Origin: Siphonodentalium dalli
Lineage: Eukaryota > Mollusca > Scaphopoda > Gadilida > Siphonodentaliidae
Length of the DNA: 64,000 bases
Assembly: GCA_032622095.1 (NCBI GenBank)
Contig: CP136069.1
Span: forward strand, 128,073,123 to 128,137,122
Direction of reading: 5' to 3'
Part shown: in pieces, positions 1 through 64,000 of the stretch
Layout of the letters: each line of letters begins with the position of its first letter
Position numbering within the stretch: the first letter of the stretch is position 1
The notes under the pieces: generated by a model
Databases searched by the model: none
What the model was told of the DNA's origin: nothing
The model's input: the letters and a program-made list of their open reading frames with translations, nothing else
Position numbers and translations under genes: made by a program

Positions 1-183
1 TACATGTATAGTACACCAGGCGTATATATATAACAAAACTCAAACATCACCATTACTGTTGGGGTCCGCCAATCATGAGACAATTTCTATTCAAACTGAA
101 AATACGGTTGTCATATTTTACCAGAAATGACATCGAACCATATATAGATTATATATATGACGCGTGTTCGAGCAGCAGAAGGT

Positions 184-2851
184 ATCGACATAAATGACCA
201 CATAGGATAATATGTGCCCATATAATAATGTGTCGACATAAATTACCCCATAGGGTAATATGTGCCCATATAATAATGTGTCGACATAAATCATCACATA
301 GGGTAATATGTGCCCATATAATTTATAATAACGTGTCGACATAAATCACCACATATGGTAATATGTGCCCATATAATAATGTATCGACATAAATCACCAC
401 ATATGGTAATATGTGCCCATATAATAATGTGTCGACATAAATCACCACATATGGTAATATGTGCCCATATAATAATGTATCGACATAAATCACCACATAG
501 GATAATATGTGCCCATATAATTTATAATAACGTGTCGACATAAATCACCACATATGGTAATATGTGCCCATATAATAATGTATCGACATAAATCACCACA
601 TAGGATAATATTTGCCCATATAATTTATAATAACGTGTCGACATAAATCACCACATATGGTAATATGTGCCCATATAATAATGTATCGACATAAATCACC
701 ACATATGGTAATATGTGCCCATATAATAATGTGTCGACATAAATCACCACATATGGTAATATGTGCCCATATAATAATGTATCGACATAAATCACCACAT
801 AGGATAATATGTGCCCATATAATAATGTATCGACATAAATCACCACATAGGGTAATATGTGCCCATATAATAATGTATCGACATAAATCACCACATAGGA
901 TAATATGTGCCCATATAATAATGTATCGACATAAATCACCACATAGGGTAATATGTGCCCATATAATAATGTGTCGACATAAATCACCACATAGGGTAAT
1001 ATGTGCCAATATAATAATGTGTCGACATAAATAACCACATAGGATAATATGTGCCCATATAATAATGTGTCGACATAAATCACCACATAGGATAATATGT
1101 GCCCATATAATAATGTGTCGACATAAATAACCACATAGGATAATATGTGCCCATATAATAGTGTGTCGACATAAATAACCACATAGGGTAATATGTGCCC
1201 ATATAATAATGTATCGACATAAATCACCACATAGGATAATATGTGCCCATATAATAATGTATCGACATAAATCACCACATAGGGTAATATGTGCCCATAT
1301 AATAATGTGTCGACATAAATCACCACATAGGGTAATATGTGCCAATATAATAATGTGTCGACATAAATAACCACATAGGGTAATATGTGCCCATATAATA
1401 ATGTATCGACATAAATCACCACATAGGGTAATATGTGCCAATATAATAATGTGTCGACATAAATAACCACATAGGATAATATGTGCCCATATAATAATGT
1501 ATCGACATAAATCACCACATAGGATAATATGTGCCCATATTATATACAATAATGTGTCGACATAAATAACCACATAGGGTAATATGTGCCCATATAATAA
1601 TGTATCGACATAAATAACCACATAGGATAATATGTGCCCATATAATAATGTATCGACATAAATCACCACATAGGATAATATGTGCCCATATAATAATGTG
1701 TCGACATAAATAACCACATAGGATAATATGTGCCCATATAATAATTTGTCGACATAAATCACCACATAGGGTAATATGTGCCCATATAATAATGTGTCGA
1801 CATAAATCACCACATAGGATAATATGTGCCCATATAATAATGTGTCGACATAAATAACCACATAGGATAATATGTGCCCATATAATAATGTGTCGACATA
1901 AATCACCACATAGGATAATATGTGCCCATATAATAATGTGTCGACATAAATAACCACATAGGATAATATGTGCCCATATAATAATGTGTCGACATAAATA
2001 ACCACATAGGATAATATGTTCCCATATAATAATGTGTCGACATAAATCACCACATAGGGTAATATGTGCCCATATAATAATTTGTCGACATAAATAACCA
2101 CATAGGATAAAATGTGCCCATATAATAATGTGTCGACATAAATAACCACATAGGATAATATGTGCCCATATAATAATGTATCGACATAAATCACCACATA
2201 GGATAATATGTGCCCATATAATAATGTGTCGACATAAATCACCACATAGGGTAATATGTGCCCATATAATAATGTGTCGACATAAATCACCACATAGGAT
2301 AATATGTGCCCATATAATAATGTATCGACATAAATCACCACATAAGATAATATGTGCCCATATAATAATGTGTCGACATAAATAACCACATAGGATAATA
2401 TGTGCCCATATAATAATGTGTCGACATGAATAACCACATAGGATAATATGTGCCCATATAATAATGTGTCGACATAAATAACCACATAGGATAATATGTT
2501 CCCATATAATAATGTGTCGACATAAATCACCACATAAGATAATATGTGCCCATATAATAATGTGTCGACATAAATCACCACATAGGATAATATGTGCCCA
2601 TATAATAATGTATCGACATAAATAACCACATGGGATAATATGTGCCCATATAATAATGTGTCGACATAAATCACCACATAGGATAATATGTGCCCATATA
2701 ATAAAGTGTCGACATAAATCACCACATAGGATAATATGTGCCCATATAATAATGTGTCGACATAAATCACCACATAAGATAATATGTGCCCATATAATAA
2801 TGTGTCGACATAAATCACCACATAGGATAATATGTGCCCATATAATAATGA
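184..2851. repeat. 48-bp satellite array, about 55 copies
   Basis: Head-to-tail copies of a 48-bp unit, each with TCGACATAAA, then CCACATAGG, then TGTGCCCATATAATAA. Two sites vary in patches along the array: ATCGAC or GTCGAC, and AATCACC or AATAACC. Longer units with an extra TTTATAATAAC stretch occur near 313, 518 and 620, and a different long unit near 1540. The array stops cleanly at about 2851 in unique DNA. Because 48 is divisible by three, several frames on both strands stay open for hundreds of codons; I treat these as by-products of the period, not as genes. Confidence 0.95.
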
Positions 2852-3318
2852 AAAAGGACAAGATGATTAATTAAGCTGTGCAGAAAAATGGCCTGTTTCT
2901 GCACTGAGGATAATGACACATTTTTCAAAACCAAGGCTACAATATGTAACTAGTGGATTCATTGAGAAATAGTGCAAGTACTGGTTCAGTTCAGTAAACG
3001 GGGTTGTGACTTGTGATAAAACTGCGTCTCAACATAATTAACTTTCCAGCAATAACATTTCTATTTAAAGATGCATAATCCGAATTGACGCTCCCAAATT
3101 ACTATTTCTTTGGCTTTGGGGCAAACAAATATTTGATTCGTGTTGAGGAAGCCACTCATCAGAGTGATCATATATCGATTTTTAAATTTGTTATTTCTCG
3201 AGTTATTTGTGGCCTGGAAAAAATTATTCAAGGCGACGGTCTCGGACAAAATTGCGGATAAAGATGTGTGACTCTAAAGTCAAGTGGTATTACGGCAAAA
3301 TTTCGTAATAATCAGGTG
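2852..3318. other. Unique AT-rich spacer, no gene seen
   Basis: Non-repetitive DNA between the satellite and the retroelement. It holds only a short open frame without recognisable domains. The last bases before the retroelement read CAGGTG and then the shared ATAAT, so this is the left half of the pre-insertion site. Confidence 0.6.
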
Positions 3319-3520
3319 ATAATGCACCCAGGGCCGATAAGGTTCGGGGTGATTTATGTGGTTCTTTGATCCTGTCATCCGGCAGACATTCCGGATTTTC
3401 GGTACTATCCGTTCCGTATCGGCCGAACTTAAAAGTCCGCATTTTACATCCGCCCGGAATGCTGCCTCCTTCCGGTAACTGAAAAAAGCAATTCACTCTT
3501 GAATTATATGCATCGCGCTC
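3319..3520 (+). repeat. Ngaro split direct repeat A1
   Basis: A 202-bp left end repeat that reappears without visible differences at 18797-18998. It starts ATAATGCACCCAGGGCC, and its first five bases are shared with the right end of B1 and B2. Confidence 0.93.
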
Positions 3521-3559
3521 GGTTGTGTCGTCAATTCCTATCTGTTTCCATCCGTCACC

Positions 3560-4078
3560 GTGTTTCTTCACCAGCCTTCAATTATTCGTCTATCATCTTG
3601 TTCCTTGTGCGCTCTGTCTGCGTCCTGTTCCGTCGGCGTTACCTATTTTCGTGGGTCGTGCACGTGTTTTCCCTGTTTGTGTTTGTCGTTCGGTGGCATT
3701 CCCGTATTTCTCCTATGGTTCGTACAGGATCTCGCGGTCGGGCCCGCGACCGTTCGTCTCGTAGCAGTCGCAAGGTTGCGTCTGCCAGCTCGTCTCGTGC
3801 TGGTCCTGCTTCCAGTGGCCGTGTTAGGCCTTCTTCTCGGGTTTTCGGCCAGTGTGTCATCTGTGGCTGATTCACGGGTGCGCGGCCGTGGTCAGCATTC
3901 GCGTGGCAGGCCTGCTCGTGGCTCTGGACGGGGATGCCACGCCTCTCGTGGCCGGATTTCCCATTCTCGTGGCCGCGATCCTGTTCGTCAGCCTCGTTGT
4001 CAGCCCAGTCGTCAGTCTCGTCGCCAGGCTAGTCGCCGACAGGACGTTTTCTGCGCTATGAATCCAGGTCACCACTAG
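3560..4078 (+). pseudogene. Gag-position basic Arg/Ser/Gly-rich region of the Ngaro element
   Basis: The stretch upstream of the reverse transcriptase is GC-rich and open in more than one frame. One frame (172 codons) ends in a strongly basic segment with repeated RG and SRG dipeptides and many Gln and Arg residues, as expected of a nucleic-acid-binding gag-like product. No retroviral zinc knuckle is visible. Position and composition are the only support. An overlapping frame has a similar bias, so which frame was coding is uncertain. Confidence 0.4.
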
Positions 4079-4365
4079 CGTCTCCTTTGTCGTCCTGTCC
4101 CCGCCGCAGTTCTGATGACAGCTCCACTTCTCTCCGCCGCCGCGTGTGGCTTCAGTGATACACCGACCGAACGCTCCGGCAAGAGACAGAACTGATCCGG
4201 GTAATGCCTTATTTAGCTTTCCATCCTCGCTGGTCTCCCCTTGGGACGCCCCCCTTGCCGATTCCTACGGCGGCAGATGGCCTTGGCTCTCACGTTTCCC
4301 GATCTTCGCGACAAAATGTTCTGGGGGCGTCGTGCTTCCGGGCGAATCCGTGTTGCGCCCAAGGC

Positions 4366-4847
4366 TTAAAATAAGTGGTCTGATATGGCCAATTGTCAGA
4401 CACCAAATTCAAATTTTTATAGGTTGTCAGGCTCTGCTTTGAAACTGTCTGACATAATGTCTGGTTGAGAAATTGATGTATTTTTATGAAAATATCACTG
4501 GTAATGTGATATTTTGCAAAAATTTATAGAGCATGCTGTTAAATGAAATTGGATTGCATAATTTATGGATCCAGTAACACCACTGGGATCAGAGCAATTG
4601 AAGACTTCTATAACCTTAGAATTGAAATCGGCAAGTATGTTTAATGTTGTCGAGGTGGGGCAGATTTGCATTTTAAAAAAAGTGATAATTGAGAAGAGGA
4701 ACATCATTGGGGGATTATACATCATTATTAGTTTAAATTGGTATTATGGGTGATAAAATAGACATGTCAGGCCTCATTTCTAAATGTCAGACCATGTCTG
4801 TTTGGTGCCTGACAAAATGTCAGATAGTCAAATAAAAATTATTTTAA
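4366..4847. mobile_element. TTAA-flanked non-autonomous DNA element inside the Ngaro element
   Basis: An AT-rich, 474-bp insertion in GC-rich host DNA, flanked by TTAA at 4366-4369 and 4844-4847. Both flanks are rich in TCTGACA / TGTCAGGCACCAAA motifs in inverted orientation, for example near 4396 and on the other strand near 4800-4825. Removing the insert and one TTAA leaves continuous GC-rich sequence. TTAA targets are known for piggyBac and Kolobok elements. The ends start AATAA and do not settle which superfamily this is. It has no coding capacity. Confidence 0.75.
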
Positions 4848-4850
4848 GGT

Positions 4851-6347
4851 TTGGTTGCGCCAGGCGGGCATGCTGCTCCAATAACGTCTGTTGACTCGTG
4901 GACCGATGCTTTTCTCACTTTCGTTTCGGTATACCTCGACGTTCACCCTGAATCGTCGGCCCAGCCCCTTTTGCGTTACCTGCGCACCATTCGTTGGGCG
5001 GCGGCTAAATGTGGGGGATCTGTCTGGCGGGTGTACGATCCCCAATTTCGGTTGAAGTGGGATGAAAATACAGCTACTCCTTGGGAGACCATCGACCCTA
5101 ACATTTGGCTGCTGGTCATGACGCCCCAGGTTCGGCAACCTCCGCAGCCGACTCCGCCCCCGGTTCGTGCCTCCGGGCGTGTAGATTTTTTTCCCACGCG
5201 TCCGGGCCATCCCAGTCCCGTCTGTTTTGAACTCAACGCCGGCCTCTGCTCCTGGCCAAACTGTCGTTTCGACACATCTGCAACATCTGCTCAGAGCCTC
5301 ATGCCGCAACCGCTGCCCATGGACAAGACTTTCGTCGCTCAGCCCGCGACGGTCGCCAGCCACGTCTACCAGCTCACCCCTTCCGCCATTAATCTTGTCT
5401 ATTTGTGTTGGTGGCTTAGGAAGTACCCTCACCACCAAGCCGCGCGGGAACTCCGGTTCGGTTTTACTCGTGGTTTTTCCGCTCCATTATACTGGCCCGC
5501 GTATGCAACTGACGCTCCGAACCTCAAGTCTGCTCGTGACCGTCCCGAGGTCGTCCGGGAAAAGATCCTTAAGGAAGGTCGCATTGCTGGTCCTTTCTGC
5601 GCTCGTCCAATTCCATCGCTCCGCGTGTCGCCGCTTGGACTGGTGCCTAAACATGAACCCGACTCATTCCGTCGCATCCATCACCTCTCCTATCCGGCAG
5701 GCCAGTCGCTCAATGATCATATTCCGCGCGAATTCACTGTCACATATACCAGTTTTGACGCTGCTGTTGCCACCATCCGGTCCCTTGGGACCGGGACATT
5801 GCTCGCGCGCAGGGATTTAGAGGCTGCATATCGTAATCTTCGCATCTACCCGGGCGATTTCGATCAACTTGGTTTTAAACTGGACGACATGTTTTATTTC
5901 GACAACTGCTTACCTTTCGGCTGCAGCGTGTCGTGCGCAACTTTTGAAAAATTCTCAACATTTTTGGAATGGGTTGTTAAGCAGCGGTCCGGCAACCCAC
6001 ACATCTTGTACTACTGCGATGACTTCCTGTTCTGTGGTCCGCCAGCCACGTCCCAGGCCTCGGACAGTCTTGACATGTTTCATCGCGTTTGCTCTGGTCT
6101 TGGCGTACCTATTGCTCATGATAAAACGGTCTCGCCCACCTCGAAGCTCTGCTACCTTGGTCTCGCACTCGATACGTTGGCTAACGCGGTGCGTCTCCCT
6201 GCTGAGAAGCTCACAGCTATTCAGTCCACAATCTCTCTGGCTTTGCGCTGCCGTAAAATCTCGGTCGTGAACTACAGTCGCTCATTGGCTCATTACCATT
6301 TGCGTGCAAGGCGGTTCGTCCGGGCCGCCCAATTTGTCGTCGCCTGA
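4851..6347 (+). CDS. Reverse transcriptase region of the Ngaro element (fossil)
   Basis: An open frame of 498 codons. It opens at a TTG directly beside the TTAA insertion, so its real start is not visible. The RT palm is clear: RRDLEAAY with Asp about residue 322 (motif A), LPFGCSVSCATFEKF (motif B), YCDD at residues 388-391 (motif C) and CYLGLALDT after it. Spacing and motifs match DIRS/Ngaro polymerases rather than Gypsy or LINE ones. In the family this enzyme copies the element RNA into DNA before tyrosine-recombinase integration. RNase H follows downstream. Confidence 0.88.
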   Translation: MVAPGGHAAPITSVDSWTDAFLTFVSVYLDVHPESSAQPLLRYLRTIRWAAAKCGGSVWRVYDPQFRLKWDENTATPWETIDPNIWLLVMTPQVRQPPQPTPPPVRASGRVDFFPTRPGHPSPVCFELNAGLCSWPNCRFDTSATSAQSLMPQPLPMDKTFVAQPATVASHVYQLTPSAINLVYLCWWLRKYPHHQAARELRFGFTRGFSAPLYWPAYATDAPNLKSARDRPEVVREKILKEGRIAGPFCARPIPSLRVSPLGLVPKHEPDSFRRIHHLSYPAGQSLNDHIPREFTVTYTSFDAAVATIRSLGTGTLLARRDLEAAYRNLRIYPGDFDQLGFKLDDMFYFDNCLPFGCSVSCATFEKFSTFLEWVVKQRSGNPHILYYCDDFLFCGPPATSQASDSLDMFHRVCSGLGVPIAHDKTVSPTSKLCYLGLALDTLANAVRLPAEKLTAIQSTISLALRCRKISVVNYSRSLAHYHLRARRFVRAAQFVVA

Positions 6348-6399
6348 TTGATGCCCTGCAGGGATTTTCTAAGCCGAATCACAAAATCCGAATTACTTC

Positions 6400-6955
6400 T
6401 GGCATGTGCCGATCTGGCCACGTGGTTACAGTTCTTCACGTCATTCAATGGGATCTACCTTTTCCCTTCTGCGACCTGGCTCCATGATACCGACATCAAT
6501 TTCCACATGGACGCTTGTGGTCAGTCCGGCGGCTTTGGCGCTTATTTCAACAGCCTTTGGGCTTTTGGCACGTGGCCCCTTCCTTGGCATGCTTTGGGCC
6601 TGACCCGCAATATGGGTGTTCTCGAGATGTTCCCCGTCTTAGTGGCATCGGCGTCTGGGGGCGTCGCCTCCGAAATCACCGCCTCCATTTACACTGTGAT
6701 AACATTACCGTGGTCCGCGCCATCAACTACCAAACTTCCAAATGCAAGCCGCTCATGGCCCTGTTGCGCCAGCTGGTCCTGCTGCTCCTGTCTCACAACA
6801 TCTCCTTGCGTGCTTCATGTATCGCGTCTCGTGATAATGCTCTCGCTGACAGCCTCTCTCGTTTCCAGATGAAACGTTTCCGTCAACTGGCGCTGTCCGC
6901 CGCCCGAACGCCAACACCATTTCCCAGATGCCTGTGGACCTGCGTCGACATGTAA
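6400..6955 (+). pseudogene. RNase H region of the Ngaro element
   Basis: Recognisable RNase H pieces follow the polymerase. An HMDACGQSGGFGAYF segment (the D-A-S/C strand) lies near 6508-6555. A CDN segment and a later NALADSLSR segment lie between about 6690 and 6870. They are not all in one frame, so the domain is broken. In the family it degrades the RNA strand during cDNA synthesis. Confidence 0.75.
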
Positions 6956-7262
6956 CGCTGCTTTTGACGTCCTCCCGGGCGCCATATACTCACCGCACGT
7001 ATCGCACCGCCACACAGGCTTATCTCGTTTTCGCACACCGGCATCGCTTGGCCGTTTCCTGGCCGCTCCCGGAACACGCTATCGTCGGGTTTATCGCGGG
7101 GCTTCATCGCTCCCGGCATTCTGCTTCAACCTTTTCCACCATTTCGTTCGGGTAGTGCTACCTATCTGGCGGATCTGGGCACCCCTTACCATGCCTTCCT
7201 CCACCGGGGTCGTTGGCGGTCTGATGTTTGTCGTCGATTCATCCACTCAACATCTGCTTAGT
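6928..7262 (+). pseudogene. Tyrosine recombinase remnant of the Ngaro element
   Basis: An N-terminal core-binding-like helical segment is open at 6928-7155, with PYTHRTYRTATQAYLVFA and HAIVGFIAGL as landmarks. A GRWRSD segment typical of the C-terminal end of DIRS-group recombinases follows near 7206. The catalytic domain is only partly recognisable, so I call this broken. The family enzyme would join a circular cDNA to target DNA without a conventional target duplication, which agrees with the shared ATAAT at the element junctions. Confidence 0.65.
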
Positions 7263-7306
7263 CTCGTTTCAGTAGCCAGTATCTGGGTCTTGGGTTCGTC
7301 CCACGT

Positions 7307-7703
7307 CTACTGGGCTCACCAGCGTGCTGTGCGGCGTCCTGTTGGCCAACATCTCCAGCTGTCCAGCCACGGCGCTTCTGTTCGATGGATCTGCACTCGT
7401 GGGATGCTGTGGGGCGATTTCCACGCCCGTTCGCCCGGGAGCTCGCCGCTTGTCCGCAGTCTCGGCATCCTACCCACATCATCCAGCTTGGCTCGAACGA
7501 CCTCACAGCCGGTGGGTACCGTGAATTACATGCCAATGTTAAGCGGGAACTTTCATAGGTGCATGAATCGTTGCCTGACTGCTCCCTTATTTGGTCACAA
7601 GTATTCCCGCGCCGCTATTGGCACAACGCCCATCGCCCGAGTATTGGTGCTCGCCAGCGCCGGGACTTTATCCAACGCATGTTGGGCTTTGTCTTACATC
7701 ACG
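7307..7703 (+). repeat. 397-bp direct duplication, left copy
   Basis: Matches 17615-18011 at a constant offset of 10,308 bp. Only one difference was seen (T near 7582, A near 17890). The two copies exactly bound the satellite block, like an exceptionally long target duplication. Confidence 0.95.
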
Positions 7704-7706
7704 TAA
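7307..7706 (+). pseudogene. SGNH-hydrolase-like region of the Ngaro element, first copy, split by the satellite block
   Basis: Carries an IIQLGSNDL segment resembling the Gly-x-Asn-Asp block of SGNH/GDSL esterases, near 7480-7505. The sequence is cut at 7703 by the satellite block. The same DNA restarts at 17615 and runs through to the rest of the domain. SGNH-like ORFs are known in some Ngaro elements; their role is unclear. Confidence 0.6.
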
Positions 7707-8340
7707 TATCTAAGTATGCCTGAGTATGCAACTGTTTTCAAATAGGAAACGTGTATAAATACTTACTCACATTCTAACTGAATATGTACTACTTAACTAG
7801 ATAATCATGTTTTCTACACAAGGACATCCCTGAACTAGGATGCCTGTCTACATATTATGTGCATACTATATAGGTATGCAACTGTTTTCCTACATGATAC
7901 GTGTGTATATATACTTACTCTCATTCAAACAGAATGTGTACTACTTAACTATTTAATCGTGCTCTATACACGATATTACACCATGGCATCAATTAACGTG
8001 GATGCCTGCCTATATGCATAGTATATGTATACTATCTAAGTATGCAAGTGTTTCCAATAGGAAACGTGTATATATACTGACTTACATTCCAACCGAATGT
8101 GTTCTACTCTACTATTTAATCATGCTTTCTACACGGTGTGACACCATGACTTCCCTTAATTTGGATGCTTGCCTACATATTAGATGTATAATATCTAAGT
8201 ATGCAACTGTTTTCCAATAGGAAACGTGTATATATACTGATTCTCATTCAAACTGAATGTGTACCACTTAACTACTTAATCATGCTTTCTACACGATAGG
8301 ACACAATGACATCCCGGAATATGGATGCCTGCCTACATTT
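7704..8340 (+). repeat. Alpha units of the satellite block, first run
   Basis: Four tandem units starting near 7704, 7870, 8030 and 8190. Each has a CTAAGTATGCAA-like start, a GTGTATATATACT segment, a CTTAACTA-TTAATCATGCT segment and a GATGCCTGCCTACAT end. Further alpha units occur singly between the larger modules and as a run at 12766-13240. Confidence 0.85.
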
Positions 8341-9420
8341 CGAACTAGCAAGAAGTGTGCATTGTATATACACAAAAGATAAACTAAATGAATAAATTCA
8401 TAGCAATTAGAAGATTGGAATCTTCCTATGATTACACACGATAAATAGTGTTAAAACCAATTGTACATGTTAATGTACTGAGACATTATTGTCTCGAAGT
8501 ATAAACTCTTCATCCACAAACCTGAAAAATCACAAACTCAATTGACCTGCTAAAATTGGTCTACTCTAGCTATCAAAATGGCAAACATATCCAACTAGCA
8601 ATGCGTGTGCTTTGTATTTAAATCGGGCCCACTGATATTCAAATTGAATTCATCCATTTATTTGGGAAATTCATTGGGTAACACGCTCAACTTATCTGTA
8701 AGACACATATAGAGCCCACTAATATTATTTGATATTATGCTCTGTCTTGCTTGATTATTATATACACATGCGAGCCAACTGGAATGCACCATTATCTCAA
8801 ACCATATATCCATGGAGAGCGGTGTGTTCTATGCTCTTACACGCTATTTTGGAACTAACATATACATGTAATACCAGATGCCATCAAATATGGCGTACTA
8901 TACACAAATTTATCTGGAAATGTATATGATTGGTGTGTCAAAACATCGACACGTCATTAATCACCAACTCCAATAGAGTAGGGATATCAATTTCCCATCA
9001 TTAAAGTTACACAGGGCACAATGTCCACCACATGCGGATTCTATCATGGAACAGTTTGAACAAGACTAAACCAATTCCTTCCAGACCACATGTGTTCTGG
9101 GTATATAGCATATAGGAAAACTTATATACTTCACACTCAACGTGTCGCCTAGTAAGCGCTGTTGTAAAGACAGGTCAAGCCATTCTAGGTTGCATATAAT
9201 ATGCAAATACAGAAGAAATCTGCATCTAAAATGCATCAAATAGGCATAAACTATGCTGGTTTAAACTATGACTGTCACATTACTAACTCATCTGACTCAA
9301 AGTGCAAAACTTGGGCGTGACACGACCGACTGCTCTAATAATATAAGCAGCACGATGGAATTTATAAATTCCGGGCTCAGAATACTCATTAAAGTGGTAT
9401 TCATCCAATTTTATATAAAA
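8341..9420 (+). repeat. Beta module, copy 1
   Basis: Starts CGAACTAGCAAGAAGTG and ends CATCCAATTTTATATAAAAA. Nearly identical to 9681-10760 (offset 1,340 bp) and somewhat more diverged from 13241-14321. It contains an ATTTATAAATTCC palindrome near 9360. The short frames repeated in each copy have no recognisable domain. Confidence 0.9.
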
Positions 9421-9680
9421 ATCTCATTCTTACCTAATGTGAACCACTTAACTATTTAAACATGCTTTCTACACGGTATGACACCATGACATCCCTGAAC
9501 ATGGATGCCTGTCTACATATTAGATGTATAATATCTAAGTATGCAACTGTTTTCCAATAGGAAACGTGTATATATACTGATTCTCATTCAAACTGAATGT
9601 GTACCACTTAACTACTTAATCATGCTTTCTACACGATAGGACACAATGACATCCCGGAATATGGATGCCTGCCTACATTT

Positions 9681-10760
9681 CGAACTAGCAAGAAGTGTGC
9701 ATTGTATATACACAAAAGATAAACTAAATGAATAAATTCATAGCAATTAGAAGATTGGAATCTTCCTATGATTACACACGATAAATAGTGTTAAAACCAA
9801 TTGTACATGTTAATGTACTGAGACATTATTGTCTCGAAGTATAAACTCTTCATCCACAAACCTGAAAAATCACAAACTCAATTGACCTGCTAAAATTGGT
9901 CTACTCTAGCTATCAAAATGGCAAACATATCCAACTAGCAATGCGTGTGCTTTGTATTTAAATCGGGCCCACTGATATTCAAATTGAATTCATCCATTTA
10001 TTTGGGAAATTCATTGGGTAACACGCTCAACTTATCTGTAAGACACATATAGAGCCCACTAATATTATTTGATATTATGCTCTGTCTTGCTTGATTATTA
10101 TATACACATGCGAGCCAACTGGAATGCACCATTATCTCAAACCATATATCCATGGAGAGCGGTGTGTTCTATGCTCTTACACGCTATTTTGGAACTAACA
10201 TATACATGTAATACCAGATGCCATCAAATATGGCGTACTATACACAAATTTATCTGGAAATGTATATGATTGGTGTGTCAAAACATCGACACGTCATTAA
10301 TCACCAACTCCAATAGAGTAGGGATATCAATTTCCCATCATTAAAGTTACACAGGGCACAATGTCCACCACATGCGGATTCTATCATGGAACAGTTTGAA
10401 CAAGACTAAACCAATTCCTTCCAGACCACATGTGTTCTGGGTATATAGCATATAGGAAAACTTACATACTTCACACTCAACGTGTCGCCTAGTAAGCGCT
10501 GTTGTAAAGACAGGTCAAGCCATTCTAGGTTGCATATAATATGCAAATACAGAAGAAATCTGCATCTAAAATGCATCAAATAGGCATAAACTATGCTGGT
10601 TTAAACTATGACTGTCACATTACTTACTCATCTGACTCAAAGTGCAAAACTTGGGCGTGACACGACCGACTGCTCTAATAATATAAGCAGCACGATGGAA
10701 TTTATAAATTCCGGGCTCAGAATACTCATTAAAGTGGTATTCATCCAATTTTATATAAAA
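9681..10760 (+). repeat. Beta module, copy 2
   Basis: Second copy of the module at 8341-9420, with very few differences, which marks a recent local duplication of alpha plus beta. Confidence 0.9.
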
Positions 10761-10948
10761 ATCTCATTCTTACCTAATGTGAACCACTTAACTATTTAAA
10801 CATGCTTTCTACACGGTATGACACCATGACATCCCTGAACATGGATGCCTGTCTACATATTAGATGTATGATATCTAAGTATGCAACTCTTTTCCAATAG
10901 GAAACGTGTATATATACTGACTCTCATTCTTACCGAATGTGTACTAGT

Positions 10949-11988
10949 TAAGTATTGAATCACTCGATACCCACGTAACTCATTTACTGAAACGGAATTT
11001 ATGAACCGTTGTTCCGGGTTTCAACAAAAGCTTAAAAAACAGGCTATAACCCGAAAGAATTATCGGCGGCCCTGCAGACATTGACACTCAATGACCGACG
11101 TGCTAATTTAACCAAGAAGCACCTGCTCAATGCCAATGATAAATCATATAATTTTGCACACAATACCATAATGGTGCATCATAATATAAGACGTGTTACA
11201 AAACAACTCGAACATTGTTTTAAACAAAATCACTCATGTGTGATACGAACAATGTCCTAACAATATGCACAAACGGGCAGTGAATAATTTACTCATTGAA
11301 AATGTAAACACATGGACAGTCTCGTTCAAAGATAGGACGTGATGTTCGTAGTTATCCATCCTTACATTAAAAACTCCCCTACATGGGAACCACTTAACTA
11401 TTTAATCATGCTTTCTACACGGTATGACACCATGACATCCCTGAATTCGGATGCCTGCCTACATATTAGATGTATAATATCTAAGTACGCAACTCTTTTC
11501 CAATAGGAAACGTGTATATATACTGACTCTCATTCTGACCGAATGTGTACTACGTAAGTATTTAATCACTCGATACCCACGTAACTCATTTACTGACACG
11601 GAATTTATGAACCGTTGTTCCGTGTTTCAACAAAAGTTAAAAACACCAGGCTATAACCCGAAAGAATTATCGGCAGCCCTGCATACATTGACACTCAATG
11701 ACCGACGTGCTAATTTAACCAAGAAGCACCACTGATAAATGATATAATTTTGCACACAATACCATACTGGTGCATCATTATATAAGACATGAAAACAACT
11801 CGAACATTGTTTTAAAAAAATTCACTCATGTGAGATACGAATAATGTCCTTACTATATTCACACACGCGCAGTGAATAATTTACTCATTGAAAATGGAAA
11901 CACATGGACAGTCTCGTTCAAAGATCGGACGTGATGTTCGTAGTTATCCATCCTTACATTAAAAACTCCCCTACATGGGAATCAAACA
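10949..11988 (+). repeat. Gamma and gamma' modules with an alpha unit between, copy 1
   Basis: Two related modules of about 440 bp separated by one alpha unit (about 11389-11545). Both share TGAACCGTTGTTCCG, ATTATCGGC and GACCGACGTGCTAATTTAACC, and end in CCATCCTTACATTAAAAACTC, which resembles the terminal motif of beta and delta. Related copies lie at about 14510-15555, and gamma' alone again at about 16400-16842. Confidence 0.85.
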
Positions 11989-12763
11989 CCCGCTAAGGGA
12001 CTAACTATTTAATTCCTGTACTTTATGATATGTGACTGCCAGAACCCTTGAAATATTGGCTTTTAACGACACACAGCCTGTTGAAACGCAGATTACTCAA
12101 TACAGATATCTTTACAACACTTGCAAGAGATTACAACAATCTGGTCTAATTGATCAAAAGGAAAGTGCGAACTGCCTTGATCTGATACTTGACAGGACTA
12201 ATCTTACGCACATGTGAACGGAATGCTACCACGCTATTACACATTGGCTATGTCAATCACACTTAACGAACCAATGAAATTACGTGTTTGCTATACTGCC
12301 GTATTACACACAGAACGGTGGGCCGACCAGAGCACGTGTTATATTGACCAGCGATATTTCTAGTAAGTGCAGACCACACAACTTCGGGTCTGTGATAACT
12401 TGCACATAATGTTGCTTCCGACTTATTGCTATTTCACTACGAATGACACAATAACTCACGCCTATTATAATAGGCATGTTACTATGAACAACATGCGAAG
12501 CCTTGAAGGCCATCGCTCAATTCAGCTGTCTTGAGACAGTCTGTATCTACCATGCACACATACCTATATGTGTTGATCCCTCAGTTACTTTGAGGAATCT
12601 TAATTCCGCTCTCTCCTGATGAGACCTTGCGGGTTCACCAATTTCTAAATTGGTTGACAAAATAGGTCGAAACACTAAAAGGCAGTGTAGAGTGCTACAT
12701 AGAATGTCCCGTCCATAGATCGGATGGGATGTTGGTATTTATCCAATTTTATATAAAAACATA
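11989..12763 (+). repeat. Delta module, copy 1 (hammerhead-bearing)
   Basis: About 775 bp, repeated at about 15555-16328 and 16844-17614. It is rich in small hairpins, including GCCTATTATAATAGGC near 12458 and CTCAGTTACTTTGAG near 12580, then the hammerhead-like fold. It ends in TATTTATCCAATTTTATA. Two short frames recur in the copies, but neither shows a domain. Confidence 0.88.
12606..12700 (+). ncRNA. Type I hammerhead ribozyme candidate, copy 1
   Basis: The conserved core CTGATGA is at 12616-12622. Stem II pairs GACCT (12623-12627) with AGGTC (12664-12668). Inside it a second helix pairs ACCAATTT with AAATTGGT. GAAA follows at 12669-12672. Stem III pairs ACACT (12672-12676) with AGTGT (12684-12688) around a 7-base loop. 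The expected cleavage site is after GTA at 12689. Stem I closes with CTC (12613-12615) and GAG (12690-12692), with weaker pairing beyond. Order and spacing fit a type I hammerhead, a self-cleaving RNA known from animal satellites, retrozymes and Penelope-like elements. The weak part is stem I. Activity and transcription are inferred. Confidence 0.78.
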
Positions 12764-13240
12764 CTATATAGGTATGCAACTGTTTTCCTACATGCTACGT
12801 GTATATGTACTTACTCTCATTCAAACAGAATGTGTACTACTTAACTATTTAATCGTGCTCTATACACGATATTACACCATGACATCAATGAACGTGGATG
12901 CCTGCCTATATACATAGTATATGCATGTATACTATCTAAGTATGCAAGTGTTTCCAATAGCAAACGTGTATATATACTGACTTACATTCCAACCGAATGT
13001 GTTCTACTCTACTATGTAATCATGCTTTCTACACGGTGTGACACCATGACATCCCTTAATTTGGATGCTTGCCTACATATTAGATGTATAATATCTAAGT
13101 ATGCAACTGTTTTCCAATAGGAAACGTGTATATATACTGATTCTCATTCAAACTGAATGTGTACCACTTAACTACTTAATTATGCTTTCTACACGATAGG
13201 ACACAATGACATCCCGTAATATGGATGCCTGTCTACATTT
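12764..13240 (+). repeat. Alpha units of the satellite block, second run
   Basis: Three tandem alpha units, starting directly after the first delta module and leading into beta copy 3. They match 7870-8340 unit for unit, which shows that the higher-order period includes this run. Confidence 0.85.
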
Positions 13241-14321
13241 CGAACTAGCAAGAAGTGTGCATTATATATACACAAAAGATAAACTAAATGAATAAATTCA
13301 TAGCAATTAGAAGATTGAAATCTTCCCATGATGTCACACGATAAATAGTGTTAAAACCAATTGTACATGTTAATGTACTGAGACATTAGTGTCTCGAAGT
13401 ATAAACTCTTCATCCACAAACGTGAAAAATCACAAACTCAAGTGACCTGCTAAAATTGGTCTACTCTAGCTATCAAAATGGCAAACATATCCAACTAGCA
13501 ATGCGTGTGCTTTGTATTTAAACGAGGGCCCACTGATATTCAATTGAATTCATCCATTTATTTGGGAAATTCATTGGGTAACACGCTCAACTTATCTGGA
13601 AGACACATATAGAGCCCACTAATATTATTTGATATTATGCTCTGTCTTGCTTGATTATTATATACACATGCGAGCCAACTGGAATGCACCATTATCTCAA
13701 ACCATATATCCATGGAGAGCGGTGTGTTCTATGCTCTTACACGCTATTTTGGAATTAACATATACATGTAATACCAAATGCCATCAAATATGGCGTACTA
13801 TACACAAATTTATCTGGAAATGTATATGATTGGTGTGTCAAAACATCGACACGTCATTAATCGCCAACTCCTATAGAGTAGGGATATCAATTTCCTATCA
13901 TTAAAGTTACACAGGGCACAATGTCCACCACATGTTGATTCTGTCATGGAACAGTTTGAACTAGACTAAACCAATTCCTTCCAGACCACATGTGTTCTGG
14001 GTATATAGCATATAGGAAAACTTATATACTTCACACTCAACGTGTCTGCCCTAGTAAGCGCTGTTGTAAAGACAGGTCAAGCCATTCTAGGTTGCATATA
14101 ATATGCAAATACAGAAGAAATCTGCATCTAAAATGCAACAAATAGGCATAAACTATGCTGGTTTAAATTATGACTGTCACATTACTAACTCATTTGACTC
14201 AAAGTGCAAAACTTGGGCGTGACACGACCGACTGCTCTAATAATATAAGCAGCACGATGGAATCTATAAATTCCGGGCTCAGAATACTCATTAAAGTGGT
14301 ATTCATCCAATTTTATATAAA
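13241..14321 (+). repeat. Beta module, copy 3
   Basis: Same module as 8341-9420, with more scattered substitutions and small indels than separate the first two copies. It is therefore an older duplicate. Confidence 0.9.
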
Positions 14322-14509
14322 AATCTCATTCTTACCTAATGTGAACCACTTAAATATTAAACATGCTTTCTACACGGTATGACACCATGACATCCCTGAA
14401 CATGGATGCCTGTCTACATATTAGATGTATGATATCTAAGTATACAACTCTTTTCCAATAGGAAACGTGTATATATACCGACTCTCATTCTTACCGAATG
14501 TGTACTAGT

Positions 14510-15555
14510 TAAGTATTTAATCACTCGATACCCACGTAATTCATTTACTGAAACGGAATTTATGAACCGTTGTTCCGGGTTTCAACAAAAGCTTAAAAAA
14601 CAGGCTATTACCCGAAATAATTATCGGCGGCCCTGCAGACATTGACACTCAATGACCGACGTGCTAATTTAACCAAGAAGCACCTGCTCAATGCCACTGA
14701 TAAATCATATAAATTTGCACACAATACCATACTGGTGCATCATAATATAAGACGGTTTACAAAACAACTCGAACATTGTTTTAAACAAAATCACTCATGT
14801 GTGATACGAACAATGTCCTAACAATATGCACAAACGCGCAATGAATAATTTACTCATTGAAAATGGAAACACATGGAAAGTCTCGTTCAAAGATAGGACG
14901 TGATGTTCGTAGTTATCCATCCTTACATTAAAAACTCCCCTACATGGGAACCACTTAACTATTTAATCATGCTTTCTACACGGTATGACACCATGACATC
15001 CCTGAATTCGGATACCTGCCTACATATTAGATGTATAATATCTAAGTATGCAACTCTTTTCCAATAGGAAACGTGTATATATACTGACTCTCATTCTTAC
15101 CGAATGTGTACTACTTAAGTATTTAATCACTCGATACCCACGTAACTCATTTACTGACACGGAATTTATGAACCGTTGTTCCGTGTTTCAACAAAAGCTA
15201 AAAAACAGGCTATAACCCGAAAGAATTATCGGCAGCCCTGCATACATTGACACTCAATGACCGACGTGCTAATTTAACCAAGAAGCACCTGCTCAATGCC
15301 ACTGATAAATGATATAATTTTGCACACAATACCATACTGGTGCATCATTATATAAGACATGAAAACAACTCGAACATTGTTTTTAAAAATTCACTCATGT
15401 GAGATACGAATAATGTCTTACTATATGCACACACGCGCAGTGAATAATTTACTCATTGAAAATGGAAACACATGGACAGTCTCGTTCAAAGATCGGACGT
15501 GATGTTCGTAGTTATCCATCCTTACATTAAAAACTCCCCTACATGGGAATCAAAC
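14510..15555 (+). repeat. Gamma and gamma' modules, copy 2
   Basis: Same order as 10949-11988. The gamma' here differs from the one near 11545 at several sites (for example AAAGCTAAAAAACAGG against AAAGTTAAAAACACCAGG). The gamma' at 16400 matches the one near 11545. Confidence 0.85.
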
Positions 15556-16328
15556 ACCCGCTAAGGGACTAACTATTTAATTCTTGTACTTTACGATATG
15601 TGACTGCCAGAATCCTTGAAATATTGGCTTTTAACGACACACAGCCTGTTGAAACGTAGATTACTCAATACAGATATATCTTACAACACTTGCAAGAGAT
15701 TACAACAATCTGGTCTAATTGATCAAAAGGAAAGTGAGAACTGCCTTGATCCGATACTTGACAGGACTAATCTGGCACACATGTGAACCGAATGCTACCA
15801 CGCTATTACACAGTGGCCATGTCAATCACACTTAACGAACCAATGAAATTACGTGTTTGCTATACTGCCGTATTACACACAGAACGGTGGGCCGACCAGA
15901 GCACGTGTTATATTGACCAGCGATATTTCTAGTAAGTGCAGACCACACAACTTCGGGTCTGTGATAACTTGCACATAATGTTGCTTCCGACTTATTGCTA
16001 TTTCACTACGAATGACACAATAACTCACGCCTATTATAATAGGCATGTTACTATGAACAACATGCGAAGCCTTGAAGGCCATCGCTCAATTCAGCTGTCT
16101 TGAGACAGTCTGTATCTACCATGCACACATACCTATATGTGTTGATCCCTCAGTTACTTTGAGGAATCTTAATTCCGCTCTCTCCTGATGAGACCTTGCG
16201 GGTTCACCAATTTCTAAATTGGTTGACAAAATAGGTCGAAACACTAAAAGGCAGTGTAGAGTGCTACATAGAATGTTCCGTCCATAGATCGGATGGGATG
16301 TTGGTATTTATCCAATTTTATATAAAAT
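15555..16328 (+). repeat. Delta module, copy 2
   Basis: Matches copy 1 at an offset of about 3,569 bp, with a few substitutions in its first third. It contains the second hammerhead candidate. Confidence 0.88.
16175..16269 (+). ncRNA. Type I hammerhead ribozyme candidate, copy 2
   Basis: Core CTGATGA at 16185-16191, with the same GACCT/AGGTC stem II, GAAA and ACACT/AGTGT stem III as copy 1. No change was seen within the fold, although the surrounding module carries several. Confidence 0.78.
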
Positions 16329-17614
16329 ATAATATCTAAGTACGCAACTCTTTTCCAATAGGAAACGTGTATATATACTGACTCTCATTCTGACCGAATG
16401 TGTACTACGTAAGTATTTAATCACTCGATACCCACGTAACTCATTTACTGACACGGAATTTATGAACCGTTGTTCCGTGTTTCAACAAAAGTTAAAAACA
16501 CCAGGCTATAACCCGAAAGAATTATCGGCAGCCCTGCATACATTGACACTCAATGACCGACGTGCTAATTTAACCAAGAAGCACCACTGATAAATGATAT
16601 AATTTTGCACACAATACCATACTGGTGCATCATTATATAAGACATGAAAACAACTCGAACATTGTTTTTAAAAAATTCACTCATGTAAGATACGAATAAT
16701 GTCCTTACTATATTCACACACGCGCAGTGAATAATTTACTCATTGAAAATGGAAACACATGGACAGTCTCGTTCAAAGATCGGACGTGATGTTCGTAGTT
16801 ATCCATCCTTACATTAAAAACTCCCCTACATGGGAATCAAACACCCGCTAAGGGACTAACTATTTAATTCCTGTACTTTATGATATGTGACTGCCAGAAC
16901 CCTTGAAATATTGGCTTTTAACGACACACAGCCTGTTGAAACGCAGATTACTCAATACAGATATCTTTACAACACTTGCAAGAGATTACAACAATCTGGT
17001 CTAATTGATCAAAAGGAAAGTGCGAACTGCCTTGATCTGATACTTGACAGGACTAATCTTACGCACATGTGAACGGAATGCTACCACGCTATTACACATT
17101 GGCTATGTCAATCACACTTAACGAACCAATGAAATTACGTGTTTGCTATACTGCCGTATTACACACAGAACGGTGGGCCGACCAGAGCACGTGTTATATT
17201 GACCAGCGATATTTCTAGTAAGTGCAGACCACACAACTTCGGGTCTGTGATAACTTGCACATAATGTTGCTTCCGACTTATTGCTATTTCACTACGAATG
17301 ACACAATAACTCACGCCTATTATAATAGGCATGTTACTATGAACAACATGCGAAGCCTTGAAGGCCATCGCTCAATTCAGCTGTCTTGAGACAGTCTGTA
17401 TCTACCATGCACACATACCTATATGTGTTGATCCCTCAGTTACTTTGAGGAATCTTAATTCCGCTCTCTCCTGATGAGACCTTGCGGGTTCACCAATTTC
17501 TAAATTGGTTGACAAAATAGGTCGAAACACTAAAAGGCAGTGTAGAGTGCTACATAGAATGTCCCGTCCATAGATCGGATGGGATGTTGGTATTTATCCA
17601 ATTTTATATAAAAA
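16328..17614 (+). repeat. Partial higher-order unit: gamma' plus delta copy 3
   Basis: Matches 11473-12759 at a constant offset of 4,855 bp and appears almost identical to it. It is less like its immediate neighbour at 15040-16328. The join at 16327/16328 falls on the TATAATATCTAAG module border. Confidence 0.88.
17461..17555 (+). ncRNA. Type I hammerhead ribozyme candidate, copy 3
   Basis: Core CTGATGA at 17471-17477, with all three stems as in copy 1. In a transcript through the array, the three predicted cleavage sites would lie 3,569 and 1,286 nt apart. Confidence 0.78.
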
Positions 17615-18011
17615 CTACTGGGCTCACCAGCGTGCTGTGCGGCGTCCTGTTGGCCAACATCTCCAGCTGTCCAGCCACGGCGCTTCTGTTCGATGGATCT
17701 GCACTCGTGGGATGCTGTGGGGCGATTTCCACGCCCGTTCGCCCGGGAGCTCGCCGCTTGTCCGCAGTCTCGGCATCCTACCCACATCATCCAGCTTGGC
17801 TCGAACGACCTCACAGCCGGTGGGTACCGTGAATTACATGCCAATGTTAAGCGGGAACTTTCATAGGTGCATGAATCGTTGCCTGACTGCACCCTTATTT
17901 GGTCACAAGTATTCCCGCGCCGCTATTGGCACAACGCCCATCGCCCGAGTATTGGTGCTCGCCAGCGCCGGGACTTTATCCAACGCATGTTGGGCTTTGT
18001 CTTACATCACG
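17615..18011 (+). repeat. 397-bp direct duplication, right copy
   Basis: Second copy of 7307-7703. To its right the retroelement continues without further interruption. Confidence 0.95.
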
Positions 18012-18161
18012 GGGGTCGTGGCATCAAGCACCCAGCCATTTGCGCTTCGTTCCGATGGGATCCATCTCTCCCCCGTCGGCAACAATATCTATCTGAATAG
18101 TCTCCGGGGCGCCCTGGAGACCTTCCTGGCATCTGACACTATGGTTTTCCCGGTGGTTTAA
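17615..18161 (+). pseudogene. SGNH-hydrolase-like region of the Ngaro element, continuation
   Basis: Contains the same LGSND-like block as the first copy and, further on, a DGIHLSPVGNNIYL segment (18055-18100). That segment matches the Asp-x-x-His catalytic block at the end of SGNH esterases. The two blocks are not in one uninterrupted frame, so the region is broken. It lies in the usual position for this accessory ORF, just upstream of the B1 repeat. Confidence 0.65.
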
Positions 18162-18395
18162 CTGTTTCATTGCTGTAATTGGGCATGGAGCTCCTGGTTT
18201 GGGGAAGTGCTGCGCACTCTATGGCGGTCCTGCAGATGGTGGTAGTGGTAGTGTCGCCATAGCGTTATAACCTGTCTGGTAACTTTGATGGGTGGCTTAT
18301 CAATAGTAGCTTAATATGTTTATGACTGCGCAGTCATCTTATGCTTATTCGAGAGTGCTCTCGAACTGTAGCCTGAGTGTAATATTCCAGGCCGT

Positions 18396-18801
18396 TGCTT
18401 AGCCATAGGGAGTTGGGCTGTCCAGTGGTCTCTACTGCCATTCCTGCGTCGCACTCGTTGGGCTTCTCCCTGTTGGCCGTGTGTGCTTATTGCTTAGGGC
18501 GCCTCATAGCAATTCTTGGGCGCCGGCTCCGAATCGTACCTTAGCTCGTCGGGCCATGCTCATGCCTGCGCTGTACAGCAGTATTTCTTCAGCGTTCTCT
18601 GCTTCGGCTTCTCGTCAGAGCGAAGGCTCTGCTTAATTGGCTTTTCCATGCGTATGGGCTATCTGCAGGACAAGCTTATAATGTTGCATTAAAGCTGAGA
18701 TCATACCCCACTCATGTGTTGTCGTTTAAATATTCCGTGCAGTAGTGGCAGGGCTGTCACTGGTGGGGGTAGTGTCTCTTGGATCTGAGTGATCACATAA
18801 T
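18396..18801 (+). repeat. Ngaro split direct repeat B1
   Basis: A 406-bp repeat beginning TGCTTAGCCATAGGGAG and ending GATCACATAAT. It is repeated at 19228-19633 with no difference seen, and it abuts A2 with ATAAT shared. Confidence 0.93.
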
Positions 18802-18998
18802 GCACCCAGGGCCGATAAGGTTCGGGGTGATTTATGTGGTTCTTTGATCCTGTCATCCGGCAGACATTCCGGATTTTCGGTACTATCCGTTCCGTATCGG
18901 CCGAACTTAAAAGTCCGCATTTTACATCCGCCCGGAATGCTGCCTCCTTCCGGTAACTGAAAAAAGCAATTCACTCTTGAATTATATGCATCGCGCTC
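18797..18998 (+). repeat. Ngaro split direct repeat A2
   Basis: Second copy of A1, joined directly to B1. This A2-after-B1 arrangement separates Ngaro elements from LTR elements. About 230 bp of unique sequence (18999-19227) lies between A2 and B2. Confidence 0.93.
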
Positions 18999-19227
18999 CC
19001 TCCCTCCCCCCCTTGGAGCTCCATGCCCCGCTTTGTTCGGCGTCCCGAGTGGCACGCCATATTCATTGTTCTGTGATGCCTGTTTTGTTTTGGGCCTAGG
19101 GCCCTGTGTGTTTGCATCTCGTTGCTGCTGTTTGTTTTCCCTTTCAGGTGCTGTGTCATCAGTGCCATTGATCCAGCCTTGGTGCGTCCTGCAGGGGTAA
19201 CTTTGGTGTTACCTGCCCATACCACGG

Positions 19228-19633
19228 TGCTTAGCCATAGGGAGTTGGGCTGTCCAGTGGTCTCTACTGCCATTCCTGCGTCGCACTCGTTGGGCTTCTC
19301 CCTGTTGGCCGTGTGTGCTTATTGCTTAGGGCGCCTCATAGCAATTCTTGGGCGCCGGCTCCGAATCGTACCTTAGCTCGTCGGGCCATGCTCATGCCTG
19401 CGCTGTACAGCAGTATTTCTTCAGCGTTCTCTGCTTCGGCTTCTCGTCAGAGCGAAGGCTCTGCTTAATTGGCTTTTCCATGCGTATGGGCTATCTGCAG
19501 GACAAGCTTATAATGTTGCATTAAAGCTGAGATCATACCCCACTCATGTGTTGTCGTTTAAATATTCCGTGCAGTAGTGGCAGGGCTGTCACTGGTGGGG
19601 GTAGTGTCTCTTGGATCTGAGTGATCACATAAT
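19228..19633 (+). repeat. Ngaro split direct repeat B2, right end of element
   Basis: Second copy of B1. It ends GATCACATAAT and is followed by genomic ACTGCC. With the left flank CAGGTG, the inferred empty site is CAGGTG-ATAAT-ACTGCC. Confidence 0.93.
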
Positions 19634-20511
19634 ACTGCCATATTTCGTTGAACATCATATTGATAAATAACACGTTTTTGGAAATGGTATACCATAGTTG
19701 ACAGTGGTTAGCATTATTTTGTTGTAATTAAACGATTCTGATAACTAAAGCATATTTTGAAGAAATGTTGTTATTGTAACTTGATGATATGGGGACCGAT
19801 CGGATTGAGTACCTTTAAAAACAATTAACTAATTATGAGTCATTATTTATTTCCCTTTGAAACTCAACATTTCCTACATTCAGAAAAGACGTCCAATTAA
19901 TATGAATGCAAATCGGCTGTATATCAAATCAGTTGAATTTCACATTTTGAAGGACTAATATTTATGCGAGGGTAGAAAAGTTGTCACCTCAGTACCACCT
20001 TAAAATACAATGCGCATATAGGCTTTTGCAAAAGAGGTTTTACGAAAACTTCTAAACTGATATGTGTCTTCGTTGTATGGATAATAGATTGTCGCCATAT
20101 AGCAATGTTTGTGATATTCATCCCCTTATTATTCTCATATACATACCATTTCCATATATGTCTTGTAATGCATCCTACGTTTGAAACTATACTAGGCAGA
20201 ATATGGAGACTCAAAATCATATAATTGCCTATGCGATGGCGTACGAATAACCGAACTGCGTACATATCAGCCTAATGTCTACCAAAAATTCCGAGGCGTC
20301 ATCTCTTTAACTTTAACCTATTCATTGTTAACTTACGGTATAACGTAGTGAAATGGCCGTTAATAATATGGCCATTTTTCCAGTGAAAAATATAAACCGG
20401 GAATATCACGAAAACCCTACAACTGACGCTGTTGAAAACTTGAAAGGCTATTATCATTCAACATCCTGGAACATCATACCCCGTTGTTGCAAACTTCGAG
20501 AGACGATGGTT
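19634..20511. other. Unique AT-rich DNA, no gene seen
   Basis: Short frames only, with no domain, no repeat shared with the rest of the window and no obvious palindrome. Confidence 0.55.
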
Positions 20512-20890
20512 CCGATCAACATATCCTAGCGCACATACGCACATAATGAAGAGATAATGTCAAATATAGGTGCATAATGTGATTATTGGTTCTGAAATAA
20601 GCAAATAATGGACTTATATCCGTCATTCTGTTTTATGGCGCGGGCCACAGTGAGAACACATGTTAACGGGCGTACACCTGAATAGTCCTGAGTCTGCTTA
20701 TTTGTGGCTTTGTCTGCACATAACCTGCTTAGAATCGCCTCATTATGAATCGATAAAGTGAAGCACGCTCTCATTTGCAGCACATTATCGACTCAAAATG
20801 GGACGATTCTAAGCAGATTATCTACTTAAAATAAGTTATATTATAAGCAGATAATGTGCGGATTTTCGCGAGAACAGGCTGTTCCGGTGC
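20512..20890 (-). mobile_element. CACATTATC-motif non-autonomous element, diverged copy
   Basis: Reverse-orientation relative of the elements at 59294 and 63498. Its ends are imperfect inverted repeats of the form CGCGRAAATNCGCACAT. Internally it repeats ATTATCTGCTTA-like and CACATTATC-like motifs in both directions, including AATCTGCTTAGAATCG and its inverse. No coding capacity. Confidence 0.65.
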
Positions 20891-21372
20891 ACCAATCTCT
20901 GCTGTCCTTTTGTGAATTGTGGCCGACTGCTGGTGTGCTGAAGTAGGTTTGTACTCCGTATGGACGTATAACACACAGCGTGGCATTATACGTCAGTACT
21001 TAATACGGACGTATAGCAGCCATGTTATGCAGTACTACATCGTGAATGAAATAATACAAATTGTACTGGTGTTTTCCGTACGGTAAATCCGCTTTTCGTT
21101 TCCGTGGAACGGAAGAGGGCGCGAACACGTTAGGCACTAAAAGCTATTAAAATTGTATCATAATCCGACAAAGAGTTTGTGCATGAGCTGCAGCAACAGC
21201 ATAACTATGATGAATTTTGTTTCCTCTTTAAGGAAATCAATACTAATTCTTTTTAACCCCAGCCGTTTCGATATCGTTTTCAGTGCAAAAATGTGATTAT
21301 GTGATACATGAATCTCGAAATTCGCAATTCGTCTGTAAGATATTGACAAACGGTTGTAACAGTCATCATGTA
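20891..21372. other. Unique spacer, no gene seen
   Basis: Contains imperfect near-palindromes around GGACGTATA (20950-21020) but nothing that can be assigned. Confidence 0.45.
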
Positions 21373-23019
21373 TTCGGTTGGCCGCTATAGTGTGATCGAA
21401 TTAAATCGCATTGTTGATCTTATGATTGTATCTATATCTGTATCCGGCATGGACTATAAGATATCGGATTTTTTTATAGCTCGGCTCCAATCGAGTTTAG
21501 TGCGCTCGTTTAATAAATTTCGTATATAATTGCGACTCATTAGATATCCCATATAATATATATTTGGAGAGTCTGGCTAGCTATATTATATTGGTGTTTG
21601 TTGATATATTGAACGTAGTTAGTGGTGTGATAATCCCCATTAGTCTGGAAGAGATATACACCTAGGTTGTCAAAAATTCCGATAACCATGTTAAAATGTG
21701 ATACAAGTCATATCTCGAAAATTCCGGTATATCTTCCAAAAATATCTGATAAAGACCGCGATATATATGTACTATGATTAAAGATACGGTAAGTGTTAGC
21801 GTTGGGTATTGCTTTTAAAATAGTCACAGTCACATCCGTTAAAACCGCCATAAACTTAAATAATATATTATAGACAAACTTGTTCTTATACCAATCATAA
21901 ATATCGCGTAAATTCCACGATGTTGTCATGTTAGTACTCTGTGTTATTTAAAAACAAACGCCATGTTATGTAAACAAACAGTACGTACGAATATGCAATA
22001 AGCAATTCACCGGGGTGACCCTACTATGTGAACATTGGTTAGAAATGCCACCGAGTTGTTTACAACATACCGGTATAGCTCTCGCTAATATCCGCCTCTC
22101 AATATTTCAGCGTTGAATGAGTCAACATGAATCACCCTCCTAAAAAATCGCCGCGGTGTTGAATGTTTTGCTTATCGCTCAATATTTATTTGTTCTACAT
22201 GTATATAAACACACACTCGGCTCACAAAAAGTGCGTTTTGTGGATATATCGCATTTATATTAGCATTATATTCGTGGGGCCAATTTCATAATTTGCTAAC
22301 TGTTATTTCTAAATTATAATCTATAACGAAGGTCATCCGTGACTTTACATTCGACCACAATATATAACGGCTAATCGACAAAGGGATTGCGAAATATAGT
22401 CTCCCATGATTAGGTGTCATCTATGATTTCCAAATTCCATGTTGTTCACTAGTTCGACAACCTATTCCCCACTGCACGGTACGACTCGATGCAAGAGCTG
22501 ACCTCATTTCTGCATGGACATGCACACAATAACGGGCTAAACTATTATGCGTAAACATAGAGCGGATAATCGTAGGAGGGGTTGGTTTCTAAAGTCTTTG
22601 ATTTTTGTTGTTGTTGAAAGGTTACGTATCACATAATTAGCCCCTAAACCCGGCCTCATGTTTTAGTAAGACACACGTGTAGTATCGGCATGCGTAGTGA
22701 TGTAACAGCTTAGCGTAATGATGTCGATGTCAATGCCGGAACTTTATTATTCTGTTAATTAGAATATAGTTATGATGTATTATGATTTGTGTTAGATTAT
22801 TTAGTGTTGACTGTGAGATAAACATGGGTGATAAGGGTGGTTGAACAATTTTGTCAACAAAAAAAAGACACATTTAAAATGGAACTATATTTGTTCTTGA
22901 ATGTGTTTTTACCTCTTGGATTGTGATAAGGAAATAAATATTAATTTGATTTGTGTGATAAAATGGATCTCAAACTCGTCGCAATTATATACGCTAACTC
23001 TGCTTTCACATGCCTGCGA

Positions 23020-23247
23020 CCGACGCATGCGTCCAAAGCATACGGCCAACACATGCGGCCAATGCATGGGGATATCGGGTTCGGCGCAATATTTCAAATA
23101 ATACATATATCACTGTGGTTGTGGCTGACGCAGTTAAACGCATCCGATTTCAAAAAGTTTTGAAATCGGTTGCGTTTAACTGCGTCCGCCGCAACCACAG
23201 TGATATATTGAAACGTTGCGCCTATAACCCGACAGACGCATGCGTTG
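23020..23247. mobile_element. Small foldback/MITE with long hairpin
   Basis: A near-perfect inverted repeat centred at about 23156. ATCACTGTGGTTGTGG ... CGCAGTTAAACGCA on the left mirrors TGCGTTTAACTGCG ... CAACCACAGTGAT on the right. ACGCATGCGT lies at both outer ends. A run of Gs follows directly. Confidence 0.75.
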
Positions 23248-23275
23248 GGGGGGGGGGGTGCATTGTGCAGCAGGT

Positions 23276-23575
23276 CTGTGAATGCATTGGCCTAACAATT
23301 GTTTACAATTTGAATAAAAAACAATTTGTATTCTTTAACAATTTTATAATTTCACCCATACAGAACCCCAGACAAACATGAGCAGACGACACTCTTCTAT
23401 ATGCTTCTATATATGTGTGGGGCTCCCTTCAGGGTAATGGATGTTTTTTATTTTAAATTGTAAGAAACATTTATTTTAAAAAAAATGATAAAAAATTGTT
23501 AGGCCAATGCATTCTCTTATATATGCGAGGCGACCTATGGTCGACTCGCATATATAAGAGAATGCATTGGCACAG
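23276..23575. mobile_element. ATGCATTGGCCTAACAATT-bounded MITE with terminal hairpin
   Basis: GAATGCATTGGCCTAACAA at the left and its inverse near 23498-23516 bound about 240 bp. The right end continues into a 67-bp hairpin (23504-23571) whose arms read CCAATGCATTCTCTTATATA and its inverse. A truncated relative lies at about 26455-26560. Confidence 0.65.
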
Positions 23576-24237
23576 GGTATTTTAGGCTGTTGAAGCTTTA
23601 TTTGGGCGTTTTTGGCCGTTTTGTTGGGTAAAGGGTTAAAGCTCGGTTCGAATTGAACTTAATGCGCTCGGTTATATATATATATTCGAATGTAATTGGG
23701 ACTCATTAGATGTCCTCTATTTATTTGTAGTGTTAAGCTAGCTATAGTATTGGAGTTTGTAGAAATATTGAACGTAGTCAGGGGTGAGAACTTCGCCATT
23801 AGTCAGGAAGAGATATTCCATGAGGTGAATTTATGTCAACTTCCGATGAACATGTTGAAACGTAAAACAATCCATATCTAACGCATATCTAAAAAAAATC
23901 CGGTATATTATAGTCCACGCCGGACACAGATAGATATAATCCTAAGACCAACAAGCAGATTCAATTCGATCACACTATAGCGGCTAACGAAATCGACATA
24001 TTACTGTTACAGTACTACAAATTCAATTCGACTCATTTGAACCCCAAACTATGTTTACGATATTTTGGAAGTAGAATACGAGAGATCGATAATACCAATA
24101 TACAGGTTTTATATACTATAACAGCTAGTTAAAATGATAGCAGTGTTCCAGCTATTATGCATGTTAGTTTTACCACATCATGGTGAACGCTATGTGTTGG
24201 TCCATGCTGAAGACATAGACAGATCACAACGGCATCT

Positions 24238-24362
24238 TAATCGAGAATCTTTTATCGAATGAGTTGCGGATGGCGTAAGGATATATTTCGCGAGGGCGTA
24301 GCTCGAGCGAAATATATCTTTGCGCCGTCCGCAACGAGTTCGATAAAAGATTCGAGATTATG
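24238..24362. repeat. 125-bp imperfect palindrome
   Basis: TCTTTTATCGAA ... GATATATTTCGC on the left mirrors GCGAAATATATC ... TTCGATAAAAGA on the right, with a loop of about 15 bp around GGGCGTAGC. It is probably a tiny foldback element. Confidence 0.7.
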
Positions 24363-24849
24363 ATGCAAGTTGTGTTCTGTATTTATTCTACACCGTTCAG
24401 TCAAATAAGTTAAATCCATGAATGTCACCTCCATTGTTACTATAGCTATCTTTATTGTGATTTAAGTCTGACAAATAACCAGTAATTATGGGGGGGGGGG
24501 GGGGGTCACCGGAAGCGGATGGTCATCTTTCTTGGCGACAACGTCAACAAGAATAGTTCCGGCTTGTATTCCACTAGAGGTATAAACTAATATGTATTCA
24601 ATGGCTGGGGTTACGTTGAATACATGTGCCTCACATCAATGGGTGTGGAATAAAATTAGGGAACCGAGTGTTCTAAATTCTATGACTTGAATAAGTCTCT
24701 GTATGTAACGTATGTATCCGCCCACACATTCTGATCATCTGAACCTGACCAACTGGGGTCAATAATATAAGATTTCTACACGCGTAATTGCAAGTTGCAT
24801 TTACTTTAATGAACAATACTGCACATCGATTGTGCTTTGTTATGGTGAG
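24363..24849. other. Unique spacer with poly-G run
   Basis: A run of 17 G residues lies near 24490. No gene or repeat unit was recognised around it. Confidence 0.5.
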
Positions 24850-25698
24850 ATTGGCTGCGGACACACGTATCGCAGTAGCGATTGCACAGTTGGTGTGACA
24901 ATTTATTATGGTGGAGTTTGGTGACAATTGGTCGTCATATTTAATATGCCATAGCCAACCATGTTGCCCGCTGAGTTTCCGCACAATGAGTCTACTGGAC
25001 TAATTAACCCATTGGGTTTCACAAAGGTTGATATCTACTCATCACGTTTTGCTAAATTGAATTCGCTACGATATATATAATTGCACGATCGATCGCTCAG
25101 AATTGTGTTTGATCGTGGCCTGGTGGCAATTCCTCGTTCACTCACATATCATGCGCGTGGTACGTTTTTTATATGATCTCAATGCATGTTTATCTACTTA
25201 TATTAATTTCATGAGTATTAAGACAGTTCCCCAATTGACGTTCTTTTAGTTTGCATTCAATATGACACACTGTCCATGTGTTAACATGATAATATCAATC
25301 AGAAATATCAATCAGAAATATAAAGAGGGGATTGGTTGGGTGGGGGAGGGTGCTCATTTGTTTTCACGATAAATTCGCGTATGTGGTATGCTCTTTAGTA
25401 AGAACAATCATGACTATTGACAGAAATAGGTTATTCATTAAGTTATCAAGTGGACTTGTGTGTTAGCATGCACAATAATTATAACACTGTGTGTTTAGTA
25501 GAGATCAACAGCGACAAGACTTTCAGGTAGATACATCCTTGAGAGATCGACCGTAGCTGATAGAGCATGGTAGACTCATTGTGCGAATTTGCAGCGGGCG
25601 ACATGGCTTACAATTGTCACCAAACTCCACCATAATAAATTGTCACACTTAATATGCCATCGCTACTGTGGTACGTGTTTCCGCAGCCATTCTTATTA
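24850..25698. mobile_element. Foldback-like inverted repeat pair
   Basis: Two arms of about 140 bp, 24850-25000 and 25563-25698, are inverted copies of each other. They share TGTGACAATTTATTATGG, GGAGTTTGGTGACAATT and CGCACAATGAGTCTAC. About 560 bp of unassigned AT-rich DNA lies between them. The arms are clearly diverged. Confidence 0.6.
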
Positions 25699-26161
25699 GT
25701 AATATACTTGATCTTAGAACAATATTAATAGAAGCGGCCTATGGTTATACACCATTGACTTTCTTATTTCTGTCTTGTAATTTACACGTACATGTATATA
25801 AGTTTGATAGTATAGGGTCCGTGATGTAATAGAAGCGAGTGATATTTCATTGCTTCAAACCAGTCAGTTAAAAAGTGTACATCAGAATATTCTGTTATGT
25901 AGTTGCAGGGATATACATATAAACATATGACAGATTAATAAACGTACATAATGTGTCCTATTTACTATGTGAATGCCTAGATAATAAATTCAACAAACGA
26001 TGGTCGTGAACATTTCCTATGCGATAACTACTCGTCAACGATGCTTTGGTATAGCCAGGGTTAATCGCGAAATGACGATTCAGGCATCGAAGATCTTCCC
26101 ATCGATTTTGCAAGACATTGGTTATATATCTCGACAAGGAGTCTAAATCAATGCAAGTGAT
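25699..26161. other. Unique spacer, no gene seen
   Basis: Nothing recognisable beyond short AT-rich runs. Confidence 0.45.
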
Positions 26162-26454
26162 TTAACCCGTTCAGTGCCAGGGGCCGATCTCATCGGCCCT
26201 AATTTACGGTCTGTAAAATCGGCCCTAAAAAAATATTAAAAAAAAATATTTGTTTTGTTGTTTTTTTTTGGTTGAATTTTTTTTGGGTATGCTAGCTTAA
26301 GCATGCTATAGCGAATATAAAAACAAACTGGATAAAACCTTAGGGGCATGTTATAACTCAAAACTATCACCAGGTATTCATACTAATAATTTTGATGCCC
26401 ATGAAAAACGTAAGATTCCCTGGCACTAAACCTACAAAATACTGAAAGAGTTAA
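26162..26454. mobile_element. TTAA-flanked MITE, piggyBac-like
   Basis: TTAA at 26162-26165 and 26451-26454 bounds 285 bp. Left end CCCGTTCAGTGCCAGG; right end, reverse complement, CTCTTTCAGT with TTTAGTGCCAGGG a little further in. A CCCTTTCAGTGCC-like end plus a TTAA target is typical of piggyBac MITEs. It sits beside a fragment of the ATGCATTGGC MITE. Confidence 0.65.
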
Positions 26455-26868
26455 AGAATATAATACAAAATTATTAAAATTGTAAAAAATTGTAAAAAAT
26501 AATAACAAATGATGAAAAATTGTTAGGCCAATGCATTCTCTTATATAATGATGATACAAAAATCGGCGACTTTCAAACGACCTTATAGAACCCAGCACAA
26601 GTGCAAAAGAGTTAGTGATGTTTTTGATTAATGAAGCGACTAACGTAATAGTTTCTGCCTATTACCACGCTTTAGCTACCATTAAAGGGGAATTGCCCAG
26701 TTCGCGAGGTCTGATGTTTGACAAAGGAATGCTATGACATTACCGCCGCCACTCAGACAAATAGCTACGGACTGTGACAAATCACATATGCGAATTTAGG
26801 TCGTCTGGCATATCTCATGATGTATCTTGTATACTACGTATTTGATCAGATAATCTTAACGAGTGTCT

Positions 26869-26975
26869 TCAGAATTAAGAAGGGTAGCGTTAGTCTTGAT
26901 TGGAAGTTATTAACAAGTGAGTAGAGTTAATAACTCCCAATCAAGACTAACGTCACCTTTCTTAATTCAGAAGGT
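26869..26975. repeat. 107-bp palindrome
   Basis: CTTCAGAATTAAGAA ... TAGTCTTGATTGG on the left mirrors CCAATCAAGACTA ... TTCTTAATTCAGAAG on the right, with a short loop. A hairpin of this length suggests a minimal foldback element. Confidence 0.75.
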
Positions 26976-28814
26976 ACGAGTGAGATGTCCATCCAATTTA
27001 AACGATTCATGATCCACGATTATATGCGATTCATTATTCCTGACCGTCACTATATTGGCCAAGCCATATTTCCAAAATGAACTCTGATTTTGGAAAGTTT
27101 AACCCATCATATTAGGATATTATCTCAGCCAACTTGACGAGTTTCCGTTGGAAAGTTTATTTTCCGAGTATTTCTTAAACCTGCCTGTAGGTGACGACAT
27201 AACAAAATAAGGTGTGTTTTGCTAAAGTTTTACTTGGGGAGGGGGTGGGGGGGGGGCTCTACTGAATCATGACAAGAACGCGATGATGTAAATTAAGGGC
27301 AGTACTGAGCTGGTATTGGAAATATATAATTTATTCTGAATAGCTGATTCATGGTCCAAAGTCTGAACATTATTATTACGGGGAAGGTCAAGTGACCAAT
27401 TTTGAATGGGGATTTCCATGCAAATCTCCGCAGCAAAAGTTATATGAAGCAGTTGCTTGTGCACAAAAGCAGCCATAGCGTAAAACAGACATAACTTTTA
27501 ACAGTTACTGGTTGCGGGGCTTGGTAAATAAAAAAATTTGCTATACATTTATTTTTGAGAATTTTTTATTGGAATAACAACACATATATAACCTATTTTT
27601 TGAAAGTCAAAATAAAATTAAATAACTAAATTCATCAACTTTCTAAAGGAATATATTCTAAGCCGACCCGCTAGATAAATATGTATTGTTTTCAATGCCA
27701 CACAAAGTCACGCCCTGAAATATTTGCAACCCTGTAACTTTTTCCTGGCGAGATTTTCATGGAATGGCCCATTCAAAAACTGGTAACTTGACCTCCTCAT
27801 TAAAGGAACATTGTTATAGGATTACTCTCGTTGAACAGTTTTTCCGCCAGTTTCATTAGAGCTTATTTATACTCCCTCCCCCATTTCCCCAGAAGAATGT
27901 TGCGTTGTATTATTAATCAATCAACCGGCAATCATTCCAGCGTCTGCACAACTCGCACCTAATTGTCTGTTGTTGCATGAATGCTCGGTTCGTTGATCTC
28001 TTGGTATAGATTAGATTATATTTTATTTTGCTAACATCCATAGACATGTTGACAATTCAATGATACAGAAACTAGTATAACATTATGTGTATATACATTG
28101 CGTATATAACGTAAGTATAATTGGTTTCTATATATTATACTGTGATGTATAATATATATCATAATCTCATTTAAAGCTGTGATGTGTAAAAGTAAGAAAA
28201 TAGAAAATAGAAAATCGGTCGGGTACACTGTCGTGTGACTGAATGTTATCGGGGATAACATAATAAGCAGACCGAGGCCCATTGATTTCCATTATGGTCC
28301 CCACGGTGCCACCCAGTCACACGAAAGGCCACACAACACTTCCTACGCTACTAAAGCTGGTATAAATTAGTGTGAATGAAACTTATTGTGGAACCTACGC
28401 AGTGCATATGACATTCCTCTCGTACTTCCATCCCATCATTTCTGGCAGTTTAGTTTAGATAAGCCCATGATGACTGCAGGTGTTGTATAGAAATGGCAAG
28501 TGGTATGGTACCGGTGGCGGATTGAATGAAAGCCCTACATGCATTCATGGTAAAATACATGACCAAATCGGAACATATATACCACCAAGGGCAATCAATC
28601 CTATGATGTGTCAAACATGTCAGTCCTTCATACCACTCGGCCCTGAACGTCATTCCACCACCCCACTGTGCCCAATAATTGGTTGGCTTGGAAAGCCCAT
28701 GCTGACCACAGACGTTGCCAGTAGAAACAATGCAAGGTGATTGGGTGACATTCAGTTGAAAGGACAGACAGATGCACACCAAAATTTAGACCACAATGTA
28801 CCCTAGTAATAGAC
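26976..28814. other. Unique AT-rich DNA, no gene seen
   Basis: A G-rich tract lies near 27240. Frames of 83 to 110 codons occur on both strands near 28031-28282 and 28450-28782, but I recognise no domain, signal peptide or coding bias in them. Confidence 0.5.
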
Positions 28815-29690
28815 ATAGTCCGACTCCTCTACATGTACGTCCTTCATTCGCTTGAATATCTCGTCTTATACTGAAAAATTCCAGTCTTTAATATTGCACG
28901 AGGGATGAATTAGTTTGGCGTAATCATTCCATATGCTCACATATGTATAGAAAAAGCTGTTTCCTCCATTAGTCTGAACATTCGGTGGTGTTAATCTGAA
29001 ACAACCAGATCTTACGCAATAAGAGGAATGTGAGCTAGTAAGAAGCAAATTTTCAATTAGATAGCTTGGAAGAATTCCATCCATTATTGTTTTTATAAAA
29101 AAAACAACCTTCCTCTGTTCTACTCAGTATTTTACTGGAAGCAAATTAACTTTTCTAAATTCATCATATCCAATATGAGAAAATTTTGGAAGGTTCAGGA
29201 TGAATCTTATCAACTTGTTCTGAAAAATTTGCATCTTGATCTTTGTTTTGCAGCTCAATCCTGAGAACTATGAACAGCATACATAGTCATAGTTTATTTG
29301 TTGTCGTCGTCAGGAAACTAGCCTTCCTATACAAGAATGAATTTGAGCCGCGCTAATGACTTTGCCAAAACCATTTCTGTCATTTCCTCCCATGAGAGGC
29401 GCTGATCCAAAATAGCTCCTAAGTATTTTACCGATTGGGTAGGCTTAATGTTGATTCCATTGAAGCTGAGTGAGAGCTCTGGGTGTTTATGCAATCTACG
29501 TTTTTATCCAAATATGATAGACTCTGTTTTACCGAGATGCATTGACAGTTTATTGTCAACTAGCCAATTATATATTGACCATGTTCATGCACAGAGTCTG
29601 CTCGATGGAATCGACAATTAAAGCGGAGTCATCAGCGTACACCCTTAGTTTATTTCGCGCTCCGTTTGTATAATGTTTCGTTGTTTCTTG
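28815..29690 (-). mobile_element. 5'-truncated LINE remnant (CR1/Jockey-like)
   Basis: Read on the minus strand, a YADDSALIVD polymerase motif C lies at about 29610-29640. It is followed by NWLVDNKLSMHLGKTE (about 29530-29575), KYLGAILDQRLSW (about 29390-29430) and the usual C-terminal region with FILNLPKFSHIGYDEFRKVN (about 29150-29220). A last open stretch of 72 codons covers 28866-29084. The pieces lie in different frames and the fingers and the endonuclease are absent, so this is a dead, 5'-truncated copy. It is too short to assign a clade. Confidence 0.8.
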
Positions 29691-29909
29691 GTATACAGTG
29701 GACGCGTGGGCTCTTTATTTATAGAATGGGAATTTTTGGACGGATTAAAAGTCGAACTGCGACCCGGAGGCCGAGTCCGGTCAAAGGTGTAGTTGCGAAT
29801 TTCAATTTCAATTGTTATTCGGATGACAACAAATTCAAGGCGATTAATTCTATGAGTTGGTCATTCGTGAAACCAATATATTTTATCTATATCTATATTT
29901 GCGAATGTA

Positions 29910-29940
<31 letters not shown>

Positions 29941-30049
29941 GTTCTATCGAAATTCACAGGGGACCATCTAGATGACGCCAAAGGGGTCTACTAGGAGTAA
30001 CTTTTTACGAGAAAGATAATGGTCGGGGTTAGAATTTTCTAAAGTGACG

Positions 30050-31240
30050 CCGTTGTTGTCAGGGGCAGAAAAGGGGGAGGGGCAGAAAAAAAAATTGTCG
30101 CCGATTGCCACCAAACTTATATATAATCATCCCCATAATATGAGGAATCTAATGGCGTGGTTTAAATATGGCAAAACTCGCGCCGTTCGCGTCAGGGGTG
30201 CCCGGAAGGGGGGGGGGCAGATTTTTTTCTGTCGCCGATTGCCACAAAACTTACATATAATCATCCCCATGATATGAAGAATCCAACGATGTGGTTTAAA
30301 TATGTCAAAAGTGGCGTCGTTTGAGACAGGGATGAACGGAAGGGGAGAGGGGCACCAAAATTTATAAAACTTATTTTAGCGCCGATTTCCACCAAATTGA
30401 TATATATTCTTCTTCATGATACAATGAATCTAATTGTGCGATTTAACAACGCCAAATTGTTGTTTTTGAATGAGAGATTGGGAGGGGTGGGCACTGAATT
30501 TGATAATAAGTCGCCGATTGCCACCACACTTATACAAAATCATCCCCATGATATGAGGAGTCTAATGGTGTGGCTTTTATCTGTCAAATGCGGCCTCATT
30601 CGAGCCAGGGTTGCATTGAAAATTGATGCACAATTGTTTTAGCGCCAATTTCCACCAAATTGATACACGTTCTTATCCATGATACTAGGAATCTAATCGT
30701 GATTTTAAGACGCCATAGTGGTGCTGTTTGGATGAGAGATGGAGAGGGGAGGGATTGGCACCAAATTTGATAACAAAATTGTTTAGTCGCCGATTATCAC
30801 CAAACTTATAAACAATCATCTCCATGATATCAGGAGTGTAATCGTGTGGTTTAAGGATGTCACAAGTTGGGCCATTCGAGTCAGTGGTGTATAGAGATGA
30901 GAGGGACACAAAAAGATATATCTATATGTTTAGTTCCGATTTCCACCAGATTGATACATATTCTTCTCCGTGATACGAGGAATCTTATCGTGTGGTTTAG
31001 ATACACCAAAATGGTGACCTATGGGTGAGAGATATGGGGACCTTAAATTTGATACGAATTTGTATACTCGCCAATTTTCACCAATTTCATATATATGCAT
31101 CTCTAATCTCTAATGAGTCTTAGTGTGTGCAGCTTGAGTCCGAAATAGGGACGGGAGCGTCACCAACATTGATACAAAATATTTTTAGTACCAATTACCA
31201 TCAAATTCAGACACGTTCTTCTCAAATGATACAAGAAATA
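30050..31240 (+). repeat. Diverged tandem repeats inside the Helitron
   Basis: Units of roughly 130-150 bp with a common core: CGCCGATT-CCACCAAACTTAT, CATCCCCATGATATGAGGAATCTAAT and TGTGGTTTAA, then a variable G/A-rich part. Copies start near 30100, 30233, 30382, 30508, 30650, 30785, 30935 and 31070. Divergence between units suggests an old array. Confidence 0.75.
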
Positions 31241-31400
31241 AAATCGTGCTGTCTGTATGTCTGTGTGCGTTTTATATATAACTTCACGCGGTACAATCGA
31301 GATGGCGCCAAGGCGTTCTAAGAGGGGTAACTTTTTACAAGGAAGATAATGGAGCGGGTTAAAATTTTCTAAAATGACGCTGTTGGTGGGAGGGAAAATT
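31240..31400 (+). repeat. Second, internal Helitron 5'-end module
   Basis: GTCTGTATGTCTGTGTG, then GATGGCGCCAAGGCGTTCTA, GGGTAACTTTTTACAAGGAA and AAAATTTTCTAAAATGACGC. This parallels 29908-30055 in order and spacing, but TCTATATCTATA is not clear in front of it. Confidence 0.65.
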
Positions 31401-32681
31401 AAAAAAAATATGGTGAAATAGTTTTGTCGCTGATTTCCACCAAACGAATACATAATCACCTTCGCAATATGTTCGAGTCAGCGTTGCATCAACAATTGAT
31501 TTAATAAACCAAATTCCACCAAATTCATACATGTTTTTCTCTAATGATATACCATGAATTTAATCACATTTGGTGTCGTTTGCGTCACGGATGGCGAGCG
31601 GATATGCACTCTCATTGATAATATTGCTATTCGCCGATATCCACATATAAGTTATATACAGTCACCAGGCCATCTCCATATCATTTAAAGTAGTTGGGCG
31701 TTCACATTTCACAATCCCGACATATGGTGACCCACATAAGTCACTTGAACAATTGTATCTTCTTAACAGTCATATTTATATGGGAATGACAATCAAGGCA
31801 TTCACACAATGAGCTAGCAAAAAGAGATAACTAGAAGAAGCATTAAACGTATATTTATCATTCTATTGAAGAGATACATATATTCGTGCAAACTGAGAGA
31901 CCTCGAACCGTCAGAGGATTGCATATATATAATAACAAAATTTAGTCTGTTCCATTCAATACAGTTTCCACAAAAAGTTACAATTTGTCAAGAGATATGG
32001 AAGGCCTGTTCAAAAATAGTGGTCACAGTGTGCAGTAAAATATAGTTTCTTCTGATATACAAGAAACTGCAGTTAGTAGCACAAGACTTTTCAGGATCCT
32101 ACCAATACTGACATCTGACAAGGGTTTTAGTACAGACTCATCGACTGACATAAACTCAAAATCTCGCTCTGTGCCTGTAGCTGATATATTTGCGCAGCAA
32201 CATTTCGTTTAAACTAAGAATATTTAGCCAATATATAGCACCATGAATAGAGGAGCACCTGGAAATTTCTTTGAAACATCTGTATCTTCATGGAGATATG
32301 ATAGCCAGGTGTCCTCGAGATAATAGTCCAACCCACTAGATTGATTGATACATCTCAATATGTAAAACCCAATTATCATCTTTTATCGAACTAATGTGTT
32401 TATAATGTTCATGTATCATATTATAACGTCTAATGTATACGCAGTTGTAAATACATATATACTTCATTATTGGTGGAACGGATTAATCGCGATAAACAGA
32501 ATGACAATTGACAAGGTGAGCCACTACTTATATTCCATGACTGTAATAATCATGTTTTGTGATGCTATTTGAATATACGATTTATGAGAAAACGTATAAC
32601 ACTTTAAGCAAGAGCATTCTCTATTCCCAACAAATATCCACAGCATACATTAACCTGGGCAACGCCGGGTAACCCTGCTAG

Positions 32682-33410
32682 TATTCTATAATTACACTCA
32701 TGGGTATATAATATATATGATCTTGGGCGTGTTACCATTTCTGACTATGGTTTTCTTGTAGTTAACTGCTGCCGCCACATCATTAGGGTCTGTATGGACA
32801 TTATCTTAATGGCATGTAATGATCTCCGCCTGTGTTGCCACACGGTATACAAATCAGAACAAGTTATATATTGAGGAGCAATTAATATCACGACATGGAG
32901 TGCTTTTTAAAGAAGCAGGCGCGATTATATAGCGCAACACGGACATTTGGTAACACCCACTATTGCAATATTAAGCACGAATTATCGCAATTTTGAGCGT
33001 GACAAAATTTTGTTCATGCTGAACCTCTTGCCACTATTGATAACTGCAACTCAGAGATTGGTGCATCGGAACCAATGTATCTTGAAGTTTGAAACTGCGT
33101 ATGACGTTTCAGGATTGTGAATGGTAATAGTCTTTCAGCGGAGTCATTTGTATGGTTTTCGTGTTACTCCCGCTGTATCTTTCCTCTGGAAAATGGCCAT
33201 AATATCAACAACACATCACACAAAATCATTTAGTAGTGAAGAAGTTAAAGGGAGACTGTATTTCAATTTCAATAAATTCCCGGTAATAACAACGATCTAG
33301 TATCGATAATACATAAACACAAATTTGTCATTTGAGTCGAAGAATCAGAATACTTTATTTCATGACATAACATAGTATATAAAATATAAACATAGACATA
33401 ATAAGAAACA
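32682..33410. other. Unique spacer, no gene seen
   Basis: Lies between the Helitron 3' end and the palindromic element. Nothing recognised. Confidence 0.5.
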
Positions 33411-34244
33411 TAAGGGTGCATTTACACTGATATAGAACTGTATACAGATATGTATGAAGTCACGTTTCGCGCATTACTGTGATCACAATATGATTACTAA
33501 TAGTGAACGGGCGCTGATCAGTACTCTGGTAATTGACAATTCACTACGAGTCGTTTCAGTTTAGGCCAGACATAAAAATGGATCAACTATCAGCAGACAA
33601 CAGCGATTTGGTATGTGCCGCATGTATTTAAAGTGTATCCTTATACCACTTGATAGCGGTTCGAAGAAAGAATGAAAATCGCATAGGAATACACAACAAA
33701 CAACCGTGTGCACAAATAGAGAGCACCCATATAGATTTAGATGGCGATTCCACCAAGATTTAGGATTTCAGGTGATCATCTATATATTTATAGGTCTCCA
33801 GTTTGATACAATCTGGGCGGTGGCCATTTTGGATCTGTGTGGAATGGGTATGCACCCTACAACACCCTTTATTTGACCAAATGTAGTAAAAATTCCAATG
33901 GCAATGTTGACCCAATGTAGGACAATATTTTTTCCTTAAATTAACTAACAGTTTTTGACTGGCCACGGAAAGGGACCAGGACATAATCTTTCCAAGTGTT
34001 GGAAATTTCAAACCTGACACCAGCCCCCATAAGGTTGGAAAACTTCCAGCTGATGGCCATTCCAGCCCAAAAATTTGATAAAAAGTAGGAAATTATGCAA
34101 ATATTGGTCCGAAAACTATACCCCCCCAATATAATGTTTGAAAATCAAACTACAAGTAGTATGGGGGGCTCGTTAGACCCACATCTAAAAATATAATTTT
34201 TGGGGGTTAAAATTGTTTGTACTAAAATATTCCCAAAAAAAAAA

Positions 34245-34385
34245 ATTCAAAACCCAAAACTTCAAAAATTTCAAAAACTTTCAAATATTTCAAAAATTTC
34301 AAAAACTTCAAAAATTTCAAAAAACTTCAAAAATTTCAAAAATTTCAAAAACTTCAAAAATTCCAAAAACTTCAAAAATTTCATT
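34245..34385. repeat. TTTCAAAAAC-type low-complexity run, left arm
   Basis: Irregular repetition of TTTCAAAAA and CTTCAAAAA. Mirrored at about 42812-42935. Confidence 0.9.
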
Positions 34386-35017
34386 ATAATGAAGATGACG
34401 AGCAACCAATTTTCGACTGGCCTGAGGCATTACGTTATGGAATGAATAACAACAGCGGATCAGAATGCATACATATAGTACGTCACTTGGACATTTTATC
34501 AGTTTATCACGTGATCACTAAATGTGACAATCGGGTATCCACCGATGCCTGCAATGTATTATTTATAATAATTGGACTCATTGATCTCACGTAAATAATA
34601 CTCTTAGTTGTTCCAATAAAATAGTTATCAAATTCGATTACCAATAGATTTGACTGTGGAATATAATGACCTTTAACTTATTTATCGATCTAAAGGGACA
34701 CTCATTATGAATGAATGTTAACAATACAAGCGCACGAATGAAGAGCGTTAAACATATACGAAATTACTACACGAATGAATTGAACCTTGAAATTTATATT
34801 TCACATCTTACCAACAACAGCTACAGACATAATCATAGTGTTATACTGTCTTGCATGTACACACGCTATGACATCATTAAAGGCGGACAATCCACTCACG
34901 GTGTGACAACAGATACAGACATAGGCATAGTGTTATACAGTCTGCTATGTACCCACGCTATGACACCATTAAAGTACATTGGATGTTAGGTCTATGACTC
35001 TTGAGTATGCACCAATC

Positions 35018-35312
35018 AATGAGCAAATGAGCAAAAAAAATGAGCAAATGAGCAAAAAAATGAGCAAAAAAATGAGCAAATGAGCTAAAAAATGAGCAAA
35101 TGAGCAAGAAAATGAGCAAATGAGCAAGAAAATGAGCAAATGAGCAATAAAAATGAGAAAAAAAATGAGAAAAAAAATGAGCAAATGAGCAAGAAAATGA
35201 GCAAATGAGCAAGAAAATGAGCAAATGAGCAATAAAAATGAGCAAGAAAATGAGCAAATGAGCAATACAAATGAGCAAATGAGCAAGAGGTGAGCAAGTG
35301 AGCAAGTGATCA
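35018..35312. repeat. TGAGCAAA-type repeat, left arm
   Basis: Repeats of TGAGCAAA and TGAGCAAGAAAA. Mirrored at 41765-42182. The Ser/Phe/Leu/His-rich frames that run through it on the minus strand are by-products. Confidence 0.92.
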
Positions 35313-35643
35313 TGTCGATAATAAAAAGCAGCATTTTATAGATCGAAAAGAAATTTTGTCAGAATATTGTCATCAACTCAATCAAGATCTCAACGAAACG
35401 CATTATTGACATCGATAACTATCATGGTGCATTGGCATTCATGGCCAGACAAATTTAATTCGTGTGTCTACAATACAACCTACCTATCCAAATGTCAATG
35501 CAATTATGAGTGATTTCAATATGAGCACTCTATTATATAGATATGTGTAACCTGGTGACATGATGAAATCGATTGTGATACAAAGCTAAAGTACCGCCCC
35601 ATATGGCAGATACATAGCTAAAGTACCGCTCATAGAGCAGAAG

Positions 35644-35877
35644 CTAAAATACCGCTCTAACGTTGTCTGAATCTACAGCCCCTTCATTATTATATCCGTG
35701 TTTGGTCAGTTTGACCATTTTCTGCATGATCATGTTATGTATGGGTGATGTTTTCATTCGATGCTGGTATTCTATTAATCGTTCGTAACTTTTGAGAAAG
35801 AGGAACAACAACAATAACAACAACAACAACAACAACCGCCGCCGTAGCGTGACGAGCAAAATGTGATGTTTACACAC
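35644..35877 (-). pseudogene. C-terminal fragment of the zinc-finger gene, left arm
   Basis: Resembles the helical C-terminal part of the 37642-38277 gene: FLKSYERLIEYQHRMKTS, then KMVKLTKHGYNNEGA, where the gene has FLKSYRRLIEYQHRLKTS and KMVKLTKHGYNNEWA. Instead of the finger and linker it is preceded by a run of CAA-type triplets (Leu in this frame), and the last 20 or so codons differ. There is no ATG. It is a truncated relative, and its mirror lies at 41203-41434. Confidence 0.75.
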
Positions 35878-35879
35878 TT

Positions 35880-37625
35880 AAGCTCTGGATAAACAATACA
35901 TATCGCATCTGCAGCAGTCTACTTCATTGTGAATTAAGTCACTCTGGGTTAGTTGACTACATGCATGCACACACAACACAGCCGAGGGTTATTGTAATTT
36001 AATGAAAATGTCACACCGAGGTACGCCATCTTGATTGCTTTCAAAAAATAGTGCAACTTACCTGTTGGTAATTACTCATACGAATGAAGAGCGTTTAACT
36101 GATACGAAATTACTACACGAATGAACTGAGTCTTGATATTTATATTTCACATCTTTCTTAAATGTTCCAACACATACAGACATAGACATAGTGTTATACA
36201 GTCTTATCTGTACACACGCTACGACACCATTAAAGGTGAACAATACACTCACGATGTGACAACATATACAGACATAGGCATACACGAGGTAAGGGACGTT
36301 ATGTAATATTGGTGTGTGAATATTAAAGGAGCACAATGCGCTCTAAAGGGACACACGGCACTCATTATGAATGAATGTTAAAGAAACACAATACACACGC
36401 AGTGGGTGAAAGTTAAAAAGACGCAGAACAATATTTAAACTTAAAATTTTAGGGCTCTTAATGTACCATTTATGTATCGTTTCTCGCTCTACAATCTCCC
36501 ATCCCCACTTATAGATATATAACGAAGACGAGAATAACATGTTGATGTTTTCATGTTTAAGCTCAGGTATGACTCAAATTGTATCAATGGTACATATATG
36601 TGCATCTTATCACGTGGCGATCAAAATGTGATGTTTACACACTTAAGCTCTGAATAAACTATACATATCGCATCTGAATGAATTTCTGGAATGTAGGTTA
36701 GCCATGCGTTCACAGACACTGGAATACAATAGTCACTGTCTATATAGAAGTATGACCTTGTACGTAAATAATAAAGCGCGTTATCGAGTCTATTCATTCT
36801 CAATAATAGATGGTCATTTAGTCAAAACAGTATGGTGTCATTTATCCCCCACATATTGGAGCCACACATTACTTGATGTTCACTTATACAGTTGTATGTC
36901 AATTATCAGTGGAGTGTCAGTGTACTTCATTGTGAATTAAATCACTCTGGGTTATTTGACTATAAACTATAAACCTGTTACACCACAGCTGAGGGTTATT
37001 GTAATTTAATGAAAATGTCACACCGAGGTACGCCATCTTGATTGCTTTCAAAAATAGTGCAACTTACCTGTTGGTAATTACTCATACGAATGAAGAGCGT
37101 TTAACTGATACGAAATTACTACACGAATAAACTGAGTCTTGACATTTATATTTCACATCTTTCTTAAATGTTCCAACACATACAGACATAGACATAGTGT
37201 TATACAGTCTTATATGTACACACGCTACGACACCATTAAAGGTGGGCGTTACACTCACGATGTGACAACATATACAGACATAGGCATAGTGTTATACAGT
37301 CTTCTATGTACCAACGCTATGACATAATTAAAGGGGGATAATGCACGCACGGTTTGGAATGTTAAAGTGACACGAGGTAAGGGACGTTAGGTAATATTGG
37401 TGTGTGAATATTAAAGGAGCACAATGCGCTCTAAAGGGACACAAGACACTCATTATGAATGAATGTTAACAATACACACGCAGTGGGTGAAAGTTAAAAA
37501 GACACAGAACAATATTTAAACTTCAAATTTTAGGGCTCTTAGTGTACCATTTATGTATCGTTTCTCGCTCTACAATCCCCCTCCCCACTTATAGATATAT
37601 AACGAAGACGAGAATAACATGTTGA
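35880..37625 (-). repeat. Two related spacer units in the left arm
   Basis: 36546-37625 and 35880-36545 are diverged copies. Both run, on the minus strand, from CATCAACATGTTATTCTCGTC through a 91-bp repeat block, a GGTGTGACATTTTCATTAAA segment and down to CTTAAGTGTGTAAACATCAC. One follows the gene and the other precedes the gene fragment, so gene plus spacer was once duplicated in tandem. Mirrored at about 39366-41205. Confidence 0.75.
37170..37335. repeat. 91-bp repeat block, one of three per arm
   Basis: Two tandem units with ACAGACATAGGCATAGTGTT, ATACAGTCTT and ACGCTATGACACCATTAAAG. Sister blocks lie at about 34820-34985 and 36160-36290, with mirrors near 39655, 40750 and 42215. Confidence 0.85.
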
Positions 37626-37641
37626 TGAAGTTTATTGAAAT

Positions 37642-38277
37642 TTAATCATTGTCAGAAGCTTCGACCGTTAGATTTATTTCTAGGAGTTTCTTAAATTTTC
37701 TCATCGCTTCATCCGCAGCCCATTCATTATTATATCCGTGTTTGGTCAGTTTGACCATTTTCTTCATGATAGCGTTATGTATGCGGGATGTTTTCAATCG
37801 ATGCTGGTATTCTATCAATCGTCTGTAACTTTTGAGAAAGAGAGAAAACTCTGTGTCGACGCGTTCTAGCTGAGCTTTTCCCTCAGCCTCTTCTCCCGAC
37901 ACGCCCTCTTCTTCCATCAGTTGATCAAACTTATCAGACAATGCTTTCACATCATCGATGACGCGTTTCATCATACTTTTGAATGTGTCCATCTCATTGA
38001 CGCATCGCGCAGCTTTCTTACGGCCGAATACCGATCTACTACCGGCGACAGTATCATCCTCTGAATCCGAAGAGGACGAAGCGGTTCTAGATTCTGATGA
38101 AGGTGAACGGGGAATGATATCAGATTCGGACGAATCTAGAACCGTTTCTCGGTCATCTGTATCTTTCCCGAAAAAATCTCCATTCGTTCCTGACATAATT
38201 TCGTGTTTAATCTGTTTATGTCTTTGTAGATTGTAGTTCGTCGATAAAATATTTCCGCATAAATGGCACCCAGGCAT
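37642..38277 (-). CDS. C2H2 finger / acidic linker / helical-domain protein, left-arm copy
   Basis: An intact frame of 211 codons from an ATG 220 bp from the palindrome centre. A C2H2 finger opens it: Cys4, Cys7, His20, His25 (C-x2-C-x12-H-x4-H). Residues about 30-75 are acidic and Ser-rich with SSSSDSEDD. From about 88 to the end the protein looks helical and charged, with MMKRVIDDVKALSDKFDQL, EEAEGKAQLE, YRRLIEYQHRLKT and KLTKHGYNNEWAADEAMRKF, and it ends SDND. No transposase or nuclease motif is visible. I do not recognise it. From memory, the finger-plus-helical layout resembles uncharacterised proteins repeated in other invertebrate genomes, possibly carried by mobile elements. AATAAA on the gene strand overlaps the stop codon (37639). 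Confidence 0.7.
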   Translation of the reverse strand: MPGCHLCGNILSTNYNLQRHKQIKHEIMSGTNGDFFGKDTDDRETVLDSSESDIIPRSPSSESRTASSSSDSEDDTVAGSRSVFGRKKAARCVNEMDTFKSMMKRVIDDVKALSDKFDQLMEEEGVSGEEAEGKAQLERVDTEFSLFLKSYRRLIEYQHRLKTSRIHNAIMKKMVKLTKHGYNNEWAADEAMRKFKKLLEINLTVEASDND

Positions 38278-38380
38278 TATCGCGAATTATTGGAATAACG
38301 ATCACTCTTATATTAACGAAAAGATCGAAAAAGTTCTGTTAAAAAAAATGGCGCGCGCGCGGCCCCTTCCCCTTTTTTGG

Positions 38381-38612
38381 AAAAAAATGTACGCATGATA
38401 ACATTATATTCATACATGCTAACGATGACGTTAAGGTCGTTTTGGTGTTCTCCACTCTTGCTCCTGTGCTCAGTTGCTCATTTGCTCTTTGTCCCACTCC
38501 CCCACTTGATCATTTGCTCTTTTTTCTTGCTCATTTACTCTTTTCTCCTCTCCTCGAATGCACTTCTCCTTTTGATACGTACGATCCCCCATACAAAAAA
38601 AATCCGAACCAA
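38381..38612. other. Central spacer of the palindrome
   Basis: 232 bp of single-copy DNA between the arms. It includes several TTGCTCATTTGCTC-like motifs resembling the outer TGAGCAAA runs. GC-rich (GC)n tracts sit just inside each arm (about 38351-38363 and 38629-38643). The two gene copies diverge from here, so this is the natural place for a shared promoter, but I see no defined promoter motif. Confidence 0.7.
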
Positions 38613-38715
38613 AAAAGGGGAAGGGGCCGCGCGCGCGCGCGCCAGTTTTTTTAACAGAACTTTTTCGATCTTTTCGTTAATATAAGAGTGATCGTTATTC
38701 CAATAATTCGCGATA

Positions 38716-39351
38716 ATGCCTGGGTGCCATTTATGCGGAAATATTTTATCGACGAACTACAATCTACAAAGACATAAACAGATTAAACACGGAATTATGT
38801 CAGGAACGAATGGAGATTTTTTCGGGAAAGATACAGATGACCGAGAAACGGTTCTAGATTCGTCCGAATCTGATATCATTCCCCGTTCACCTTCATCAGA
38901 ATCTAGAACCGCTTCGTCCTCTTCAGATTCATAGGATGATACTGTCGCCGGTAGTAGATCGGTATTCGGCCGTAAGAAAGCTGCGCGATGCGTCAATGAG
39001 ATGGACACATTCAAAAGTATGATGAAACGCGTCATCGATGATGTGAAAGCATTGTCTGATAAGTTTGATCAACTGATGGAAGAAGAGGGCGTGTCGAGAG
39101 AAGAGGCTGAGGGAAAAGCTCAGCTAGAACACGTCGACACAGAGTTTTCTCTCTTTCTCAAAAGTTACAGACGATTGATAGAATACCAGCATCGATTGAA
39201 AACATCCCGCATACATAACGCTATCATGAAGAAAATGGTCAAACTGACCAAACACGGATATAATAATGAATGGGCTGCGGATGAAGCGATGAGAAAATTC
39301 AAGAAACTCCTAGAAATAAATCTAACGGTCGAAGCTTCTGACAATGATTAA
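38716..39351 (+). pseudogene. C2H2 finger / helical-domain protein, right-arm copy
   Basis: Mirror copy of 37642-38277, with the same length, start and end. The finger and the helical region are both preserved with only a few substitutions, but the frame is interrupted once, so I call it broken. Preservation of the left copy beside a nearly intact right copy suggests the gene was functional until recently. Confidence 0.75.
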
Positions 39352-41202
39352 ATTTCAATAAACTTCATCAACATGTTATTCTCGTCTTCGTTATATATCT
39401 ATAAGTGGGGAGGGGGATTGTAGAGCGAGAAACGATACATAAATGGTACATTAAGAGCCCTAAAATTTGAAGTTTAAATATTGTTCTGTGTCTTTTTAAC
39501 TTTCACGCACTGCGTGTGTATTGTTAACATTCATTCATAATGAGTGTCTTGTGTCCATTTAGAGCGCATTGTGCTCCTTTAATATTCACACACCAATATT
39601 ACATAACGTCCCTTACCTCGTGTCACTTTAACATTCCAAACCGTGCGTGCATTATCCCCCTTTAATTATGTCATAGCGTTGGTACATAGAAGACTGTATA
39701 ACACTATGCCTATGTCTGTATATGTTGTCACATCGTGAGTGTAACGCCCACCTTTAATGGTGTCGTAGCGTGTGTACATATAAGATTGTATAACACTATG
39801 TCTATGGCTGTATCTGGTGGAACATTTAAGAAAGATGTGAAATATAAATGTCAAGACTCAGTTTATTCGTGTAGTAATTTCGTATCAGTTAAACGCTCTT
39901 CATTCGTATGAGTAATTACCAACAGGTAAGTTGCAATATTTTTGAAAGCAATCAAGATGGCGTACCTCGGTGTGACATTTTCATTAAATTACAATAACCC
40001 TCGGCTGTGGTGTAACAGGTTTATAGATTATAGTCAAATAACCCAGAGTGATTTAATTCACAATGAAGTACACTGACACTCCACTGATAATTGACATACA
40101 ACTGTATAAGTGAACATCAAGTAATGTGTGGCTCCAATATGTGGGGGGATAAATGACACCATACTGTTTTGACTAAATGACCATCTATTATTGAGAATGA
40201 ATAGACTCGATAACGCGCTTTATTATTTATGTACAAGGTCATACTTCTCTATAGACAGTGACTATTGTATTCCAGTGTCTGTGAACGCATGGCTAACCTA
40301 CATTCCAGAAATTCATTCAGATGCGATATGTATAGTTTATTCAGAGCTTAAGTGTGTAAACATCACATTTTGATCGCCACGTGATAAGATGCACATATAT
40401 GTACCATCGATACAATTTGAGTCATACCTGAGCTTAAACATGAAAACATCAACATGTTATTCTCGTCTTCGTTATATATCTATAAGTGGGGATGGGAGAT
40501 TGTAGAGCGAGAAACGATACATAAATGGTACATTAAGAGCCCTAAAATTTTAAGTTTAAATATTGTTCTGTGTCTTTTTAACTTTCACCCACTGCGTGTG
40601 TATTGTGTTTCTTTAACATTCATTCATAATGAGTGCCGTGTGTCCCTTTAGAGCGCATTGTGCTCCTTTAATATTCACACACCAATATTACATAACGTCC
40701 CTTACCTCGTGTCACTTTAACATTCCACACCGTGCGTGCATTACCCCCCTTTAATTATGTCATAGCGTTGGTACATGAAATACTGTATAACACTATGCCT
40801 ATGTCTGTATATGTTGTCACATCGTGAGTGTATTGTTCACCTTTAATGGTGTCGTAGCGTGTGCACATATAAGACTCTATAACACTATGTCTATGTATGT
40901 ATGTGTTGGAACATTTAAGAAAGATGTGAAATATAAATGTCAAGACTCAGTTCATTCGTGTAGTAATTTCGTATCAGTTAAACGCTCTTCATTCGTATGA
41001 GTAATTACCAACAGGTAAGTTGCACTATTTTTTTTAAAGCAATCAAGATGGTGTACCTCGGTGTGACATTTTCATTAAATTACAATAACCCTCGGCTGTG
41101 TTGTGTGTGCATGCATGTAGTCAACTAACCCAGAGTGACTTAATTCACAATGAAGTAGACTGCTGCAGATGCGATATGTATTGTTTATCCAGAGCTTAAG
41201 TG

Positions 41203-41434
41203 TGTAAACATCACATTTTGCTCGTCACGCTACGGCGGCGGTTGTTGTTGCTGTTGTTGTTGTTGTTATTGTTGTTGTTCCTCTTTCTCAAAAGTTACGA
41301 ACATAGAATACCAGCATCGAATGAAAACATCACCCATACATAACATGATCATGAAGAAAATGGTCAAACTGACCAAACACGGATATAATAATGAAGGGGC
41401 TGTAGATTCAGACAACGTTAGAGCGGTATTTTAG
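41203..41434 (+). pseudogene. C-terminal fragment of the zinc-finger gene, right arm
   Basis: Mirror of 35644-35877, with the GTT-type triplet run followed by a helical-domain segment. It is less well preserved than the left fragment. Confidence 0.7.
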
Positions 41435-41764
41435 CTTCTGCTCTATGAGCGGTACTTTAGCTATGTATCTGCCCTATGGGGCGGTACTTTAGCTTTGTAT
41501 CACAATCGATTTCATCATGTCACCAGGTTACACATATCTATATAATAGAGTGCTCATATTGAAATCACTCATAATTGCATTGACATTTGGATAGGTAGGT
41601 TGTATTGTAGACACACGAATTAAATTTGTCTGGCCATGAATGCCAATGCACCATGATAGTTATCGATGTCAATAATGCGTTTCATTGAGATCTTGATTGA
41701 GTTGATGACAATATTCTGACAAAATTTCTTTTCGATCTATAAAATGCTGCTTTTTATTATCGAC

Positions 41765-42182
41765 ATGATCACTTGCTCACTTGCTCACCTCTTGCTCATT
41801 TGCTCATTTGTATTGTTCATTTGCTCATTTTCTTGCTCATTTTGCTCATTTTCTTGCTCATTTGCTCATTTTTTTGCTCATTTGCTCATTTTTTTGCTCA
41901 TTAGCTCATTTTTATTGCTCATTTGCTCCTTTTCTAGCTCATTTGCTCATTTTCTTGCTCATTTGCTCATTTTTTTGCTCATTTGCTCATTTTTTATTGC
42001 TCATTTTCTTGCTCATTTGCTCATTTTCTTGCTCATTTGCTCATTTTCTTGCTCATTTGCTCATTGTTTTGCTCATTTTTATTGCTCATTTGCTCATGTT
42101 CTTGCTCATTTGCTCATTTTTTTGCTCATTTGCTCATTTTTTTGCTCATTTGCTCATTTGTTTTGCTCATTTGCTCATTGAT
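41765..42182. repeat. TTTGCTCA-type repeat, right arm
   Basis: Mirror of 35018-35312 and about 120 bp longer. This is the largest length difference between the arms. Confidence 0.92.
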
Positions 42183-42811
42183 TGGTGCATACTCAAGAGT
42201 CATAGACCTAACATCCAATGTACTTTAATGGTGTCATAGCGTGGGTACATAGAAGACTGTATAACACTATGCCTATGTCTGTATCTGTTGTCACACCGTG
42301 AGTGGATTGTCCGCCTTTAATGATGTCATAGCGTGTGTACATGCAAGACAGTATAACACTATGATTATGTCTGTAGCTGTTGTTGGTAAGATGTGAAATA
42401 TAGATTTCAAGGTTCAATTCATTCATGTAGTAATTTCGTATATGTTCAACGCTCTTCATTCGTGCGCTTGTATTGTTAACATTCATTCATAATGAGTGTC
42501 CCTTTAGATCGATAAATAAGTTTTAAAGGTCATTATATTCCACAGTCAAATCTATTGGTGATCGAATTTGATAACTATTTTATTGGAACAACTAAGAGTA
42601 TTATTTACGTGAGATCAATGAGTTCAATTATTATAAATAATACATTGCAGGCATCGGTGGATACCCGATTGCCACATTTAGTGATCACGTGATAAACTGA
42701 TAAAATGTCCAAGTGACGTACTATATGTATGCATTCTGATCCGCTGTTGTTATTCATTCCATAACGTAATGCCTCAGTCCGGTCGAAAATGGGTTGCTCG
42801 TCATCTTCATT

Positions 42812-42935
42812 ATATTGAAATTTTTGAAGTTTTTGAAATTTTTGAAGTTTTTTGAAATTTTTGAAATTTTTGAAATTTTTGAAGTTTTTGAAATTTTTGA
42901 AATTTTTGAAGTTTTGGAAATTTTTGAAGTTTTGG
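42812..42935. repeat. GAAATTTTTGAAGTTTTT-type run, right arm
   Basis: Mirror of 34245-34385. Confidence 0.9.
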
Positions 42936-43839
42936 GTTTTGAATTATTTTTTTTGGGAATATTTTAGTACAAACAATTTTAACCCCCAAAAAATCTATTT
43001 TTAGATGTGGGTCTAACGAGCCCCCCATACTACTACTACAAGATCATTTTCAACCTATTGTTGGTTTGGAAATTACAACTAATGTTGTGTCAGGTATGAA
43101 ATTTCCAACTGTTGAAAATTTTGAACAAAGTTGTCACGTCCCTGTCCGTGTTCAATATTCGAAATACACGGGTTGAAATGACAACGAACGCTAAAACACA
43201 GTCGCCAAGCCCGAGCAACAATTAATCAAAACATATTTGCCTGTCACAATGCTTCGGCGTTGACCGTGACGTATAGCGGACATGAGTTTTGCTCACACGA
43301 ACTAATACCGTTTTCTTTCTGTGTGCATTTCTATATCAACCCGTTTACACTAGTCTGCATGTAGATCTGTGTACAGTTCTATAGCAATGTAAATGCACCC
43401 TAAGTGAGATGTCATGTGGAGGCAACATGACCTATCCAGGTCGTCTTTCTGTTGCCATCATAAATAACAAAAACATCTAGGTTTATTTTATAATGTAACC
43501 GGTCATATGACACGTGAGAGCTGGATCGATTATGTTATAATCCTTGTTCATTATTAAAAGCTAATAAAAGGACAAATAAATTTAGAAATCGTGACGAGAA
43601 ACCACATAATATTGGTTAAATAAACATTTTTTTTATAAATCAATTAATTGATTAATTAATCAATTCGCATTAATATATCAATCAATCAACTAATTAATTA
43701 ATAAGCACTGAATATAGGCATAAAATATAAATATATGTCAGACATTATGAAAATTCATTTTACTAATGAGGGGAAGGTCGTTCAATAATAAAAATTTCTT
43801 TCCTTTTAACTGGTTCGTTGAAGTTAGAGTTAAGTGTAT

Positions 43840-44645
43840 CATGTTTATACAATCTGGACAAACTTATTTTTGCATTTAATAATTATAGAATAATTATCAA
43901 TATTGGATTTTGTTAATTGGCTCTTAAAAGCTGACTTCGGTCGAATACTCTGTATCTTTTTATCCAGTGAGTTCCATTCCTTTGGAAACACATGTAGGGG
44001 CAGTTTTTCAGTAAACATAATGCGAGCTCTTGATTTCTACATTTTTCCTGAAGACCTGGTAATCATACTGGGATTTTTATATATTTCAAAACTATTTATA
44101 AACGATTTGGGTACATTTACACAACTCCAGTCTTGCATAAATAGACATATCCGTTGTCTGTATTCATCCTGTAATTTTAAAATGTTATTAGTTTTAAATA
44201 AGGGTTCGGTGTGACTATTGTAGCGTTTTTATTGATAGCTGATTTCTTTTTCCTGTATCACTACAACTTGATTTTGAGTACTCGCATTCGCCCATAACTC
44301 AATTCCATAGAGAATATGAGAATGTACTAAAGTAAAATATAGCATTCGAAGACAATCAAAGGGGAGGATTTTTTTTACTCGATTTATAGCAAACAGAGAG
44401 TTAGACATTTTTGCGCAAACGGCTTTCACATGGTATTCAAATATCAAATGTTCATCTATATGTATACCCCGAAATTTGAAAGATTCATCTTGACAGTCTG
44501 ATCCTATTCTTTCAACATGTTGTCCATTTATATTCAGCCTACGATTCGCAACTACATAAGGACCATTTTTTGGTTGTATCACCATATATTTAGTTTTATT
44601 TGTGTTCAATGATAGTTTATTTGCTCTACACCAAATACTCAATTT
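43840..44645 (-). pseudogene. LINE RT thumb and C-terminal region
   Basis: The frame 44229-44642 starts with LSIWCRANKLSLNTNKTKYM, the segment that follows the catalytic motif in LINE RTs. It continues with FKFRGIHIDEHLIFEYHV and HSHILYGIELWANAS. Further codons in another frame down to about 43840 include FPKEWNSLDKKIQSIRPKSA, the usual end of such ORFs. Confidence 0.82.
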
Positions 44646-44699
44646 CCCAAGTTACTTGTTGAAGTAGTCATACAAATAATCCAGATTACTGTGCGAAAA

Positions 44700-45260
44700 T
44701 TACACAGTTGTGTCATCAGCAAAAGATAAACGTGATAGAGCAGTAGATTTGTGCATATCAGTAACATGAACTAAGAAAAGAATCGACCCAGAAACATATC
44801 CCTGAGGGACTCCACATGTAATTGGGAGTTTGGAAGAAACCATATCTTCCAAATCAACACATTGAGATCTATTGGTCAAATAATTTCTAAACCACTCATT
44901 GGCTTTGCCTCTTACTCCATAGGATTCAAGTTTACTCAGCATAATTTCATGATTTATTGTGTCAAAGGCTTTAGAAAAATAAATAAATGCAGTTAGAGTA
45001 CAATCTGTGTTCTTCTTATCATTATTCAAACCCACATCATAGAGTAGCTTTAAAATTGAATGAATTGTTGAGTGATCTTTTCTAACTCCATACTGATCAT
45101 GATAGAGAATGTCACGTTTGTTTAAAAAATCAACTAATCTGTGACACACAATTCTTTCTAAAATTTTAGAAAAAATGGGAAGAAGACTGATTGGGCGATA
45201 GTTTCCCGTTATCTTTGATTCACCTGATTTAAAGAGAGGGATAACCCTTGCTATCTTCAT
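44700..45260 (-). pseudogene. LINE reverse transcriptase, fingers and palm
   Basis: A 186-codon frame. ARVIPLFKSGESKITGNYRPISLLP opens the fingers; FIYFSKAFDTINHEIML carries the motif A Asp; CGVPQGYVSGSILFLVHVTDM is motif B with the usual SVLGP changed to YVSGS; FADDTTV is motif C. The Tyr-for-Ser change and the interrupted downstream frame indicate a decayed copy. Confidence 0.88.
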
Positions 45261-46158
45261 ATCATTGGGAATAATTCCTGTTTACATGATGGAAAGATTG
45301 AAGATATGACATTTGCTCTACACCAAATACTCAATTTCTCAAGTTCCTTGTTGAAGTAGTCATTGATAACTTTCTTCATAATAAAAGAATTAAGACCATC
45401 ATTATCAATACTGTGCTCTACTTTACTGCAAGAAACTGTAGTTTCAATTTCTTCCATTGTAGTGGGGCGAAAAAACAGTGTTCACTACAAGGTGTAGGTA
45501 AGTAAGAAGAAAAGTTTTTACAAGTTTGTGGTATTTTTTCAGCTTCAGTGGTACCAATGGTAGAGAAATATGCATTAAAGGCTTCCGCGGCTTCTTTTCT
45601 ATTTGCTATTTCGACCCCTCCAATAATGAATGACATAGGATATTCCATTTTGTTTAGATCTTTGTTGCATTATCTCACCAATAAGTTTCCAAGTTTTTTT
45701 CATATTATGTTTATATTCATTTACCATATGTATATAGTACAAAGTCTTTCTTGCTCGTTTTATTTTATTAAAAAGTTTACAAAATTCTTTGTATTTTAAG
45801 ACATTGGTTTTAGAGGGATCCTTAAGTTTTTTATGAAAAAGTTTAGCTTTATGTTCAGAGGAAATCATCAGTCCATTGGAAATCCATGGTTTCTGTTTAA
45901 TAGATTTTTACCTCGATCGCTTAAGTGGAAAAGCTATTTCAATGGCATTTGAATAAATTTCCATAAATGATTTATATGATTCCTGAGGACAAGTTCTTCC
46001 TACAACACTATTATAGTTAGCATACATTAAAAGTTGTTTGTAGCAGGATATATTTTCATCATTAAAGTTCCGCTGATATTCCATCTTGGATTTTTTATAA
46101 GATTTATTTTGTTTACTCTTGTAACAGAGGAAAGTGCCAAAGTGGTCAGATATATCAC

Positions 46159-46800
46159 TTAGTATAATACCAGTTTCATAATCAATAGTTTAAAAATTAA
46201 AATTTGATCAATCAAAGTAGCAGTTAGGTCGGTCACTCTAGTTGGTTTTGTTATTTTTGGGATGAAACTAGAGGCAAAGACATAGTTAAGAAAAGTATTA
46301 GTTTTATCATGTCTACTATATTTTAATAAGTCAATATTAAAATCTCCTATCAAAATTATTTTGTTGTGCTCTCTATTAAACTGAACCATCTTCTCGTTTA
46401 TTATTTTTATAAATTTATCTAGGTCTGCCTTTGGCGCTGTATTAGGCCTATAAATAGTTCCAACTATATAAGATTTATTTTTGTTTGTCAATACTTCAAC
46501 AAAAAGTGACTCAAATACATGAGGAATAAATGTTGTTAAATCTTCTCTGATCTTATAAGATAAATCATTTCGAATATAAATGCCCACACCGCCATGGCAA
46601 TCATCTCCATCCGGGCGTCATCTTTTAATTAATGAATGGTATCCATTCAGAGGAAACTCAATACAATCTGGTGTCCTGAAAATTTCAGTCAGCCCAATAA
46701 CTCCGAATTTTGATTTATTATTCTGTAATTCAAACATTAGTGTATTTAAGTCATCCCAGTGAGAATTCAGACTTTGTCAGTTCAGGTGAAAGACAGATAG
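46159..46800 (-). pseudogene. LINE APE-type endonuclease
   Basis: The open part (46159-46587) has GIYIRNDLSYKIREDL, VGTIYRPNTAPKADLDKF and the diagnostic GDFNIDLL, with ATLIDQI near the end. Upstream, in broken frames, KFGVIGLTEIF and HLN-QSLNSHWDDL lie at about 46700-46790, corresponding to the conserved start of the domain. It would nick target DNA to prime reverse transcription. Confidence 0.82.
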
Positions 46801-46930
46801 ATGTTCATCCTTCGTGGATACGTTATCATGAACATATTTAGGAGAAACGTAATGACAATCTGGTATTTGCAAAATAGTCTCATCATCCTGTTCTGCGATA
46901 TCAAGGGCCTCAATATGTTTCTATTAACGT

Positions 46931-47675
46931 TCAGGTCAAAATCAAAGTTGATAATTTGATGTAAATGTTAACTTTATCAAATCAATTGAATGAAAGTGGA
47001 TAGGGCACCCGGATTTTTTTTTAGATAATTGTTAATACGGACGTGAACTCAAGACACTCACTGACTAGTGACTATACAATAACTGTAATGAGTATCTGGG
47101 ACTATAGTATGCATATAATATAATGGGTATTTGTTACATTTGTTTGAAAACTGTACAGCAATTACTGGACGACGATAGTTCTATTTTCGCATTCCGATTA
47201 ATCTGTCGTCCGTAAAATTACTTCGTACTCAACTTTCAAATAATGAAATTCTGGTTAATTTATTCTTCAGAGACTATAGAAACCAATAGCAACATTCGAG
47301 TACAGTGCCCCTTTAAAATTATCATATAATATTTATATTACTATACAGATTTGTCACTAAATTGTTGTAATACAGAAAGTCCGTATTAGTATAAACATAT
47401 TTTTATTTCCAAATCCAACAAATAACATAATACACAGATGCCACATATAAGCATAATAAAAGTGTCAATATATGGAAACGAGGACCAAACAAGAAGTCCG
47501 AGGGCTTATATAATATGAAGTCTTCTCCTCTTTAGCTATATGCCCCGACCCACAATAACTGAGGGAGGGGTATAGTTCAGACGGGAGGGGTTGGAAATAA
47601 CGGTTTTCGGATAATTTGAGATAAATAACAGAATTAGGGATGGAAAAAAGGAAGACAATTGTTAGGGATAGCAGG
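46931..47675. other. Unique AT-rich DNA, no gene seen
   Basis: No domain-bearing frame and no repeat shared with other parts of the window. Confidence 0.5.
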
Positions 47676-48049
47676 ATGTTACGCCGAGTTATGTAGTAAC
47701 TGACGAGTTTTGTGGTAGCTCATGAGTTATGTAGTAACAATCGACGAGTTTTGTGGTAGCTCACGAGTTTTGTAGTAAAATCGACGAGTTATGTAATAAT
47801 TTCAGGTTACGAGTTTTGTCGAAAAAACAAGCAACAATTTTTAGTCAGTTTCAAAGGCGTGTTTAATAAAATCTTATATAGTAAATGCAAATAAATACCA
47901 TTTTCATGCGTGGTGTTGTCATTTGTCACATGTTATGCCTTAAAAATTGCGGGAAAAATCATTAAAATGACGATGGAGACGGAACGGAAATGGCGATGGA
48001 ATTGATTATTGTGAAACAGCTGAGCGCCAGTGCTTCACATGGCGAAAAT

Positions 48050-49478
48050 GTACACGGGGTACAAATATTTGCCCCCCCCCCAAACTAGTCCAAGTCTTCT
48101 TGTACTAAAACCAGCTAAGATATTGGGATGGCGATGCTGGCGTTTAGTCCAAGACCCCCCTATATGCTCGCTTATGACACGGCTTAAGCGTTAGTGACCC
48201 GCTCAAATAAAACCACAATTATATGAAATAAAATATCACAATTGCGACAATAAACGGATATTTTCCGCAGAAGACATGCTATTTTATCTGAAACCCACAT
48301 CAGTTGTGAATTTAAAACGGTAATTTAATGCGAAAAGAGACATTTACCTCAATGTTTACAATTTTTTAAAAGTATGCGAACTCGGTTGACCTCGCGAACT
48401 GTGTTCGGCATTTTCCGTTGAAAATATTCCGTAGATTTTGGACAACAACGCAAATTACGAAGAATTCTCCATTGTAATCGTAATTATGTGTGTCAATAAA
48501 TAAAATAATAAATAGATTAATTAAACATTGAAGATATAAGTGTAATACATTAAATAAATTACGGGGAATTACAACCCTCTCAAAGTTTAAAACAGTGTAA
48601 ACACAACGAGTATTAGAATAAATAATATGGTGCTACATTTCCCACATTTGGTGGACTTCGGCGAAATTAAGATATATACTAAGCGAACAGAGCAATATAC
48701 TGCTCTTGTTAAGCACACAAAAAATCAAACAAAATTTGTATAAATTTTTAACCTTAAGTTTGAAAAGTCCCACTAAAACGGAAGAACTATATTTCGAAAC
48801 TGTGTGATTCGGTTCTCCGATTATTTTATCAACACAAAAGTCAAAATGCACATGGATGAAAATCACACGGATGGAAAGTCAGACACAAGAGTTCTAATTT
48901 GCTCCAATTTTGACAAGTTGCTTGCGAAAATTGTCAACAAAACTACCGTTCTGATCCTCCATTATGTCATTAAGTTTTTAGTGCGGGAATTGTTCTGAAA
49001 GCACATAGAAAACTGGACTTTCGGGCGATCGGTTTTCGCCATTTTTGTTCGGAAAACCCGCGCTATATATAGAAACGGAAAGTAGAATTCCCAGAACAAA
49101 CAGCGGATTATGCCGAACTTATTCGGACCACTTCGGCTTTCGGTTAAAACGTAAACAAACAGAGAAACAAATCGATGTTTATGGCAATCAACCGGAATAT
49201 TCTATGTGTAATTTAACATTAAAGTTAGATTATTATACACCATTGTGACCATAAGATGTAAGCCTTTCCGATGTATATAGCATCATGTATTGATTTGCTA
49301 GGTAAATCGAGTAAAATACACCACAGATTCCCGCCACAGATCGTGGGCGTAAGTCGTGTGGTATGATTGGTATGCAAGCGGGCTTGGACTAAACGCCAGC
49401 ATCGCCATCCCAATATCTTAGCTGGTTTTAGTACAAGAAGACTTGGACTACCCCCAAACATGAGTTGTATCCCGTACA
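48050..49478. mobile_element. Nested 1.4-kb inverted-repeat element
   Basis: Perfect 68-bp inverted arms at 48086-48153 and 49383-49450 (TAGTCCAAGTCTTCTTG ... GCGTTTAGTCCAAG). Weaker similarity extends outward to about 48050 / 49478 and inward by some 40 bp. A C-run (48072-48081) beside the left arm mirrors a short GGGGG at the right. Internal frames of 60-77 codons lack domains. Confidence 0.7.
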
Positions 49479-50357
49479 GATCGTAAATGAGACTTAAACT
49501 ACAATAGGGGACAACGAAAGTTCCAGGTCGAATGAAAAATAAATAATGTTCATGTATGTCTCGGTGTATAACATATTGTAGTCTATATCATCAATACCAT
49601 GTGGTTTGAGTAATAAAATGAATTGAAATTGAACTGAGTTTTATTATGATCTGTCGTTATTCTTTGTTGGTTTATACGGTACCATATTCTTAATACCATG
49701 TTATATTGACAATACATTATACAATTATCTATCTATCTAGCCTTACCCACCACACATACTCTCGTGTTCTTTACTTTATGTATCCCTCATTGATCGAACA
49801 GTTTGTGGGAGAGCTTACCAGTAGCAAATGGACTGACTGTCCACTATTACTGTCACATGAACTGTTCACGTTCTTTCTTTGAATTTTCAACAACATGTAT
49901 CACAATTGAATATGCAGAGTGTTACTTTGTCAAATCACATGGGTATCAACAAGAACGAACCAAGAAGTGGCGTAGAGTTGTCTATATTGCAAAAACAAAG
50001 TGAAACGATTATTAGTAACAATAACTGTGTGGTACGCATGCATGACTCGCCGCTCTCTTTTGTTTCACGGCTACTGTTGGTTGCGTTTATTTCTTAGAGT
50101 GCACAAGCCGCGAATCCATTATGCACTGAGAGAAAAATGACGAACCACATTTGGTTTTCCACCAAGATAGATAGTTTATTCTATTTCACCAATACAACAT
50201 GGTATTAAGAAATAGGACGCGACGTCTGACGTAATGGGGGCCAGGTTCAAGTTAATAAAATGGCCATAGTACTTCTAGGCACGAAGTTTGGCTCAGATCT
50301 GATGAGAAACGACGCAGCAGTGACGAGGGACCAACATCAAGTTGAGCTACAACGTCA

Positions 50358-50859
50358 TTAAAGGTACGGTTGACCTTGGCGGTGGGTATCCTGTGAAAAT
50401 ATTTCCACCCGTCAAAAACCGCCACAAACAGAAAGAACAACAAAATGTAGACAGACTTTGTCCGTATACAAATAAGAAATATCGCATAAACAGTATGTTA
50501 TTGTCATATTTTTGACCATTGTTATGTAAACAAAAGCATAAAAAGTTACTTTTCTGGTGTTTGTTTATATTATGACGGTAAACATAAAGAGCGTTCTTTG
50601 TGGGTGAATTCCTGATATGGAACGAATAAAGAGCGTTTATGCCATTTGTGTGTGATTAGCCAGCAGCATTGTGTTGTCTTCTGTAACACAATCAGGCTCT
50701 TGCTTAGGTAAAATATAGTAAATCTTTATGATAACATGCTGCTTACGCGATGGTCATGGTATATATGAACGAAACTGTATGCGTTTTAATGTTTTTCTGT
50801 TTACGGTGATTGGAACAAATATGAATATTTTCGACAACTAAGGCCTCACGTGCCTTTAA
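50358..50859. mobile_element. 502-bp TTAA MITE, copy 1
   Basis: TTAA at both ends (50358-50361, 50856-50859), with ends TTAAAGGTACGGTTGACC and, inverted, TTAAAGGCACGTGAGGCC. It has the same length and is about 90 percent alike by eye to 56017-56518. A more distant relative of its inner part may lie at about 21780-21990. Confidence 0.75.
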
Positions 50860-51119
50860 CGTCCACCACACAAACACTTACACAAAAAACATTGCATTTA
50901 CTATATACGATTTTATTAAGTCCAAACCCGCCTTTGAAACTGACTAAATATTGTTGCTACAAAACTCGACGAGTATATTACTACAAAACTCGTTAGCTTG
51001 TTTTTTACTACAAAACTCGTCGATATTTTACTACAAAACTCGTAACCCAAATTACTACATAACTCGTCGATTTTACTACAAAACTCGTCAGTTACTACAT
51101 AACTCGGCGTAACATAGGA

Positions 51120-51122
51120 GGC

Positions 51123-51193
<71 letters not shown>

Positions 51194-51200
51194 GAAAGGA
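51120..51200. repeat. (GA)n microsatellite
   Basis: About 75 bp of nearly pure AG repeats directly beside the right end of the TIR element. Confidence 0.95.
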
Positions 51201-51328
51201 TAGAGAGAGCTAAGGGAAGGAGAAAATAAAAGACAAGAGGGGGACAGACGAAGTCGTGAGATGATGACAGTGGTGGGGAGTTTTTAATGACTGTGTTGTT
51301 GCGTGAGTAAAATGATGCTCGTATATAG

Positions 51329-51478
51329 TAATCGTCATGCATCAGGCGCCATGGGAGGGGGTCAATCAAAGTTTATGTTAATCGTCACGCGACAGGCGCC
51401 ATGGGAGGGGGTCAATCAACGTTTATGTTAATCGTCATGCGACAGGCGCCATGGGAGGGGGTCAATCAAAGTTGCTGT
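51329..51478. repeat. Three tandem 50-bp units
   Basis: Three copies at a strict 50-bp period, each with TAATCGTCATGC, CAGGCGCCATGGGAGGGG and GTCAATCAA. They differ at only a few sites. Confidence 0.92.
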
Positions 51479-52100
51479 TAACCGATTAAGTACGTATTGG
51501 CTTCGATGCGATATTTTAGACGGAGACACGTTGGCTTGGTCGGAACAAATTCAAACCAAAAGAGGGTGTACATGAATGTTCTGGACATTTGGCCTAGCTC
51601 AGAGGGAGGAGCAGTCGGAAATTTTAAGATGGACATCCCGACGGAGACTCTTTAACACCGGTTGTTACTCACCCAGTGGGTCGTAACCTACGACGAATTC
51701 CGGACATGATTGGTAAACTGTGGTTCCAGCGACGGCGTCGTCCCAACACAGCAACCCATCGTAGGTTCTGTTACAGTAAACATGACCTGGAAACACGAGC
51801 ATATATGATGAGTAACGTGATAGTGCACGTGCAACTGGACTACGTTCCACTTAGTGGATCGCAGATGCAGGTATACATGCGTTTATAAATATAATTAAAG
51901 TGATTAATATTATAAATTTGGCATTCAGTATATATTAGCTAGGTTCAGACTTACGTACCTGTAACGTGTGTTCCCATTGCCAACGGCGCACACCTGACTC
52001 ACGTGATCATTTGACATACACGTATATGGTAAACCGTTTAGAAGTGGTGTGTCCAACGTGCCGCATACGAAACTTGTAGCGAAGAAGAATAATCCAATCA
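51479..52100. other. Unique spacer, no gene seen
   Basis: Overlapping frames on both strands at 51665-51888 lack recognisable domains. Nothing else is assigned. Confidence 0.45.
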
Positions 52101-52429
52101 TCTGACAATCGAGGGGCCTCGGTGGCTCAGTCGGTTAGGGGTAAAACTTCAAGCCGTCGCGTGCCCTCCGGCGTTGGCGACGAGGATTCAAATCCACATG
52201 TTTCCATCGTGGTCTTTGTAACTCGAAATGGTTATCCCGTGGAGTTGCCAATTACTCGCCGATGGCCGGTGGTCTAGATCTGTCGTAAGTGATCGACATT
52301 GAAATAACTGTTAGGTTGGCCATAAGTGTGCGGATTTCCTCCACCACTAAAACTGGCAATGTCGAGATATGTCCTTAGTTGTTGAAAGCGACGTTATACC
52401 CCACTCAATCAAATCAATCTGACAATCGA
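52101..52429 (+). mobile_element. tRNA-derived SINE with 12-bp target duplication
   Basis: The head (52113-52190) has a pol III A box TGGCTCAGTCGGTTAGGG and a B box GGATTCAAATCC. The body ends with GTTGAAAGCGACGTTATACC and a short ATCAAATCAAT-type tail, a pattern common in molluscan and other lophotrochozoan SINEs. TCTGACAATCGA flanks it exactly at 52101-52112 and 52418-52429. The extra bases between the boxes and the missing acceptor pairing show it is not a functional tRNA gene. The perfect target duplication implies a young insertion. Confidence 0.9.
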
Positions 52430-52683
52430 ATGAGCTATCAACGCTGTGTGGGCAGGGCGAATATATCTTAATTTGAAATATGATGGAAGCCATTTGAACC
52501 ACAGTTGTTGGAAATTATTATCAAAATCCAATGACAAATACACACACCATTACTCCAATAATAATAATATATTGACACTTCCAGTGCAGTTAACAGATGA
52601 AGTTACATATTCTAGTTCACGTCGGGGGAGCTCATACGCTCAAACGATAGCATCCATCTGAAGAAAACTAGCAAAACGCATGC

Positions 52684-52860
52684 TAACTCAATTTTCCCCA
52701 AATTTGATGGAGTCAAAATAAAGGTTTATGTTCACTACCATGAATTATACTCTTAAAATGTTGCATCAATGGGTTTGGTTACTGCGATTACTAATACAAG
52801 TGAACATAAACCTTTATTTTGGACTCCATCAAATTTGGGGGAAATTGGGTTAGCAAAGTC
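52684..52860. mobile_element. MITE with 50-bp inverted ends
   Basis: GCTAACTCAATTTTCCCC, AAATTTGATGGAGTC and AAAATAAAGGTTTATGTTCA on the left mirror the right end nearly perfectly. About 60 bp of unpaired sequence lies between the arms. No clear target duplication. Confidence 0.8.
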
Positions 52861-54680
52861 CTTAAACATATTTCTATTCGCAACCAAATATAGTTCATTA
52901 TGTACATCCGTTAAATGGTAATAGGATATCGAAGTAAGCTATGAGCGTATTGGTGCCAAGTTAATCCATTAGAGTAGTGTCCACTCGATGTGTTGACCCA
53001 CGTACGGCTGGTATTCATATTAGTACTCACCAGGTTTACGGTGACATATACCCCATGCATTTGTGTTGGCATCTATATCAAGTTCACGAACATCAGTCTA
53101 CTCATATTGACTGATTACCACTATAGTACAGAACCCTAATCACTCGATCATCCGCATATTCTACATATATGCACATGATACATCGGTCAGCCAGTATCAA
53201 CGACTCGGCCATTTCCGCTTTGCTCGGAAATAACCACTTCCATAATTAGACACCACGTAAGGCTACAGTATGCGGCTCTGGTAATAATGCGATGACCTTG
53301 ACTTGTTGACGAATATATGTGATTGGGGAAGTATTTATTCACTGTATGGCTGTACAAAAACTTGATTATACATTAAATAGTGATACATAGTAATAAGTAG
53401 CAATAATTAGTTCAAGGTTAACAGACGAGTCTCCCAGTCAAGAGACGTATTTCCTAATTGTATGCACGTGGTCAATCATATGATTGAAATAGTCCGGCAG
53501 ATATGGTATCTATATATGGGAGAGGTTATTTCCCAAACGACATGCAGCGCCCACTATGCTAGCACTGCGATATATCACTGCCACAAGGATGGACCTTTGC
53601 GGACCGATACATCTATTTTTACATATCGTCGGAACTATATTTAGTCACCTATTATACTATTTTGACCACCAAACGTTTGCAATAATAGTAATTCTTTCGG
53701 TATTGATAAGAACAATATAGACTGAGCCAGACAAAGATAATTTTAATCCTAAGACATAAGAACTAAGAACACGTAAGAAATCCTTACCAAATGTCCTTAT
53801 CGCAGTGATATCTCAGCGGAGCGATGGGAGATAACTCTGCCTGGAGTCTGCATCGATGTCTGAATTACATGTGACGTTGTGTTTGACGTATATGTCATAT
53901 GTAGGGAATGGACATGGTATTGCTGTTTTTGTCTTCTCGGTTGGGGTGTGGTTAACCAATTGCCGATTACCACATGACTGGTTGTGGATCGTTCCGATCT
54001 TAAATGTCGCCATGTCTAGAAGACCCTTAGACCGACAGTTAATCGTAATACAGTAATGTCTCATCCACTGCAAGTAGTCGTGTTTGTTTCTTGATTTGTG
54101 ACGAATGAGGTTCCAGAAATACTTGCATGCGTATATCGTAATGGTATATAACCTATTTCGTATTGATGGTCAATAAAATTAACAGAGTTGTCTAGAGCAT
54201 CAAAGGTTTTAACACGTATATATATTATTAAGTCAATATGCAATACCGGTTTCACCAGTCTATATAACCAATAATCAGTTATTTTACAACTCCTTTGTTC
54301 CCTTGACGTTATTGTACACTGGCATGCATCATTAATATAGGTAGGTCGTAATTCCAACCGTATCCTTTATAATCAGTAGGATAAGTCATATCTATATTGT
54401 ACATGTATATGTACATGCATGGAATGCCAAATGGAGCATGCTTGTTACTAATGCTGGTGACGTGATGTTAATTGTCACAAATTAAATTCAATGACAAAAC
54501 GTTAATTTTTACCAATCAATTACAGGTGTAAAATAAAACTTTGAACAAGAACAATTATTGACGTTAGGCTAATTTGAAATTAAAGGCGCCATTTACAGAC
54601 AATTCAATAAATACATAAATAAATAATGATATTATCTACCACCTTGCAGCAATGCAATGAGATTGGCAACAGTTAATGGT
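52861..54680. other. Unique AT-rich DNA, no gene seen
   Basis: Frames up to 98 codons near 53813-54357 occur on both strands without domains. A palindromic TGTACATGTATATGTACATG lies near 54398. Confidence 0.5.
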
Positions 54681-54694
54681 GCGTTCACGCATTC

Positions 54695-55103
54695 AGTGCC
54701 CGGAACCTACGCCACTAATGTAATCTCGCTTCAGACTATCGAATAACTGCTATCTGGAACTCATGCAGTGAATGAATCAGATATATTTATTATTGTCTAC
54801 TACAGGCCATTGTACCTACGAATAAAATGTATGTATGTATATATGTATGAATGAATGTGCGTTTTACGAACATCTACTAAAGACTGAGGTGTGTTTAATG
54901 TTAAAATCGAGGCACAATCGATACCAGTTATCATCGTAAATTCCAGTTATATATATTTTAATTATTACTATTTATTTAATTTTCACTGCCCATGTACTAG
55001 TCGATTCCGTCAGACAAACATTTATATACGTTGTTAAGACATATAAAAGCAAAACCACTTTGGGTTAGAGATTACATTGGTGACGTAGGTTCCTGGCCCT
55101 GAT
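54695..55103. mobile_element. Possible MITE with diverged inverted ends
   Basis: AGGAACCTACGTCACCAATGTAATCTC-like sequence lies at 54710-54730 and inverted at 55064-55095, with about 330 bp of AT-rich DNA between. The two ends differ at several sites and I could not fix a target duplication. Confidence 0.45.
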
Positions 55104-56016
55104 AATGGGAAAGGGCATCGTCTAAACTACGCACAATTATAAAATAAACATTTTCTCTTAAATTGGGATATATTTTCGCCGATAAACAAACGGTAATGGT
55201 TACTCAACTGTAATGATAGTTGCTGAGTATATAGTTTATACATAAGAAGTTAGATGTTGCCAATTTCAATATAAAATGTATGATAATAACTACTTTATCG
55301 TGTTTTCACATCACTTTATCTAAAAATTATGTAAACTGCGTTATTTTTCCAGAGTTAAAATGTTCTCAGTCAAGTGTCAGAAAATAAAACAACATTCCCA
55401 GATTTTGAACTGGTGGAAACTGATATCTACGTAATATGTGTGGATATTATTCACTGTACGACCTATATTACATGCACGGTCGTGGCTAGAGGGTCTCCGT
55501 TGGGCGTGGGGTTACCACGTTGGAATTTCTAACTGCAATCCCCCCAACTGGAACCATACCAAACTCCCAGGTTCAGGAAATTTCATTTGTACCGACCACA
55601 CCACCCTTGGATTGGAACCTTGTGATAACCCCCCATAAACTATCCGTTTGTCTGAAGACAAAAAACAAATTTCCCATTATATATATTACTGGATTAACAA
55701 TCAAATAATGAGAACAATTTCAACCTATGTGGTGTAAAATTTCCAACTAATGTTGTGTCAGACAAGAAACTTCCAACTGTTGACAATTTTGAGTGATGTT
55801 TGTGGTTACATTTCGGTCCGCTTGTGGGGATCAAAATATGTCGACGAATACGGAGAATGCATTTATGTGCACCTGTGTATGCCGAGGAAGGACTTATTAC
55901 AGTCATATAGATTAGAAACATCTGATCATTTCTTCAGCATAATATTATAAAATGCGATAGTACAGTCTTGATTTGGTATGCATAAAGAGCATTAGTCTAG
56001 CCCATGTGCGACAAAT
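55104..56016. other. Spacer with an old dispersed repeat
   Basis: 55709-55790 (TTTCAACCTAT ... TTCCAACTAATGTTGTGTCAG ... CAACTGTTGA) resembles 43045-43130 inside the palindromic element's right end. The remainder is unassigned. Confidence 0.5.
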
Positions 56017-56518
56017 TTAAAGACACGATTGGCCTTGGCGGTGGGTATCCTGTGAAAATATCTCCACCCGTCAAAAACCGCCACAAAAGAAAGGACATCA
56101 AAATGTAGATAGAATTTGTCCGTATACAAATAAGAAATATCGCATAAACAGTATGTTATGGTCATTTGTTTGACCATTGTTATGTAAACAAAAGCATAAA
56201 AAGTAACTTTTCTGGTGTTTGTTTATATTATGAGGGTAAACATAAAGAGCGTTCTTTGTTGGTGAATACCCGATATGGAACTAATAAAGAGCGTTAATGC
56301 CATTTGTGTGTGATTAGCCAGTAGCATTGTGCTGTCTTCTGTAACACAATCAGGCTCTTGCTTAGGTAAAATATAGTAGGTCTTTATGATAACATGCTGT
56401 TTACGCGATGTCCATGGTATATATGAACGGAACTGTATGCGTTTTATTGTTTTTCTGTTTACGGTGTTTGGAACAAATATGAATATTTTTCGACAATTAA
56501 GGCCGCACGTGCCTTTAA
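56017..56518. mobile_element. 502-bp TTAA MITE, copy 2
   Basis: TTAA at 56017-56020 and 56515-56518. Same length and order as copy 1, including GGTGGGTATCCTGTGAAAAT, CATAAAGAGCGTTCTTTG and GCACGTGCCTTTAA. Confidence 0.75.
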
Positions 56519-56568
56519 AGAGGTCGGAATAGTCGGAAAATTTTGTTCAGGGTATAAGTATAAGGTCA

Positions 56569-56598
56569 ATGTATATATATATATATATATATATAGTC
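56569..56598. repeat. (TA)n microsatellite
   Basis: About 28 bp of TA repeats, between the TTAA MITE and the tandem duplication. Confidence 0.9.
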
Positions 56599-58182
56599 GT
56601 GTATGTATCTACCAACTTACGCACATTTGTTCAGGTTCATATATTAGCCATATCCGTTTACTCGTGACTATTTTTAGCCACTCTGGTATAATGTACAGTC
56701 GCGAACCACCATAACATAAACAAGAAATCCATATTCAGAAAATGGTAACGCCCTCAAAATCGTATTATTACGCAAATCTAAAATCTAAAAAATATACTGG
56801 TTTCAGAATTCCGTTAAAATAACTAATCCTTCAAATTATTAAAACTACGGCTTATCACTGAAGGTTTCTCATTCACCACACCAAAAATTCTCTAAATGCG
56901 GATCAAAAATATACTTATCGGATTAAATACACCCCGACACTTCACAATACGACCTTCAGTCTGCATTCCAACTGAGACAAACTTTATCAGCAATGTTAGC
57001 TGTTATATTATGCATTGTGTTTCCGCAATAAAATGTTCACGAGTGGCCCAGCCATTGTTCACACATAAATATCGGAAGCAATTAACGCGGTCATAACAGT
57101 TAGATACTGCAACAATGAGACATCTGCGAAGATACATCCGCCAATAAATACATCCTGCAAAAATGTGTAACCGGTACGTTATTAATCAATATTACACCAT
57201 AGCTCCTATTTTGTTTATAAATTGTATTCGTCAAAAATAATGCAAGTAACGAATATATAACCAGAAAACAGTTAATAAAAATACAGTGCAAACACAGTAC
57301 ATTTATTATATACATGTATGTTACTATTTGATTATTACAAGTATATAGTATGATACGGTGTATATCATATATGCAACGTCAGACCTTGTTGATTAATCCT
57401 TTCTTATCGAAGATGACTCCGTTACTTGTTTACCGTTGTTCCACTTTTTTATTTGTCGTAATATTTGGCGTTTGCCGATAGAACAGTTTTTTGTATATTT
57501 ACCGAAATTAAATTACATCTTCTGCAAATGACATCTGATGTCTTGGTTATATCACTAATCTTGGAAAATATCCCCAGAAAAAACATTGGATGTCACCTTT
57601 TGGGCTCTATTGTGGGAATAGGACATTACTCGAATGTGTTCTCCTGCGAGATATCCCCATAGCTCCTGTCACAGGCCAAAACACCTTCACATCATACATC
57701 CTAAGATGGCACAATAACGCTGTGCCTTCGCATTTTCAAAAACAATTGTGTGGAGATAATTGGTTATCAGCGAGGTTTAGACGGTAGGAATCCCCTATCG
57801 TTGTTCATCTAGATAATTTGTCCGGCCCAGTGACATGCCACAACCAGTTACGTCTGATGGGATCTGGCGATGTCATTCATGTCGACGGAGACAGTTGATA
57901 GCCTTTACCAAACGCAACTGAAGATCAATGGCAATCTCTTCATCAGTACATGTACACTATCGGGGATTTAGGTTGCGACGTGGCTGTCAAAATGCAGGGA
58001 CAATGGGTGTCCCACCATCAATTCCAGCAAAAACAATGAAATCATGCATTTAGTGTGGTAAATTAGTTTGTCAACGCAATTTCAGCATTACACAACTGTG
58101 TGTATATTACTATGTTATGCAATGATACCGGCAAATCTACAACGACCGAAGACCGTTAGATCCCCATTGTAAGACTTCGATA

Positions 58183-58500
58183 TTGGCATATTAGTGGGCA
58201 GGGAGATCTGTTTGCATATTGATTCAAGATAATTAATATTCATCTCACTGTCCAATGAGGATGCATAATTCCCGGACGAGGACGCGATGTGACTATCTGT
58301 TGTAACGTTTTGTTGGCATATTATTGGGCAGTGAGATTTGTTTGCATATTGATTCAAGATAATTAATATCCATCTCACTGTCCAATGAGGATGCATAATT
58401 TCCGGACATAGTAATAGCGTGAGACTCCTTTGACCGGGAATAAGAAAGAGTTTCTTTCCATCTGCCGAACGCCGAGGACGAGATGTGACTGTATGTTGTA
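58183..58500. repeat. Two 130-bp tandem units plus a partial third
   Basis: TTGGCATATTAGTGGGCAG ... ATGCATAATTCCCGGAC repeats at a 130-bp spacing. GAGGACG-GATGTGACT recurs once more near 58472. A 146-codon minus-strand frame spans the units; I take it as a by-product. The same structure is present in copy 2 near 62382. Confidence 0.85.
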
Positions 58501-59293
58501 ATGTTTCTTTGCTGTGTGCATATAAATGTCTTGAAATTTCAACTACGTGGAGCAATCTGTTATTCCCAGACTATAATACTCGGGCCAGAGTGTTATACCG
58601 TGATGGACTGAAGTCTGAAATTATACTGCATTATGTTACATTCCCATCCAGTTCAGGAGATGAAAATGGGTCGATAAAAACCGGTAATTAAAATGCTCTA
58701 GGGCTAATATCACAGCATATAGAAAGGTCGATCCCAACATTTCGTCAGCGTCGACCAATTCTAAAAGCGTGCCTTGTTAGTATACTCCCGTTATGGTGAA
58801 AATAAACTAAGTTCATGCGAACAATTGAGAACAGGTGGAAAATTGCAATGACTTCGTCAAGTTTTTCAGAGTATATAAAGCCCCCCTTCCCCTTCCCCTT
58901 GACACGATCAAGCATGTAGATAGATATTGTGAGCATGTATTTATCGACATACAGGTATCGATGATCTTATGGCTACTTCCCATTACATTGCGTGAGCATG
59001 ATTCGGAGGTTAAAATAATAGCAATGTCCGTTTAAAAGCGGACGGCTTTGGCTAATGTCATATTCAACTCAATGCGGTTCTGTTGCTCTCTTCACCCTGA
59101 ATATATTTATAATGTTGAAAACATGTCTAAACATTATTTTGGTTCTTTAATGATCACTGGCGACGTTTTTGTGAGGCCGTATACTGGCATATAGAGCATA
59201 CTAGCAGTGACATCTCTGGTACTATTCTGAGTCTCCAGTGTGTTCACGTGTCGCACCATACACGCTATTCAGCATGTTCACCCCCCCCCCCCC

Positions 59294-59692
59294 AAAAGAG
59301 CACATTATCGGCTTATAATATAACTTTATTTAGGTAGATAATCTGCTTAGAATCGTCGATAATGTGCTGAAAATGTGAGTGTTTTAATCACATTATCGAC
59401 ACTTAATGAGACGATTCTAAGCAGATTATGTTTGGACAATGACACAACTAAGTCAACTAACGACTGTTCAGGTGTACGCTCTGTAACATGTGTTTTCACT
59501 GTAAACGAAATAACGGGTATGAGTCCATTATCTGCTTATTTCAGAATAAAATAATCACATTATAGGCGCGAGGATATGTTGAAATAACGGGTAAGAGTCC
59601 ATTATCTGCTTATTATCAAATACTCACTGTATGTACCTATTTCACATTATATATAGCTCGATTATGTGCGTATTTCCGCGAGGATATGTTGC
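59294..59692 (+). mobile_element. CACATTATC-motif non-autonomous element, copy 2
   Basis: Follows a poly-C run. It contains the 20-bp inverted pair ATAATCTGCTTAGAATCGTC and its inverse, which encloses a GATAATGTG / CACATTATC pair. Two CCATTATCTGCTTATT segments follow. It ends TTATGTGCGTATTTCCGCG. Same family as 20512-20890 (reverse). Confidence 0.68.
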
Positions 59693-60635
59693 GCAATTAT
59701 ATTTCCCTTCCAGAATTATTTTAAGATTGGTTCGGGCCGACCGGGCGTCCGTTGATTGATTGACACACGGGCGGGGAGTCCATTTGCCCTAGTTCACTTT
59801 CGCAATGCATCTGTGAAAAACCATCAAGGAAGAGAGCAATAAACTGCAACGATTGCGCCACACAACAAATCGAAAAAACATGTAATTTTACTCCCCAATG
59901 GGAGTCATTCTGAAGATGATCTCATTTTATTATGTAGTATTTCTGTTAATATTGCGTGATGTTATATTCTTCTGCATATCGACATTCCTTCTAGTTTATA
60001 GTTGATACATATCGCAGAAGTAATAGCGTAGAAGCAATAATCGACTAGATAACCGACAGTGCTGTTAGCGAATGCCATTAGTGTGTTCATTGGTGCCAGT
60101 CGAAAATGTACGTCTCAACTGGCGGCAGGGGCGTGGCGATACGGTCATAGTTGGGGCGGGGGCATGTCCAAATGCACCCCGTTGAACCAGGATCAGTTTC
60201 CCAACTTCGAGAAATTGCATTTGCACCCATTTTTGTTGGAATTTTCTAATTATAGCATCAAACTTTTCTACTGTGGTAAATTTTCAACATAACACTCCCT
60301 AACATTGGAAATGTCTAACTAGTTTCCATTTCGGTCCAAAAATGCGACCAAAGTAGGAAACAACAACATTCACACTCAATAATGGTTGGAATATCAAACT
60401 TACAGAAGAAATTAAACCAATACTTTTGGTCTGCATATTCTAAGTAATGTTGTAGCAGGCATGAAATTACAACTTGTGAAGTGTTTGGCAAATTTTGAGA
60501 CCATCTTCGAGGAGCAATGAACTGCAAAGAATGCGCGCCACACACAAATTTAAAATAAATTGTACTGTTAGCCCCAGCCGGAAACACGATGATGTCCTAT
60601 TTTATTATGCAATATTTCTGTTTATAATGCTATGA

Positions 60636-60664
60636 TAATATATATATATATATATATTATAATA
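60636..60664. repeat. (AT)n microsatellite
   Basis: A short, nearly pure AT run within the unique part of the tandem unit. Confidence 0.85.
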
Positions 60665-60844
60665 TGATAGCAGCCAAAGACGCCCGCTATTAAACTGTCA
60701 TTGCTATAATATTAACATCCGAATCATGATCACGTAATGTATTATATACCATTAAAACCCACCGGCGTGTTATCCCTTTGTCCGGACAGGGCTCTTATCT
60801 GGCAGAACGCTCAAGCGTTTTGATCGCATGAGCATTATTTTAAC

Positions 60845-60925
60845 GCCAACAGTCATTCTTTTTAAAGAATGCCCGTGGGCATTATTTTTTAAGAATGCCC
60901 GTGGGCATTATTTTTTACGAATACA
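60845..60925. repeat. Three tandem 26-bp units with a built-in hairpin
   Basis: Two good copies of AGAATGCCCGTGGGCATT plus ATTTTTT, and degenerate ones at each side. Each core is a perfect 16-bp palindrome, AATGCCCGTGGGCATT. Confidence 0.8.
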
Positions 60926-60998
60926 CGAGGGATTAAATCGACTGAGGGGCGTCATAGAGTGGCTCCTCCCCCAATCATGTAAGTTGAGTCAATATAGC

Positions 60999-63900
60999 GT
61001 TTCAGAATTCCGTTAAAATAACTAATCCTTCAAATTATTAAAACTACGGCTTATCACTGAAGGTTTCTCATTCACCACACCAAAAATTCTCTAAATGCGG
61101 ATCAAAAATATACTTATCGGATTAAATACACCCCGACACTTCACAATACGACCTTCAGTCTGCATTCCAACTGAGACAAACTTTATCAGCAATGTTAGCT
61201 GTTATATTATGCATTGTGTTTCCGCAATAAAATGTTCACGAGTGGCCCAGCCATTGTTCACACATAAATATCGGAAGCAATTAACGCGGTCATAACAGTT
61301 AGATACTGCAACAATGAGACATCTGCGAAGATACATCCGCCAATAAATACATCCTGCAAAAATGTGTAACCGGTACGTTATTAATCAATATTACACCATA
61401 GCTCCTATTTTGTTTATAAATTGTATTCGTCAAAAATAATGCAAGTAACGAATATATAACCAGAAAACAGTTAATAAAAATACAGTGCAAACACAGTACA
61501 TTTATTATATACATGTATGTTACTATTTGATTATTACAAGTATATAGTATGATACGGTGTATATCATATATGCAACGTCAGACCTTGTTGATTAATCCTT
61601 TCTTATCGAAGATGACTCCGTTACTTGTTTACCGTTGTTCCACTTTTTTATTTGTCGTAATATTTGGCGTTTGCCGATAGAACAGTTTTTTGTATATTTA
61701 CCGAAATTAAATTACATCTTCTGCAAATGACATCTGATGTCTTGGTTATATCACTAATCTTGGAAAATATCCCCAGAAAAAACATTGGATGTCACCTTTT
61801 GGGCTCTATTGTGGGAATAGGACATTACTCGAATGTGTTCTCCTGCGAGATATCCCCATAGCTCCTGTCACAGGCCAAAACACCTTCACATCATACATCC
61901 TAAGATGGCACAATAACGCTGTGCCTTCGCATTTTCAAAAACAATTGTGTGGAGATAATTGGTTATCAGCGAGGTTTAGACGGTAGGAATCCCCTATCGT
62001 TGTTCATCTAGATAATTTGTCCGGCCCAGTGACATGCCACAACCAGTTACGTCTGATGGGATCTGGCGATGTCATTCATGTCGACGGAGACAGTTGATAG
62101 CCTTTACCAAACGCAACTGAAGATCAATGGCAATCTCTTCATCAGTACATGTACACTATCGGGGATTTAGGTTGCGACGTGGCTGTCAAAATGCAGGGAC
62201 AATGGGTGTCCCACCATCAATTCCAGCAAAAACAATGAAATCATGCATTTAGTGTGGTAAATTAGTTTGTCAACGCAATTTCAGCATTACACAACTGTGT
62301 GTATATTACTATGTTATGCAATGATACCGGCAAATCTACAACGACCGAAGACCGTTATATCCCCATTGTAAGACTTCGATATTGGCATATTAGTGGGCAG
62401 GGAGATCTGTTTGCATATTGATTCAAGATAATTAATATTCATCTCACTGTCCAATGAGGATGCATAATTCCCGGACGAGGACGCGATGTGACTATCTGTT
62501 GTAACGTTTTGTTGGCATGTTATTGGGCAGTGAGATTTGTTTGCATATTGATTCAAGATAATTAATATCCATCTCACTGTCCAATGAGGATGCATAATTT
62601 CCGGACATAGTAATAGCGTGAGACTCCTTTGACCGGGAATAAGAAAGAGTTTCTTTCCATCTGCCGAACGCCGAGGACGCGATGTGACTGTATGTTGTAA
62701 TGTTTCTTTGCTGTGTGCATATAAATGTCTTGAAATTTCAACTACGTGGAGCAATCTGTTATTCCCAGACTATAATACTCGGGCCAGAGTGTTATACCGT
62801 GATGGACTGAAGTCTGAAATTATACTGCATTATGTTACATTCCCATCCAGTTCAGGAGATGAAAATGGGTCGATAAAAACCGGTAATTAAAATGCTCTAG
62901 GGCTAATATCACAGCATATAGAAAGGTCGATCCCAACATTTCGTCAGCGTCGACCAATTCTAAAAGCGTGCCTTGTTAGTATACTCCCGTTATGGTGAAA
63001 ATAAACTAAGTTCATGCGAACAATTGAGAACAGGTGGAAAATTGCAATGACTTCGTCAAGTTTTTCAGAGTATATAAAGCCCCCCTTCCCCTTCCCCTTG
63101 ACACGATCAAGCATGTAGATAGATATTGTGAGCATGTATTTATCGACATACAGGTATCGATGATCTTATGGCTACTTCCCATTACATTGCGTGAGCATGA
63201 TTCGGAGGTTAAAATAATAGCAATGTCCGTTTAAAAGCGGACGGCTTTGGCTAATGTCATATTCAACTCAATGCGGTTCTGTTGCTCTCTTCACCCTGAA
63301 TATATTTATAATGTTGAAAACATGTCTAAACATTATTTTGGTTCTTTAATGATCACTGGCGACGTTTTTGTGAGGCCGTATACTGGCATATAGAGCATAC
63401 TAGCAGTGACATCTCTGGTACTATTCTGAGTCTCCAGTGTGTTCACGTGTCGCACCATACACGCTATTCAGCATGTTCACCCCCCCCCCCCCCCCCAAAA
63501 AGAGCACATTATCGGCTTATAATATAACTTTATTTAGGTAGATAATCTGCTTAGAATCGTCGATAATGTGCTGAAAATGTGAGTGTTTTAATCACATTAT
63601 CGACACTTAATGAGACGATTCTAAGCAGATTATGTTTGGACAATGACACAACTAAGTCAACTAACGACTGTTCAGGTGTACGCTCTGTAACATGTGTTTT
63701 CACTGTAAACGAAATAACGGGTATGAGTCCATTATCTGCTTATTTCAGAATAAAATAATCACATTATAGGCGCGAGGATATGTTGAAATAACGGGTAAGA
63801 GTCCATTATCTGCTTATTATCAAATACTCACTGTATGTACCTATTTCACATTATATATAGCTCGATTATGTGCGTATTTCCGCGAGGATATGTTGCGCAA

Positions 63901-64000
63901 TTATATTTCCCTTCCAGAATTATTTTAAGATTGGTTCGGGCCGACCGGGCGTCCGTTGATTGATTGACACACGGGCGGGGAGTCCATTTGCCCTAGTTCA
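60999..64000 (+). repeat. 4,199-bp tandem duplication, copy 2, cut by window end
   Basis: The first 3,002 bp of the second copy. It includes its own 130-bp tandem units, poly-C run (longer here) and CACATTATC-motif element at about 63498-63896. It continues past the window. Confidence 0.93.
63498..63896 (+). mobile_element. CACATTATC-motif non-autonomous element, copy 3
   Basis: Duplicate of 59294-59692 carried along by the tandem duplication. No difference was seen beyond the neighbouring C-run length. Confidence 0.68.

Follow-up and report, generated by a model that had tools for sequence, protein, structure and literature searches.

Which role does a hammerhead ribozyme play in a tandem array of a molluscan genome, and does its RNA cut itself in the animal? 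Hammerheads are conserved in Penelope-like elements (PLEs), and in an excerpt of PMC7761336 their activity in vivo and their role are called a mystery. The array considered here lies on the plus strand of the window, i.e. the whole stretch of 64,000 nucleotides from Siphonodentalium dalli that was analysed. A preliminary description, made from the letters of the window, had interpreted it as a higher-order satellite with a hammerhead in one of its modules. We have followed up this description in the window and in the genome to which the window belongs (2.23 Gb, nine contigs).

A type I hammerhead in three copies

The hammerhead occupies positions 12606..12700 of the plus strand and is found again at 16175..16269 and 17461..17555, with cleavage predicted after 12689, 16258 and 17544, respectively. 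All pieces named in the preliminary description are present, pair with each other and stand in the type I order. In the first copy, these are the CTGATGA core (12616-12622), stem II (12623-12627/12664-12668), the GAA core (12669-12671), stem III (12672-12676/12684-12688), the H17 residue, which is an A (12689), and stem I, formed by CTC (12613-12615) and GAG (12690-12692). The CTGATGA core at 12616 is repeated exactly at 16185 and 17471, and the spacings of 3,569 and 1,286 nt between the predicted cleavage sites were calculated correctly. The extension of stem II had to be redrawn: it does not consist of a 9 x 9 internal loop and a helix of 8 bp but of a 5 x 5 internal loop, 3 bp, a 1 x 1 mismatch and 7 bp closed by a 4-nt loop.

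A strict descriptor requiring at least 5 bp in stems II and III and at least 3 bp in stem I detected three sites in the window, one in each repeat copy, and had no match in any of 150 dinucleotide shuffles; with a loose descriptor, three sites were obtained summed over all 150 shuffles. The covariance check that had been proposed spoke against the hammerhead: in the window, none of the Rfam families scored at gathering level. The best value for RF00008 was 15 bits (E 1.9) versus the 48.5 bits needed, with an alignment interrupted by the hairpin inserted in loop 2. Likewise, no hammerhead-like match was among those listed at E <= 5 for a full-length unit from another locus (L034, see below). 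The minimum free energy fold varies with the ends chosen: for 12600-12712 it lacks the hammerhead and has an energy that is ordinary for the composition (z -0.81), while for 12594-12712 it contains stems II and III and a CTC/GAG stem I at -28.6 kcal/mol. Enforcing the full set of hammerhead pairs on the latter segment gives -25.1 kcal/mol. Stem I can be formed with 3 bp and possible outer pairs, and the core bases are retained in the 40 full-length genomic copies scored, which are the best matches by construction. Decayed hammerheads exist as well, for instance with GGTTGAAA in L060 and with CTGACGA in L064. The core, the stems and their order support the assignment of the site, with its predicted self-cleavage, to the type I hammerheads.

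The array consists of truncated copies of a dispersed element

Three units follow each other head-to-tail on the plus strand at 7704..12760, 12761..16327 and 16328..17614. All of them are truncated at the 5' end; they share the end of the tail (12760, 16327 and 17614), and all three starts fall on one and the same phase of a 160-bp repeat. These 160-bp repeats, termed alpha, begin the first unit (7724..8338) and recur at 12761-13238 and as single copies between modules. They are followed by the beta module (8341..9426, again at about 9681-10766 and at 13239-14328) and the gamma module (10960..11384, again at about 11560-11984 and at 14521-14953, 15120-15552 and 16415-16839), the edges of both having been set by eye. 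The delta module contains the hammerhead and the tail (11985..12760, again at about 15553-16327 and 16840-17614). Beta has the final 27 bp of the delta tail in common with delta, and gamma carries a relic of the C-terminus of a Penelope-like reverse transcriptase (RT) as well as a tail homologous to delta. Sequence similarity connects both gamma and delta with the 3' portion of a Penelope-like element. The predicted 3' cleavage product would comprise 70 nt from the bond to the 3' end of the element (12690..12759), a segment that also occurs as a separate insert elsewhere in the genome.

The three delta copies are identical over the 95 bp of the hammerhead. The identity extends over 458 bp (12250-12707, 15819-16276 and 17105-17562), and 38 of the 41 differing alignment columns of delta lie before 12250; gene conversion or constraint could explain this block. 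Compared with shuffled sequences, the RNA of the array folds with a mean z of -1.3 on the plus strand and -0.9 on the minus strand (n = 132 each), the controls being at about -0.2 (n = 110 each). This surplus is present on both strands and was therefore left out of the evidence.

The unit is not confined to the array. A 131-bp query resulted in 374 first-look candidates, of which 40 were scored. At least 40 full-length matches, all of them 100% identical, are located on contigs C1-C5, and exact pattern matches place further copies on C6-C9. Two partial matches among those listed both start at 12690. An exact scan of the viral_contigs set gave no match. The full unit is about 4.47 kb long, i.e. 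4,468 bp in L034, with match spacings of 4,456, 4,468 and 4,473 elsewhere, and has no open reading frame (ORF) of more than 118 aa. In the fetched loci, copies with a single 3' end are embedded in differing flanks and their 5' ends are scattered. Six exact joins from unit position 4468 to position 1 were found in L031, L034, L039, L044 and L047. Two joins between units contain a piece of the 3' end, 72 bp in L031 and 70 bp in L048, which starts two bases before the predicted bond or at it. Moreover, L032, L037 and L043 carry at their 5' ends inverted copies of the 3' tail of 29-31 bp, all of which end at unit position 4438-4439. In 14 of the 20 large loci, the best four BLAST matches per locus contained no target-site duplication touching both ends, a listing in which short duplications may be missed.

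Retrotransposition with 5' truncation and template jumps is established for non-LTR elements and PLEs, and we infer that the copies of the unit display this pattern. The array is made up of three copies of a non-coding retroelement that is dispersed in the genome; the copies are arranged head-to-tail and lack their 5' parts. The tandem modules of the preliminary description stand, but what they form is, to judge from the one 3' end, the scattered 5' ends and the exact head-to-tail joins, a dispersed retroelement rather than a higher-order satellite.

Insertions starting at the predicted cleavage bond

The cleavage bond had been named ahead of any genome data. For the breakpoint test, all exact copies of a 28-mer with a non-native base before the bond were collected from the whole genome. 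The 28-mer across the bond is present with the native A at 181 places, at least one of which (L066) is a break that happens to follow an A. At 12 places, which were read in 328-base pieces, a base other than A precedes 12690. All 12 are breakpoints located exactly at 12689|12690, and none is a substitution. They correspond to about 10 independent breaks because L053 and L055 share their flanks, as do L056 and L059. The DNA on the 5' side of the breaks is unrelated in L056/L059 and L062, an inverted piece of the unit in L051, and the tail of another unit plus a few extra bases in L052, L053/L055, L054, L057, L058, L060 and L061. Furthermore, L066 is a solo piece in unrelated DNA that starts at the bond after a chance A, and the piece in L031 starts at the bond after a chance TA. 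In L060 (131-269), two 70-bp pieces, the second of which has diverged, stand in series behind a decayed hammerhead, both of them starting at the bond.

The same test was applied to three control positions. Before 12689, the only place was L066, leaving no unambiguous break; before 12691, there were three places, one break and two substitutions; before 12700, the one place was a break. The Poisson probability of at least 10 breaks is 1e-7 for an expectation of one per position and 1e-3 for an expectation of three. Old copies are missed since only exact 28-mers were counted. The breaks at 12689|12690 suggest that the 70-nt 3' cleavage product served as a template for reverse transcription and that the resulting DNA was inserted. 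With 181 native places versus 12 others, the breaks form a small minority, and cleavage is therefore not required for the copying of the element.

A probable Penelope-like partner sharing ribozyme and tail

The longest stop-free frame among the 20 large loci lies in L046 (864-2804, 647 aa). Its product has a match to the Pfam family RVT_1 below the cut-off and matched 68 database proteins. The best 12 of the 68 are 614-648 aa long, and every one of the nine among these 12 that carry an organism name belongs to a bivalve (Mytilus, Saccostrea, Pinctada and Argopecten). A PDB match to "Tako8", 26 residues in length, was disregarded. Alignment with seven longer proteins (P0179-P0185) gave 28-29% over 93%. 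All three of those scanned have a GIY-YIG match at the C-terminus, P0184 above the Pfam cut-off and P0179 and P0185 just below it. A search for GIY-YIG-like motifs matched P0181-P0185 and P0188 and missed P0179 and P0180; a further match near the N-terminus of P0162 is probably due to chance. According to the excerpts of PMC11167929, the canonical PLE order is an RT followed by a C-terminal GIY-YIG endonuclease. In the 647-aa ORF of L046, no GIY-YIG endonuclease was matched at E <= 10, nor was one seen by eye in the 863 bp upstream. By these sequence comparisons, the L046 copy can be assigned an RT of the PLE type.

The 3' flank of the L046 copy is homologous to positions 3562-4468 of the unit. 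The ribozyme and the tail are identical at 148 of 154 positions, compared with 292 of 349 positions just upstream (Fisher p 3.5e-5). In addition, both gamma modules of the unit hold relics of residues 527-589 of the L046 RT (tblastn 3e-18). Given the shared ribozyme and tail and the gamma relics, we favour the view that the unit is a non-autonomous element which derives from a PLE lacking an endonuclease and is headed by 160-bp repeats, and we infer that an RT of the L046 type moves it. A non-coding hammerhead element is hereby tied to a PLE copy by ribozyme and tail, a relation that had earlier been proposed for animal retrozymes.

Comparison with known hammerhead elements

Published PLE hammerheads are mostly minimal. 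The hammerhead of the unit differs from most of them by its full stem III. Compared with PLEs such as Penelope and Poseidon, as depicted in PMC11167929 and PMC3846280, the unit agrees in the RT type and in a hammerhead close to the start site of reverse transcription, the bond of the unit lying 70 nt before the 3' end. Its copies, like those of PLEs, can stand in full or partial tandem, be truncated at the 5' end and bear inverted end pieces, and some show no target-site duplication. Unlike PLEs, the unit is non-coding (longest ORF 118 aa), possesses 160-bp repeats and has a hairpin added to loop 2, and its likely helper RT from L046 differs from canonical PLEs in having no endonuclease match. 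For the Anolis element PAc, the excerpts of PMC11167929 describe activity in vitro without a need for cleavage and RNA-seq data in which no ends were seen at the site, whereas insertions of the unit start at the cleavage bond.

Rotifer terminons and endonuclease-less PLEs resemble the unit in that no PLE endonuclease is needed, in the hammerhead near the 3' end, in head-to-tail arrays and in 5' truncation (PMC6431247, in part). However, terminons are portrayed there as giant, coding elements ending in telomere repeats, and no telomere repeat is present in the flanks of the unit that were read. The animal non-LTR retrozymes, as far as the excerpts of PMC7229834 and PMC7761336 go, share with the unit the lack of coding capacity, the tandem arrangement, the type I hammerhead, a low GC content and the suggestion of a PLE as mover. 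Animal retrozymes are repeats of about 170-400 bp that are expressed as circRNA; the unit is about ten times as long and lies outside this size range. For the unit, a PLE copy that shares its ribozyme and tail was found here. Finally, the Sm-alpha and W-elements of Schistosoma are comparable as non-autonomous retroelements or satellites with a type I hammerhead (PMC6155905, in part).

How the unit may move

It appears quite probable from the sequence evidence that the array represents three truncated copies of a non-coding unit whose 3' end stems from an endonuclease-less PLE, that the unit is probably moved by such an RT, and that its hammerhead cuts in vivo. The transcripts would fold the hammerhead, and a minority of them would be cut in vivo. 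Reverse transcription would start at the tail, either of the uncut RNA or of the 70-nt 3' product, and the RT, having arrived at the end of its template, would jump to the tail of another RNA with the addition of a few bases. Such jumps would produce tandem units, 70-bp pieces between units and solo 70-bp insertions. An RT without an endonuclease of its own may use existing breaks, which would fit the 14 loci without adjacent duplications and the inverted tails of 29-31 bp in L032, L037 and L043. Most copies are derived from uncut RNA; cleavage is thus not required, in agreement with the behaviour of PAc in vitro. We lean towards the view that Penelope-type elements make use of hammerhead self-cleavage when they move in vivo, a step which may provide RNA ends for copying and jumping by the RT and a 70-nt 3' fragment that could be inserted on its own.

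The breaks at 12690 could also be places at which the RT stopped at a folded but uncut ribozyme, the short cDNA then being inserted or extended on another template. RTs are known to stop on structured RNA and the bond adjoins stem I, both of which speak for such stops. These would be expected where the RT meets stem I, that is at or 3' of 12692, or spread over several bases, whereas the breaks fall on a single bond and the neighbouring positions 12689 and 12691 gave no unambiguous break and one break, respectively; we regard this reading as unlikely. The tandem units with their type I hammerheads are also reminiscent of animal retrozymes, for which PLEs are the proposed movers (excerpts of PMC7229834 and PMC7761336). 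Neighbouring hammerheads would then release monomers that are ligated to circles and copied into tandem arrays. A circle alone gives neither solo 70-bp pieces nor 5' truncation towards one 3' end, and a unit of about 4.47 kb contrasts with the roughly 170-400 nt printed for animal retrozymes, which makes this route very unlikely.

A satellite whose ribozyme is a fossil, and which was spread through recombination of DNA or carried, as in oysters, by an element of the Helentron type (HINE), would account for near-identical segments having moved within the array, a feature visible in the window, and 160-bp tandem repeats are reported for the HINE/Pearl elements of bivalves (PMC7492417, in part). 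Yet the one 3' end, the 5' truncation with scattered 5' ends, the different flanks, the PLE relics and the PLE copy that shares its ribozyme and tail with the unit all disfavour this origin, to the point that it is highly improbable.

If the unit indeed moves by way of a PLE-type RT that also copies cut RNA, the insertions starting at the bond are a record, kept in the DNA, of cleaved RNA having been reverse-transcribed. No earlier report of insertions starting at a hammerhead cleavage bond was found among the titles and abstracts that the literature searches listed. The junction count can be applied to any genome with such elements, which makes the open question of hammerhead activity in vivo testable.

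The host element and further features of the window

The whole array is enclosed by a retrotransposon on the plus strand (3319..19633) that we take, from its structure, to be of the Ngaro type. It has split direct repeats (A1 3319-3520, B1 18393-18801, A2 18797-18998 and B2 19225-19633; A1/A2 100% and B1/B2 99.8% identical) and an RT ORF at 4848-6347. An interrupted frame of this element shows SGNH hydrolase-like motifs by eye, with no Pfam match. Relatives of the Ngaro-type RT and of the L046 RT are found in bivalves, in line with a molluscan host, and the former also has reptile, frog and symbiont-bin matches. A direct duplication of 397 bp flanks the array (7307..7703 and 17615..18011, both on the plus strand), the copies being 99.7% identical. 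This duplication, which stands against 14 other loci in which no adjacent duplication was seen, does not follow from the proposed mechanism.

In the remainder of the window, a 48-bp minisatellite of 55 copies extends over 185-2850 and gives rise to stop-free stretches of as many as 757 codons on the minus strand. A large inverted repeat (36162-38380 and 38609-40822, 97% identical) contains an ORF of 214 aa at 37642 for which no relatives were found. Pieces of a non-LTR retrotransposon with RT- and endonuclease-like ORFs are located on the minus strand at 44700-46617, and a direct repeat of 3 kb (56800-59796 and 60999-64000) is 99.7% identical. Outside the window, a tandem repeat beside the element in L034 (7565-9806) has kept its frames open and encodes the repeated peptide SSINVLYRAQMRF.
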